From assembly GCA_964035015.1 (NCBI GenBank), contig CAXIUP010000285.1:1-64000 (forward strand): a stretch of DNA of 64,000 bases, written 5' to 3'. Positions 1 to 64,000 of the stretch are shown here, in pieces. Source of the stretch: Corallium rubrum. Lineage: Eukaryota > Cnidaria > Anthozoa > Scleralcyonacea > Coralliidae. How positions within the stretch are numbered: position 1 is the first letter of the stretch; the number at the start of each line of letters is the position of its first letter. Under the pieces are notes generated by a model. It was given only the letters and a program-made list of their open reading frames with translations. It was not told where the DNA came from and made no database searches. The translations under genes were made by a program, and so were the position numbers.

Positions 1-289
1 TACGACCCGTTACGACTCGTACGGATCGACAACATTTTCGTGGCCTACCTTAGCCACACTGAATATATAATGACCCTTATTACGAGTCGTAACGACCCGT
101 CAAAGTAGCATACGACCCGTAACGACTTGTACGGATCGACAACAATTTCGTGGCCTACCTTAGCCACACTGAATATATAATGACCCTTTTTACGGGTCGT
201 AACGACCCGTAAAAGTAGCATACGACCCGTAACGACTTGTACGGATCGACAACATTTTCGTGGCCTACCTTAGCCACACTGAATATATA
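1..289. repeat. 110-bp tandem repeat, about 2.6 copies
   Basis: The unit restarts at 1, 111 and 221, giving a period of 110 bp with a few substitutions. Each unit joins ACGACCCGT-type motifs to a unique core that ends in a TA-rich stretch. The junction of units 2 and 3 holds a palindrome at 188-214 with 13-bp arms and a 1-nt centre. A degraded further copy lies at about 409-510. No coding potential is seen. Confidence 0.9.
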
Positions 290-299
290 TTCTAAGAGA

Positions 300-385
300 C
301 ATCCCCCCAACCCCCAACCCCCCAAACCCCTCCCCCATGCACCCCCTCACCCCTCCTCACCCCCCCCCCCCCCACACACACACAC
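300..385. repeat. C-rich low-complexity tract
   Basis: An almost pure run of C with some A, including a C homopolymer around 360-372 and a short CA run. It separates the 110-bp array from its degraded copy. Copy number here is likely to be unreliable in an assembly. Confidence 0.85.
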
Positions 386-909
386 TTTCTTCCACTCCCT
401 CCATATATACGGGTAGTACGAGCCGTAAAAACAACATATACGACCCGTAACGACTTGTACGGCTATAACACAACATTTCACGAAACTAACGACCCGTATG
501 CTTTCCACAGTATTGGACAACCATCCCTTTGTTTGTCCATTGTCGTCGATATGACACGGGTCGGGAAAATATATGTCCTAGCTGCTAAACTACTAAAGCA
601 ATAAATAAACGCCAACACACTTTTTTAGAAGTATCTTTGAGAAGTGTAAATATGACAATTTGACAGATTTTTAGTAAAACCAGCGATCAACAACAACCGC
701 GTAGGGAATGTTGGTTAATATCCGTAAGTATGCATAGAAAATCGTTTATTTTTTTTTTATTTGATAATGCGATGATGATCTTCATTTATCTAGCTACATT
801 TGGTGCAAATTTGAGACAAGTTGCGAAAATATTCAGCGCGTAATAGCAAATCCCCTTGAATCACATCCTAGGGTATCCTGTAACCTTAAGTCCATGTGCT
901 AACTCTTGG

Positions 910-1460
910 TCGATAGAATTATTATCACAAACAGAGTGGGCGCCATGTACCAAGGCTGGTTCTGAAAAACAACCGTTTTTCTGATGACAAAATCCTGCTT
1001 AAACGACACAAATTAACAAAAGCCGAAACTAAAGAATTCGCCAACTCAGTCTGCATTCCATACATCGGTCCTGCTTCCCACAAAATTGAACGAATACTAT
1101 ACAGATCAAACATTAAAGTCTACCACAGCTCACTACAAAAAATCTACCAACTACTTTTTAACACAAGGACAAAACTAACAACAACATGAAACCGGCTGGT
1201 ATATACCGTATCCCACGTGAATGCGGTATGGTATACATCGACGAAACCGCGGACGCAACCTGAACACCTGACAAAAAGAACATAAAGACTGCTGTAAGTA
1301 CGTTAAACTGGACAAATCAGGTTTTGCCATACACGCGTGGGTACAGGACCACAGAATAAAATGGGAAGAGTCCGAACATTTCTCGCACCTGTAATCAACT
1401 ATTTCGCCCGACAGATACGAGCATCGATTGAAATCCACAAACACCGGACTATGCCGGCCA
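910..1460 (+). pseudogene. Penelope-like element fragment (end of RT plus GIY-YIG remnant)
   Basis: Conceptual translation of the plus strand gives the typical end of a Penelope-like reverse transcriptase, a short linker, and then a degenerate GIY-YIG endonuclease. The landmarks are AGIYRIPRECG, VYIDETAR and, further on, HAWVQDHRIKWEESE. Penelope-like elements join RT to this endonuclease. Stops and frame changes interrupt the frame and the start is missing, so this is a dead fragment. The GIY and YID pieces are visible, but YIG has become YID. The open frames on the minus strand here are shadows. Confidence 0.72.
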
Positions 1461-2270
1461 AGGAAGGAAAATCTTTGAATGACACATGGTCAACTCTGTT
1501 TCAAGTACTCTAATCTCTAGTTCAAGTTGCACATTTAAATTTTCTAATTTCAATTACACACAAAACTTACGCGCAAAAACACCGTTTAATTACACTTCTC
1601 TGAAGACGGTCGAGTATACGAGCAAAGCTCAGAATTTAGACAAAACAAGATGAAACCCACAAATTGTTTACATTTAATGCGTATTTAATTCAGAATATAA
1701 CTTGTTTTTATGTTCGAAAAATCAGATAAAAATCTCACAGCTTGTCAACAGGTTGTTGTCGCAAAGGGGCAGAAGCACAGCTGTTCACACGTAACAATGC
1801 TGTTCATCCGACAAGCTTGTTAAGGACAACTTGTACCAACTTTGATTTAATTGAATTTAATTGAGTACATGTCAATTATCTACTTAACCAGATGAACTTA
1901 AATGTATTTGAGAGGCCAAAAATAGAATTCAAAGATTTCTTTAATATTGGCCGCCCGACTACTAACTAATTCAATAATGAAAGAAAAAACACACTGTTTA
2001 CATTAATCAATTAGAATGATATTATCCAACTACAATCCTGGACAAAATTGTTACGACAGTTTGCCGTTTTTGACGATTTTTGCATAGTGTCCCAAGGACT
2101 GTTGTCCAAGTTTGTGTGAAAATGACGAATTCAACAAAATCGAACAAGAAACAATTTGGGCGCGGCAGTTCTACGCAGTTTGTCCGTAAATGACACAAAT
2201 ACGCTCGAACATGCATGAACAACAGATTGCTTGTCGAGTATATAGGTTTGGCCCATATGCAAATTAAGTA
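1461..2270. other. non-coding, nothing recognised
   Basis: AT-rich sequence without a convincing gene, RNA or repeat boundary. Both strands carry only short frames with stops. Confidence 0.6.
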
Positions 2271-2271
2271 C

Positions 2272-2535
2272 GAGCTCTCGTGCTGGTGGTACCGGTGCGG
2301 GTGGGAACTCTGCAGATTCTGCTCCAGTGATCCCTTCCCTATTGAGGGGATAAGGGGTAAATAAGAGCTCTCGTGCGTGTGGTACCGGTGCGAGTGGGAA
2401 CTCTGCAGAGACTCTGCTCCAGTCATCCCTTCCCCATTGAGGGGATACCGGTGCGGGTGGGAACTCTGCGGAGACTCTGCTCCAGTGATTCTTTTTTCCC
2501 ATTGAGGGGATAAGGGGGAGCAGAGACTGGGGCTC
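2272..2535. repeat. minisatellite, about 3 units of 75-110 bp
   Basis: Three imperfect copies of a unit that reads GGTACCGGTGCGGGTGGGAA, then CTCTGCAGA, a CTCCAGTGAT block and TTGAGGGGATAAGGG. Unit lengths differ because of internal deletions. The repeat-coded frames on the minus strand simply follow the unit and are not likely to be a protein. Confidence 0.8.
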
Positions 2536-3149
2536 TTTTATTAAACAGTATATATTTTGCAATGTTACAAAGGTGAAAAGATGTGTTTTATTGAAAATTT
2601 ATGAATTCGTTATTTGCTCTATAGCAGTGCATAAACATGCTGTCGTCGTCCAGATGATGGTTAATGAGGGGCGATTATCTCTTGAATAATAACGAGGGAC
2701 GTTTAGGTCTAATGGTCTCATATGGATCGTTTTCACTCACGTGATCGGTGGTCCCGTTAGGGCGGCGAAATAATACGAAATATTTGAATCAAAATAGAGT
2801 TAAATTCCCATAGGATAAAGATTGTGCACCAATATGGCCGCCATTTCATTTTCTCGGTGCATCAATATGGCTGCCGTGACGTAAGATGAAAACCAAGAAT
2901 AACATATATAATGACGAATACTTTTAATCATTATTAAATTATGAGGGATATTCGAGATTAAGAATCCTTTTTGAAACAAAGTATCTTGAAGTGAGCACAA
3001 TACAATCCGGTTTCAAGTGTAACGAACTTGCTCTCCAGAAGGATAACACACACCCTAGAGAAAAACTCTTTATGTAGAGAAGAGAACCAACAACAATTCT
3101 ACTCACACGAGTCTTTTAAGTTGGGAATCGGCGCGGCAACATTGTCATA

Positions 3150-3195
3150 TTTTCAGGCCGTCACCCATCCAAGTACTAACCCCTTTTAAACAGTC
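3150..3195 (-). mobile_element. 5S-derived SINE fragment
   Basis: The stretch GTCACCCATCCAAGTACTAA is the reverse complement of the conserved 3' half of 5S rRNA (internal promoter region). It matches the SINE at about 40022 but is short and truncated. It is a SINE3-like remnant and not a functional 5S gene. Confidence 0.6.
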
Positions 3196-3199
3196 TTAA

Positions 3200-3782
3200 C
3201 TTTGAGCAGTGAAATAAAAGTAGTGTGCTGCGTAGACAATGTTGAAATACAAATCGAAATAAAATAAGGCTCGAGTACTGCCGAAATTATTGAACATAGT
3301 TTTTAACGTTTTGAGCGAAGACCCTTCGTCAGAGAGAAAGAACCTTCGTCAGAGAGAAAGGCCCTTCGTCGGAGAGAAAGGACCTTCGTCAGAGAGAAAG
3401 GACCTTCGTCAGAGAGAAAGGGCCTTGGTCAGAGAGAAAGGCCCTTCGTCGGAGAGAAAGGACCTTCGTCAGAGAGAAAGGACCTTCGTCAGAGAGAAAG
3501 GGCCTTCGTCAGAGAGAAAGGACCTTCGTCAGAGAGAAAGGGCCTTCGTCAGAGAGAAAAGACCTTCGTCAGAGAGAAAGGACCTTCGTCAGAGAGAAAG
3601 GACCTTCGTCAGAGAGAAAGGGCCTTCGTCAGAGAGAAAGGACCTTCGTCAGAGAGAAAGGACCTTCATCAGAGAGAAAGGACCTTCGTCAGAGAGAAAG
3701 GACCTTCGTCAGAGAGAAAGGACCTTCGCTCGAAACGTTAACAATCTACGTTCAATAATTTCGGCAGCACTCCAATCTTATT
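3200..3782. mobile_element. foldback element, left part, with 20-bp minisatellite core
   Basis: The left arm (about 3236-3320) and right arm (about 3727-3782) are inverted copies of each other over about 50 bp; the arms carry CTGCCGAAATTATTGAAC. Between them a 20-bp unit, GACCTTCGTCAGAGAGAAAG, repeats about 20 times. A relative without the minisatellite lies at 26627-26830. The 173-codon frame through this region is only the repeat read in one frame. The right end of the element is displaced to 12746 by the gypsy insertion. Confidence 0.8.
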
Positions 3783-3786
3783 ATAT

Positions 3787-3885
3787 TGTTACGGTTCTCC
3801 CCTGGCTTTAGGGAAACTTCAATTCTTTATATAAAATACGGCCGACCGTCAACGACTCACAACAACAACAATAACAACAACCTTT
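3787..3885 (-). repeat. gypsy-1 3' LTR, truncated
   Basis: It aligns with 12527-12620 of the 5' LTR through TGTTACGGTTCTCCCCTGG, TTTATATAAAATACGGCCGA and the CAA-repeat, then diverges. The rest of the LTR (about 120 bp) and the polypurine tract are missing, probably by slippage or recombination in the CAA repeat. Confidence 0.75.
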
Positions 3886-5257
3886 ATTGTAAGTAACAAA
3901 GTGTTATTCCTTTTGAAAGTGTAGTCGATTTGGAGGATGGCGCCGTCTCGAGCTCCTGCGAGGTAGTTGTAGATCGCTCTCGTCGGGTTGCTCTGGGTCT
4001 AGTGGGGGGCTGCAAGGCTTCGACACTTGGTTGTGATAATTCATCAGTGCCCTGCTGTAATTGATTTTCAGTTTGTTGAGAACCTTTTAACCATGTCTGA
4101 GGATGGGGACCATGGTACTTTCGCAAACGATTTCGGTGTACAATATTTGGCTTACAGCGAGGTCCAGCCTGTATCTTGTAAACGAGATCGTTAATTCGTT
4201 TAACTACGGTATAGGGACCCTTACAGTACCGTTGAAATTTCGGTGACAATCCCTTTTTCCTTTGAGGAATATAGAGCCAGACATTGTCGTGTTTTTCGAA
4301 CCGGTTTTCTGAGGAATCTATCATTGGTTTTTCATCCGTTCACCTGATATGCGAAGTCGATTCCGGACGAACGAATGAGCTCGTTCTAAATTTTCGCTCA
4401 GCTCTTTTCCATAATGGGAATTTATTCCGTTTACATCTCCAGGTGGCTTCCCATACATCAGGTCAATTGGAAGTCGTAATTCATGTCCCATCATCATTCT
4501 GGCTGGGGTTTGACCAGTTGACTCGTGCACTGCTGTTCTATATGCCATTAGCACAGTGGGCACATGTTCATCCCAGTCAGTGTGGTTTTCGTTAACGAAC
4601 ATGGCCAGTTGACCAGCTAGCGTTCGGTTGTGCCGCTCTACCATTCCATCAGATTGAGGGTTGGGGTTGTCCTTGTCTTACGGATCTCTAGGATTCTGCA
4701 CATTTCCTTAATTACTTGCGACTCGAAATTACGCCCTTGGTCAGAATGCAATTCCAACGGTGTGCCAAACCTTCAGATAAACTCTTGTACAAGGACGGCT
4801 GCGACAGTTTTTGCTTCTTGATTCGCCAAAGGGTATGCTTCGGGCCACTTTGAAAAATAGTCCATCGTGACCAACAGGTATTTGTTTCCTTGATTAGAAA
4901 TGGGAAAAGGCCCCATTACATCAACAGCAATGCGTTCCATTGGGGCTCCTACTGCATATAGTTTTAGAGGGGGTTTCGGTGTGGTTCCTTCTTTGAAGAG
5001 CACATGTCGCACTCCTTGCACCACTGCTTTACGTCTATTTGACATTGCGGCCAGTAAAATTTCTGGCGGAGTCGCTGTAATGTCTTATTTACTCCAAAAT
5101 GTCCTGCTGTCTGACTTTCGTGAAGTTGTTGTAATACTTCAGGTTGCATCTTCTTCGAGACAATTAATTGAAAGCAAGATTCCTTAGTCATGGTACCTTC
5201 CCATAACCGGTATACACAGCCTTCGTGGATTCGCAAACTATCCCACTGAGCCCACAG
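3884..5257 (-). pseudogene. gypsy-1 integrase (broken)
   Basis: Read on the minus strand, the N-terminal HHCC zinc-binding region (about 5150-5000, ending CKECDMCSSKK) comes first. Next is the catalytic core, with AVDVMGPFP supplying the first acidic residue and [11 protein letters not shown] the end of the core. A C-terminal basic region follows. The core is broken by frame changes around 4640-4780. The codon run WAQWDSL at 5257 marks where the LINE interrupts the link to RNase H. Integrase inserts LTR-element cDNA into chromosomes; this copy cannot make the full protein. Confidence 0.85.
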
Positions 5258-5468
5258 TATGTATGTATGTATGTATGTAAAACTTTATTTAAACACGCTA
5301 GCCTCGGACAACATACGCTGATTTCCACGAGGGGCGTCACACAATAACTATTTACAAAATAATCAATATTAATATATATAAAAGGAGGTTTAAAAATTTT
5401 AGTATTTACAAAAGAGAAAGACAAGTTAAAAATTGAGATTATTAGTGCAATCTAGCAGTACCTACAGC

Positions 5469-6318
5469 TCAACTCAAAGTCTGACGTATCGCTCTTTTGA
5501 AAGAACAGAGTGTTTCAGATTGTTTGGAATCTTGGGAAAGATGATTCCACAGCATGGCACCGCTATATCCAAAGCCTTTTTTCAAAAATTCTGTTTTAGG
5601 CTTTGGCAAAGATAAATCTGTTTCACTATTTCGAAGATTGTAATTGTTCTGAGATATGTTTCTTTTGCAGAACAATTCATTTAGATTAGGGGCAGTGTGT
5701 TTATTGAGTATTTTGTACATAAATATCGATTTGTTCTGGGATCGTCTTACATCAAGTGTTTGCCAACCGAGAGTGTCCAAGACATCAACAGATCTTACAT
5801 CGTAGCTGGTTCCGGTAATCACTCTTGCCGCACGAGACTGAAATTTTTGCAATTTTTCTTGAAGTGTTTTGCCACAATTATCCCATAGAGGAGAGCAATA
5901 ATCGAAATAAGGCTGTACTAATGACTTGTAAATGGTTTGTAGAGTTGCAGGTGGGACATAGGGTTTTACGCGTCTCATTGCCCCAATTCCTGCACTCACC
6001 TTACTACATATTGTATCAACGTGTTTTTCCCAGTTAAGTTTTTCATCAATGTCTACCCCTAAGCATGTATATGTACTAGTTCTGGAAACTGGGACATTAT
6101 TTAACAGTATAGGCTTGTCTCCAACTTTGTTATTCAGATTATATGATGACCCAATAAACATAACTTTTGATTTGGTGGGATGATGTTGAAGCTTATTTTT
6201 TGAAAGCCATTTCTGCACGTTATTCAAATCATAATTCAAATTGTCAATTAACGTGTCGAAGTCGTCAGAAGCAGACGAAATTTGAGTGTCGTCTGCATAG
6301 AGACATGGAGTTGTTTTT
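5469..6318 (-). pseudogene. LINE-1 ORF2, second part: YADD to C-terminus
   Basis: This carries LYADDTQISS (catalytic aspartates of motif C, about 6280-6310), the thumb region and a C-terminal region ending in LWNHLSQDS. It continues the RT of the preceding entry after a one-base frame change in a run of seven A. The long open 256-codon frame begins downstream of YADD. A single frame error separates two otherwise healthy halves, so the copy is fairly young or the break is a sequencing error. Confidence 0.82.
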
Positions 6319-8401
6319 TTAAATAATCGGGCATGTCATTTACATACAATAAGAACATCAAAGGCCCTAGAATTGAGCCCTGTGGGATCCCACATCTCAT
6401 TTTCTTTGGTAATGAGGTGTGGCCATTGACAAAACATACTTGTTGCCTATTCATTAGGTAGGACTCAAACCATTTTAATTCAACACCATGGATTCCAAAT
6501 TGATCCTTAAGCTTTTTTAACAGAATCTCATGGTTAATGGAATCAAATGCTTTACGAATATCCAGAAAAACAACCCCATTTAACTTGCCATTATCCATAT
6601 TAGCTAACCATTGGTCGCACATTTGAATAAGTGCGGCCAAGGTTCCATGTTTTGGTCGAAATCCTGATTGGAATTTTGACAATAGGGAGTTTTCGTTTAG
6701 ATATCCATATATTTGGCCAAAAACTTCCCTCTCAAATACTTTACTTATTATCGGCAGTATTGAGATTGGTCGATAATTTTCACATTTTCTTCGGTCTTCT
6801 GATTTATAAATAGGAGATAGTCGGGCTAGTTTCCACTCATCTACATATATACCCATATTAAGAGACAAACTGAATATGGCTGTCAACGATGGCGCAATTA
6901 TATGTGAAATCACTTTTAGAACTTTAGCAGGTATATTATCCAATCCTGTTGCCTTTGATGCTTTTAAATTTTGTAAACGCAAAGCTACACTACTTACATT
7001 GATATCAGAAAAATTAAAACATATGTCAGGACAATGGTCAACTCTCTCGTCATTTACTGGGTCATCACACGAATTACTATATAAATTAACTGATTCAGCT
7101 GCTAATTTCATTCCAATATTAGTAAAATAATCGTTGAAAGATTCGGCAATAGCTTCATCATCTGAAATAGTTGTGTTATTGATTAGAAGCTCTTTAACAT
7201 TGGTTGATTTGCGTTTTCGGCCTAATATAGTATTTATCAAGGACCAACTTTTTTTAACATCTTTGGAATGCGTACAATCCTCAATTTTCTCGCAAAAATA
7301 TTTAGACTTTGTTTTACGCATCTCTATATTCACTTTATTACGCTCAGTTTTATATAATTCCCATTGGGTTTGCGAATTGTGTTTTACCGCCTGTTTTTTA
7401 TGAAAATCCCTTTTTCTCATACGCTGCTTGATTTGAGGAGTAACCCAGGGAATAGCATTCTCTTTTAATCTCTTTCGTCGAAGAGGAGCATGCCTGTCAA
7501 GAGCCTCAAGAAAAAGTGATTTCCACACTTGCCAGCATATATTCGGATTATCAAATTGATATACTATATCCCAAGGGAGTTGTGATACATCTTGAATAAA
7601 ATCGTTTTCAACAAAATTTTTAAAATCTCTGACTTCTCTAACCTTGGTCTGTCCGGATTTTGGCAGCGAAAATTTTCTTACCGCGAAAACCAGACTATGA
7701 TCAGATATCCCAAGGTGAATAACACCAGACTGGGAAATTTCTTCCGGTTTATTAGTTAAAATTAAGTCGATTAAAGCAGCTGATGTTGGTGTCACTCTCG
7801 TTGGCTCGTTAATAAGTTGTTCAATCTGGTAGAGCGAACATAGAAATTGTAGTTTTCGCGTCTGGAGGTCAGATGGTATTTTACTTACATTACAATTTAA
7901 GTCCCCTAGGACAATCAACTCTTTGTTTTCAGAGTCACATTTGCCTAAAAATAACGCCCACTCATCAAACAAGTTTATGTCTGAATTTGGTGGTCTATAC
8001 CATGCACTGATTAGAAAAGATTTGTTGTATGGCCTATTTATTTCAATACATGCCATCTCGAGACTATCCGGAGTTAGGTCTTTCCTTACCGAGAATGGTA
8101 TGTTATCACGGACATACAAAACCACACCACCCCCAAATCTACTACGGTCTTTCCGAATCACATTATATCCTAATATATGTATGTCATTATCAGTAATGCT
8201 ATTATCTATTTTTGATTCATTAATCGCTAGAATATCAAAAGTGTATTTTGCAAGAAGTATTCGAATTTCGTCTACATGTTTTAGCAGACTATTAACATTT
8301 AAACTAGCTATTTTTAAGCCCTTAGATTTAGCTATGCCACGCAATGAATAGCTATAAATACCTGACTCAGCTGAATCGCACCTTAATGAAGTATTTTTCA
8401 A
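6248..8401 (-). CDS. LINE-1 ORF2, first part: AP endonuclease and RT to the catalytic motif
   Basis: A 717-codon frame. Residues about 25-245 form an endonuclease of the exonuclease/endonuclease/phosphatase fold, with SLNVNSL, ESKID, GDLNCN and GISDHSLVF motifs. Residues about 470-690 are the RT, with GFRPKHG, FLDIRKAFD and GIPQGSILGP. The frame is lost at an A-run near 6325, just before the YADD motif. The endonuclease nicks target DNA and the RT copies the RNA at the nick. The part after the A-run lies in another frame. Confidence 0.85.
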   Translation of the reverse strand: MKNTSLRCDSAESGIYSYSLRGIAKSKGLKIASLNVNSLLKHVDEIRILLAKYTFDILAINESKIDNSITDNDIHILGYNVIRKDRSRFGGGVVLYVRDNIPFSVRKDLTPDSLEMACIEINRPYNKSFLISAWYRPPNSDINLFDEWALFLGKCDSENKELIVLGDLNCNVSKIPSDLQTRKLQFLCSLYQIEQLINEPTRVTPTSAALIDLILTNKPEEISQSGVIHLGISDHSLVFAVRKFSLPKSGQTKVREVRDFKNFVENDFIQDVSQLPWDIVYQFDNPNICWQVWKSLFLEALDRHAPLRRKRLKENAIPWVTPQIKQRMRKRDFHKKQAVKHNSQTQWELYKTERNKVNIEMRKTKSKYFCEKIEDCTHSKDVKKSWSLINTILGRKRKSTNVKELLINNTTISDDEAIAESFNDYFTNIGMKLAAESVNLYSNSCDDPVNDERVDHCPDICFNFSDINVSSVALRLQNLKASKATGLDNIPAKVLKVISHIIAPSLTAIFSLSLNMGIYVDEWKLARLSPIYKSEDRRKCENYRPISILPIISKVFEREVFGQIYGYLNENSLLSKFQSGFRPKHGTLAALIQMCDQWLANMDNGKLNGVVFLDIRKAFDSINHEILLKKLKDQFGIHGVELKWFESYLMNRQQVCFVNGHTSLPKKMRCGIPQGSILGPLMFLLYVNDMPDYLKKQLHVSMQTTLKFRLLLTTSTR

Positions 8402-9062
8402 GAAGTCCTGGCAAGAATCGTTTGGTTGTTCTGCTATACTGTGCTACGACGGACCAATCAGGACGACCAGCCCCTTTCTCCAGCCAACTCAATATTGGGC
8501 CAATTTGATCATCTTCCGTCTGCAACTTCCTGACATCAACGATACGAGAAACTTCCTCTTCTTGGATTTCCGATTCACTCGTCAACGTCGTAGAACGCGA
8601 GATCTGCCCAACCGCATTTGTAACTTCTTTGCTTTCTACAGTGGGTATTTCTGAAACACTTGCGCTCTCTATCTTCTGGCAGTACTGACAATCGGAAGGA
8701 AGACAAGGCCGCCGTGACAGCGCATCTGCGTTCGTGTGGTTCCTTCCAGGGCGATGAATTACAATAAAATCATATTGCTGTAACTTCTGCAACCAACGTG
8801 CTAACTGCCCTTGAACGTTCTTAAGGTTCATCAACCACTGAAGTGCTGAATGGTCGGTTCTTACAACAAATGTCCGTCCGTTGAGGAAATAATGAAAGTG
8901 TTCAACTGCTGCAATCAGAGCAAGGAGTTCTTTTCGTGTCGCGCAATAATTTTTTTCTGCCCTATTCAGGGATCTACTGTAGTATCCTATGACGCGCTCT
9001 TCGCCACCTTGGACTTGTGACAACACTGCGCCCAACCCGTAATTAGATGCATCAGTATCCAA
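8367..9062 (-). pseudogene. gypsy-1 RNase H and connection region
   Basis: It opens with MDTDASNYGLGAVLSQ, holds ALIAAVEHFHYFLNGR and a TDHSALQWL motif, and then HRPGRNHTNADALSR, all hallmarks of the Ty3/gypsy RNase H. The last codons before 8419 run into the LINE. RNase H degrades the RNA strand of the RNA-DNA hybrid. The frame is separated from RT by a change at about 9065-9110. Confidence 0.85.
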
Positions 9063-9110
9063 GATGAATTCTTCGTCAGGACAAGGGTAAGTCAGTATTG
9101 GCGCTGTGGT

Positions 9111-10061
9111 TCAACGATTCTTTAAGGTTTCCCACGAAATCTGACACTCACTCGTCCATTCAAATGGTGTTCCTTTCTTCAACAGTTCGTTTAGTGGTTG
9201 AGCTACTACAGAAAAGCCCTTGACAAATCGTCGATAGTACGAACATAAACCCAAAAAGCTTCTCACCTCCGCAACACTTTGTGGAACAGGCCAGTTTTCC
9301 ACTGCCTCTACTTTGCTCGGATCGGTCGATATGCCAGTCCTACCAATCTTGTGTCCCAAATAACTGACTTCATCTTGGAAGAGATGGCACTTCTTTGGAT
9401 TGAGCTTCACATTGGCGCTTCTTAATCGAGTGAATACGTCTCGCAGACGATTAAGCTCCTCCTCGAACGACTGCGCGTGGACGATGACATCATCTAAGTA
9501 CACTAAAGAGACAGTCCAGGGAAGTCCCATAAGTACCTGCTCCATAAACCTTTCAAAGGTTGCAGGGGCATTGCTTAGTCCAAATGGCATAACTACAAAC
9601 TGCCACAATCCTTCTCCGGTCGTAAACGCTGCCTTCTCCTTGTCCGACTCGTCCATTTCTACCTGCCAATAACCACTTCTTATTTCTAAGGTGGAGAACC
9701 ACGTAGAACCAAAGAAAGAATGGAGACTGGTGTCTACTCTAGGAAGTGGATATGAATCTTTCTTAGTGACAGCGTTTAGTTTCCTGTAATCTACGCAGAA
9801 TCTTGTACTCCCATCTTTCTTTCGAACCAAGACAACAGGAGAGACCCAAGGACTCTTTGAAGGCTCTATGATCCCTTGCTCCTTCATGTCGTTGATCGCG
9901 TTTAAAGCCTCTTCTCGCTTAGCCAAAGGTGGGATTCTCGTGGGTTGTCGTATAGGAGAGGCTGTCTCTACGTCCATCTTATGTTTAGCCAGTCCTGTTC
10001 TTCCCAGGTCGTGCTTATCCTTTGAGAACACGTCTTGAAATTGTACTAACAGGTTTTTCAA
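9111..10061 (-). pseudogene. gypsy-1 reverse transcriptase
   Basis: A 316-codon frame with RT motifs in order: PWVSPVVLVRKKDG, FCVDYRKLN, FSTLEIRSGYWQVEM, MPFGLSNAPATFE, VYLDDVIVHA and VSYLGHKIG. The motif-A aspartate of the usual LDLxSGY is a glutamate here (LEIRSGY); the gypsy-2 copy keeps LDLKSGY. Motif C is YLDD. This substitution alone would probably weaken or abolish polymerase activity. Confidence 0.87.
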
Positions 10062-10067
10062 TTCTCC

Positions 10068-10947
10068 CTACTGATCTACGTTCAGGTTTCTTCCACTTCT
10101 GTTGAACAGATCAACCAAATGTGCTGGAACGCCCGTATCTGTATTCGGTACAACTGGTGTAGTCTGTTCTTTCTCCATGCTCACGGCGTATGCCACAGGC
10201 TCAAAGTCGGCAACTTCTGTCCCTTTCTTTAGATAGCGAACTTTGTCCGACAAATTCAAAACTCGAACAGGAAGACCTTCAGGTGACGGGAAATCAACCA
10301 ACGTTTTTCCGACCAGTATGCCGTGAGATACGTGTGTGTTTCTCTGCTGCAGTGGACCGACACTTCCCCACAAATCAACTTCATCTCCTCCATTTCTGAG
10401 AGATCCATAAACTACTGACTCGCACCGTGGAGGAATTTCGACCGTTTCTGCAACTACCACTCTGCGACAACTGGGTTGGTTGTTAGATTGCCTATCCAGG
10501 ACCAAAGGAATTTCCTGTTGACCAATCTGGAGAGCTCCACCCGCAATGTCGACAATGACAATCGTGGGCCATCACGAAATCTAGACCAAGTATGCAAGGA
10601 TCTGTGACGTCAGCAAGCCATACCTCTTGATATGTGACCCAGTCTCCCAACCGAAATCTTAAATTTGCACGGCCAACAACAGGGGCACTTTCTCCGGTAA
10701 CCGTCCGTAAAGAAGTATCTATAGGAATAATCTTCCCCTCTACTTTTGCTTCCTTGATGATATCCGATCTCACGATAGTTATATTGGACCCAGTATCAAT
10801 CACCAATTGACAGGTCACACCTTCAATTTCTCCGTCAATTCTCAAACTGTCGCCTAACGCCGATATCGTTCCTGTCTTGAGGACGTACGATGGAGCTTCC
10901 ATTATCTCTGTTGCTGCCGTACACTCCCTGACCCCAGCGTTAAACAC
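10068..10947 (-). pseudogene. gypsy-1 aspartic protease and linker
   Basis: Two overlapping frames (10492-10947 and 10068-10505). The first has LVIDTGSNITIVRSD, the active-site DTGS of retropepsins, and LGLDFVMAHD near the end of the fold. The second frame is the protease-RT linker (SCRRVVVAETVEIPPRCESV), which is also found in gypsy-2. The protease cuts Gag-Pol. The two frames are offset by a small indel. Confidence 0.8.
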
Positions 10948-12445
10948 TTTCCCGACTTCCGTCCGCTTTCTGGCTGTTCACCCTCTTTTTCATTTTTCAC
11001 GTTTTCCTTCTTTTCTGAACCACGAGGTGGAGTACTCAGAGTGCAGTCTCGTCGGTAGTGGTCTGGCTCGCCACACTTCCAACAGCCGATCCTTGGTCTT
11101 CTTTGCGTTTTTCGGCGTGTACCAGCAGCTGCAACAAAGTTTAAGGAGTCCTGTAGCGATTTCTCAAGACGTTCAATGACCTGACACAGTGGCGTTATTC
11201 CCTTGTCTGTGCTGGTCACAGATTGCTGGGCGTCATCTGTATTTCGCTTGGTTCCGTTGAGTTTCGTCTCCCGGGACGTACGGTACTGGCGTTGTCTGCT
11301 CGCAAGTTGGTAGGACTCTAATTCTAACTCTAAGCCACGCTGTAACTTCGTCGGTCTTTCTTGCTTTATTCTTAGCCGCATGTCCTCATCCGGCAGTGCA
11401 TCGATAAATTGGTGTCGGCTCAACACGTTTTGTAAATCTGCTGGAGCATCAGGATATGCCAATCGACCAAGTCGTTCTAGATCTTCCGCTAATGCTGCCA
11501 AACTTTCTTCCTTCTGTTTCGTTCTATGTTTAAAACGAACCCTCGATAACTCCGTTCGATGATTCGACCCGTATCGGCTTTCCAAAGGAGCTACTAACGC
11601 CTGATAATCTTGGCGACGATCTACAGGAAGATTGCCGAGTACATTCACCGCTGGTCCTTTTAAACTTGTGGCCAAGTACGCTGCCTTCTGTTGATCCGAC
11701 CAACCGTTCAACTGTGCGGTTATTTCAAACTGCGCGAAATAGGACTCCCAAAGCGAGTCTCCACTGTACAGAACCGGTCGTTGTACAGGCCTTGAGTTAT
11801 CAGCGAAGTTACTATTCTCTGTAGTGAATTGGCTAGTTCTTGGTAGTTCTGGTAATACCCTTGTACTCGTTGAGGATGGAGAAGTTTTAAATCTAAATTT
11901 TTCAACTGGAGTTTGGGGTACTGACTGAGATTTGACAACTTTCGATTCTAATTTCAAATACACCGACTTTAATTTATGTAAATTGTTTTGCTGTTCGGTC
12001 AGTTGGTTTTCTATAAATTTAAAGTCGCCCTTAAATTTATTTTGTAACTCGTGGTACATTTCACCAACTAGTTCAGCATGAACTGACCGGGATCTGTCTT
12101 CTAACGAGTCCCATGTATGTGAACGCTTTTCTATGGTTTCCACTCGCTTCGCCCGCCCGATGGTTTCCTTCTGCAACACTTCACAGACCGACTCTGTTTT
12201 TGACAATGTAGAATTGATGTCACTCAGCTGGCTTTCAACTAACGCCCGATGTGTTCTGCTCGAACGATTTCTTCTCTCTGCACACTTCTTTGTTCTTGAA
12301 CGATTCTTAACTGTTCATTAAACTTCTCGTAGATTGGTTCTAACCACGCGAGGTCTTTAGATTTGTACAAATCAAATTCTTCTTCGTCTCTTTCTCGAAT
12401 AGAATCTCCCACTGGTTCTCGAGGTTCTTGATTGTCGGCGTTCAA
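10902..12445 (-). pseudogene. gypsy-1 Gag with CCHC zinc knuckle
   Basis: The main frame is 10902-12206 (434 codons). An N-terminal piece lies in another frame at 12239-12445. The central capsid-like region (about residues 150-290) holds SLWESYFAQFEITAQLNGW and the following helices. A CCHC knuckle, CWKCGEPDHYRRDC, sits near residue 375. Gag packages the RNA. The frame change around 12220 breaks the N-terminus. Confidence 0.83.
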
Positions 12446-12526
12446 AAAGTCATCTCACGGCAGATTCGCCAAGCCTTGGCCAACGTTCGAGTCTCTTCAA
12501 CTATTTGATCCTGACGGGGTCGCCAA

Positions 12527-12741
12527 TGTTACGGTTCTCCCCTGGATTTAGCGAACTTCACTTTTTTATATAAAATACGGCCGACCATCAACGACTCACA
12601 ACAACAACAACAAGAACAACAACAACAAGAACAACAACTAAGTATATACAGTTCATTTCTCCCAAGGGTATTATAAGTTCGGTAGAATTATATTACAGTT
12701 GTATACATGCACGCGATATAGTTCATTACAAATTCATTACA
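12527..12741 (-). repeat. gypsy-1 5' LTR
   Basis: 215 bp, with terminal TG and CA. On the minus strand it ends ...CCGTAACA, directly followed by a tRNA-primer-like sequence. It has a TATATAAA box (TTTATATAAAA, minus strand). The target duplication ATAT follows at 12742. Confidence 0.8.
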
Positions 12742-12745
12742 ATAT

Positions 12746-12880
12746 TTCGATTTAACTTTGAACATTTGTGGTGAGAAGATACGCGCCTGCAACAGCTTCA
12801 CGCGCCATCCGTGCTTTCCAAGTATAGGCAACGTACAAAATTAGTAGTGTCAGTATATACTTTGTAATATTCTTTGGACT
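12746..12880. mobile_element. foldback element, displaced right end
   Basis: Directly after the second ATAT the sequence TTCGATTT...GAACATT continues the inverted arm of the foldback element that stops at 3782. Joining the two flanks gives the same CTTATTATATTTCGATT seen intact near 26777. Beyond about 12780 similarity to the left arm fades. Confidence 0.6.
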
Positions 12881-12884
12881 ATAT

Positions 12885-13732
12885 GGGGCCGTTTACATGG
12901 ACAAACGTTGTCCCTGGTAGAAGGGTCACCCTATCCCACGAGCTACCCTGGGGGAGCCAAGTTTGTGTTCATTTTACTTAGTCCCGATAGCGAACGTTTA
13001 CTTGGGGAATTTCATACTTGTCTCGGGTAGTAAGGTCACCCTGGGGGTAGGGGCACCCTCTTTGCAAGGTAGGGTTACCCTAGGGGGCGAGATAAAGTTC
13101 CCTCCATGTAAACTATTTGACTCGCCTAACGGAGGCAAAACTGCGAAACAAAATGGCGGCAGAAAGTGAAACAATAGGCGAGTTTCAAGGTGTTGCGCGC
13201 GCATCACTTTTCAAAAAAACTGGCAAGCTCCCCTCAAAGTAAACATACTAAAATAAACGAAGTATAGATACAGTTTCCGGATGTTTAGCACTGTTATTCT
13301 GCTGTTGTTGGCTCGCTAGCAAGTCTGTTTGCCATTGCTTACTTTGTGGAGAGTCCGCCAATAGCCCGCCAATTCCTTTGCAAAACGATGCGCGCGCAAC
13401 ACCCTGAAACTCGCCTATTGATAGAGCTTCAAACACGAAGCGAAACAAATGGTCTTGGTCTCCAACAATAGTTGGAAACCTGATAATTGGCCTGAAGAAG
13501 TATAAAAGCTTCTGTGAGTTTAATTCGATCGTTTAATTCTAACAGTACAGTTACAGTTTCTTCCCGACGATCGGCTATCTTAAATTAGATGCATAATTAT
13601 ACCCAGTCCTCCATGCTTAAACCGATTCAGAAGTCATAATCTAATGCCTCATGTAAACACACGACAAAGTTGTCTCGTGGGGTAGGGTGTCCCTCTTACC
13701 CGAGCCAACTTTTAGTCCATCTAAACATGCCC
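12885..13732. mobile_element. 848-bp MITE-like DNA element with TIRs
   Basis: Left end GGGGCCGTTTACATGGAC and right end (inverted) GGGCATGTTTAGATGGAC, with TAT on both sides (12882-12884, 13733-13735). Inside, a second inverted pair, 13172-13204 and 13388-13421, is built around ATAGGCGAGTTTCA. No transposase frame is present, so it is non-autonomous. The small frames here are shadows. Confidence 0.7.
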
Positions 13733-13735
13733 TAT

Positions 13736-13893
13736 GACGAAGCCTACCAGCGAGCACTACATTCATAGGGAGAAGCAAAGAGCAATCGAATACCGGTGAT
13801 GATTATAGGGCAAGATATAGAGCTGGAAAAACATCGCTTCGGGAACGTCTTTTAGGAGAACCTTTCGATCCAGAAGAACCCAGCACGGTGGAA
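13736..13893 (+). pseudogene. broken Roc GTPase exon fragment
   Basis: Translation matches the start of the Roc exon at 22571: the AYQRALH... stretch, IPVMIIGQD, then the P-loop and EPFDPEEPST. A 2-base insertion inside the P-loop codons and a stop upstream break it. It begins directly at the right end of the MITE and stops where a gypsy fragment starts. It indicates that Roc genes were once, or are, arranged as a local family. Confidence 0.75.
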
Positions 13894-14152
13894 TTTCTTG
13901 ATTGCATACACCATCGCTAGACCGTCTTTATCCAACTGTGAATACTTCTTTTTCGCCCCTGATAAAGTTCGGGAGGCAAAAGCAATGGGTTTCTCAGTTC
14001 CATCAGTCATCTGATGGGACAACACAGCATCGACGCCATAGGGTGAGGCGTCACAGGAAACAGTTAATTTCTTTGTTGGCTCAAATGAACCAACACGGAC
14101 GAGGATTGAATCAGAGTTTTTGACAGTTCAAATGCCTTGGTCTATTCTGTCC
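13893..14152 (-). pseudogene. gypsy-3 fragment, RNase H part
   Basis: Minus-strand translation gives KAFELSKTLIQSS, then LTVSCDASPYGVDAVLSHQM and KPIAFASRTLS. This is the RT-RNase H connection of a Ty3/gypsy element of a different lineage from gypsy-1 and gypsy-2. Its partner lies at 16738-17055. About 2.6 kb of other sequence has split it. Confidence 0.82.
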
Positions 14153-14189
14153 CCCATTACCATGCTTCATTTTTACGAAGTAATCTGTA

Positions 14190-14450
14190 GAGGGGCTCTA
14201 ACATGGTCGACTTTGGTCTACAAATCGCTTAAAGGAGAACGTTGTGAAAATTTCAACCATTATTTTAAATTAATGGATCATGGAAAATCTACTAGGAACA
14301 ATCAACATTGTATTATCTTACCAAAAACGAGATTAAGTGGCACTCAAAAGGCTTTTTTCTATCAAGCAGGAATTATATTCAATAATCTACCCCTGCATAT
14401 TAGAAAAATAGGCATGTCTAGACATGCATGTATCTACTACATTCAATCAT
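14190..14450 (+). pseudogene. LINE fragment, C-terminal end of RT protein
   Basis: The frame encodes LVYKSLKGERCENF, LPKTRLSGTQKAFFYQ and FNNLPLHIRKI, which is the C-terminal tail common to many animal LINE ORF2 proteins. No RT motifs remain. It is a 5'-truncated copy on the plus strand lying inside the interval that splits gypsy-3. Confidence 0.75.
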
Positions 14451-14459
14451 GGCTATAGC

Positions 14460-15690
14460 TACTATGGTAAAAACAATGCTGTAATTACTGTATGTACTTG
14501 TAGTGACCTTGTATTCAGAGCTGAACAAGATTTTTGTCAAGATTGTCAATGCTAGCCATGCTGTGTTTTTAAGAAAGGAACTCAAAGTAAAGCCATTAAA
14601 GCACAGGAGGCTGAGCACTAACAGCTCTACTCATATCATGTGCATGGTCACCCATTCAAATACTAACTCAATCAAATTAGGCTTTACTTCGGTCCTCGTC
14701 GTGAGAGGCAGTGTGATCATAGCTTGACTATTAAAGCTATGGTACTATTTAAAACCTATGGTAATAAAGTATGGTTGTTGTAAAGTTTAGTAGGCCAATC
14801 AAATTTTAATACAGTACATCAACAACAGCTCACAAAATTTGACTAATAAAGTATTTAAATAACTTTGTTACAACAATTTGTCAAATAATTATAATGCAAT
14901 CCAGTTGGTATCTGAAGTAGGACTGCTGTAAAGTTTAGAAATAATGAAGTTGTGAACGACGATCTCCAGCAATTGTCATCAAAATTATGAAAGCAACTAT
15001 ACATTAATTGTTCTTCAAGATCAAGTAGACATATACTGTATATGCATGCATGCAGTAAAAAGTAGAATAAATGTTTGGCATTCATGACATAAATTTTTGC
15101 ATGACATTGACATTACTGCAGCATACAATTTAATTACCCCATTATTATTCATTATAAATATAAAGGCTTGCCGTTTCGCACTCTCTACGTAGCCTGTCAC
15201 TGACATTTGACTATTGTACAATATGTTATTTGATAGCATAATCATTTCGCTCATGGACCACCACAGATTTTGCACATTGTTGCTTGATCATGAAGCTAGT
15301 TTTGTTTTCTTAGAAGAAAATTCCATTTCTGTTCAGCAATGCACAGCCTTGTCAGTTTACAAAGCTCGATCTGACTGCTGAATACATGTAAACATGTTGG
15401 TCATATAAATTGCCTCGTCTGAATATAAAATTCTCCAAAGAAAAACGTATCATTCCAACGTCTATAGTACATCACATTTAATTGACAACGATTCATACTT
15501 AAAATACTTACTAAGCTTGTAAAACTTCTATTCTTGAAATAAATATCTCGCTCCCTGAATATCTCACTCAATTAACTCCATGCTACCATAGCATTGACTT
15601 ACATGAAGTACTACATTTACAAGTTTGGCTTCGGTGGTTTGTCGTGAGTCAATCGTTGAATTCTATGTTTTGATTGGCTCCGAGGGCATT
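14460..15690. other. non-coding, possibly LINE 3' end then unknown sequence
   Basis: AT-rich sequence after the LINE tail fragment. Short frames only. Nothing else can be recognised before the (CTTAA)n array. Confidence 0.5.
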
Positions 15691-15695
15691 CTATT

Positions 15696-15850
15696 CTTAA
15701 CTTAACTTAACTTAACTTAACTTAACTTAACTTAACTTAACTTAACTTAACTTAACTTAACTTAACTTAACTTAACTTAACTTAACTTAACTTAACTTAA
15801 CTTAACTTAACTTAACTTAACTTAACTTAACTTAACTTAACTTAACTTAA
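15696..15850. repeat. (CTTAA)n array, left part
   Basis: About 31 perfect copies of the pentamer CTTAA. It is in the same direction as the array at 16328-16480, so the two are one array split by the palindromic element. This is not a telomere motif of the TTAGGG type. Confidence 0.97.
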
Positions 15851-16327
15851 AGTGTATATGAAACTAAAATTAAGTTTGTCTTATTTGAAAGAACTCTTAA
15901 AATAATGGGGAATATCAATTTACAGCTTTTTCATATTTTACTTAGTTCGTGAGATATTTAGACTTATGTGATATTCAAATGAGATAACTTATGGTTCGTT
16001 TTTTTCTAATTAACATATTCGAAAATCGCGAATATTTTTAAGGTTATTGAACAAAATCACTTGAAACTTTACATATTGCTACAGTTCATGCAACTAAACA
16101 TGAAAGACACATTTCAAGTGATTTTGATCAATAATCTTAAAAATATTCACGATTTTCGAATATGTTAATTAGAAAAAAACGAACCATAAGTTATCTCATT
16201 TGAATATCACATAAGTCTAAATATCTCAAGAACTAAGTAAAATATGAAAAAGCTGTAAATTGATATTCCCCATTATTTTAAGAGTTCTTTCAAATAAGAC
16301 AAACTAAATTTTCGTTTCATATACACT
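15851..16327. mobile_element. 477-bp near-perfect palindromic MITE with TTAA duplication
   Basis: Left arm 15851-16066 and right arm 16112-16327 are both 216 nt and differ at only a handful of positions; the loop is 45 nt. The ends are AGTGTATATG and CATATACACT. TTAA flanks both ends (15847-15850, 16328-16331), the target of piggyBac-type transposases, and the surrounding array is rich in TTAA. There is no coding sequence. A related sequence occurs in the intron repeats near 25400 and 35180. Confidence 0.88.
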
Positions 16328-16480
16328 TTAACTTAACTTAACTTAACTTAACTTAACTTAACTTAACTTAACTTAACTTAACTTAACTTAACTTAACTTA
16401 ACTTAACTTAACTTAACTTAACTTAACTTAACTTAACTTAACTTAACTTAACTTAACTTAACTTAACTTAACTTAACTTA
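16328..16480. repeat. (CTTAA)n array, right part
   Basis: About 30 copies of the same pentamer continuing the left array after the palindromic element. Confidence 0.97.
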
Positions 16481-16737
16481 CGCAGACGATAGCATAGTAT
16501 CTACTCGCGCATGCGCAGTAGATTCAAAAATAGATGACACAATCGACTTCCTCAAAGCCATTGAATTGTACTTTAAATAGATATTACTTACATAAAACGT
16601 ATAGTAGTTTACTAATATATAGTATTTCATAAATTCAGGACACACATTTATAACAGTAAATTGTATTACTGAAGTGTTATTATCCTGATTAAAAATTCGT
16701 ATAAATAAATAAAATAAATAAATAAATAAATTGGGCA

Positions 16738-17055
16738 GGAACTTACCATAAAAATTAATCAGATCCAAATACGATTTCAACTCCGTTACGTTGGTAGGTG
16801 CAGGAGCTTGTTTGACCGCTCTTACTTTGGCTTCGACTGGGTAAATCCCTTTGGTATTCATTCGATAACCTAGGTACTCATGGACTGGTTGCATAAATTG
16901 ACACTTCGTCTTCTTCAGGCGTAGCCCAGCTTTAGAAAGGCGCTTCATTACTTCTTCGAGGTTTCGAAGATGCTTCTGTTGGTCCGGAAATCAAGATGTT
17001 GTCGAGAAGGGCTCTGGTATAGGGAATTCCATAAACTTTCAATCGTTCTTTGAAA
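16738..17055 (-). pseudogene. gypsy-3 fragment, RT part
   Basis: Minus-strand translation gives a degraded DNILISGPT (normally DDILV), then LRLKKTKCQF, EYLGYRMNTKGIYPVE and a FYGKFLPNL end. The typical order of Ty3/gypsy RT makes it the upstream partner of 13893-14152. A (TTTA)n run starts at the break, 16700-16735. Confidence 0.82.
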
Positions 17056-17099
17056 AATACCGGGTGCTAGTAATGGTCTAGTTCTATTCTAATTTTTCT

Positions 17100-17311
17100 T
17101 AATAGCTTCAGTGGTGAAGTTTTTTCGTTTGTTTTTGCTGTACAAGCTGTCGTAAGTTAAAGCATTGGATTGTCCATTGTTAAACTCAGAGAAAAACTCT
17201 GAGCTCCAGACGGGATTCGAACCCACAACCTTTCGAATGCCAGCCAGACGCTCTCGCCATTGACCCACTGGAACTCAGATGATAGACCTTTTTTCGATAT
17301 TTATACCTGGG
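17100..17311 (-). mobile_element. tRNA-derived SINE copy, reverse
   Basis: The complement holds an A box (AATGGCGAGAGCG) and a B box (GGTTGTGGGTTCGAATCCC) spaced as in tRNA. A tail of GAGCTCAGAGTTTTTCTC and CTTACGACAGCTTGTACAGC follows. It is an inverted partner of the copy at 17522-17699. Confidence 0.75.
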
Positions 17312-17475
17312 AACGAGTCAAACTGTACGTGTGTCACAAGTACTTGTTGCGCTACAAGTCGCATTGTGGCAGTTTATTTCCTGAGTAAATGTTTTTCTAT
17401 GTTATTAGTGTTTCAGTCTGAAGTTGGTAAAGTTTTTCGTTTGTTTTTGCTGTACAAGCTGTCGTAAGTTAAACT

Positions 17476-17530
17476 CAGATAAAAACTCTGAGCTCCAGAC
17501 GGGACTCAAACCCACAACCTTCCAGGTATA
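17476..17530 (-). mobile_element. tRNA-derived SINE, short partial copy
   Basis: A third piece of the same family (CTCCAGACGGGACTCAAACC) that ends at the shared TATAAATATCGAAAA sequence. It lies between the two larger copies. Confidence 0.6.
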
Positions 17531-17699
17531 AATATCGAAAAACAACCTCGGTCTACCATCCCAGTTCCAGTGGCTCAATGGCGAGAGCGTCCGGCTGGCA
17601 TTTCGGAAGGTTGTGGGTTCGAGTCCCGTCTGGAGCTCAGAGTTTTTCTCTGAGTTGAACTTACGACAGCTTGTACAGCAAAAACAAACGAAAAAACTT
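17522..17699 (+). mobile_element. tRNA-derived SINE copy, forward
   Basis: Holds GTGGCTCAATGGCGAGAGCG (A box) and GGTTGTGGGTTCGAGTCCCG (B box), followed by the same tail as its inverted partner at 17100-17311. Together they can form a long hairpin. It is not a real tRNA gene, because the acceptor stem does not close. Confidence 0.78.
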
Positions 17700-19900
17700 T
17701 ACCAACTTCTAGCTGAAAACACTACTAACATAGAAAAACTTCAGTGGTGTTTCCAGTCTAAAGGACGTAGCACGTCCGCATTACGTACGCACATACGCAC
17801 ATTTCCGACAAGAATATGTCTTCATCGATTTTTCTACGATTCGTCTAGACGGATGTCGTGATCCCATTTTACAAACTTTAACTCAAGGTGGATTTACTAT
17901 TTCTATTTTACTTTGTACTTTTAATTTGTACTTTGACTTGATAATGATGTTCAGTTAACGTCGAAACGTCGTCGATTTTTATCGTTTTTAACATGCATTT
18001 AAGTAAGCTTTTATCGCAGATTTTTATAGTAAAGTATTTTATTATTATTTTTTTTATTCCATTCTTTCCTGGTAGTCCTGATGCAAAGCGCTAAAAACTG
18101 TGTCCGGGGTTTTTCGATATTCCATTCTAGTGGAAAGTTATACAACATTTTGCAAATTGACAGAAAAAAGCTTGAAGTAAACGTACGGGAATAGCCGTCA
18201 ACGCACATACAAAAGCCTTCGGAATTATTGAATTCCCTGTCACAGTTTTGTTTTGTGATATATTTATTTATCTTCTCCGAAAATTTGAGGGAAATCGAAG
18301 ATCTTTTTTTTACTGTAACTTTTTAAAATCTTTCCTTGCGAAGAATACATTTCAAGTAAACGGCACTTGACGGCACTTGACAGATCGTCATTTCTCCGTC
18401 ACCATTTCCTAATTTTTTCTTAAACTTTTGTTTGTTTAACACTTTGAAGGCTGATGACGAGTCTTTAAAGTTTATTCTGGCCAGACGATTTTATTCAGCA
18501 CAGGGAGAGGTCCAGGCCTCAAAGTGTTACAAGTTTAGCACGACACTTTAACTCCAAAAAATGTTTTTGAAAGAAAATCGCCGCTGAAGATATACGGTAA
18601 CCTTAAGTTAGTTTTAGATCGGCTGTAGCCAATCATTAGACGATACTCGCGACACGTGACACCTAGGTCTACTACACATTCCTTTCACTAAAACAAAATG
18701 GTGGATGAAATCATAGGAGTGAAGTACGTTTTGTAAAAGAAATTTATTAAGAGGAGGTTTTATTACTATTGTGGCCATGGAAGTGTTCTTGAAATATTGT
18801 TGCATGATTTATTACTTTTGTTTTGCCAAATTTTCTTTCCAAATTTTTTTTTTATGAAGTTTGTTGAACAACTTCCTGCTTTGAATTTGATTGGTGTCTG
18901 ACTAATAATCTTACAGTACAGAGACAAAGTTAGTCACGCTTGGCAAACGTGTTCTGATCGCGTTTCGCGTTTGAATTCGTGCTTATGCAAGCGCCATCGT
19001 GCCGCCGCAATTTGTGAAGGATAACGCCCGATGGCAATCGCTCTGCAATTCTAATCCAAGAGAACGCCCTGGCAAAGGCTGGATTTTGGTGGTAGCACGT
19101 TAAGGTTTCTCCATGGAAACGCGATTACGTTTCTCTCGAATGCGATTGTCTTTTTTTTTAATTAAAACATATACATTATTAACGTTTACCCAAGAGCACT
19201 CAGGCTAGGTTACGTTTCCCAAACGTGATCGTGCTTCAATGACACGCGATTGCGTGTACTATTTCTCTCGCCTCTGCATTGAAATTCCACATTTGGACAA
19301 AATCTTTGACGACTACACGCGATGACAAATAACAAATTATCTCTCTTAGTGAGAGTTACAATTTACCCTCAGAAATTAGTCGTGCCTTGGAAGGTATCTC
19401 TGATCTTTCATAAGTTGTTACGTCGCGTTGTTCTAATAGACGATTTGTTATTTTACCTTGGGCGGCTATGCGAGACAATTTTATTCGACCGTGCTGTCAG
19501 AGACGTCTCGGGAAGCGACACATAAAGCTTTATCCATACTGCCGATTAACACCTTTCGTCGCGTTGTTGTTAATTGGTAAAGTTGGACAAATTTATAATT
19601 TTACAATGGCTTATGCCAGATTATTTTTAATGCTCTTGCTAATGCCAGACGATTTTATTTGTAAGGGAAGACGGTCTTCTGTCGCTATTCCGCTATACAA
19701 TAATAAACAACGAACTAAGTAATGCATTTCAATGAATTAAACTGTGTAATGTCTTTAACTTTCATGAGTAAATCATTCTTCAGCAAAAAGCAGTCGAATT
19801 GTTTTCAATTTTCTTTTATCAAGGTGCAATGTGCACGAGAAATTTGAAAATGTCACGAATCGAGTAATAAGTACTAACATTAGACGGTTAGTCACACTCT
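17700..19900. other. non-coding, mostly unrecognised
   Basis: A stretch with GTTAACGTCGAAACGTCGTCG near 17957, of a kind often seen at ends of Penelope/DIRS-like repeats, then AT-rich sequence. Around 19080-19290, sequences with ACGCGATTACG and GTGATCGTG resemble the direct repeat at 20728. No gene is seen. Confidence 0.45.
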
Positions 19901-20195
19901 CCGACGACTTATTTTCCCACACTCGGTCCTTGTGATTGGATGATATATTAAGGACTTATTAGCCGAGTGCGAGGTCTGTACGGGAAAGTATTTTCCTGAG
20001 GTTTTCGTACAGACCGAGCGACAAAGGAGCGAGGTTTGTGCGATAAAAGCGAGGGTAAATACTTTCCCGTACTGACCGAGCAAACGAGGTTAACTCATTC
20101 CTGTCCGGGGGCTTCCCCAGAGGTGAATAAAATCGTCTGGCGTTAGCCAGAATAAAATACTAAAGACCAATTCGGACAAGAAAGAGTTAATAAGG

Positions 20196-20596
20196 AATTT
20201 ATTATATGGCTATTGGTTCATTTTATTTTTAAGTTTCGAGCGTTGTTTTCGTCTTCGGAGCATGCTGTTTACCTTAATACCTGTTAACTTTTGTACGTGT
20301 CGCTTCTTGGCCTTCTTGTTTACACCACTTCGGCTTTTATTTGTCGTATTTTTAGATGAACAGCTTTAAAGAAAACCAGCAGTAATGTTCCAACACATTT
20401 TATTGTTCAGAATATTTGAATAAAGATACCCTTTACTCAAATCAACTCAGAAATCTTCTCACCAAAACTTACCGGGCCGAGAAAAAAGCGTATTGACCCC
20501 GAGGTCAATATGGTAAAATCCCGACCTCTCGGGGAGCAATCAGCGTGCGTCGTTTTGCGTACGGACCGGAAATCAAACCCAGCCATATAATAAATT
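20196..20596. repeat. inverted-repeat element
   Basis: AATTTATTATATGGCT at 20196 reappears inverted at 20581-20596. Just upstream (about 19980-20085) a related GTACGGGAAAGTAT pair also folds back. It is probably a non-autonomous DNA element; ends are not proven. Confidence 0.45.
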
Positions 20597-20727
20597 TGGC
20601 ATAGTACCGTATTGATTTTATGGGCGTTTGTGTGGACGTGATGACTTGCTAAGAACGTCTTTGCGTGAGGCTGTTAATGACCCAACACTTCCACACTTGG
20701 ATCTAGTGTCTCGATCTAGTGTCTGTA

Positions 20728-21175
20728 ACTCTCACACTGAGTCTATGAGAGATAATTCGTTTTCGTTTGTACTCATCAGACATCTTGCCCGATTGAGGAA
20801 TTTGAATGTGGAGTCGAGAATAATTAACAGGTCAGAGTATACACGATCCCATTTCATTAAAACGTAATCGCTTTTGATGAAACGCGATCGTACTTGGGTT
20901 TGGGAAACCCCGATTAAAATCGCGGCGCGGTGGCTGAGCGGAACAAAATTTCGTCTATACGTGTTTTTACGGGAGGTCGTTTTGATGAGTCCGGCCTAAC
21001 ATTCGGTTCACGCCGTCCTAATCTCAGGTCACCTGTACTAGACCGAAATGAAGCTTTGACGCCAAGTCGCCTTTCCATGTAAACATGCAGATTCTAAGCC
21101 TGACTGGTAGCACGAAATATACGTTTTAACTGACGTAATAAGGATACTTTCACTTCTCAAAGTCGATACATCAGA
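20728..21175. repeat. direct repeat, copy A (about 445 bp)
   Basis: Matches 21879-22312 closely over its length, from the CTCTCAC-type start through GAGAGATAATTCGTTTTCGT, AAACGTAATCGCTTTTGA, GGGAGGTCGTTTTGATGAGT and TCGCCTTTCCATGTAAACA. Ends are blurred. It is probably a dispersed mobile repeat, unlikely to code for protein. Confidence 0.8.
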
Positions 21176-21878
21176 ATTGGTATAACTAAAATGTGGGCTA
21201 GCGTTTTAGGGTTGCCGATTATTTGGGCACACCGGTCAGCGGTGAAGGCGCAAGAACCCTCTAGGGCGGTCCGGGGGCATGCTCCCCCGGGAAATTTTGA
21301 AATTTAGAGTCTCGGAAATGTCATTTCCTGCACTCTGATATGCGATTTTTAACATTCTGAGGCGTTGATTTCTAAATTCTTGTAGGGTTTTGGAAAAAAA
21401 CCCTCAGATTGTAGTACATAGTTTATATATTTTGGGCACCTCGGGTTGGGCGCCCAAACTGGTGTACCGGCGTCTCAAACCCCCTCGATACGGCCGTGCC
21501 GAACAACTGCATTAAGCCAAAACAAACTTACTGTAACTACTAAAAAAATATAAGATAAATTTAATAGATAAATCTAAACAAAATAACATGTATCATAATA
21601 CAGTTTATCGTTTAAGAGATAAATGTATTTAGACCATCCTACATGTTTACTTTTTTAAAAAATAAACTACCAGTTCAACTTTGTTTTTGAAAAGTGATGC
21701 AATTTTTTTCTTGCTCAAACTTGATGTAGGATATTTTTTCTCTTTGTGATTCAATGCATACTTTTTTCTCTCGTCCCAAACCACCTTGCAGGATTTTTTT
21801 TTCTGAAATCATCCCCCCCCCCCCCCCCCCAAAAAAAAAAAAAAAGAAAGAAAAAGAAAAGTCAAATGGTCGGTCCCC
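21176..21878. other. non-coding spacer with C/A homopolymers
   Basis: Contains a GGGGGCATGCTCCCCCGGGA hairpin near 21272, an AT-rich middle, and a run of C then A at 21811-21845. No gene is seen. Confidence 0.5.
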
Positions 21879-22312
21879 AACTCTCACTCTGAGTATGAGA
21901 GATAATTCGTTTTCGTGTGTACTCGTCAAACATCTTGCCCGATTGAGGAATTTGAATTGGAGTCGAGAATAGTTGACAGGTCAGAGTATACACGATCCCG
22001 TTTCATTAAAACGTAATCGCTTTTGAATAAAACGCGATCGTATTTGGGAAACCCCGATTAAAATCGCGGGGTGTTTGCTGAGCGGAACAAAGTTTTCGTC
22101 CATACGTGTTTTTAAGGGAGGTCGTTTTGATGAGTCTGGCCTAAGATTCGGTTCACGCCGTCCTAATCTCAGGTCACCTATACTAGACTGAAATGAAGCT
22201 TTGACTCCAGGTCGCCTTTCCATGTAAACAGAATCTAAGTCTGACTGGAAGCACGAAATATACGTTTTACCCGACGTAATAAGGATACTTTCACTTCTCA
22301 AATTCGATACAT
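21879..22312. repeat. direct repeat, copy B
   Basis: Second copy of the repeat at 20728-21175, about 1.15 kb downstream and just before the Roc exon. It lies in the presumed upstream intron. Confidence 0.8.
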
Positions 22313-22549
22313 TGTTTTAAACGAGCTTGGTGTTAAATCCACATGAAATAATGCCTCCCAGGTAGTCATGAGCTGAAAGACCATTGACAAGAATTTTGAC
22401 ATATAACAACGGCCACCCAAGGGTGGCTTCAAGGTCAGCCTCGTGTAAACAAAAACTTAAATGCGAGGAGGCCGAGTTTAGACCGGTCTCATGTAAACAC
22501 CCCCCTGAAAGTCATCAATTATTTGTGATTTTTTCCCATTTTGTTGTAG

Positions 22550-24559
22550 CTGAGAATATTATCTACAACGATGCCTATTATCGAGCTCTCGAAGCTGGTG
22601 CGTCAAATAACACTCGAATCCCAATTATGATAGTCGGCCAAGACAGAGCTGGTAAGACATCCTTGAAAAAACACCTTCTAGGCCTGCCTTTTGATATTCA
22701 TGAACCAAGTACCTGTGGAATTGACGTTGCGGTGGTGGAGCTAACGGATGAAAATGCACAAGAACCCTGGGAGAGGAAACAAGTTAATTTTATCACGAGC
22801 GAAAGTGAAATGAAAAAGCAAGTCCAGAAACAAGCTGCTAAGATCATCAGCGAACAACAGTGGACCAAGAAAGAGCCGAATACAGCGAGTGTTGTCGTGG
22901 ATGCACCCCCTCACGAAAATCAAAGCCAAGCAGCGTCTGCAAGCAAACACGAAGTTCTTCAGCTGCCCAAAGACGAGATTGGTCACATTAAATCTCTTTT
23001 AGAAAATGTCAACATCAGTGAATCCCCAGCTGTCAGGGTGTTTCTTCACGATTTTGCTGGACAAAATGTATTTTACGACACACACTATTACTTTTTGAAG
23101 TTACAATGTGTGTGTATTGTTGTCCACGACCTTCAATTGCCTTTGGAAAATCCTGCTCAGCCACGATTCAAGCCGAAGAACATTGACGTCGAGCGTAACC
23201 TCAACAACCCACTGCTTGCAACAAACCTCGACTACTTTGTGACATGGTTAACTGTTTTGGCAAGATTAGAAGATGCCCTGGGCGAGACGGTTACAACTGA
23301 GTCCCCTGGTTTTCAATATCCACCAGTTTTGATTGCTTTGACCAACAGCGATCAGTTCAAAGGTGACGTGAATGATGTAAAAATGAAGATTAAAGATATC
23401 CTAATCGAGAAAGGGTATGAGAATCTCTTCGTCGACTTTTGCATCATAGATAGCACTGGTAAATCTGAAGATGAAGTAAGAAAACTTCGCGGGATGTCGT
23501 ATGATCTCTGCAAGCGCATGCTGGAAAAGCAACGCCAAGTACCTACCAGATGGTTGAAGTTAGAGGCTACGCTTAGTAATAAGATGATAGAAGAAAAGTT
23601 TAATTACATCTCAGTTGAAGAGGCCCACAAAGCAGCTGACACTTGCAAGGTGGAAGACGTCGACGCTGCCCTCAGATTTCTTCATCACCAAGGTGTGATT
23701 GTTCATCACACTGGATCTCCATTTGTCGTACTGAATCCCCAGTGGTTGATGAATCTCCTAGCGGAAGTCATCACAGTACCCCAAGAAGATAACCCCAGCA
23801 ACGCCCTTTACCGTAAGCTGATGACGAAAGGTGTATTAATGCAGAAGTACCTGGAGAAAAGAGACCATGGAAAACTACTGGAGGAATTGATGCAGCGATT
23901 TGGTTTAATTTGTCCATGGAAGCATGAAAGAAAGCCTGCCTACATTGTCCCTTCAGTTGCTCCGCTCATGAAACGTGGCAAAGACGTCCAAGATAAGCTG
24001 TCAGCCAGCCCTATTGCGCCAGTTTTCATTAATTTCAACCGCGGTTATGTTCTGCCTGGCTTGTTTACTCGGTTTCTCGTAAAAGTGATCGACGAGTGCA
24101 GAGAATTCTTGCGTAACCAGCGACCTCGTTTATATTGTAACTATACTCTACTATCGTTTAAGCACAGCGAAAGTAAATTCGATGTTTACATCATACAGCA
24201 GCTCGCTGGAATCAGGATTGGCGTAGTTCCAGTAGCGACAGGCAGTGAACGATGTCACAGCGTGTTCGTCAGTTATCTGAAACGAGTTGTGGTTGGTTGC
24301 CTAACAAGCATTAAAGATGACGATGAACTGTATTATCGGAACATTGACTTCTCTCTTGCTGCTAAATGCACAGTTTGTTTTGGAGAAACTGAGCGCTGCC
24401 TCCGCCATGATAAGGAGAAGTGTGAGCATGACGACTGTGGTCACTTCTGGTTGCTAGATGATCTTCAGAGAAGTACAGAAGATCCTATTTGTCCTTACGC
24501 CAGTGTTGTAGAAACACAGGAGTTCTCTCGACAACGTGTACAGCCTTGGATAAGTACAG
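22550..24559 (+). CDS. Roc-COR GTPase gene, exon with Roc and COR domains
   Basis: A 670-codon exon. An acceptor (TTTTGTTGTAG, AG at 22548-22549) precedes it and a donor (ACAG|GTATGT) follows. The Roc domain has a P-loop GQDRAGKTS (about residues 30-38), switch GID (about 58), DFAGQ (about 167) and TNSD (about 264). A COR domain follows from the WLKLE region (about 334). The tail is Cys/His-rich. ROCO proteins are GTPases that act as scaffolds; with a death domain they resemble DAPK1/MFHAS1-type signalling proteins. The open frame continues upstream to 22384, but that part looks like repeat and intron, so I start at the acceptor. Earlier exons are not seen. Confidence 0.85.
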
Positions 24560-26130
24560 GTATGTATTAGTTCACGGTATGAACTATTATAAGCACTCTC
24601 GAAGCCTCTTAGGAAGTTGTACGAGCCCAAGGCCATGCAGTAATCAGGTTTTTTTACGATATATATCATTAATTAATATAATTATTTTTAGCGATTCTAT
24701 TTTTGTTTGGTCTCTCTTTGTGATGATTCATGGTTTTAATATTTAGACTCAAGCGAAAGGATCAGCATTTTCCCAAATTATGCTAAAAATGTTTTTATAT
24801 ATTTCTTGTCTGCCGAGAAATTTGGCTATTCAGGTTCTTAAAGACGCTGTTGTTTTTGACTCTTTTTTACCCGAATCGGTTTTCAGCATTCTATTTTGGA
24901 ATTGTTTTCAACTCTAGGCAAATCCTCGGTCAAGAATTAGTTTGAGAAAAACTAAAAAAGTGGTTGTTGCTTGTCAGAAAACCTAATTTTTTGTAGGCTA
25001 TAGCTGTGGTTTCTTGATTGTGTGACCGTAAACGCATATGCTTATGAGCATTACATTTTTAACACAAGGCGCGTGCATTGGATTATGTCGTTAATTTGAA
25101 ACACAGTTACTTTAAGTAAGTGCAGAGTTATTGTTGATTTCATATTACTTTACCGCCGTGTATTGTGAAGTTTGTTAGGAAGTTCCGAAGTTCGTTTGGA
25201 ACTTGGGAACTACACAAACAAGGTTGCCAAATTATCCAATCAAATTGCGAGCTGTGAATCAAAGCTCATTTTGACTGGATAATTGCCAACTTTGTTCACG
25301 TAGTTTCCAAGTTCCGAACGAACTTCAGAACTTCCCAACAAACTCTGCAACACACGGCGGTAAAGTAATGAAATCAACAAAAAAAGGCATTAGCAATATA
25401 AATTAAGTTTGTGTAATTTGAAAGAACTTTTGAAATTGTTATGGAGGACTTTTTTAAACTTTTCTGTACTATTCTTCGCTTTGGAGATGTTTCAGTTTGT
25501 TTGATATGTAAATCAGATGGTTCCTGACGTCATAACTAGAGTACAGCGTTTTTATGTCTTACAAAATCACTTAAACCTCCATGATTGCTCAACATGAAAT
25601 GTGCAGTGAGGAGTTTTATTGTGCACAGTTTCGAGTAATTTTGTTGAACAAACTTGGAGATAAAACTGAGTTTGCTATATGTGTGAATAGCCCTCGTGTT
25701 ACCACCACGCAACCCCTACACACACACCCTAACCCCCCCCCTTGGGGAAAATGCATCTTATTTCGGGAAATGATTTGCCAGAAAAATCGAAATTTTAAGA
25801 ATTGAAATATATAAAAAGAAACTTTGCCAGTTAATAAAGCACAATTTACAGCTACAAACAAGCAAGTTGACATTTTATTCTCTATTTCGACTTTAGGCTA
25901 ATTTTCACTGATAGCGATGGAAATACTATTTCTGACCTTTAAATTGCAAAATTTCTTTGAGGAAACATTCCCCCACACCCCCTATTTTAGCCCCTCTGTC
26001 AGGAATTCCCCGACAAAGAGGCTAAGGTCCATGGCGACAGCCCTGCACAATAAACCTGGGCAGTTGTACCCCATTGAATCATGCAAGCTACAAAGATTTA
26101 TTGTTGTTTTGTCTTTTCTCTATTTCGCAG
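24560..26130 (+). other. intron 1 of the Roc gene
   Basis: GT at 24560-24561 and AG (TTTCGCAG) at 26129-26130. From 24612 it matches 34748 onward (see the segmental duplication). It holds the MITE at 25133-25378 and an internal C-rich run near 25732. No gene inside. Confidence 0.75.
25133..25378. mobile_element. 246-bp palindromic MITE in intron 1
   Basis: Begins GTTGATTTCATATTACTTTA and ends with the inverted TAAAGTAATGAAATCAAC. Inner sequences also pair (GTTCGGAACTTGG-type). It is absent from the paralogous stretch near 35155, so it inserted after the duplication. Confidence 0.78.
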
Positions 26131-26187
26131 AGAGTATCTCCAGAAAGAGATTGAATCCTGATGATAAATCTCGCGGCAAAGAGAGAA
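26131..26187 (+). CDS. Roc gene, 57-bp exon
   Basis: Starts after TTTCGCAG and ends at GAGAGAA|GTAAGC. Both borders are phase 1, like the exons around it. It encodes ESISRKRLNPDDKSRGKER, a basic linker of 19 residues. The exon sequence and both splice sites recur at 35826-35882 with a few changes, which supports it. Confidence 0.7.
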
Positions 26188-26268
26188 GTAAGCATTCTTA
26201 TTTAGTTAAGTTGGACTTTTTAGTTTTTACTGTATATGTTTGTGGTAGCTATTTATTTTTAGTATAAA

Positions 26269-26550
26269 TACACAGGTGATTATAGAAAATCGCGCGCGCT
26301 GATTGGTCGAGGTACTTCCGATTAGTTATCGATAATCACCTACAGCGTTTATCCAAAATGGCCGCCAGCCAGGAAATGAACAATTTTAAAGAAAATGTTG
26401 ATCCTAAAAGTACGAAAATGTGTATTTATACTAAAACAATTATTCGTCTCAAGTTCAGTGAATATCAGTGGATAATAACCTCGACTTCGTCTCGGTTATT
26501 ATTCACCGATATTCACCTCGCCTTTGGCGAATAATTGTTAAGTATAATGA
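26269..26550. repeat. hairpin element
   Basis: AACAATTATTCGTCTCAAG...GATAATAACCTCGAC (about 26435-26489) faces the inverted GTCTCGGTTATTATTCACC...CGAATAATTGTT (26490-26539). The flanks TAAATACAC and GTGTATTTA also pair. It is a MITE-like repeat. Confidence 0.65.
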
Positions 26551-26626
26551 TGTATAATCCAATGCAAATAAGCTTGAAAAATTCTAGTAATTGCCATCAG
26601 ATTCTACACATTATTTAATCCAAATA

Positions 26627-26830
26627 GTGAAATAAAAGTAGCGTGCTGCGTAGGCAGTGTGAAACAACAGTCGAAATATAGTAAGGTTAGATATACTGAC
26701 GAAACAGAGACCGTAGGAGTCTACCGCTCAAAACTTTAGACTGCAACGTTCTCTGTTTCGGCAGTATATCTAACCTTATTATATTTCGATTGTTAATGAT
26801 TTAAGCTGCCTACTGTATGTAGCCTATTCA
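26627..26830. mobile_element. foldback element, compact copy
   Basis: Same start as the element at 3206 (GTGAAATAAAAGTAG and TGCTGCGTAG). Arms of about 50 bp with AAGGTTAGATATACTG and the inverse flank a short centre, with no minisatellite. It interrupts the segmental duplication copy A. Confidence 0.75.
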
Positions 26831-28149
26831 AAACACAACAGCTAAACTGATCAGTAGATATAAAAACTCAGTATCTCTTTATAGCAATTTAAAATTTTCT
26901 GTGAACACTGCAGAAAGCAACCTCATTCTAAAGTCGGATTTCTAATAGTCGTAGAACTTTGCCCACTGGACTCCTTTTTAGTGCAAAGTTTCGCAGAAAC
27001 TTTGCAGTATTGTGATGGTGGCAAAATTCACAACGATAGTGTAAACTTTTCCGGGGGTGTACCAAGTTTAGCGGCATATAAATTGTCGTGCTTGGATGAA
27101 TAATATCGTCGTTTTAATAGGTACTTTAAAGAGTCTTACTGATAACTAAGACAATTTAGTAAATTATTTGCGGGTATCTCTTGAAATAGTTAAGTCAAAT
27201 ATTGCATTTTATCTTGAAGTATGTCGAGTATAAAATCAGAATATAATGTTTTCCTCTGGGTGTCTTCCCCCCGGTTTGGTTAGAATCTTACTGCGCACGC
27301 GCGAAGCTAAATTATAACAGCAGACGAATCGAATTGGAATCGAACAATATATAAATGGCGGAGACACAAAGAAGGCGCGACCGACAAGCGATTAATCGAG
27401 ACAAGAGGCGATGAATTTTCTTGTTAAAATAAGGACTAGGTGGTCTAATTAAATATGGTCTGAGCGAAAGGATTACATTTTCACATGTATTTCGGGGTAA
27501 GCGTATGTTTTTATTAGTTTCTATTTCACTGTTGACGAATAGCGCCCAGCCGCCCAACTAGAGATTTTCTATTAACTAGAGGTATGATATTAGCCGTTAG
27601 GTATGATAAACGAAGGGTAACGATGAACTCAGTTGTGGACTGGTGTGATTCTGTCCACAATCATCGTCTTTTGTTTTGGTCGTTTGTGTTGCCGTTTTTA
27701 ACATTATTATATTAAAATAATCTGTATCACATTTCAGCTTCAGGGAGAGGTTTAGTTTTAAATTTCATCCTTTTTTCTTCTGTTCACGGTTTGGTGATTT
27801 AAGCTTGCTGATTTCCAAAACTTTATACACGACTTATATTTTCATACTATAAAGGCCTATGACAAAATTACAAATCACAAACGACGTGTTTCGCAAGGAT
27901 ACGTCTATTCTCAAGCCGTAGCTAGGCTTTCTTTGCCAACATTTATATAAAGTATTAAATGTGTATTTAAATAATCAGCGCTTGAGAAGTCGGCTGTTTG
28001 CATGTATCGTGCCCCTGTACTTTAGTAATATCATACAACATTTATAATAATGGCTCTGTCGAACGTATTTAATACAAATGTGTTAATGGTTACAGATGCC
28101 GTATTTTTTATGAAATTTCAATTGATGGTGAAATAACCTGTTATAAAAG

Positions 28150-28532
28150 TTGATCAGCCAGTTTACAATTTACACATTGTTGGAATTGATCGCTCAAAAT
28201 CGAAAGTAAAGATTTCTAAATTAATTGATGCATTAAAATTCCTTCATGAGAATATTTTAAAACATTGTGATACCCCTGTTATTATGCTTGGTGATTTTAA
28301 TATAAATTTAATGGAAAATTCCTCAGAGAAAAAAGCTCTTTCTAAATATTTTAGTGAACAAGGACATTATGCACAGCTTGTTAATGAAGTAACTGACTAT
28401 AAAACTCAAATTGATCATATTTACACAAATATTCCTCATAGAATTTGCTGTAGTGGTGCTCTTGAATCTTACTTTAGTGATCATAAACCTATCTTTGCAT
28501 TCTGTGGCATGATTCATTTACTTAAAATATGA
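28150..28532 (+). pseudogene. endonuclease-fold fragment (Helitron- or LINE-type)
   Basis: Encodes IVGIDRSKSK, a helix, VIMLGDFNINL, QIDHIYTNI and SDHKPIFAF, the GDFN, D-IYTN and SDH motifs of the exonuclease/endonuclease/phosphatase fold. This arrangement is known at the end of Helitron RepHel proteins and in LINEs; which one this comes from cannot be told here. No other domain is joined to it. Confidence 0.6.
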
Positions 28533-29008
28533 TAAATTAACAAAAAAAGGTACATAGCCATAAGAGAGCAATTAAATACCATAAAGTGAACAGTACATGT
28601 ATACTAAACAGTATTTAAAAATTCCTAAAATTTATTTGTCAATCATTTTCTCCAAATACAAACAAGTCACCTCAACCACTTCCCCAGCCAAGTGGCAGGG
28701 GTAAAGAAACAACTGTTGGATAGGGGACTGGAGGCTGAACTATAGCTGCCTCCTCTTTCCACTGGCAGGAACAAGGTGTGTTATAGGTAAGTCGTCTTTT
28801 AGTTATTTACCCCCTTTAATGTTTACCATTCCCATTCACTTAGTGTCGCATAATCTGATTAAATATAATTTACTGATTAACTGACTAATTTTATCAATTT
28901 ACATTCCAGCTAAAAAGTTGAAAAATGGTTCACGATTGGTAATCAACGTACTGTAATTAAAAAGAGTAAAAATCAAGTGTACATCCTAAAGCAAGTTTTA
29001 TACTAAAG

Positions 29009-29273
29009 TCATGTTGTCAGAACCAAAATACTGTACTAATCTTGTCAAATGGCGATGGCTCTGCCTATGAATGAATGTCTCTCATGTTACCATGCGACAA
29101 ACTAATACATGTACACCTCAAAGCAGTTATAAAGGACCTTTTTTTACAAGTAATATTTGGCATTTCACTTGATTAAACTGGATGTTCGTCGCAACTAAAG
29201 TCATGTCAAAACCAGTATACTGTACTTGTCAAATGGTGATGGCTCTGCCTATGGATGAATGTCTCTCATATTA
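29009..29273. repeat. two direct copies of an 80-bp sequence
   Basis: GATGGCTCTGCCTATG(A/G)ATG plus flanks are repeated at about 29009-29090 and 29196-29273. The purpose is unknown. Confidence 0.55.
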
Positions 29274-30667
29274 CAATAAATGCTCTGTGCAAACAGTCTG
29301 CATATAGATGCCCATTGCAGATCATAAACCTTCAAAGATAAAAAACAGTGTACCATTCATGTACTGTACAGCAATGACAAAGATGACCAATCAACCTGAA
29401 AGATTGTGGATTATGCCCATATAAACTTTGATTCATTCCATTTAAAAACTATCGACTATATACAGATGAAGAATTAGTCAACACTAATCATGTAAAATAG
29501 CTAAAAAATTGAACTATGACACATTTTATTCCTTACTGACTACTCAGGAAAGCAAAATAACATTCCACATGTTCCAACAGAACGAGGAAAATTTTAGTTC
29601 TACTAATTAATCCTAGATTAACTGTTTATCAATAATGTAAAATAGAACTAATACAGCAGTTAAATTGAAACATGTAACTATCAGAAAGATTTTTTCATGT
29701 TGTTTCCTCAAGACTTTTCATTGAATTGTACAATGTATTACATGTACATGTATCGTCAAATTTAAAGCAAAATAAATCATTTGAAATGTAAAAAGCTCAA
29801 GTGTTTTTTTATGTTGAAATACAGTATATACTGTTAATTGCTCTACGAAACTTTGCACTATCCTTGGGTTCTAGTTTGTCTTATGAGTTTGCACCAAAAT
29901 ATCGTCCATACAATTTGACGACAAGTCACCAAATTTGCCGTTATTATCTTCAACCAATGAGAAGATATTTCAAATCCGGACCAGATAGGGCAAAGCTGGA
30001 TTTCCACTAGGCGCAAAATGTCGCTTGCTTAACTTTTCTATTGAACAAATTTGATAGTTTTTTACTTCGTTTCACGTGCTATGTGCTTGGCCACACTTCT
30101 CGCGTGTTATCATGGCAACCTCAGGTTGAAAGGTCACTTCTACGCTTTTTAGAGAAGTGACATAATTTGGAAAAGACCTTGAAACCTTATAGTTCTAGCG
30201 TTGGTTTTTGTTTCTAAATGTTTGTATGTGTGTTGCTCACTGTTTACGAACGCCATGCGTTTCTGGTGTGTCATTTTTCGTGAATTTAAAGTGTGAGATC
30301 AATTATGTTTCGGTAGCAACAGTTACTTGTATATTCAGTTTAGTTCAATAATGATACAGACACAATTTGCCGAAGTTTTTTATATGAATGTCAAAAAACA
30401 AAGATAGATATAAGAGTTTCTTTATAGTTGCTTTTGCAATAGTATTCTTTATTATCTTTATTTTAGTTATTTGTTATGAACAAATTGCAGCAAATAAATT
30501 CTAAGCACAAATGTAGGTTGAACAGTAGCTTTTGTTTTGTTCAGTTATAACTAAATTGTAATAAACCAAATTTCTGGGGTAGAGCAAGAGACTCCAAATT
30601 TCAAAATTTTTCAGGGAGGGGGAAACGTCTACGGCCCCACTAGCTAAAAGAGCCCCTTTTAGTGAAC

Positions 30668-30668
30668 A

Positions 30669-30712
<44 letters not shown>

Positions 30713-30713
30713 C
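30668..30713. repeat. (CACG)n microsatellite
   Basis: About 11 units of ACGC, perfect. The minus-strand frame here reads repeats of CVRA and is not a gene. Confidence 0.95.
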
Positions 30714-31139
30714 CTTAAAAAGGCCCTGCGAAGGCTTGCTTCAGCATCCTCAGACAGTTGAATCAAGTAGAGTTGTGAAGCTCTTTAATTTATGAAGTTG
30801 TAAAGAAATGCTATGCCAAGAACGGCAGAGATATGTTTCATTGGAAAGCAATGGACACAGTGAGGATATGGTCAAACAATGATTACCATTCATGCGTCAA
30901 ACAGAAGTTCAACCAAGATCGTATTTAGTTTAAGATCAAAGTGAAGGAATGTACTGAAGGAGCAGAAGATATCAGTTGTACACGACAGTGCTGTAGAATC
31001 CAGTGCGAAATCAAGTGGAACACAAGTGGAGACGTGAGAACCTGATCTGTTCTCTAGAGAAACAGTGCCAGGTACATCCTCGAACGCAGACTCAGATGTA
31101 GAAATATTCCTCAACCGAGAGTCAAAAGATTTAGAAAAT

Positions 31140-31225
31140 CGTTAAAAGAACGAACAGATTGATCAAATTTTGTTAAAAGGAAGATGTTGTAATTATATAA
31201 CCACTGCTAGTTGAGATATCCCCCT
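31140..31225 (+). other. possible LTR-element end
   Basis: AAAAGGAAGATG followed by TGTTGTAATTATATAACC looks like a polypurine tract followed by the start of an LTR (TGTTGTAATT). There is no matching second LTR in the window, and the upstream coding sequence is unclear. Weak. Confidence 0.3.
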
Positions 31226-31228
31226 CCG

Positions 31229-31400
31229 TGTTATTAGAATAGAATAGAATAGAATAGAATAGAATAGAATAGAATAGAATAGAATAGAATAGAATAGAAT
31301 AGAATAGAATAGAATAGAATAAAACTTTATTTTACGAGGGGAAAGACGTATTAACCGTAAAGGGTACCTATCGTACGGCCCTCTTATTGATTCGCAGGCA
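31229..31400 (-). mobile_element. LINE 3' end with (TTCTA)n tail
   Basis: A run of (TAGAA)n at 31229-31321 on the plus strand meets AAAACTTTATTTTACGAGG, the same type of end (AATAAAG signal then microsatellite) as LINE-1 and LINE-2. Only the 3' end is present. Confidence 0.6.
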
Positions 31401-31929
31401 AGAATTCATTGTTGAGTTTTATGTCTATGAACAGATCTGATTATTGCTTGGTATTTAGGTAAAACACATGTTATAACAGACAATTGTTTCAGATAGATAT
31501 ATGCTTTTATACTAATCTCTAACTACTGGTTAACAGGTGTAGTTAGTGAGGATAGTAATATAAGCGAGAATTATTAGAAACACCACGTTTATTATTTATT
31601 GCTGAGCTTTTCACCTGTTCACTCAGACCATCATCAGAGCAACAGGGGCTTAACTTGACTGGACTTCGAGTCCTTTCTTTGCCCTGGAAACTTATTAAAT
31701 AAAAAACAAACAAAAAAACAGGTCAAAACTTTAGCAATGAAAAACAAACATGGTGCTTCCACAAATTCTTGCTTTTATTACAATTTGTCATCATGCAAAC
31801 TTTCAAAGAATTCAATTAATTCTTTAATTAATTCTGAGGATAGTGTTGGCGATTGAAAAGATAGAGCTTACGAATTACTAAATGTACACATGCACTTTAC
31901 TGACTTATGTTGTTTTTCATTAATTTTAG

Positions 31930-32019
31930 AGAAAGTACGCTTAATCGAAACAGATGAAGAAGGAAGTGAGCCAAGTTCTAGCAGCAAGGTGGTGGAATCT
32001 TGCTCTACAGATATTCCAG
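31930..32019 (+). CDS. Roc gene, 90-bp exon
   Basis: AG at 31928-31929 (TAATTTTAG) and donor ATTCCAG|GTACAT. Phase 1 on both sides, so it joins the neighbours without a frame break. It encodes an acidic linker (RLIETDEEGSEPSSSSK and on) of 30 residues. Predicted to be flexible. Confidence 0.65.
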
Positions 32020-32422
32020 GTACATCTGTCTTAAAAATATTATAAGAAAATTTCTCCTTTTAGAGATAAAGGCGAATTGCATCTACTGCAGTATAGTTTT
32101 TGCTCTCCTTATGAAGATTCATTTATAATATGACGTTGTGGCACAAAAAACAGTGAGCTCATTGAGATCTGCAATTCGCTCCTGGCAAACAAATTAACTC
32201 TAAGTACTTGAAAAGTCAAAGAAATTGACTATTGACTAAAACTCGGGCTCGTTGTCTAATTGTTAAATATTATCTTTTATTCATTTGTTATAAATATTTT
32301 TGTGTGTCTCCTACCTAGAATAGCTTCAGCCAACCGCAGGGGTACCTTTCTCTTTTGTAATTATTCTTTTTTAACAATAAAGTGTTACAGAGTATAAAGT
32401 GTTACAATGTATTTAACAAATA

Positions 32423-32595
32423 GAAAATCGCTTGCGTGTCTCTGTACTGTGATACAAACACGAATGACGTGATTTCAACCGGAAAAAATGCCTAGTGGAA
32501 ACACGAGGCAAAGCCGAGTGTTTTCACACATTTTTTCCGGTTGAAATTGCGTCATTCGTGTTTGTATCACAGTACAGAGTCACAAAAGCGATTTT
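32423..32595. mobile_element. hairpin MITE
   Basis: Arms 32423-32491 and 32530-32595 are inverted copies (AAAATCGCTTGCG / AAAAGCGATTTT, CGAATGACGTGATTTCAACC). A partial relative appears near 32780. It is followed by a TTTTATAAAATAAC end that recurs at 32838. Confidence 0.7.
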
Positions 32596-32847
32596 GTATT
32601 TGTTTTATAAAATAACTAACCGTTTTACGAGGTAAAAAAACAAGGAGAAGCCACCAAAGTGACCGAGACTCAGCTGACGAATGATGGCGTAATCAAATAA
32701 ATACGCCAGTGATTACGTGAGATTTAACCAAACAGAGCATGCCTTGTACAATATAAAATGAAAATGACGTCAAACGTGTCTCTGTACTCTGAGTGAAAAT
32801 GGCTCTCGTCCAATCAGAGCGTGCGTAGCATACCTGTTATTTTATAA

Positions 32848-32985
32848 AAAGTGTTACAAAGTATAAAGTGTTACAAAGTATAAAGTGTTACAAAGTATAA
32901 AGTGTTACAAAGTATAAAGTGTTACAAAGTATAAAGTGTTACAAAGTATAAAGTGTTACAAAGTATAAAGTGTTACAAAGTGTTA
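32848..32985. repeat. 17-bp tandem array
   Basis: About 8 units of AAAGTGTTACAAAGTAT. The same unit also occurs 1-2 times at 32380-32408, on the far side of the MITE, which suggests the MITE sits in or next to the array. Confidence 0.85.
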
Positions 32986-32996
32986 GAGAAAGACTG

Positions 32997-33069
32997 TAGC
33001 TGGGATTCGAACCCGCGACCTTCTGTTTACTAGTCCAACGCTGTACCGACTACTGACTGAGCTACAAGG
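32997..33069 (-). mobile_element. tRNA-like SINE head (not a functional tRNA)
   Basis: The complement carries TAGCTCAGTCAGTAG (A box) and GGTCGCGGGTTCGAATCCC (B box). The acceptor stem does not pair and the T stem is poor, so I read it as tRNA-derived. Confidence 0.55.
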
Positions 33070-33084
33070 TCAAGTTGGGAGCAA

Positions 33085-33860
33085 GTGGGGGCATGGGTGA
33101 CCCAAGCTGTTAGCGCGCTGCCTCTCACCGCTGAAGTTAAGTCTGGTCGAATGCGGTTACAGTCAACTCTCGCCTTGCGGACACCCCGCTACTAAGGCAG
33201 TTGGTAAATCCCCGGCCGAAACTACTATGAAATGTATTGAAATAACTCTCTCTATTACGGACTCCCGCTATTACGGAATTGCGGACACTTCATGTGGTCC
33301 CCAACAAACATTTTTATTGTTCTACTCTCGTTACAACGGACACCTTCACTTGGACGTATTTTTCTCTCGACACATGAAAGTGAATGCCTTTTTAATTTAT
33401 CGAGTGACATATTTATGTTACTGATTCATGTTACCCTTGTATTTTTGGTTTTGGAATAAAAAAAATTTGAATACAAGTTTTTTACTTGTATTTTGACTTG
33501 TACTGTGTACTTATGTATCACAGTAAACGTCAACTAGAAATTGAAATAAACTGGACATTTTAAAACAAAAAAGCAGTAATACATTGTAGTGCAATTTCAC
33601 AACCTGAAATCGGGATATTTTCATCGCATCCCGCTATTGCGGACTCTCGTTATTACGGACACCAGATGACGGTCCCCAGGGTGTCGCTATAACGAGAGTT
33701 GACTGTAGTGCGCAGATGTGTGACCAACTTAGCTTCATGAGGGTATAGTTGTAGATTCTCTCCTGTGTCTCGATGGGTTTTTCACCAGGTTTTCTGGTTT
33801 TCCTCGCTTTGCAAAATTAATACCATAGTTTCCCCAGTTAATTCTACGAACCAATTTTAT
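33085..33860 (+). mobile_element. 5S-derived SINE, interrupted
   Basis: The head (about 33085-33159) and the rest (33708-33860) match the SINE at 40022-40385: GCTGTTAGCGCGCTGCCTCT, then GGGTTTTTCACCAGGTTTTC and TTTTCCTCGCTTTGCAAAA. The interruption is the pogo-like MITE. It is older than the copy near 40 kb. Confidence 0.65.
33160..33705. mobile_element. 546-bp pogo/Tc1-mariner-like MITE
   Basis: Ends CAGTCAACTCTCG and CGAGAGTTGACTG, with TA on each side (33158-33159, 33706-33707), typical of the Tc1/mariner/pogo superfamily. Inside are repeated phrases such as CTATTACGGA. There is no transposase. Confidence 0.82.
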
Positions 33861-33963
33861 CAAGGTGTGAGGGCCAAAAATTCTGTTCAGTAAGAGTGTT
33901 TGTTAAATTACGTCTAATTAACACGCTGTCAGTTGTTGAATTCTTTTGTTTACAATTTGATAG

Positions 33964-34241
33964 ATGGGCTTGAAAGCGACGAGATCGTTAGAATTGCCTA
34001 TGTATTGCCCCATCTGTGGAAGGAAGTAGCCCTTCTGACAAAGCAATTTAAACAACACGAGATTGAAAATATACGTTGCACCAAAATTGGTGAAGAGGAA
34101 ACGTCAAAGGCTTTGACCATGCTCATGCGATTCAACGAAAGAAATGGAACTAGAAGACGGCTAGTTAAGGCTCTTCGTGAAGTTAAACAGAATTCCTTGG
34201 CTCAGCAAGTGAAGTCAGGATACTTCATGGATTCACAATGA
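33964..34241 (+). CDS. Roc gene, last exon: death domain
   Basis: Acceptor TTTGATAG at 33956-33963; the frame opens in phase 1 (AT completing GAT). It encodes GLESDEIVRIAYVLPHLWKE, five or six amphipathic helices and the stop TGA at 34239. The helix-2 W and the spacing fit the death-domain family. These domains join adaptor complexes in apoptosis or innate immunity. The last exon stands alone, as in other ROCO genes with death domains. Confidence 0.8.
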
Positions 34242-34439
34242 ACAACGAACCTTTTGGTACTTGGTTTGTTTGTTTTTAGAATATTTATCTATGTCGACTG
34301 TCATGTCGCTTCTAATATTGCTACATCTTCCATTTCGATGACCTTCAGAAGCAATTGTATGTAAATGCTCTTCGAGCTTTCTTAGTTCTCAAGTGGGTCT
34401 CCAACCCCCGACCTTCTGATCGCTAGTGAGAAGCTCTAA

Positions 34440-34596
34440 AGCTGGATTTCCACAAGGCGTATAAAAATATCGCCCGCCCGACTTCTCTATTCTGTAAATT
34501 AAATAGTTTAATTTCTACGTTGTTCCGCATGGAAACTCACAAGACAAAAGAAAAAAGTCGAGCGCGCGACATTTTACGCCTAGTGGAAATCCAGCT
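34440..34596. mobile_element. 157-bp MITE with TAA duplication
   Basis: Inverted ends AGCTGGATTTCCAC(A)AGGCG and CGCCTAGTGGAAATCCAGCT, with TAA on both sides (34437-34439, 34597-34599). Copies or parts recur near 29992 and 37200. Confidence 0.8.
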
Positions 34597-35825
34597 TAAC
34601 CATCATGCATTAAAGATTCAGCTATTGTCCCTTGCTATGGTAATTTTTCTATTAAGTGGCCACCCCTATTAAGAGGGTAGACCGGGCCAGACCATCTCGC
34701 TTAACCGTGCCAGCCCGCGTCCTTTATAAATCGCATGTTTTTCAAAAATTTGTACGAGCCCATGGCCATGCAGTAATTTACGATATATCATTAATTATTA
34801 TAATCGTCTTTTGCGATTCTGTTGTTTTTGTTCATGCAAAACAACCAGCAATTTTCAAGTTACTCTAAAAATGTTCTTATATATTTCGTGTCCGCCAAGA
34901 ACTTTGGATATTCACATTCTTAAAGATGTTCTTGTTCCCGGCTCTTTTATCCAAATCGGTCTTCAGTATTTAATTTTGGTGAACACCATGTGTCAAGAAG
35001 TATATATGGAAAAATGTTGTTGCTGGTCAGAAAACTAATATTTTATAGACTCTAGCTGTGGTCTCTTGATTGTGTGACCGTAATCACTACATTTCAACAC
35101 AAGGCACGTGCATTAGATAGTGTCGTTAATTTTAAACACAGTATTATTTTATGTACGCAGTTCAAGCGCATTAGCAATAGAAATTAAGTTTGTCTAATTT
35201 AAAATGTGAAATGGTAATGGAAGATTTTTTAGAACTTTTCTGTATCATTCTTCGTTTTTGAGATATTTCAGCTTGTTTGATATGCAAATGAGATGGTCTT
35301 TGTCGTCATAACTAGGATACAGCGTTGTTATGCATTACAAAATCACTTATACCTCCGTGATTGCTCAACATGAAATGTGCATGCTGTGTCGCGAGAAGTT
35401 TTATTATGCACAGTTTCAAGTGATTTTGTTGAACAAACTTGGAGATAAAACTGAATTTGCTATGTGTGGATACCTCCCCGTTGGGGGAAACTTTGTCATA
35501 TTTCGGGAAATAATTTGCCAGAAAAATCGAAGTTTTAAGAATTGAAATATATAAAAAGAAACTTTGCCAGTTAATAAAGCACTTTTTACAGCTATAGACA
35601 AACAAGTTGACATTTTATTTTTTATTTCGACTTTAGACGAAGTGCTTTGGTTTGCAAGTTGCTAATGTAATTTTCACTATTTTAGCCCCTCTGTCAGGAA
35701 CCTTAGCCCTTGTGTCGGGGAATTCCTGGTGACACCCCTGCACAATAAACCAGCCTAGTTGTACCTCGTTGAATCATGCAAGCTACAAAGATTTATTGTT
35801 GTTTTGTCTTTTCTTTATTTAGCAG

Positions 35826-35882
35826 AGGGTATCTCCAGAAAGAGATTGGATCCTCATGACAAACCTCGCGACGAAGAGAGAA
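35826..35882 (+). pseudogene. duplicate of the 57-bp Roc exon
   Basis: Preceded by an AG (ATTTAGCAG) and followed by GTAAGC, with 57 bp and phase 1 kept. It has a few substitutions but no stop. It lies downstream of the death-domain exon, so it belongs to a second gene copy or is orphaned. Confidence 0.6.
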
Positions 35883-36374
35883 GTAAGCATTCTTATTTTA
35901 TTAGTTAAATTGGACTTAACTTATAGCTATTTACATGTACATCTACATTTTATTAAGTCGGTAAAATTCATGCGAATATCACACCAACTATAAATATCTT
36001 TCTCAAACTCATTAATAATTCATGAACCAAAAACAAAAGAAATTAATGTTTAATCAGTGCTTTGAAATCGGAGGAAAAGTACTAGTACTTTGAAATAAGG
36101 CAAATTATATTACGTTTCAGAACGTTTCAGAGGTATCTTTGGAGTTTTGAGTTTGAGAAGTCATTTCAAATACTCGACGTCGGACTTTACCGGGATTACA
36201 AAGCCCTCGTGCATTAAAAAGGCTCGCCTTTGACTCGCCTTTTCAAAAAGCACTCGGACTTTGAAATCCCGGTAAAGTCCTCCGTCTCGTATTTGAACTA
36301 TTACATAAAAATAGTAAACTATATACAAATATAAAATAATCAATTACTTAAAAATTAGATATAACTTAGACTTA

Positions 36375-36767
36375 GGCCTGTGACAAACGGCGTATTTTTC
36401 ATGCCCCGTATAAAATATGAGAATTAAGTTCATGAAAAATACGCCGTCCGTAAACATTAAATACGGCAATTTCATTAAGTTCGACAGTGCCATTAAATAC
36501 GACCAGCCCAGTCGTATAATACGACTCAAGTGCGTACTATCCATGCGCCGAATAAAATGCATACATTACTTTACAATATGATAATCCATTTTCTTTCCAC
36601 AATTCATTTTCGTTTCCAGACCTACGACTCGAGAACTGTAATTTATTCGACTTATTAAATACGCCGAAAATACGCCGTACAACTCAACAGGAACAATTTC
36701 ATAATTTGGGTCGACTATAATATGTATTTTATACGGCGCATGAAAAATACGCCGTTTGTCACAGGCC
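36375..36767. mobile_element. 393-bp PIF/Harbinger-like MITE
   Basis: Ends GGCCTGTGACAAACGGCG and its inverse, about 30 bp of TIR. TTA is duplicated on both sides (36372-36374, 36768-36770), as in Harbinger-type elements (TWA). There is no transposase. Internal AAATACGCCGT motifs recur. It inserted into copy B of the duplication. Confidence 0.82.
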
Positions 36768-37139
36768 TTAAAAAGATCTAGTGAATTTACATCAACAATG
36801 TCACTAGGAAGGCTATTCCACTGTCTGATTGTTCTTGGAAGAAAGAGTAAAAATAAACATTCTTGGTGGGCTTGTCAAGTGTATACTCTACAAGTGTATA
36901 CTATTTATTTGTATATTGATGTATAATCCAATACAAAGGAGCTTGAAATTTTTTTAGTAATTTCCATTAGATTCTACACACGAAACGTTCCACGTATAAA
37001 GCGGGTGTTAATTATTAAAACTTGCTACTGTATGTAGCGCATTCAGAACACAACAGCTAAACTGATCACTAGATATAAAAACTCAGTATCTCTTTATAGT
37101 AATTTAAGATTTTATGTGAATACTGCAGAAAGCAATCCC

Positions 37140-38150
37140 ATTCACGTGAAACGAAGTAAAAACTATCAAATTTGTTCAATAGAAAAGTCAAGCACGCGAC
37201 ATTTTACGCCTATACTAGTAGAAGTCCAACTTTACCCTATCAGGACTTGAAATATCTTATCATTGGTTGAAGATAATAACAGCAAATTTGGGGACTTGTC
37301 GTCAAATTGTATCGACGATATTTTGGTGCTATGTACTTGGCCACACCTCTCGACGTGGCAATGAAAGGTCACTTTTTCGCTTTTTAGAGAAGTGAAATAA
37401 TTTGGAAAAAAACTTGAAACCTTCTAATTCTAGCGTTGGTTTTTGTTTCTATATATATGTGGCGTTGGGTGCAGTGTTTATTGTTGACAATGGTGGTCAA
37501 AAGTGTATTTCCACTACAGAGAAAGTCAATCTTGCTTAATATTCAAACAATACGCCTGCTTAGGCGTTCACTCGGGCTACTGATCAGCGCTAGCGATTGC
37601 TGTAAAACTTTGCATAGCCATGCACAGAACAGCGCGCATAAGCGTTTGCTAATGATATAACTTTTGGACGTAATGTAGTTATGCAATGTTGAACCGCACT
37701 GCGACTCTGAAAGCTATTTGGATTGTACTGTTAATAGAGGTACTTTTAGTTTTCAACTTGCAAGTATTAAATGACAAATCGAACGATGTCGATATGTTGT
37801 CTTTATATGAAGCGGTGCATATTAATAAAGCGTTCGCTGATGCATGTAAACAAGTCCGCTTTCGCGAATAGCAACGGCGATCTTAACACTATCAGTAGAC
37901 AAAAACCACAGTGCTGGATTCGGCACATTCAGTCAATAATTTCGATATAGAATTTATTTATATCGAGCAAACAGAAAAGATTTATAAACAATTTTTGAAA
38001 CACGTTTCCAAAGCCGCGTTGGCAAATGTAGTACGACGCCTACATGCAAACAGTTTAACACATTCATATTCTGAATTATTCAGTGATTATTTAATACTTG
38101 CGTTTTGTAGTTGTTGGACTATAAGCAGCAAGCTGTTACTTTATAGTAAA
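37140..38150. other. unique-looking DNA with MITE fragments
   Basis: 37140-37335 is an inverted match to 29900-30060 and 37335-37440 a direct match to 30075-30215, so it is a rearranged copy. Small frames at 37436-38153 are not recognised and have no family signature. Confidence 0.4.
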
Positions 38151-38194
38151 TAGTATATAGTATATAGTATATAGTATATATATATATATATATA

Positions 38195-38253
<59 letters not shown>
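38150..38253. repeat. (TA)n microsatellite
   Basis: Mostly TA repeats with a TATAG variant at the start. Length is likely unstable. Confidence 0.95.
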
Positions 38254-38256
<3 letters not shown>

Positions 38257-38819
38257 GTTTTTTGATGTACTATGGCGTTTGCTTCTTATATCTCTTATAA
38301 TATGTATTTATATAAAATACACTGATGTATGTAAATGATGTTTGAACACATCAACTCCCGTGTCTTTCGTGAACAAACCTTCTTTGTCTTTGTTATCCAT
38401 ATTTTGCAAATTTGGAGGTCTTGTTAGGTAAACGTTTCACTGCGATTCATTGACACAACAACCCTGGTTCCGAAATCACTTCGGCCAACGAGGCATCCTT
38501 CTTTAAGCTTATAAACTTTATAGGCTTTAATTAAGTTGTTGATGTTCGTGTTTGATTTTGCGAGTTCTTTCTTTTAAACCAGCTTTGCCTTTGGCCAAAG
38601 TGTTGGTAGATTTTCCAAGTAAGTTGCTTAATATATGGTTGATCAGTGATGTGCTTGACACAACCACAGAATACTAGAATAGGCATGAATTTATCGACCA
38701 ATTTTCGAAGCGATCGAAGACCCGAAGCGTAGCTCCATGTATGGGAAGTATTGCGCAATAATGACACTTTCGTGACACCCCAAAAAAGAGAAAGAAACAG
38801 AAAACAGAGCCGAAACCCA

Positions 38820-39030
38820 GACTCGGCCTACCACAGGTAGCCCGAGTAATAAATATTAATTATTAAAGTGAACAATCTTATACACTATATGCAATACCCA
38901 GCTGGAGTCGAGGCTGGTATAGATGTTAGTTAGGGTAACATCAAGCGAGGATTGCGTGAATTATCCTGAGCTGTTATCAGTACCGTGCTGGTCTTCGTTC
39001 ATCACAGGAGGCTAACAGTAAATTTGGCGA
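38820..39030. other. possible solo LTR / primer-binding site remnant
   Basis: GGCTAACAGTAAATTTGGCGACCCAGTG looks like an LTR end followed by a gypsy primer-binding site (TTTGGCGACCC). No coding part follows. Weak evidence. Confidence 0.35.
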
Positions 39031-39039
39031 CCCAGTGTT

Positions 39040-40020
39040 CTGAAAATTTGTACGTCTAGGTACTATAGGTATCGCAGATATAGAGTGCCTGCTACTGTGA
39101 CGACAAATTTCCAAGGGCTATTTGAGGTCTCTGATACAGCATTTCCCGCATTTTTAGGGTATTTTTTAGCAAAATATAAAGGCATAAAAGCTCTGTTACG
39201 TGTTGTACTCGACCATGCCACGCGTCAATTTTTTCACGCAACTTGCGTGGCACAAATTAAAGATGTTGCGAGTTGCAAATGATAACCAACATGGCGAACA
39301 ACAGAAAAGAGTTCGTAATTCTCTTCTTAACAATGGAATTGGAAGATAAACTACAATCAAAACGAGAAAAGTCGAAGAAAGCTTTCGTAACTTGATTTAA
39401 TATTTCCAGCTTCATCTCGGATTAACTACAAGCGTCTGCCATCTTTTAAACTCGCCTTGTAAACACGAGTTACAGTCACGACCTATGTTACACGTAATTT
39501 TGGTGGAGCAACTTGTAGAAATTTGTTGCCAAAGTCGATAGCAAACCAAGTTTTCGTGCAACTTGCAAATCTGAGAAATCAGTTGCGCGAGGGGATGTCG
39601 CGCGCTAAAAATTGCCGAGCAAGTTTGTTTTTTCTCTGAGTCGCAAATTCCACGAGAAAAATCTACGTGTAATAGGGCCTTAAAATCCTATTTTTTTGCC
39701 TAACATAATGTTGAATTGTTAATGTTTTGCATTCAATTTTGATAGATAATCTGCAGTCACCAGAGATCTTTGGAATATCCCAGAGGATTGCGTGCAAATG
39801 GGTTGATTAGCTTTGTGGCAGCGGTTTTCTGTTTCATTGTCGTCTCAGGAAAGCTTTTGGAACGTCTGTCGAATATGACGGCAAACTCACTTGCCAACTA
39901 TTCATTAAGGTAATGGCAACAAGATTCAAAATTTTCAATTTATGATGGTCTGATTAATAAACATACTTTGTAATATTAATCCAAGTAAATACATAAACGA
40001 TTCTTATCAACAACAATATT
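39040..40020. other. non-coding, nothing recognised
   Basis: Low-similarity DNA with short inverted sequences near 39190-39260 (ACGCAACTTGCGTGGCA) and 39540. No gene is supported. Confidence 0.4.
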
Positions 40021-40021
40021 G

Positions 40022-40385
40022 GCGTGTGCTGTTAGGGCGCTTGCCTCTCACCAATAATTAAGTCCGATTGGACGGGGTTAGTACTTGGATGGGTGACCGT
40101 CTGAGAATAACCCTGTTCTCGAGCTTGAGACTCATGTGAGTAGAGTTTAGTTGATCTCTCATGTGCTTCGAGGGTTTTTCACCGGGTTCTCCGGTTTTCC
40201 TCCCTCCGCAAAACCAACACCTAGGTCTTAGCTGTAATTCGTGAGCCGATATGTGTCGTATGGTGGCTGCCTGAGCGCCTTTAATATGCCTTCGACTCGG
40301 ATATTTCAAAAATTATTGTAAAGCGCATTTGAAAACCTTAAAGTTGAATTTGCGCGGTATAAATACATGTTATTATTACATGTTA
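40022..40385 (+). mobile_element. 5S-derived SINE
   Basis: The head GTTAGGGCGCTTGCCTCTCA leads to GTTAGTACTTGGATGGGTGA, the 5S rRNA internal promoter region. A body with GGGTTTTTCACCGGGTTCTC follows, ending in a GTTATTA-type tail. This is the best-preserved SINE copy in the window. Confidence 0.78.
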
Positions 40386-40561
40386 TTATCATTAACATCG
40401 CTAATTTCGACAAAAAAAAACAATATTATCATCCACTATGTTGGACAATTTTCTGATATGTATCTCACGTCACAAGCTGGGTAAAGCAAAATCTTAAAAA
40501 AATTTACTTAGTTATACCAATACGTATATCCATGTCTGAAGTTCGTCTTTACTGAATGTCG

Positions 40562-40756
40562 TGTAATGTTTCCTTATCTTGTCCAAGCAACAAGAAAACC
40601 CGATCAAGAAAACGACAAGCGAGGGCACACAACTAACAATTTTATTCGCCTATTTAAGATTCCCACACCCTTGTATATTCTATTTACAAGCTATTAACAT
40701 AAGTAATGGTCATTCGGGAATATACTTCACGTATATATTTACATTTCCTTACATCA
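40562..40756 (-). repeat. gypsy-2 candidate 3' LTR
   Basis: Ends read TGATGTAAGG and AACATTACA on the minus strand. A G-tract directly upstream (plus-strand C-run 40757-40790) is the expected polypurine tract. No second LTR is available to confirm length. Confidence 0.5.
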
Positions 40757-40957
40757 CCCCCCCCCCCCCCCCCCCCCCACCCCAAGTTTATCAGTCCCTG
40801 TTAAACATCAAGTCTGTTTGGCGGTCTTCGTGCTCTGGTACTGCGGCGTAGCTCCTGATCCTTCTCCACCGGATTTTTCTGGAGGGTTGGTGGCCGTTGA
40901 GGGTTGTTGGATACCTCATTTCTCTCAGATGGACTGTTACTACTGCCAACTGGAATT

Positions 40958-41472
40958 TCAACCGGTTGACAACCGGTTGGCATGCACAACCTTTGGCTTG
41001 GCACGTTGACCTTTTTGAATACGAACAGTCGCATCGTTGAGATATTCAGGCACGGCATAGCCATAGGGGCCGTCCCAAAGTTTCGCCAGCTTCGCGGATT
41101 GTCCTTTCTTCTTAGTTGGAGTGTACAGCCACACACTAGTTCCAGTTTGATAATTCTGCTGGGAAGAACCCAAGTCGTAGTAACGTTCTATTACGTCAGT
41201 TGATTTCCGTATGTTCTCACGTCCAAATCGGTGTACCTCATCGATTTTTTCTTCAAGCTTTCGAGCGTATTCGCAGTGCGTATTTATCACTGGGTTTTCT
41301 TCGGGACGACCACACCAAAGGTCTATTGGCATCTTCATTACTCGACCGAGCATCATTCTGGATGGAGAAACCTTCGTCGTCTCATGAACAGACGTTGTGT
41401 ATAGGCCATTATCAACAGAGGAAGGTGTTCGTCCCAATCTGTATGGTGGAAGTTAACGAACATAGCTAGTCT
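40958..41472 (-). pseudogene. gypsy-2 integrase C-terminal part
   Basis: Encodes LAMFVNFHHTDWDEHLP, TSVHETTKVSPSRMMLGR and a basic end with YYDLGSSQQNYQTGTSVWLY. It parallels the end of the gypsy-1 integrase. The N-terminal side is broken at about 41472 by an inverted segment. Confidence 0.83.
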
Positions 41473-41655
41473 AGTAAAAGAGTTTTTCAGTCGTTTTGGT
41501 GTTCCCATGGAACTTCACTCGGACCAAGGACGGAATTTCGAGTCCAATGTTTTCAAAGAAGTGTGTTCTATCTTAGGAATCCGCAAACCAAGGACCACCG
41601 CTTACCACCCGCAATCAGATGGGATGGTGGAACGATTTAACCGTACAATTGAAAG
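41473..41655 (+). pseudogene. inverted piece of gypsy-2 integrase core
   Basis: It reads on the plus strand, opposite to the rest of the element: [40 protein letters not shown]. It holds the second and third catalytic positions (D of SDQGRNF, E of MVERFN). The left breakpoint has CTAGT next to CTAGT. The flanking minus-strand parts stop at about 41660 and 41472. Confidence 0.83.
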
Positions 41656-41659
41656 TGGG

Positions 41660-42527
41660 AACGCAATGCGAACGCCTCAGGCCATTTCGTGATATGGTCT
41701 TGTGCAATTAAGATGTATTCATTTCCGGATCCAGTTTATGGCAAAAGTCCCAAGACATCAACTGCAATTCACTCCATCGGGGCACCAACATTGTACAATC
41801 TCATCGGCGCTTTAGCTTTCGGGATGCGCCCCTTGCGTGAGCCACAGTTGCTACAACTTCGACACCATTCTTCCACGAATTTTCTGCATTTTGGCCAGTA
41901 AAACCGTCGAGCGAGTGTTCTCTTTACCCCAAGATGTCCTGCAGTGGGAGAGTTATGCAGCTGAGTTAACACTTCACAATGGATAGACTTTGGAGCTAGC
42001 AATAGATAGCTGACTTTCGAACCATCTGCGTCTTCCCAGCGGCGATATAGTACCCCGTCAATAAGGTTGAGAGAGTCCCATTGAGCCCAATATGCCTTTG
42101 TTGTGGAACTGTCTGCAGAAACCTGGTCCCAAGATGGCTTGTCACGAGCACTTGTTTTCCATCGCATTATTGGAGCGATATCAGGATCATTAGTTTGTTT
42201 CCTGCCTAATCCCTCCTTGTTCCAGCCCTGGAAAGACTCACCGTCCTGTTTGGTACTAGTAACAGTTCGTCCGACTGTAGCATTCAAGTGGTTTGTCTCA
42301 CCAGCTGCGGAGTCTGTAAGATCTTTCTCTTCCATTCGAAGACCGTATTTACAATCGTACTCCAGGCAAGGTCGACGAGACAGTGCGTCCGCGTTATTGT
42401 GGCGCTTTCCTTGTCTATGAACCACGCTAAAATCATATTTTTGTAGTTTATTCAACCAGCGTGCAATTTGGCCTTCAGGACAGCGGAAGTTCAGTAACCA
42501 CCTCGACGAGGCGTGGTCTGTTCTCAC
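41660..42527 (-). pseudogene. gypsy-2 RNase H end and integrase N-terminus
   Basis: Encodes RTDHASSRWLLNFR, then FSVVHRQGKRHNNADALSR, a linker and an HHCC zinc region (HNSPTAGHLGV, CRSCSNCGSRK). A core start with AVDVLG precedes the inverted piece. Stops in the core show it is dead. Confidence 0.83.
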
Positions 42528-42540
42528 AGTAAACGACCGA

Positions 42541-43414
42541 CTAGTAATGGAAATGTTCTATTGCTTTCACCACCGCCAACAGTTCTTTGCGTGTCACGCA
42601 ATAATTTCGTTCAGCCCGACTTAATGTTCTGCTATAATAGGCTATCACCCTCTCGGTACCGTTCTGTGTTTGGGAAAGCACTGCTCCAATTCCATTTTCG
42701 CTGGCATCTATGTCTACGGTAAAACTTCCTTCTGTCAGGGGGTAACTCAGTACTGGCGAAGAAACCAAATTCCCCTTTAGTCGTTCAGATGCCAAATCTC
42801 CAGTAATATGTACAAAATCCTAAAAAACGTTGAAGCTCCTTATTCTTAGGAACGGGCCATGATTTAACTGCTTCGATTTTGACTGGATCCGTCGAAATTC
42901 CATTAGCACTGACAATGTGTCCCAAGTACGATACCTGCTTCTTTAAACGCTCGCACTTCTTTGCGTTTAATTTCAAGTTAGCGCCTCTGAGTCGACCAAA
43001 AACATCTCGGAGGTAACAAATCTCCAGTTCGAACGTTTTTGCCTGCATAATAATGTCATCCAGGTACACCAGACAGACATTCCACGGTAATCCAGCCGTC
43101 ACGAACTCCATAAGTCGCTCGAAGGTAGCCGGTGCGTTGCAAAGCCCAAATGGCATAACGGTGAACTGCCAGTGGCCATTTCCTGCAGTAAATGCTGTTT
43201 TCTCCTTGTCATCGCCATCCATTTCCACTTGCCAGTACCCACTTTTTAGATCGAGCGTTGAAAACCACGTGGAATCAGAAAATGCATCTAGCATCGTGTC
43301 GATTCGTGGAAGTGGATAGGAATCCTTCTTCGTTACTTCGTTGAGTATTCTATAGTCCACGCAGAATCGAGACGTCCCATCTTTTTCCTCACCAATACTA
43401 TTGGAGCAGCCCAA
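42541..43414 (-). pseudogene. gypsy-2 reverse transcriptase
   Basis: RT motifs FCVDYRILN, FSTLDLKSGYWQVEM, MPFGLCNAPATFE, VYLDDIIM and VSYLGHIVS, then the start of RNase H (DIDASENGIGAVLSQ). Frame changes at about 42785 and about 43390 separate the pieces. Unlike gypsy-1, motif A keeps its aspartate. Confidence 0.85.
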
Positions 43415-44042
43415 GGACTCAAAGATGGCTCAATGATACCCTGCTCGTGCATCTCCTTAACTGACTTAAAAGCTTCGTCTTTCTTGCTCAGCGGCAACCT
43501 TCTTGGTTGTTGTCTCACGGGATCAGCGTCGCCTGTGTTGATCTTATGCTTAGTCAGCGAAGTTCGTCCCAAGTCATGTGGTCCTTTCGAAAAGACATCC
43601 TGAAACTCTACCAGCAGGGAATACAGCTCTTCTTTCTGGGCCGCACTTAACCCTTCGGAACTTCGTTCATAAAGATCTTTAACTTGCCGCGGTAACTCAT
43701 TACCACCAGCCTCTTAACGCTTTCGACAGTCTCGCAAGTAGCCAGTGTTCCTTTCACTATGGTTTTCGCACTGTCCGACAAATTCATTACACGAACGGCC
43801 AAGTTTGGGTAACGCAAGTCCACGACGGTTCGGGCAACTAAAACTTCGTTTGGTAATCTTCCTTTCTTTGTTGGACCAAGGCACCCCCACAGATCACTCG
43901 AGCTGTGATCTCCACATAATTCCCCGAGAATTATCGCTTCACTTCGTGGTGGTATCGAGCATGTTTCTGCGAGAAAGACCCTACGGCAACATGGATTCCC
44001 TCGTGCACCCATTCGGTGTAACGGAATCTCCTCGCTTCCAAC

Positions 44043-44044
<2 letters not shown>
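43333..44044 (-). pseudogene. gypsy-2 protease linker and RT start
   Basis: CCRRVFLAETCSIPPRSEA matches the gypsy-1 linker; LGRTSLTKHKINTGDAD and PWAAPIVLVRKK begin RT. The linker meets LINE-2's tail at 44044, where the rest of the protease is missing. Confidence 0.8.

Positions 44045-44125
<81 letters not shown>
44044..44125. repeat. (AAT)n microsatellite, LINE-2 tail
   Basis: About 27 units. On the LINE's strand this is an (ATT)n tail directly after the AATAAAG-type end AGAAATAAAGCTTTT. Confidence 0.95.
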
Positions 44126-44127
<2 letters not shown>

Positions 44128-45060
44128 GCTTTATTTCTAGAGAGTATTTAACATTATTACTATAAAAGTATTCTACCTAATGGCCCTCATATAAGTAAAT
44201 TCTAAATATATATATAATACATAAATACAAAAAATTAAGATAAGTAACAACGACATTTTACAACATGCTTACAAGAGTTACAAGAAAATTTATTAACATG
44301 GTCTACGGCAAAGTTTAAATTAATGAAAAATTATTTTAGTTTACTTTTAAACGAGCTGAGTGAATGATCATCAATACCCTTCAACTCATCAGGTAAAGAA
44401 TCGAAGAGCATTGCACCACAATAGGATAATTTAGACTTTGCCATCTCTGTTTTGACCCGAGGAAGTTTTAAATTGGTGATGGATGACCTGGTGTTTACAT
44501 CATGAGAATCCCTCAGGAACGAGAATAATTTACATAAATCTTGCGGCCAAGACGTTTTTAAAGTATTAAATACCAGAAGAATTTTTCTCATTTTAATAAG
44601 ATTATGAATAGGAATCCACCTCAATTGGCGGAATAGTTCAATAGAAGGAGCATCAGGTTTTTTATCCAGTATTAGTCTAGCGGCACGTTTTTGTAGTTTT
44701 AATAAGTCATTTAAATGCTCATTACTGGCATTACCCCAGAGAGTGCAGCAATACAAAAAATGAGGATGGATCAAAACGTAATAAAATTGAATACGACAGC
44801 GATGAGTAAGATTATTACGAATACGTTTCAACAGATATAGTCTGGAGTTAACGATGTTGTAGATATTAGTAATTTGGTGATCCCATTTAAGGTGCTGATC
44901 AAAAGTGATTCCAAGCAACTTAACAGTCTTCACTTCCTCAATAATTTTTTCGTTTAGTTTAATGACTAACGGAGAAGCATCGGGAAATTTACGCCTGGAG
45001 TATAAGATCATAGTTTTGGTTTTCTTAACGTTTAGAGCCATATTATTGAAATTAGCCCAT
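44126..45060 (-). mobile_element. LINE-2, 3' half (RT thumb and C-terminus)
   Basis: Encodes WANFNNMALNVKKTKTM, then LLGITFDQHLKWDHQ, YYVLIHPHFLYCCTLWGN, LQKRAARLIL and the C-terminal FDSLPDELKG. It is the standard part of an RT protein just after the catalytic aspartates. It begins abruptly at about 45060 next to viral DNA; its missing front half is at 60700-62125. Confidence 0.85.
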
Positions 45061-46048
45061 GAGACGTGGAATGCACATCTTTTTCTAACAAATTACTTGT
45101 TACGTCAACATTGGAGCCACGAGTAATTAAAGTTGAATCGTCAATCCCGCACAATGACGTGATTGCTCCGACAATATTAGGCACTCTTTTACCTCTCACC
45201 GTGTAAAACATTGGTTCAAATCGGAAGTTATCTGAACTGTAGTTTATGACTCTGACAGCGACTGCCTGATTTGTGCTTAGTTTTTCCTTATGTAGAAATC
45301 CACCAGTAAACCAAAGCACTACATACATGGTTCCGTCCACTCTTGTTGGTGTTGCTGACAACGCGAGTAGGTACTTCGCGTTCGTGAGAAATAACGCATT
45401 AACAAATGTTCTACAGGACAGATGATGTGCCTCATCATATATAACAAAACCAAAATCCTTAAAAGGCCTCTTTCTCTTAGTGATTGTTTGTATCGTTCCG
45501 ATAGTTATCTCCTCATTAGTGTTAAATTCTTTTTGTTGCACAATCCCAATATTTTTCAGTCCTGTATATTTTCTCACTCTTTCTACCCACTGATCAAGTA
45601 AGAATCCCTTATGAACAACAATAAGAGTCTTAACTGATAATCTATGAGCAAGATAAATGGCACACACTGTTTTACCAAAACCACAACCTACAGTGAGTAA
45701 GCCACCACCTGTCTTTGTGATTCCTTTTAAACAGTTACTTACCACTAGACTTTGGTTGGTTCTTAGCCATCCTTTAAACGGAATTTTCACAGAAGCTGCG
45801 GAAAGTAAAACCTTACCTGGCTTTCCGAAATTTCTCTCACCATAAAATCTCGGAAGGATAATGTACGAACCGCACTTACTGTATCTGTATGCTCTGATTT
45901 CGTCACCAGGACCAGTTATTGTCTTGGGTCTGTACGTTAAGTCAGAGATAGTCTTTGTTATCTTCTTCTTTCCGAAAAATTTAATCGGTACTTCGTATCC
46001 GTTATGTGTCAGCCTAGTTTCGGGTGTCGTTACAGTCACCATCATCAT
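45060..46048 (-). pseudogene. viral A18-type SF2 DNA helicase, C-terminal half lost
   Basis: ATG at 46048. An N-terminal region with LPRFYG is followed by a P-loop VGCGFGKTV (about residues 121-129), TLIVVHKGFL (motif Ia), IYDEAHH (motif II) and ALSATPTR (motif III). Motifs IV-VI, the second RecA lobe, are absent because viral DNA stops at about 45060. Related enzymes (poxvirus A18, XPB/UvsW-like) help release transcripts or open DNA. It diverges from the phosphatase gene over a 64-bp spacer. The loss of half the motor means it cannot work as a helicase. Confidence 0.83.
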
Positions 46049-46112
46049 TGTTGGTTATTATTGTTAACCACCCGTTTCACCTGTGACAATTATTTTTCTA
46101 GTTAACTAATTA
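46049..46112. promoter_or_regulatory. divergent promoter region, viral
   Basis: The 64-bp spacer between the helicase and phosphatase genes. GTTAAC occurs at 46063-46068 and 46101-46106, a few bases before each start codon. A third GTTAAC lies at 47179-47184 just before the Cys-rich gene. Calling it a promoter element is inference. Confidence 0.35.
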
Positions 46113-47087
46113 ATGCGTCGGGCATTATGCGAAGGGTACTTAACTCCACTCGTTATTCCGAAAGTTAAGAAAGTAATAGTTTTCGGTGATATTCATGGAG
46201 ACTATAACTTAGTAATAAGACTCTTACTCTTATCAGATTTGATCACAGAAACAGAGGGTCTTATAAAATGGACAGGGGAGAACACACATCTCGTACAGGT
46301 TGGTGATCAGATCGACAGATGCAGACCGACATCAGGAGTGTCATGTTATGATCTGATCACTGACAAAGACGAGGCCAGTGACATACGAATACTTAAACTC
46401 TTCACAGAGTTGGATTCTCAGGCGATACTAAGCGGAGGAAGGGTTATCAGCTTATTAGGGAATCATGAGATTATGAATGCACTTGGAGATCTGAGTTACA
46501 CCTCCCGTAAGGGGATAGACGAGTTTGTCGGATATGTTGATAATACTGGGAAAACACACCATAGTGGGATATCCGGACGGGCAGCAGCATTCAGACCCGG
46601 AGGTGAATATGGTAAGTTTCTCGGATGCACGAGAAATGTTTGTGTTATCATCGGTTCAAATTTATTTATGCATGCCGGAGTGACAGACTCTCTTAATTAC
46701 GGATTAGATGAGTTAGAAAGTCTTAATGATAAGGTCGGACTTTGGCTTTTGGGAATTTTAAAAGAAAGTGATGTGTCTGATATTATCTACGGATCAGAAA
46801 GATCGCCTTTGTGGTTAAGGACTCTTGGCCTAATACCATCAGGTAAAAGTTTGCACAGTCCTGAATGTGCTAAAAATATTAGTAAAACTATTAAATCGTT
46901 AAAAATCGGATCTATTATTGTTGGTCACACCCCACAATTACTCGGAAGTAACGAAACATGTGATGGTGCCATCTGGAGAGTTGACACAGCACTATCTGAC
47001 GCTTTTAGTAAATTCGGTTTGAAAAATAAATTACAGTTTTTAAAAATCATTAATGATAGCGAGTTTACCGTGTGTAGCGAAGACTGA
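46113..47087 (+). CDS. viral metallophosphatase (Shewanella-like PPP type)
   Basis: 324 codons, ATG start, TGA at 47085. Metal-binding motifs in order: GDIHGD (residues 25-30), GDQIDR (64-69), GNHE (116-119), MHAG (about 190) and GHTPQ (about 275). The GGRVISLLGNHE and IMNALGDL context fits the SLP branch of the PPP family, which hydrolyses phosphoprotein or similar phosphoesters with two metal ions. A viral phosphatase could dephosphorylate host signalling proteins, but the substrate is unknown. All catalytic blocks are present and the frame is intact. Confidence 0.85.
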   Translation: MRRALCEGYLTPLVIPKVKKVIVFGDIHGDYNLVIRLLLLSDLITETEGLIKWTGENTHLVQVGDQIDRCRPTSGVSCYDLITDKDEASDIRILKLFTELDSQAILSGGRVISLLGNHEIMNALGDLSYTSRKGIDEFVGYVDNTGKTHHSGISGRAAAFRPGGEYGKFLGCTRNVCVIIGSNLFMHAGVTDSLNYGLDELESLNDKVGLWLLGILKESDVSDIIYGSERSPLWLRTLGLIPSGKSLHSPECAKNISKTIKSLKIGSIIVGHTPQLLGSNETCDGAIWRVDTALSDAFSKFGLKNKLQFLKIINDSEFTVCSED

Positions 47088-47191
47088 TGACATTCCGGCA
47101 ATCATAATAAGGTTCGTAAAATTGAAATTTATGATACCGATGTCATCTAACTAAGTAAGATAATCCTGTCTCTGTTCAGTTAACGTTCCAA

Positions 47192-47740
47192 ATGTTCAGA
47201 AGATTATTTAGTAAGTTACGTAACCGGCGGAATAACACCGGATGTGTCATCAGTAAAAACTGTAGAGAGTGCGTAGCATGTAGCGCGGCATTTAACTGCG
47301 TCAGTTGCGCTGGCTGCGTGGCATGTACTGACTGTGTGGCATGTACTGACTGTTCGTCCTGTAATTCCTGTTATCTTCTCAGGGACTGTACTAGCTGTGG
47401 TAAGATACCACATAGCTCTGACGTGAAGTGTGCGTATAATCATAACTTAGGGTGTGAAAAATGCGAAAAGTGTATTAGGTGTTACGGCTGTTCGGATTGT
47501 ATTAATTGTAGTGACTGTAAGGTCTGTGAGTATTGCACTAACTGCAATGACTGTTTTAATTGTGGTAACCGTAAAAAATATTACACGCGTATTCCAGCTG
47601 TTTACAGTATCAGATGCAATAACTGTAATAGTTGTGATCATTGCTTCTCCTGTTTGGATTGTAACAGTTGTTCATGGTGTACGTACTGTGTGGAGTGTAG
47701 TAATTGCGTATCATGTATGAAATGTACCAGATGTTATTAA
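47192..47740 (+). CDS. viral protein with Cys at every third residue
   Basis: 182 codons, ATG start with GTTAAC upstream. After a basic N-terminus (RRLFSKLRNRRNN) there are 43 cysteines, nearly all at a strict 3-residue spacing (CxxCxxC), in three blocks of about 12-14. The blocks are separated by short Cys-poor linkers (around residues 72-85 and 130-146). Such a period suits a repetitive solenoid or a dense metal- or disulphide-bonded rod. I know of no named family that fits. No signal peptide is evident. The frame is intact. Confidence 0.85.
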   Translation: MFRRLFSKLRNRRNNTGCVISKNCRECVACSAAFNCVSCAGCVACTDCVACTDCSSCNSCYLLRDCTSCGKIPHSSDVKCAYNHNLGCEKCEKCIRCYGCSDCINCSDCKVCEYCTNCNDCFNCGNRKKYYTRIPAVYSIRCNNCNSCDHCFSCLDCNSCSWCTYCVECSNCVSCMKCTRCY

Positions 47741-47855
47741 CACGTAACGCATATGAGAAACCACTTTAACGAATTGCGATTCTGATCACATTATCACTGA
47801 GTAAAAGTCACGAATCAGTTTAACACAAATCGGGTTCTGATAATTATAATTATAA

Positions 47856-48407
47856 TTATAATCGTGTTTCACACTCTAAATCTTCCGTGTGTTTAATAAA
47901 GCTCTCTCTCAGGGACATAACTGTTTCTCTAACGCTAGAGGATTCTTTAACTAACGCGGCTCCCCAATCAAGAATCAACATCACCTCTTTCTCAGTGGCA
48001 TTAATTTCGTTCCCGATGTATCTTACTCTTGTCCGGCTGGTAACTGAAGCGCTTTTTGATAATCCCACCATTAAGATAGCGTAACCAGTGATTTTTGTTG
48101 CTGCATTAACACACATATTCGTAATAAGTTTTTCGTTTGGAATCCGTGATCTGACCAAATTTAACTGACGGCTTATGTTTTTCGTGCCCCGTTTAATAAG
48201 TGAAGAAAATCTGTGATTTGTTAATCCATGAGATAAGTCACTAATAAAACGCATGTTGTGCCTAATAAGATCAAGCTTGGTCCTGGCCCAATGTATATCT
48301 GTTTCGGTCTTTTCTATTTTAGTCCTAGCTAATTTAATCAACTTCCTGATGTCACTTACGACACTTATGACTTTTTTGGGTCTTCTGGCTTTGGTACGGG
48401 CTGTCAT
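47856..48407 (-). CDS. viral protein, unrecognised, helical and basic N-terminus
   Basis: 183 codons, ATG at 48407. N-terminus TARTKARRPKKV is basic and could be a nuclear or nucleic-acid-binding tail. The rest looks mainly helical, with heptad-like stretches (ARTKIEKTETDIHWARTK) and a mildly hydrophobic middle (GYAILMVG). It converges with the Cys-rich gene and diverges from the next. No family is assigned. Confidence 0.65.
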   Translation of the reverse strand: MTARTKARRPKKVISVVSDIRKLIKLARTKIEKTETDIHWARTKLDLIRHNMRFISDLSHGLTNHRFSSLIKRGTKNISRQLNLVRSRIPNEKLITNMCVNAATKITGYAILMVGLSKSASVTSRTRVRYIGNEINATEKEVMLILDWGAALVKESSSVRETVMSLRESFIKHTEDLECETRL

Positions 48408-48547
48408 ACCGCCACAAATAACAACCCGGATATCACTGATAAGAAGAGTTAATTTAACTTAACTTAACTTAATTTAACAACAAACATAAAATTGTTATTT
48501 CATTTTTGACATGTTGGTATTACATATTACATAGTGCGCATCACATA
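48408..48547. promoter_or_regulatory. AT-rich divergent spacer, viral
   Basis: Contains AATTTAACTTAACTTAACTT, about three CTTAA units, like the host array at 15696. It is the likely promoter region for both neighbours. No defined element can be named. Confidence 0.3.
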
Positions 48548-49246
48548 ATGCAGCCTGAATTAACTAATACCTCAAAGCGGGGGATGGAGATATCTGGATT
48601 CATGAGTAAAGAGCGAGAAAACATAAATCTGATAAGACATGTGTACGAAACATCAGTTAGTGATATTATTCCAAGAATCCCGAATGTCACAGATGGTAAT
48701 AATGTAATAGAGTTTACTTATCGAAGTCCCTTTAATGATGTCTATAAGTGCAGGATCACAATAGCTCCTGGTCCGTATAATATTCCGATGCTGAATGACG
48801 CTATTGCTAAGGCTCTCAGTGAGTTCGATGAAAAACAGAGTGTAAAAAACGGGTGGTGTGTGTCCGGTCGTAGGAAACCCTGGGGATTATCCGCTATTGA
48901 GCTAAGAGAGAGGAAACAATGTGCTAGTTAGTCTGAAACTGGGAATTCAGTTAGAATCATTAAGTGATGGGGTCGTGATTAAGATACCAAGTATTTATGA
49001 GAACACTTTAAAAAGAATAAGAGAAAGCAGGAAATATGATAGGAGTAAAATCTTATCCTTAGTTTTTTCCTCTGACAAGGTCACGTACGGATCCTTCTGG
49101 CCCTCGGAAGAGTGTGCGTACTAATCGGAGGCTCAGTAGAGAATAACAGGATGACACATATTCTCGTGTTTGTTGAAAAACTAGAGCTTCAAAAGGATGA
49201 GCACTATCGTTTTCTTATGGAAGGTTTGACAGTAAGTAAAAATTGA
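48548..49246 (+). pseudogene. viral gene in three frames, possible structural protein
   Basis: A first frame (ATG 48548, ends 48931), a second (48921-49124) and a third (about 49075-49246) run end to end with short overlaps and no other starts. They look like one gene of about 230 codons broken twice. The first part holds CRITIAPGPYNIPMLNDAIA, a Y-I-x-LN-x-AI pattern seen in several minor capsid and penton-like proteins. That link is a weak guess. The gene stays unnamed. Confidence 0.45.
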
Positions 49247-49379
49247 ACTAATAAGCAATAACAATCGTGATTATGTAATTTTGGAGTTATGAGTTCTAAT
49301 TCTGGGTTCCGAATCCGGGTGAGGACCGTTCGTATTTTTTACTAAAATCAGTAGTGGTGCCGTTGCCATCATTACGAAC

Positions 49380-49760
49380 ATGGCTGATGGGACAGAACTA
49401 CTCACTCCGGAGCAGACACAGAAACAAACGTTTGGACGTTATGTGTATCTTACCGGACTAAACATTGAGTGTTCCAGAGACAGGTTACGCTGGATAAAGA
49501 GTCAGATTGCGGAAATTAAGAATAGCATATATTACTTAAAATTAACTGGAATAAGCTCTGAACGGATTTCGAATGTGTTTTTCCGGTACGGTGACGTCAT
49601 GGCCATGGAAGCAAATATCTACGTGATTGATATGTTTGTCAGAGAGGCGAAATCTAACATATTAGGTATTAATAATACTGTAATCTCTAAGATGTTTGAA
49701 GATGAGATAGCTACTGTCGTTGGTACTCGTAGAGTTATTGTGAGAAAAATAAAAAAATAA
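49380..49760 (+). CDS. viral RING protein gene, first part (frame break at its end)
   Basis: 126 codons from ATG 49380, helical (DRLRWIKSQIAEIKNSIYYL). The next frame is open back to 49733, with no ATG of its own until deep in the gene. The two overlap at an A-rich stretch (AAAAAAATAAAA, about 49752-49762). A one-base shift there most simply explains the two halves. It could be a sequencing error, decay or recoding. Confidence 0.6.
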   Translation: MADGTELLTPEQTQKQTFGRYVYLTGLNIECSRDRLRWIKSQIAEIKNSIYYLKLTGISSERISNVFFRYGDVMAMEANIYVIDMFVREAKSNILGINNTVISKMFEDEIATVVGTRRVIVRKIKK

Positions 49761-51229
49761 AATCTGAAATTTATAAAATTCACTTAAAACCTAAAGAAGA
49801 TTGGGTTAATTTACCAGAGATTTATAACCAAATTGAAGAGTCCGAAGAAAGACATAACTTGCACTTTGAGAAAGGTACGTGTTTCAGATCTCTGTTAGAC
49901 CGAGGTAAAGCCGGACTAGAAAGGCTTTCAAATATCAAACTAAAGATAGACACGGCACCGTACAAAAACAAAGAAGTTACTGATAAAGACTATGTTTCTG
50001 TTTACGATGAGGACAAAAACTGGACAGTCAGACAGTACACTGTTTTTATGACTGTTTCTGCGGTGGTATCAAATCTGAATTTAAAACTAGCGAATGAGAT
50101 CGAGACTGAGAGATGGAGAGTCAAGGAAAAAATATCAGAATCCGAACTTGTGTTAGTGAAAACATATCGACTTATAGACTCGTTATATCTACTTGAGCAG
50201 GCGAGATCCAGTTACTGGGTAGTCTCACGGCCAGATGTAAGCGACATCGAGTCACTGGTGTCTCATCTGAAAAGCACAATCTCTAAAGCCATAAATCTGA
50301 GACAAACAATTAGGAATGATATTCTCGGTCTTGAGTTTTCTTTGAAGTCTGATGGTAAGGACATAGACATTAACATATGGCCAGAGGCTATTATAGCAAT
50401 AACGTCGGTGGCCTCAAACTTATCTGCAATTGGGAACAGTATTGTCAGAGTCAGAAAGTACGTAAGAGTGCTAAATGAATTAACAGAAAAACATAGCAAT
50501 GAAATATCCGAAATTGTGAAAGATAGTAAGGTCCGTGTACAAGATCTTATTAACAAAGCTAATTATCTTTGGATATGGTGTGATGAGGGTCTCAGGGCAT
50601 TGTTCGAATTATGTTTAAAATTAAAACCATTAAGAGAATTAATCGTATACGGACTCAGTTTGGCAGGGAACATATTTAAATTTTCGGATGTTCTGAAGAG
50701 AGAGAAACTGGAACTTACTCATCATAAGAGATTTAAAACAGATAGTTTTTTCACTAATTGTACTGGTGGAGCTTACTGTGACGGGGGTAGTAACTGTAAC
50801 TGCTGTAATCCGAGTGTTAACTGTCAGTTTTGTAAACACTATCATAGTGGGCATAAGGGAAAGACTTTTCCACCAGTATGTGAGTCATGTTTCGAGAAAA
50901 CAAACATGCTAGCGAAGTGTGGACATGGGATATGTGTCGGGTGTATTTTTGACAATATTATGAGTAATGGAGATTTTTTCTGTCCCAGATGTGAAAGACA
51001 CATGACAAGAGTGGTACTTATTGGTGTTGTTGGTAAAACAGAAAGAGAAATAGAAATCAGCAGTATCAAACACCAGGAAATAAGAGATCTAATGAAAAGA
51101 GTGACTTTAGGTGAAGCTTCCGAATCTGATTCGAGAAGACACAAAGTGCTAGTTTCCAAATACAAACCAAGTGTTATCAAATCGATAACGGAGTCATCTC
51201 AGTTATCATACCGTGACCACAGTGATTAA
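49733..51229 (+). CDS. viral RING-finger protein, main part
   Basis: A 456-codon frame from 49859 (TTG), but open back to 49733 as the continuation of the preceding frame. The long middle is helical and probably coiled. The C-terminal third has a Cys-rich patch (CDGGSNCNCC, CQFCKHYH). It then has a RING: CESCFEK, KCGHGICVGC and FFCPRCERH give the C3HC4 pattern of ubiquitin E3 ligases (about residues 340-385). It ends just inside the next gene. The partner and substrate are unknown. Confidence 0.75.
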   Translation, partial: SYCEKNKKIKSEIYKIHLKPKEDWVNLPEIYNQIEESEERHNLHFEKGTCFRSLLDRGKAGLERLSNIKLKIDTAPYKNKEVTDKDYVSVYDEDKNWTVRQYTVFMTVSAVVSNLNLKLANEIETERWRVKEKISESELVLVKTYRLIDSLYLLEQARSSYWVVSRPDVSDIESLVSHLKSTISKAINLRQTIRNDILGLEFSLKSDGKDIDINIWPEAIIAITSVASNLSAIGNSIVRVRKYVRVLNELTEKHSNEISEIVKDSKVRVQDLINKANYLWIWCDEGLRALFELCLKLKPLRELIVYGLSLAGNIFKFSDVLKREKLELTHHKRFKTDSFFTNCTGGAYCDGGSNCNCCNPSVNCQFCKHYHSGHKGKTFPPVCESCFEKTNMLAKCGHGICVGCIFDNIMSNGDFFCPRCERHMTRVVLIGVVGKTEREIEISSIKHQEIRDLMKRVTLGEASESDSRRHKVLVSKYKPSVIKSITESSQLSYRDHSD

Positions 51230-51281
51230 AAGTTATTTAGCACCTTATAATCCTGTTATAAGAGTTAATTATAACAGAATA

Positions 51282-52373
51282 ATGGGATTGTTAGATAATA
51301 ATCTATGTCGATTTATTATTCTCAGAAATAGAAACTCACTAATTAGAAAAGGTGTCTCAGCTTTTGTCTCGTGTCTTCCCTCGTATGGTAATAAACAATG
51401 GGGAATGTTCAATAGCGCTCTAAAGACAGTGTTAGATATGTCTGAACTTATTAAGAGAGAGAATAAAAGACTAAAAAAAGATTATATTTTCGTGTTATTC
51501 GTAGGGGAGAAATGTTCAGAGAATAGTAAGTTACACAGTCTTGCGAAGAGATGGAAGTCTTTTGTTATCATCGAAATAATTCCGAATAAAAATCACAGCT
51601 TACCACGTAAAAAACTCATCGAATGTCTGTCACCAATATTTCCGATATTCAAACTGGGTAACAATCCGGTAAGAAACGGGATTTATATCAGTCCATGCAT
51701 ACGGGAAAATGTGTATCCGAAAATAGTAACAATTATGGAATTAAGCAGGAATGGCTCAGCCGAAACAGTTGGGTCTGGAACGGTTGCAGAGTGGCTGAAA
51801 ACTGGTGACGGATTGCCATTAATGTTAAGCCGGGCATTCGGATACTCGGGTAAGAGACTCGACACCAATTTATTAGAAAAATTTGTAATGATTATCAGTG
51901 ATGACGAGATGATAAAAACTCAGAATACGTACTGTAGTCATGTACCAACTGGTGTGCTATTAAACGAGTGGATTCTACGTCTCTCGGAGTCAGTACGCTT
52001 TATCGTGTTTTATCAGATAAGTTATTTCCTATTCTATGAGAAAGAACTAATAGAAAGTCAGAAGAAAAAATCATTACTAATACTGTCAGAGATTCTCGGA
52101 CCGTATGACTCCGGTGACACCATTGAGAGTAAGCTCAAACTGATAGACAAGCATACTTATCGCGTCGGGAAGAATAAAATAACAAGCCATCTTACAGAAA
52201 ACTTCTGTAATATTATCGCTAGACTCTTAGAGAATAAAGAGGAGTGGTTATCGTGTGAGATAATGATGTTTATTAACAAAAATCTTAACAGTACTATTTC
52301 CGCAACTGTTATTTTTAACTTCAGAAACGGAAAGTTTGATAATCTTTCTGTTCTTAACAAGATAATGATTTAG
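51282..52373 (+). CDS. viral protein, unrecognised
   Basis: The frame opens at 51189. The first ATG, at 51282, gives 363 codons; a GTG at 51213 would overlap the RING gene by a few bases. It shows alternating beta/alpha segments such as YIFVLFVGEKCSE and SFVIIEIIPN, then charged helices. No catalytic motif stands out. No family is assigned. Confidence 0.6.
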   Translation: MGLLDNNLCRFIILRNRNSLIRKGVSAFVSCLPSYGNKQWGMFNSALKTVLDMSELIKRENKRLKKDYIFVLFVGEKCSENSKLHSLAKRWKSFVIIEIIPNKNHSLPRKKLIECLSPIFPIFKLGNNPVRNGIYISPCIRENVYPKIVTIMELSRNGSAETVGSGTVAEWLKTGDGLPLMLSRAFGYSGKRLDTNLLEKFVMIISDDEMIKTQNTYCSHVPTGVLLNEWILRLSESVRFIVFYQISYFLFYEKELIESQKKKSLLILSEILGPYDSGDTIESKLKLIDKHTYRVGKNKITSHLTENFCNIIARLLENKEEWLSCEIMMFINKNLNSTISATVIFNFRNGKFDNLSVLNKIMI

Positions 52374-52480
52374 TCTTAATCAGAACCATTACCAGATAAG
52401 ACCAACACCGTGTCTGAAAATCTGACCATGTGTGTTTACCCACGGATTTGTCCACTGATTCATTTACGAACTCTCCGATC

Positions 52481-52717
52481 CTAACAGCACACCCGGACGG
52501 GAATAGGCTTTGGGTTAAACCAGTTAGTAGCTTTATTGATAAGTTTATTAATAATCAAAGAAATAAGGCCAGCAGTGATTCCGAAGGAAAACTTAATAAT
52601 AATCTCTGTTATGAGTGAGTACCATGACGTAATCTGGGGATTATCATGTGGTAGGACAAATACGGACACGAGCGTGAGCATAAACATAAGCATAAACATA
52701 GATAAAAGCATCAGCAT
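52481..52717 (-). CDS. viral small membrane protein
   Basis: ATG at 52717 gives 78 codons; a GTG at 52744 could extend it. The first ~25 residues are a Met/Leu-rich hydrophobic segment (MLMLLSMFMLMFMLTLVSVF). A second hydrophobic stretch (FGITAGLISLIINKLI) lies in the middle. The tail is basic. Probably two membrane passes; role unknown. Confidence 0.5.
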   Translation of the reverse strand: MLMLLSMFMLMFMLTLVSVFVLPHDNPQITSWYSLITEIIIKFSFGITAGLISLIINKLINKATNWFNPKPIPVRVCC

Positions 52718-52789
52718 TATTAAACTAGTCACCTTGTGACACACTTTTGTTTATCAATTTTAGGCACAGCACACACTTGTAATAAATGT

Positions 52790-53869
52790 CTAATTTGTAA
52801 TCCCTTCACATAATAACACGTATCCCTTGGAGTGTAAATTTTTACTCTCCCTTAGGTAGACCGAAGCGTCATCTGCCGTGTAGTGTCTGTTATTGTCAAG
52901 TCCTTTAAAATTAGCGACATAGTGCCCACAACCACCATTTTTTTTGTGCCCTATGTGATGAATAGAAGCATATGTTCTGTATTTTGTTGGCCCAGCTCCG
53001 TTAGGGTCACAGTATTCTGTAAGATCCAGGGTTTCACAGTTCGTGACATATCCGGAATCATACTCTGCTATTAGCACTACGAGTATTTTAGGTCTGCTTA
53101 CCAATCTCGAGTTAAGTTTAACTGTACCAGAGCCACAAGATTCACATTTGAATCCATCAAGAGCTGACTCCCCAAATCTGTCACTGATACAATTTGCGAT
53201 ATTGGTAACGGCACCGAGTGGTCTAAGAATTAACACATCCTCTCGACAGAATTTTTGTGTTTCCCCGTCACAATTAGAGCAACTGATTATTTCCATTACG
53301 GATCCGAAGAAGGCATCAGTATACACTGACTTAGTGTTTCCGAATTCTGCTTCCATAAGAAGAGATGTTCTCGCTAATAGGTACTCAGATCTATTATTTG
53401 TCTCAGTTTCTTTTAGTAATAATTTTGTTCCAGTTATGATCTCACGGTCTTCTGTACTGGATAATATTTTTAACTGATCTCTGATATGATCGAATTTTTT
53501 CTGGTTAGTTTCAGTAATGTGAGTTTCTCTATGTACTATGTTAAGCACAGCTGATAGAAACTCCTGGGCATCCTGTTGTCCCTCAGCAAAATTAGGAATT
53601 GTGCTTCTGTATGTTTTACAAAACGATAGGGGGGTGAGAATTGGGTCCCCGTCACCGGCAGCCCTGAACAGGCGTAATAACTGATACGTCACGGTATCTT
53701 CTATCTCTTTGTGAAAGCCAATATTCCTTCCGATTCTCTTAGGGATATCTCTGTTAAGGAAGTACTCTCTGAGACATTTCGTTGCTAATAAACACTGTAG
53801 TGCAGAATTACTGTAACAACTCTCTTTTATGTTATTAATACCACAGACACCATGTTTTTCAATAGACAT
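52790..53869 (-). CDS. viral ubiquitin-specific protease (USP family)
   Basis: 359 codons, ATG at 53869. The Cys box GINNIKESCYSNSALQCL gives a nucleophile at about Cys18 (canonical GLxNLGNTCYMNS). QQDAQEFL follows (about 98). A four-Cys zinc pair is formed by CSNCDGE and CESCGSG. The His box GGCGHYVANF has His at about 316, with Asp at about 333. These are the catalytic residues of C19 deubiquitinases. It would remove ubiquitin from host or viral proteins. The length is short for the family, so it is a core catalytic domain. Confidence 0.88.
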   Translation of the reverse strand: MSIEKHGVCGINNIKESCYSNSALQCLLATKCLREYFLNRDIPKRIGRNIGFHKEIEDTVTYQLLRLFRAAGDGDPILTPLSFCKTYRSTIPNFAEGQQDAQEFLSAVLNIVHRETHITETNQKKFDHIRDQLKILSSTEDREIITGTKLLLKETETNNRSEYLLARTSLLMEAEFGNTKSVYTDAFFGSVMEIISCSNCDGETQKFCREDVLILRPLGAVTNIANCISDRFGESALDGFKCESCGSGTVKLNSRLVSRPKILVVLIAEYDSGYVTNCETLDLTEYCDPNGAGPTKYRTYASIHHIGHKKNGGCGHYVANFKGLDNNRHYTADDASVYLRESKNLHSKGYVLLCEGITN

Positions 53870-53968
53870 AACTGCGTTAGGTATTAAAGTAAGCCATGAG
53901 ATACTTTGTCACTATATCAAGTTATAATAATCAATCTTATTGTGGGTAAATAACAATTTTATTACTGA

Positions 53969-55924
53969 TTACACATCATAATTAAGATTTTGAAAGTATC
54001 TCACGATCTTATTACATGTTTCACCAACTAGTACTGATCCGTGCATGTTATGTCTTTTTACACCTGCCTCTAGTAAAATCTTATTTTTTTCAGCGTCAAG
54101 TTTCCGTGCATACCTACGAATAAAATCAAGATAATGGTTTACCGAACTAACAGTCTCGCCTTCTTCAAATGAAACAAGTGCGCTCACATTCTCCCGCTCT
54201 AATGAGCCTCTCATGAGTTCCTCGACATCAGTATCAGGGTTAGAAAGCACTATTTCAAGAAACCATATCGCCCACGCAAGACAGTAACCGGATGGGTCCC
54301 CGATATTCTGTCTCAGCTCAGTCACGTCATCAGCTGACTGAAATTTTGATCCTCCGAGAAAGCTCTCCGGGGGTCTGTATTTTATCTTACCGTAAATAGA
54401 AGTGTAATAATTAATCACGAAATCGTTAACACCAGTCAGGTCTTCATATCCGTATGGTTCAAAAAGCCATAGGGTTTTTTCTCTTCTGTCGTAAATAACG
54501 CAGTTAATATGAAGTGACATACTCTGAACTATTGTAATACTAAGTAAAGTGTATCTCTGTGTTTCAATAGGTACATTCTTATCGTGTTTTATTAATAATT
54601 CTTTGTGTTTGTCACTCAGAAAATACCGTGTGCTATCCACCCATGACAGCCAGAAAGTGTGATGCGTATAAAATGTTTTTATCATATTTCTTACGTAACT
54701 TTCCATAATTGCGGACGCAACACATGTTGGAAAAGAGGCTATTTTACAAAGATTACACTCTGATCTCATATCCTCAGCGTTAAAAGGGATCACAGGGACA
54801 TATAGGTTCTTATACGTTCTCCGTATGTACTCAATATACAGCACAGAGTGAGCGAATGTGTACCCGAACAGGCCATAATTACCAGTGCTTCCGTCAGTTC
54901 CCCCGGGTTTCACAACCTGCACAGATGCAGTTGTCTTTAACAGCTCACCTTTTAAATCTTCTAAGGTCTCACTTACTTTTCCTGCTTTTGCGTAATCATA
55001 ACAGTTCTTATTCTCAGGGTCCCTTACCTCCAGATCGACATAACGCCCTCTAATAGAACTAATAAAATCAACCCACATATTAGTTTTGAACATTCTGTGA
55101 GCTGAGCTATAACCAGCATAATCTGTTCTGTCAAGATCAGTATGATTTATTAACAACTCTACCGATTTCTGACTTAACCTGTGTTTATTATGATAAAGTC
55201 TTGCTGCAAGATGTAAGTAACTTTCGAGATTATTTGTTGTTTTCGAAGACAGTAAGTACTGACGTCCGGCATCACTCTCGGTTTTGAGATGTTCTTTCAT
55301 AAGATCAATTGTTAAATCAGCAAGTCTGATTTGTGATGTCTGTAAACATAAGATAATGGGTCTGCTATTATGATCTGAACAAAAATTAACGGTATCAAAT
55401 CTCTTATCAGGCGGAAAATTACTAATATGGCTAATAATTATTTCCGACATTTTTTTACACTTGTTAACTATTGACCATGATAAAGGTGACAACGTATCGG
55501 GTCCGAATATGAGCTCAAACCCTTTGTCAAGAACTTTTGAGACAAAGCGGCAGCACCCGAGAGCAATTGCGTCAAACATAGTCTGTCTGCGATTAGAGAT
55601 GTGAAAAATTCTTAACGCAATTCTAAGGTATCTGTCCCGGTTATCACCATCGGCCTCTGACATCGAGAGCATACTTGCCAAGCTGCCTCCTTCTAGGATA
55701 TTAAGCATGTCGGTGCAGTCATAATCAGAAATAGTGTTAACTGCTTTTTCTAAAGCATTAATATTTCCAGTAATGTAAGACAGTATTGACACACCATTCT
55801 TATCAAGCTGACATACTGATCTTTCAGTTAGAAAGCTAATTGAGTCCCCTCCGTATTTGTAGTAAAGATGTAATCCAGGCTCGCCATGACAGTTGGGAGC
55901 GGAGATATCTATGTCGCGCCCAAC
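53969..55924 (-). CDS. viral ankyrin protein with Ulp1-like protease-like domain, main part
   Basis: A frame open from 55924 to the stop at 53969 (607 codons from a GTG at 55792). The front half has degenerate ankyrin repeats (LSPLSWSIVNKCKKM, LESYLHLAARLYHNK, YAGYSSAHRMF). The last third shows H in HINCVIYD, LFEPYG, Q in SKFQSADD and C in GYCLAWAIWFLE. This is the H...E/D...Q...C order of C48/adenain-type cysteine proteases. It is a paralogue of the next divergent gene. An N-terminal piece lies in another frame. Confidence 0.72.
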   Translation of the reverse strand, partial: VGRDIDISAPNCHGEPGLHLYYKYGGDSISFLTERSVCQLDKNGVSILSYITGNINALEKAVNTISDYDCTDMLNILEGGSLASMLSMSEADGDNRDRYLRIALRIFHISNRRQTMFDAIALGCCRFVSKVLDKGFELIFGPDTLSPLSWSIVNKCKKMSEIIISHISNFPPDKRFDTVNFCSDHNSRPIILCLQTSQIRLADLTIDLMKEHLKTESDAGRQYLLSSKTTNNLESYLHLAARLYHNKHRLSQKSVELLINHTDLDRTDYAGYSSAHRMFKTNMWVDFISSIRGRYVDLEVRDPENKNCYDYAKAGKVSETLEDLKGELLKTTASVQVVKPGGTDGSTGNYGLFGYTFAHSVLYIEYIRRTYKNLYVPVIPFNAEDMRSECNLCKIASFPTCVASAIMESYVRNMIKTFYTHHTFWLSWVDSTRYFLSDKHKELLIKHDKNVPIETQRYTLLSITIVQSMSLHINCVIYDRREKTLWLFEPYGYEDLTGVNDFVINYYTSIYGKIKYRPPESFLGGSKFQSADDVTELRQNIGDPSGYCLAWAIWFLEIVLSNPDTDVEELMRGSLERENVSALVSFEEGETVSSVNHYLDFIRRYARKLDAEKNKILLEAGVKRHNMHGSVLVGETCNKIVRYFQNLNYDV

Positions 55925-56091
55925 TCAGAGGCTGCGATAATTTTTCCAACGGCAGTAGTGTCCGCCCTCGCACATGCCAGATGAAAAATATTATTACAAC
56001 CATCAACAAGCGTGTCTTCCTTATTTTTGAGTGCCAAGAGAGCGCCGTCCCAATCACCAAGGTTAATAAGCCTCATACAGTCGCTGGACAT
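55909..56091 (-). CDS. N-terminal piece of the preceding ankyrin gene
   Basis: ATG at 56091 gives 60 codons (DCMRLINLGDWDGALLAL, NNIFHLACARADTTAVGKII) with a clear ankyrin-like helix pair. The frame then stops at 55909. The other frame takes over in a 16-base overlap (55909-55924). A one-base shift here would link them. Confidence 0.65.
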   Translation of the reverse strand: MSSDCMRLINLGDWDGALLALKNKEDTLVDGCNNIFHLACARADTTAVGKIIAASELGAT

Positions 56092-56160
56092 TTATACACT
56101 ATGTTAGGAGAGTCAGTTAATAGCAACTATTTGACAGTAAGGTTCGGGATCTCAATTATA
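56092..56160. promoter_or_regulatory. divergent spacer between the two ankyrin genes
   Basis: A 69-bp AT-rich gap between two ATG codons that point apart. It is the likely shared promoter. An open frame that crosses it from 55840 is spurious. Confidence 0.4.
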
Positions 56161-58359
56161 ATGTCAAAAACTGTTCTACTTTTCAAAAGTCTTCGGAATC
56201 ACAAATGGGATGACGTTAGGGAGTTACTGTCAGGGGCGAATATTGATCTCAATGTTAAAAACAGATATGGCGACTGTGCTTTATCTTATGCTGTTAAATT
56301 CAACAGACCAGATATGGTTAGTTTGCTAATAACTAATGGTGCAAGATATGACTCTACCGACCGGGACGAAAGACCAGTTTTATGCGAGGCTGTTAAGTAC
56401 GGTTACGAACAGATAGTCGAAATATTACTTAATGCCTCAGATAACGGAGTCGGGATGCCAGTTGTGAACATCGCTGACAAAAACGGACTAACCCCAATTC
56501 ATTATGCGATAAAGTCTAATAACATTAATCTTATCAAAACACTTGTCGAAAAAGGATCAGATTTATACAGAGCGAATAACAGCGGTCTTAATGCTTTTCA
56601 TATGGCAACTAAACACGGCGCAGAAGAAATGGTGAGGGTATTAATCAAAGAGTCAGCGAAAAGCCAGCGATCAGGAAAGAGTGAACGAATTTTAGACACA
56701 AGGACAGCAAATGGTGAGACTGCGCTTTTCATAGCTGTGAAAAGACAGAGTGAAGAGATAGTAAGTACCCTTCTCAAAGAAGGGGCAGATCCTAACACAC
56801 CAGAAAAAGATAGAGATCTCACACCAACCCATATAGCTGCTAAACTTAACAACTGTGAAATTCTGAGCTTGCTTCTTGAAAACGGAGCGTGCCCTGATAG
56901 ACAGGACAGATGGGGAGATGTCGCGTTAATGTCCGCTATTAGGAACAAAAGTATTCCGTGTTTTAACGAAATTATAAATCACTCTCCAAATCTTAGGTTA
57001 TGGAATAACAATGGCGAAACTCCACTTCATGAGGCCCTTAGTTCTTACGCTAGCAATAGTGCCGTGTCATCGTTTTTCACTGACGCCCTTATTTCGGAAT
57101 CCGGAGTCTCCATACAGAATTCTGAGGGTAACTCATGTCTTCATTATCTGATAAGATTAGGAATATGGAAAGAGTACAGGAATATTCTAAGCACTAAAAG
57201 AATGAATATCTTTGCGAAAAACACAAACGGTGAGAGAGCCATTGACTTATGCGAGAAAGACGATATTAACGACTTAATTGATTTAACAACTGTTAGTTAT
57301 CTCAATTTGTTAAGAACTGACACAGAATGGAATGACGAGTTAGACAGGATCTGCTCAAGTGATAAAATTACTGAAACTGATAAAAAAAGACTGATGGAAC
57401 TGGGTGGTGGAGATCCGAGAGTCGCTTGTTCGAACCTTATCAAAGAAAGATTAATCAGAGGAATGGAAAGCTCGGCTGTTGTTTCGTACCCGGTCAGTAG
57501 AAAAGTAGTTATAGGCGGACAACCTGATGTCGGGTTTTGCACATTCACAGGATCATTCATCGATATTTTCACGGGATTAACCTATTTACTAAGTAAGCAT
57601 AGGAACACTGGCTCAGTAATTTCGACAGCGGGCTCAGGAGCCGATAACCTTAGCCATCTTTACAAAAGAATAGGGTATCAGTCCGACTGTATTTGTGGTT
57701 TTATCGGATTTGAGATGGTTTGGGCCGATTGTAAGTTATATGTAGTTAATGACTTCCCGAAGCTTCTTACTGATTGTGTTGACAGGAAAAAATTTGTTAT
57801 CTTTCCTCTCGCTATTGAGCTCAGAACCGGAGCTCACGCTAATTATCTTATTTACGACACTGAGTTAAAAGAGCTTGAAAGATTCGAACCACATGGTGGT
57901 TTACCAGGTAAGTACTTCGGCTCGGACGATTTGGATAACTCTATTGTTGAGTTATTCACAGGAATAATAGATGATATTAAATATTTCCAACCATCATCAT
58001 ATCTTCCGAAAATGGGATTCCAGGTTTCGGATACATCTGAAGTTTGGTGTCACAGAATTGGTGACCCAAAGGGATTCTGTGCCTTATGGTGTGTGTGGTA
58101 TGTTGATATGAGACTCACGTACCCGTTGTACAGTAGAAGCACACTTGTGACATTACTACGTGAGGAAGTCAGCTCGAGAGGTTTAACATTCAGAGACGTG
58201 ATACGGAATTACTCGAAAGAAATAACGGTAAAAAGAGACAGAATTCTAAGGAAAGTTGGTCTTGATATTAATAACTGGTTAAATAGTAGTTATACCAGTA
58301 GTCAGATTAAAACGCTTTTCTCTCTTCTCAGAAAGGAGCTTATTAACGCTTTCCGATAA
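56161..58359 (+). CDS. viral ankyrin-repeat protein with Ulp1-like protease-like domain
   Basis: 732 codons from ATG 56161. About nine ankyrin repeats (residues about 20-365) such as NGLTPIHYAIKSNNINLIKT and NGETALFIAVKRQSEEIVST. The C-terminal third has HANYLIYD (His about 561), RFEPHG (Glu about 575), GFQVSD (Gln about 620) and DPKGFCALWCVWY (Cys about 640). The order and the GFC/GYC box match the paralogous neighbour. Such proteins would use ankyrins to find a partner and a cysteine-protease fold to cut or bind it; activity is unproven. It overlaps the helicase gene by 81 bases at the 3' end. Confidence 0.82.
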   Translation: MSKTVLLFKSLRNHKWDDVRELLSGANIDLNVKNRYGDCALSYAVKFNRPDMVSLLITNGARYDSTDRDERPVLCEAVKYGYEQIVEILLNASDNGVGMPVVNIADKNGLTPIHYAIKSNNINLIKTLVEKGSDLYRANNSGLNAFHMATKHGAEEMVRVLIKESAKSQRSGKSERILDTRTANGETALFIAVKRQSEEIVSTLLKEGADPNTPEKDRDLTPTHIAAKLNNCEILSLLLENGACPDRQDRWGDVALMSAIRNKSIPCFNEIINHSPNLRLWNNNGETPLHEALSSYASNSAVSSFFTDALISESGVSIQNSEGNSCLHYLIRLGIWKEYRNILSTKRMNIFAKNTNGERAIDLCEKDDINDLIDLTTVSYLNLLRTDTEWNDELDRICSSDKITETDKKRLMELGGGDPRVACSNLIKERLIRGMESSAVVSYPVSRKVVIGGQPDVGFCTFTGSFIDIFTGLTYLLSKHRNTGSVISTAGSGADNLSHLYKRIGYQSDCICGFIGFEMVWADCKLYVVNDFPKLLTDCVDRKKFVIFPLAIELRTGAHANYLIYDTELKELERFEPHGGLPGKYFGSDDLDNSIVELFTGIIDDIKYFQPSSYLPKMGFQVSDTSEVWCHRIGDPKGFCALWCVWYVDMRLTYPLYSRSTLVTLLREEVSSRGLTFRDVIRNYSKEITVKRDRILRKVGLDINNWLNSSYTSSQIKTLFSLLRKELINAFR

Positions 58360-60703
58360 TTTAAGATCTCTGCGTATTAAATGAGTTATCATTGATATGC
58401 CTTTGGGTCCAGTTATAAGGTGTACTGTGTGCCCATAAAGGTAAATAGTATCAACAAATGTTTTGGCAGTTTTCTCTCCAGGAAACTTCGCGAATTCAGT
58501 TGTCACATTTGAATCTGATTCTGATTCTGATTCTGATTCTGATTTCGGGTTAGGATTACGAACGTAAACTCTCAGACCACACTGATCACTGCCCATAGTC
58601 ACGTTATGCGGACATGTTAATAACACAGCTGCTTTTTCATATGGAATATCTAATCTCTTGATAAGATCTCTCACTTTAGCAAGAGAATACCTAACTGCGG
58701 ATTTTACTTCTGGTTTAACTGTGGCCAGACCATTGTTAATGCTCAACGGCTCCTTGAGCCACCGACCTCTTGCTTTACGGAAAGCCAGTATAATATCAGG
58801 ATTCACCGCATCATCACTTTTTGTGATTATGCTTTCTGCTATCTCCATAATCGCAGATATGTCAGAACTGATTAACCCTCTGCGCCTCTGTTTTATTTTC
58901 AAAACTTGCTGTTGCGGGAAAACCCCTTTTTTAAAGTTAACATTTAACAATCTGTTGATATCGAGACCAATAATGTCGAGAAGAATAACAGCATTAAGAA
59001 ACTTATTAAACTGACTCGCGTCTGAGAGACCAAGACCGAAAAATAACAATCTGGTAAGGAGTTCACTTTCAATCGAAACTAATAATGAAAAATCAGTCAT
59101 ACACCCCCCAAGATCAGTTCTGTATCTGTCCTTTGTCACAATACCTTCAGCCATTAGCAATCCCCAAAATGATTCTAACTTCACCGAGTTAAAAACCCCG
59201 TCAACAACAGCCCCATTATCTGAACTTACTATCTTACCAGTGATGTCTCTTTTTATCCTCGTCTCGTCCGGATGAATAAGATAAAAGGAGCCGGACTCAT
59301 CCGTGAGTGTGGATGGTGAAAGTCCATTTTTTGTCTTATGCGGAAGTTTATCATTTTCATAATCGTAAAACTCCTTATTTCCCCTGTACGGGTAGAAGAT
59401 CCCGTCCGTGGTGTACGACCGTAGAAAAATATCCGCAACCTGCTTAGTTAGCATTAATCTTATTTTCTTTTCTGTGATATTCTTATTTCCACCAGCGAAC
59501 AACATAAGAGAGTCAGAAATCGCTAACTTGGAATCCTTAGAAGATGATACTAACATTGAGATTACTGAATGGCATATGTTTTGTGTTGCTATCGGAAACA
59601 TTTTCTCTTTTCCTTCTAATGCGCCTTTTTGGTAAGTGTAATACGCAATACCAGAACTGGTCCTACCGACTCTCCCTCTCCGTTGTAATCTGCTTGCTTC
59701 TGTAACTAAACCCAAACTTAATGTGTTTATTCCACTTACCGGATTATAAATCATAGTCTTTTCAGCGCCAGTATCCACAACAAACTTCAATGTTGAAATT
59801 GACACGCTAGCTTCAGCAATATTTGTAGCTACTAACACAGCCCGTGAGTATTTGCTATCACCAATACACACATCTGTGACAGGAGTGTCTGCGAACTTAA
59901 CAGTTCTGTTTATTTTAATTAAACTAATCGTTTCGGAGATATTCTTAATTAAGTTTTTATGACCATCAGTTAATCTCGCGTAATATGGTAACGCTATTAT
60001 TCCGTGCGGAAGTCCAGTCGGAATATTAAGATCAGACACCGCCTGGTCTATCTCCTTTGACCCTGGCTGAAATAATAGTAAGTCACCTATTTTTTTCTCC
60101 CTCATGATACGTAATACTAACTGAACCGGATCCGCGTTAGGGATGTAAATATCCTGAACAGTGAATCTGGTTGTCGCACCCGGAGGTGATATGTGAATAC
60201 GTCTATCAACATTGACTCTGTCAATCCCGTGTTTGAATATCCACCAGGATAATGGATATTTTCTATTATCATTAATTTCTCTGAAATGTCTTCTGTAGGT
60301 CGCTTCGTCACTGTCTATTGTCGCGCTCATGATAATTAGCTGAACACTGTTATTGATATACAGTGGAGTTTTAATAATAGATAAAATCATATCCATATTA
60401 ATATTGTGCTCATGCGCTTCATCAATGATAAGAATATCCGCACTATTTTCCCACACTGGATCACCATTAGCATCTGTTTTTTTAAAAAGAGGATCGCGGA
60501 TGTCACGGAAAATAGAGCCATCTGTCGCATAGAGTATCTTTGGGATAGCAGCGTTACTAATATGCTTGTCACCCATATGACGAAACTGAACATAGTAATT
60601 ATCTGTTCTCTCCGCACCTACACCCGCTTTAGTTCCACCCTTTTCATATGGTAAGGCCATTTCCTGTGCAACCCACTTACTGACACTAGTTGCGACATTT
60701 ATC
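58279..60703 (-). CDS. viral DExH SF2 helicase (NPH-II/DEAH type), start lost
   Basis: About 805 codons remain. The first recognisable part is ATSVSKWVAQEM (motif Ia). DEAH (about residue 97), SAT (about 128), a motif V region (VLVATNIAEASV) and QRRGRVGR (motif VI, about 340) follow. The P-loop is absent because viral DNA starts at about 60700. The C-terminal ratchet-like region is kept, with an acidic Ser-Glu repeat near residue 730. It would act on RNA or RNA-DNA. Without a P-loop it cannot hydrolyse ATP. Confidence 0.84.
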
Positions 60704-62125
60704 GTCCGCAAACAGAAATGGACTCGAGTCAGTCAAACACAAGGGGAGGTCATTGATATAAATCAGAAATAAAAGGGGTCCTAGAATCGAACCCTGCTGT
60801 ACACCGGATTTGATAGAAGCTGGATTTGACAAAGTAAATTTGATTTGCACTCGATGAGTACGGTCCGTTAAATAAGATTTAAACCATTCAAGAGCCAACG
60901 GAGAAATACCGTACATTATTAGTTTATAAATTAGAATTTGATGGTCAACAAGATCAAACGCTTTGGAGAAATCAATTGAAGTCATGCCATTCATTTGACC
61001 TTGTTCAATACTATCCAAAAGGTACTCGTAAATCATTATAAGGGAAGACTCGCAAGAATGTTGGGCTCTAAAACCATGTTGATGTGGCGAAAGAATATTA
61101 TTAAATAGCAAATAATTCATATATGAATTTGAAACATGTCGTTCAAGTACTTTTGAGATAACTGCTAAAAGAGAAATGGGTCTATGGTTTCCTCTTTCTG
61201 TCCGCTCTCCTGTTTTGTAAATAGGAATCAGTTTAGCTTTTTTCCACATTTCTGGGAAAATCCCAGAGTCAATGCTCAAATTACATATCCGAAGAATAAC
61301 GGGAGCTATAGAGTTAACCGAAATCTTGACAAAGTAAGCTGGAATGCCATCAAGACCAGTTGCCTTGTTCGAATCCAAGTCATATAATAGTTTAATTACA
61401 TCAGTAATGTTCATTAAAGGAATAGAAAACTTGGATTCACAGGTACTTATACTATTAAGATATGGGTAGTTTTGATTTGTTTGAATAGTTATGCCAAGAT
61501 TTTCAGTAATAGAAGAAAAGTATGCGTTGAAAAAATCACTGATGTCTTTGGGGTCAGTGATCTTTATGTCATCGACAATTAAAGTTGATGGAGGTGGAGT
61601 AAATAAAGCTGGAGGGTAAGATATTTTTTAGAATTTTCCATAGCTGGCGTGGATTATTAATGTTATCAGTTAAGAGTTTTTTGTAGTATGAATTTTTGGA
61701 TTTATTAATAATGTGGACTGATTTGTTTCTCCAACTTTTATACTGATACCAGTGATTGGAATTTTTAGTCTTAAGATATAATTTAAGAGTTTTATCTCTT
61801 TTACGTCCCGCCTCACGAATTGAAGAATTATACCAACCAGGTAAACGGTTGGAGCGAGCTCTCCTTTCTACTAACGGAGCATGATCATTAAGAACTTTAA
61901 TGAAATGAGAATGCCAAATTTCTAACAAATCGTTAGGGTTATCAAAGATTTCAAAGACATTCTGGGGAATACCCAGAAGATCATCAAGAAAAAATATATC
62001 CAGATTCTTAGATCTACGGTATTTAATGGTATGATGGCAATCAGGTTTATCAAGATTTCGAGCATTAACTTTTCTAGTAATAAAAATCGGCAAATGATCG
62101 CTTAAACCAATGGGAAGAACCCTAG
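60700..62125 (-). mobile_element. LINE-2, 5' half (endonuclease end and RT to FADD)
   Basis: Starts with the end of an AP-endonuclease (GLSDHLPIFITRK), with a frame change at 61420-61570. The RT follows: GFRAQHSCESSL, TSIDFSKAFDLVDHQILIYK, GVQQGSILGPLLFLIYINDL and FLFADD. It ends abruptly at about 60703. The continuation, from about 27 residues further on, is at 45060. The 5' end of the LINE is truncated at about 62125. Confidence 0.85.
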
Positions 62126-62148
62126 GGGTCAAATTTTATATTTTGTAC

Positions 62149-62226
62149 CCTAGGCCATTGATGGCCTAGGTAGGTCCTCCAACCCAAGGCCAATTTTTTT
62201 TTAGCTAGGCCATTATTGGCCTAGCT
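62149..62226. repeat. two tandem hairpin units
   Basis: CCTAGGCCATTGATGGCCTAGG at 62149-62170 is a palindrome with a 2-nt centre. AGCTAGGCCATTATTGGCCT at 62203-62222 (pairing on to 62226) is its relative. The sequence TCCTCCAACCCAA / TCCTTCAACCCAA follows each, so it is one about 55-bp unit repeated twice. Confidence 0.8.
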
Positions 62227-62419
62227 AGATCCTTCAACCCAATGCCGTTTTTCAGGGTATTTTTTCCCAGTCACCTGCATTTACTGTGAACAAGTTTTAA
62301 CAAACAATAGTTTCGAAAACATCCAAAACTTTATTGTAAAGGTAAACTGAATATAAACTAATAGAAAAACCATATTAAATAACAGTAATTTTATGACAAT
62401 TTTATAATTTGTTTTATCA

Positions 62420-63850
62420 TTAATCCATGGTTGATGGATTGCTTTGAAAATCCTCACAAGTAAACCCTTCAAATGTTGACTCACTGGAGTCATTGTCATC
62501 GCTACTGATGTCGCTACCATTGACGCTGCCGTTGTCGCTGCTGTCGACGCTGCCATTGACGCTGTCGTTGTCAATGCTGTTGTCGCTGCCGTCGCCGTTG
62601 ACACTGCCGATGTCTGATTCAGAAAGCACGAGTATCTCTGAGAGTTCAGAGTCACATGTGTTGTCGACTGCAGTTACACGTTTTCGTTTCTTTGAGTTCG
62701 GGGGCCATATGGTTTAATATTTGTACGACGGCGACGGGTGCTGGAATTCAACCAGTGTGTAACTGTACCAGTGTGATCGTACTCGTGAGGGGGAGGTCCA
62801 TCAGAACACACGCGCATTGGTACCAAGTGAAAGTCGCCAGTCACCTAGGATACGTTTGAGTAATGAAAAACACCGTTCAACATGGGCGCTGCCTACGGGA
62901 AGCACGAGAAGTATCTGCAGAATGTGCATGATATTGGCGAATTCACTGGTTGAGTTGCCCTCAGTTTCAAACATCATGTGCCAAAGTAGCGATGTGCCAC
63001 CTTTCTCGGTGAATCTTGGCTGCCAGTGTCGCTTTATGTAACGCTTCAACTTTACCCATTCTGGTAGGAGCTTATCGACGTCACACCCATTTTTCTTCAG
63101 GGTTTCACTGAAGTGCTCAGCCAGCGACAAAATCTCACTGTTTCCATGATCAGCGAGGGCGGAACTGTCATGCCGTGGCCATAGCTGACAGTTTAAAACT
63201 ACACCACTTTTAGACACGACTGGATCAGTCTCTATGTTTGCGTAACGGCGTTCTATGCACGCAATAACAGACATGATAAACTTAGGCCTCTCGGCGTCAA
63301 AACGAGTTACAGTTTGCCCACCCAATTTGAAGGAAACGTTATCGTTATATTTGCAGGTTCTATCAGCAATAACGATCTTCTCTTTGAAGGATTTCAGGTT
63401 TGGTCCGTCCATGGTTTTCATCAGATGCAGGGCAGCAATAGCCGAGTCCATCTGATCAGCTACACGATAATTCATACAGTAGTATCGTTAGATTGAAAGA
63501 TGAGCGGCATTTTCGAAATCTCTTCCAATACATCAATGTACAAGTTACAGTAGTATAAGAATGTCAGTGATTTCAATTTCTTCAAATATCCTTTCAATCG
63601 ACAGACATCATCGGGTTTGATATCGGGTCGCTCTTGCGACGCCATGTCCTCAAAATGTGCAACAATTGAGCAATAGTCTCGAACTACAGCTCGAAGAGCA
63701 GCCAGTTTATGTGAAGCCCAACGTGACCCGTGCGAACGACATGGTTTGATTATGGATTCTTTGCACATTTCGGCAAGGCGTTTCAGTTCCCTCCACTTTT
63801 TGGGTGATTTGTGGTAAAGATAATAAATACGCAGGAGAAGCTCGTCGATC
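62420..63850 (-). pseudogene. hAT-type transposase-like gene, broken
   Basis: An acceptor-like TACTTTAG precedes the frame at 63850. The first part has CRSHGSRWASHKLAAL; after a one-base shift near 63473, the second runs to VGSAHVERCFSLLKRILGDW, the hAT C-terminal dimerisation motif. A second shift near 62830 leads into DGPPPHEYD. A basic patch (KKRKR) and an acidic Ser/Asp/Asn tail (DNDSVNGSVDSSD) coded by a trinucleotide-like repeat follow. Two frame shifts suggest decay or indels. It resembles ZNF862/KIAA1586-like host genes derived from hAT. Confidence 0.68.
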
Positions 63851-64000
63851 TAAAGTACATTAACATTATTAATAAATGGTCTAATTAAATAACTAACACG
63901 CTGTCTACTGAATTTGTATTCGCGTTGCTCTGCTGTTAATCGTATAGTGCCATTTGCAAGCCACTGTTAGGCTTGCGATTATTTTCACGTTTCCTTATAA
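63851..64000. other. probable intron upstream of the hAT-like exon
   Basis: AT-rich non-coding sequence that ends (on the minus strand) in a polypyrimidine-AG. It runs out of the window. Confidence 0.4.

Follow-up and report, generated by a model that had tools for sequence, protein, structure and literature searches.

A 15.6-kb fragment of a giant virus, probably mimivirus-like, inside a LINE of Corallium rubrum

The window, a stretch of 64,000 nucleotides, comprises the first 64 kb (1–64000) of the Corallium rubrum contig C292 (551,857 bp), which belongs to an assembly of 474,352,983 bases in 312 contigs that also holds the contigs C54 and C106. Between two halves of a LINE lies a block of densely packed open reading frames (ORFs), located on both strands and with no evident introns. 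The features of the block and of its immediate setting are as follows.

44040–45142, minus strand: LINE 3′ half (thumb region, ATA-repeat tail at 44044–44125), from assembly copies and the tail
45137–45142, unstranded: left copy of the 6-bp direct repeat ATCGTC, interpreted as a target-site duplication; single at the empty site
45143–60700, unstranded: viral insert, 15,558 bp, missing from the colinear contig C54
45143–46048, minus strand: first 302 codons of an A18-type (XPB-like) helicase; the C-terminal helicase part is absent and the ORF continues for 36 LINE codons
46113–47087, plus strand: calcineurin-like metallophosphatase (PF00149; bacterial phosphatase structures)
47192–47740, plus strand: cysteine-rich repeat protein, no family
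47856–48407, minus strand: ORF of 183 aa, no Pfam family
48548–48931, plus strand: ORF of 127 aa, weak match to DUF5901 (E 0.11)
49380–49760, plus strand: ORF of 126 aa, no family
49859–51229, plus strand: RING-finger protein, ATG at 50048 (PF00097, E 2.2e-4)
51213–52373, plus strand: ORF of 386 aa, ATG at 51282, no family
52790–53869, minus strand: ubiquitin carboxyl-terminal hydrolase, USP type (PF00443, 100.8 bits; USP15 structures)
53969–56076, minus strand: 702-aa protein in its open form; in the window the frame is broken near the start, leaving a 607-aa ORF at 53969–55792
55840–58359, plus strand: ankyrin-repeat protein (PF12796)
58279–60700, minus strand: DExH (NPH-II/HrpA-like) helicase; the N-terminus with Walker A is absent
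60701–60706, unstranded: right copy of the 6-bp direct repeat ATCGTC, from the junction comparison with the empty site
60701–62119, minus strand: LINE 5′ half (endonuclease end, reverse transcriptase to FADD), from RVT_1 and assembly copies; 62119 is the furthest point common to the LINE copy on C13

ORFs of at least 100 aa that begin with ATG cover 0.871 of the block (45080–60697), versus 0.095–0.465 of five equal-sized windows to its left and 0.42 of the 3.3 kb to its right. This bears out an earlier note on the same DNA, which had singled out the block by its gene density and lack of evident introns. Base composition and CpG frequency, considered as possible signs of viral origin, were rejected because the block resembles its left flank in both (G+C 0.385 versus 0.391; CpG observed/expected 0.90 versus 0.99). 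Searches with Rfam and ARAGORN returned two tRNA-like genes only. Elsewhere in the window, a 110-bp tandem repeat occupies positions 1–289, at the very end of C292, and a second, distant LINE with a frame break of its own lies at 5484–7723 (42.7% amino-acid identity in the reverse transcriptase).

Half of the 12 block ORFs have no Pfam family at E ≤ 0.01, although a match at 0.11 exists for one of the six. None of the 12 matched an integrase, DNA polymerase or protein-primed polymerase family in Pfam, and the same searches found neither a capsid protein nor polymerase marker genes in the fragment. The C-terminal domain of the ankyrin-repeat protein shares 28% identity with that of the 702-aa protein. 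The cysteine-rich protein consists of short repeats, and its length differs in the C106 copy. Judged from the reading frames only, a gene at 48548–49300 seems to be broken into pieces in different frames downstream of the 127-aa ORF, which is perhaps its front part.

We asked whether the two LINE halves are parts of a single element. The LINE reverse transcriptase half has at least 41 matches in the assembly, including one at 99% on C54. This contig is colinear with C292 over 73770–60701 and 45142–33888, with nothing between and at 91.7–99.5% identity, and therefore carries a whole LINE at the same place on another contig. Six LINE-bearing stretches were compared, namely this empty site and five further copies. 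The empty site and four of the further copies (on C248, C13, C20 and, as L114, on C1) are continuous across the junction at 89.6–99.4% identity; in the fifth (L116, also on C1), the right half is matched, but only 69 bp of the left half. Since C54 shows this locus in a block-free state, the two halves belong to one LINE, and this LINE was already present before the viral DNA entered, as had been proposed. The search for an intact LINE lacking the viral block at the matching site was thus successful. A plain diploid would not be expected to yield three contigs for one locus, and further matches to a probe from the right flank lie on C156, C53, C2, C277, C37 and at other places on C54; C54 may therefore be paralogous. 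Be it allele or paralogue, this contig preserves the pre-insertion state.

Comparison with the empty site places both boundaries to the base. The minus-strand sequence of the empty site is GCG-GACGAT-TCAACT, and in the window GACGAT is found at both ends of the block. Because GACGAT occurs once at the empty site and twice in the window, the insert spans exactly 45143–60700 and is flanked by a 6-bp repeat, with zero LINE bases lost. The earlier note had described a 15.6-kb piece of a large DNA virus inside a LINE, and this description is upheld by the empty site on C54; the LINE halves do lie on one strand and in the right order. Its account of the junctions, on the other hand, has to be revised. 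The left boundary had been put at 45060 but actually lies at 45142/45143, the interval 45060–45142 being the LINE stretch that follows FADD. The apparent loss of about 27 LINE codons is an artefact: the codons are present and had been read as the tail of the viral helicase. The small deletion suspected at the junction is replaced by a 6-bp duplication with no loss. Similarly, a left junction at 45071–45079 with about 25 lost codons, as estimated from the distant LINE in the window, is ruled out by the close LINE copies.

Both genes at the ends of the insert are truncated. Homologues of the A18-type helicase extend a median of 188 residues beyond the alignment (119 matches). The alignments end at or before residue 302 in 95 of the 119, at 303–310 in 11 and beyond 310 in 13; we take the 24 that run past 302, into LINE-coded residues, as chance extension. 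The structural model of this ORF has a mean pLDDT of 80.3, with values below 50 at residues 308–317 and 319–338, in the LINE-coded tail. At the other end, the homologues of the DExH helicase (mean pLDDT of the model 63.7) have their Walker A motif upstream of where the gene in the window starts. No terminal inverted or direct repeats were found at the ends of the insert: the inverted-repeat local score over the end 300 bases is 10, a value that 482 of 500 shuffles also attained. The insert represents part of a larger entity and not a whole mobile element.

How did this piece enter the LINE? We give about two chances in three to the following scenario. A staggered double-strand break would have arisen inside the pre-existing LINE, in the germ line or in a cell ancestral to it, and a linear piece of a mimivirus-like (Imitervirales-like) giant-virus genome would have been captured at the break. 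Filling in of the 6-nt overhangs would then have produced the 6-bp duplication, and end joining would have closed both sides with nothing lost. The observations underlying this scenario are the cut end genes, the whole LINE at an otherwise matching site, the base-exact ends, the 6-bp repeat and the absence of terminal repeats; from them we infer the staggered break, the linear state of the fragment at joining and the cause of the break.

The 6-bp repeat itself could argue against staggered-break capture, as it could represent microhomology. In that case, a viral end in GACGAT (minus strand) would have been joined at the same LINE bases at a blunt break, so that nothing was duplicated. The resulting sequence would be identical. 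Moreover, an aspartate occurs at or near the breakpoint in several A18 homologues, and part of the six bases could accordingly be viral. On the other hand, an end repeat of 6 bp or longer arose by chance in just 0.20% of 400,000 simulated random insertions, although microhomology-mediated joining would select such matches. We regard this explanation as unlikely, but it is the main rival to capture at a staggered break.

Polintons leave 6-bp duplications, and the clean ends and zero loss also fit the action of an integrase or transposase supplied in trans by the virus, a virophage or a Polinton-like element. Of the Polinton/Maverick features, the 6-bp duplication is present, whereas terminal inverted repeats, integrase and protein-primed polymerase are absent. 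An enzyme acting in trans would have had to insert a fragment without terminal repeats and with both end genes cut, and the 12 ORFs include no integrase or DNA polymerase family. Enzymatic integration in trans has no positive evidence in its favor and seems quite improbable. The location within a LINE and the short duplication might also suggest that the LINE machinery retroposed a viral transcript into the site. However, the genes of the block lie on both strands with DNA between them, and neither end of the insert bears a poly-A or repeat tail. Retroposition is already contradicted by the two-strand gene content, and we give it practically no weight. Capture of a linear fragment at a staggered break thus remains our preferred reading.

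We next considered the origin of the captured DNA. For the DExH helicase, 2,278 matches were found among 7,994 scored candidates, the best being an environmental protein at 414 bits and 36% identity. The source name of one environmental match (P0070) says viral metagenome. The same helicase reaches 79.6 bits against solved structures and only 45.9 bits against its own genome outside the block, where the best matches are DEAH-type helicases. A DHX37-like gene of the assembly reaches 974 bits against structures of DHX37, a vertebrate protein, and 624 bits against Dhr1 of yeast, as would be expected of an animal or a close relative of animals. The A18-type helicase has 133 matches (best non-self 219 bits, 38% identity; solved structures 51.5 bits), and in its own genome there is no match at E ≤ 0.001 beyond the two block copies. 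To judge from these sequence comparisons, the viral genes do not resemble those of the host. In searches of the assembly, the A18 and DExH proteins were found solely in C292 and C106, as was the 607-aa protein, except that the ankyrin protein of the block has a similar domain. Among 6,319 candidates, the sole match of the 607-aa protein was its own open form.

The earlier note had recommended comparing the viral proteins with giant-virus sets. In Foldseek searches against viral models, mimivirus-like proteins came out on top for both helicases. For the A18-type helicase these were from LCMiAC02 (33% identity) and Hokovirus (29%); for the DExH helicase, proteins from Moumouvirus (21%), an environmental member of Megaviridae (23%) and Bandra megavirus (34%) came first. 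Iridovirus and African swine fever virus proteins ranked lower, at 14–24% identity. The top names for the two helicases presumably all belong to Imitervirales. The named top structural matches thus suggest a mimivirus-like (Imitervirales-like) virus, the DExH model being of low confidence.

Scans of viral contigs with single proteins gave, relative to the number of pattern matches, 0 of 14 matches for the DExH helicase, 1 of 14 for the A18-type helicase, 3 weak ones of 6 for the phosphatase and 0 of 2 for the ubiquitin hydrolase. Alignment-based scans gave 1 of 75 for the DExH helicase and 0 of 113 for the shared C-terminal domain, while with the A18 alignment 219 of 564 pattern matches were recognised as relatives, of which the best 80 were kept; some of these may be phage helicases. 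When all block ORFs were searched against 85 viral loci (L001–L085) at E ≤ 1e-3, no locus carried two block genes; 79 matched the A18-type helicase only and one the DExH helicase only. No match to the capsid family PF04451 was obtained in the assembly, but the control was positive in 0 of 14 genomes, so this result does not show that a capsid gene is absent.

The insert is present in a second contig of the assembly that contains C292. C106 (116,734 bp) carries it with both junctions identical to those of C292 over 61 bp, but lacks 434 bp (window 45991–46424) comprising the 5′ portions of both the A18 and the phosphatase gene. The frame of the 702-aa protein, broken in the window, is open in C106, and the open form is also represented by P0121, on a 7,760-bp Logan contig. 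The left junction is spanned by P0122, a protein of 336 aa on a separate 3,176-bp contig that is identical to residues 3–338 of the helicase–LINE fusion; P0122 may derive from the same reads as the assembly. For the ORF at the right junction, no identical public protein was found among the best 120 of the 2,278 matches.

These copies bear on the concern that the block is an assembly chimera, in which viral reads from an infection or a contaminant were misjoined into the LINE. LINEs are repetitive, and the similarity between C106 and C292 around the block is unusually high. Yet two contigs with diverged flanks share the same junctions, the block is flanked by a 6-bp repeat, and P0122 carries the left junction in another contig. 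We therefore consider a chimera very improbable. Viral genes with host sequence on both sides, as expected of a viral element in a nuclear genome, are found on two contigs with both junctions, together with the matching empty site.

Differences between C106 and C292 were counted in colinear alignable stretches only. They amount to 4 of 15,181 sites in the insert; 5 of 4,048 and 15 of 8,483 to its right; 195 of 6,060 far right; 54 of 3,070 near left, with zero in the 44–46 kb bin; and 210 of 3,753 far left. The outer flanks diverge by 3–6%. In this locus, a low-divergence tract of about 28 kb (C292 44–72 kb; less than 0.3% per 2-kb bin) is centred on the insert. The contrast between 4 of 15,181 sites in the insert and 3–6% in the outer flanks means that the two copies of the insertion are close relatives and that the event was probably recent. 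Their common ancestor is much younger than the average for the locus. Any one of three processes would account for the low divergence: a partial sweep, gene conversion, or a single haplotype having entered both contigs. The closeness of the two copies, coupled with the mostly open genes, suggests a young event. It is conceivable, albeit doubtful, that the germ line of this animal is, or until recently was, infected by a mimivirus-like giant virus, which became endogenous so recently that the empty site still segregates, while the segment with the insertion has spread. C106 also contains an insertion of about 10.8 kb (C106:71596–82424) with 250-bp terminal inverted repeats (99.2% alike), a PIF1-like helicase gene and a 7-bp repeat, GTTCAAT, at both edges. 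It is missing at C292:64743–64749 and on C54, and represents a further recent mobile element next to the viral block.

Giant viruses of sturgeon and arrow worms are known. The locus described here offers a direct view of the entry of giant-virus DNA into a nuclear genome and points to an undescribed giant virus that probably reached an animal germ line. The base-exact ends, the empty site and the two insertion copies together allow the insertion to be dated. In the literature as far as it was accessible, we found no description of a mimivirus-like fragment located within a LINE, which does not mean that none exists. Giant-virus DNA in animals is rarely reported. A mimivirus-like case is named for Hydra vulgaris (PMC5294986). 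As in the present locus, giant-virus genes of mimivirus affinity reside in an animal genome; here, however, the ends are base-exact and an empty site exists, and the accessible part of that report does not mention a LINE.

Other known systems share some of these features, as far as the accessible parts of the respective reports go. African swine fever virus-like elements of Ornithodoros ticks (PMC7542975) are likewise fragments of a large DNA virus that reside in an animal genome and, as here, adjoin mobile elements and show possible target site duplications. They derive from another virus group, and in our case the empty site proves the LINE to be older. Endogenous nimaviruses of crustaceans (PMC10871703) also represent a large DNA virus in animal genomes, one lineage having a target site duplication (an 11-mer, in 28S rDNA). 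In contrast to our fragment, in which no integrase was seen and for which the probes find one locus, nimaviruses carry integrase genes and are found repeatedly at chosen sites. Giant endogenous viral elements of protists, such as those of Euglena gracilis (PMC12455990), are likewise giant-virus DNA in a nuclear genome and partly eroded, but there the host is a protist and, according to the abstract, transposons invade viral DNA, whereas here the virus invaded a transposon. The coral insertion is thus a further case of a kind known from Hydra, ticks and crustaceans, with an unusually exact anatomy.
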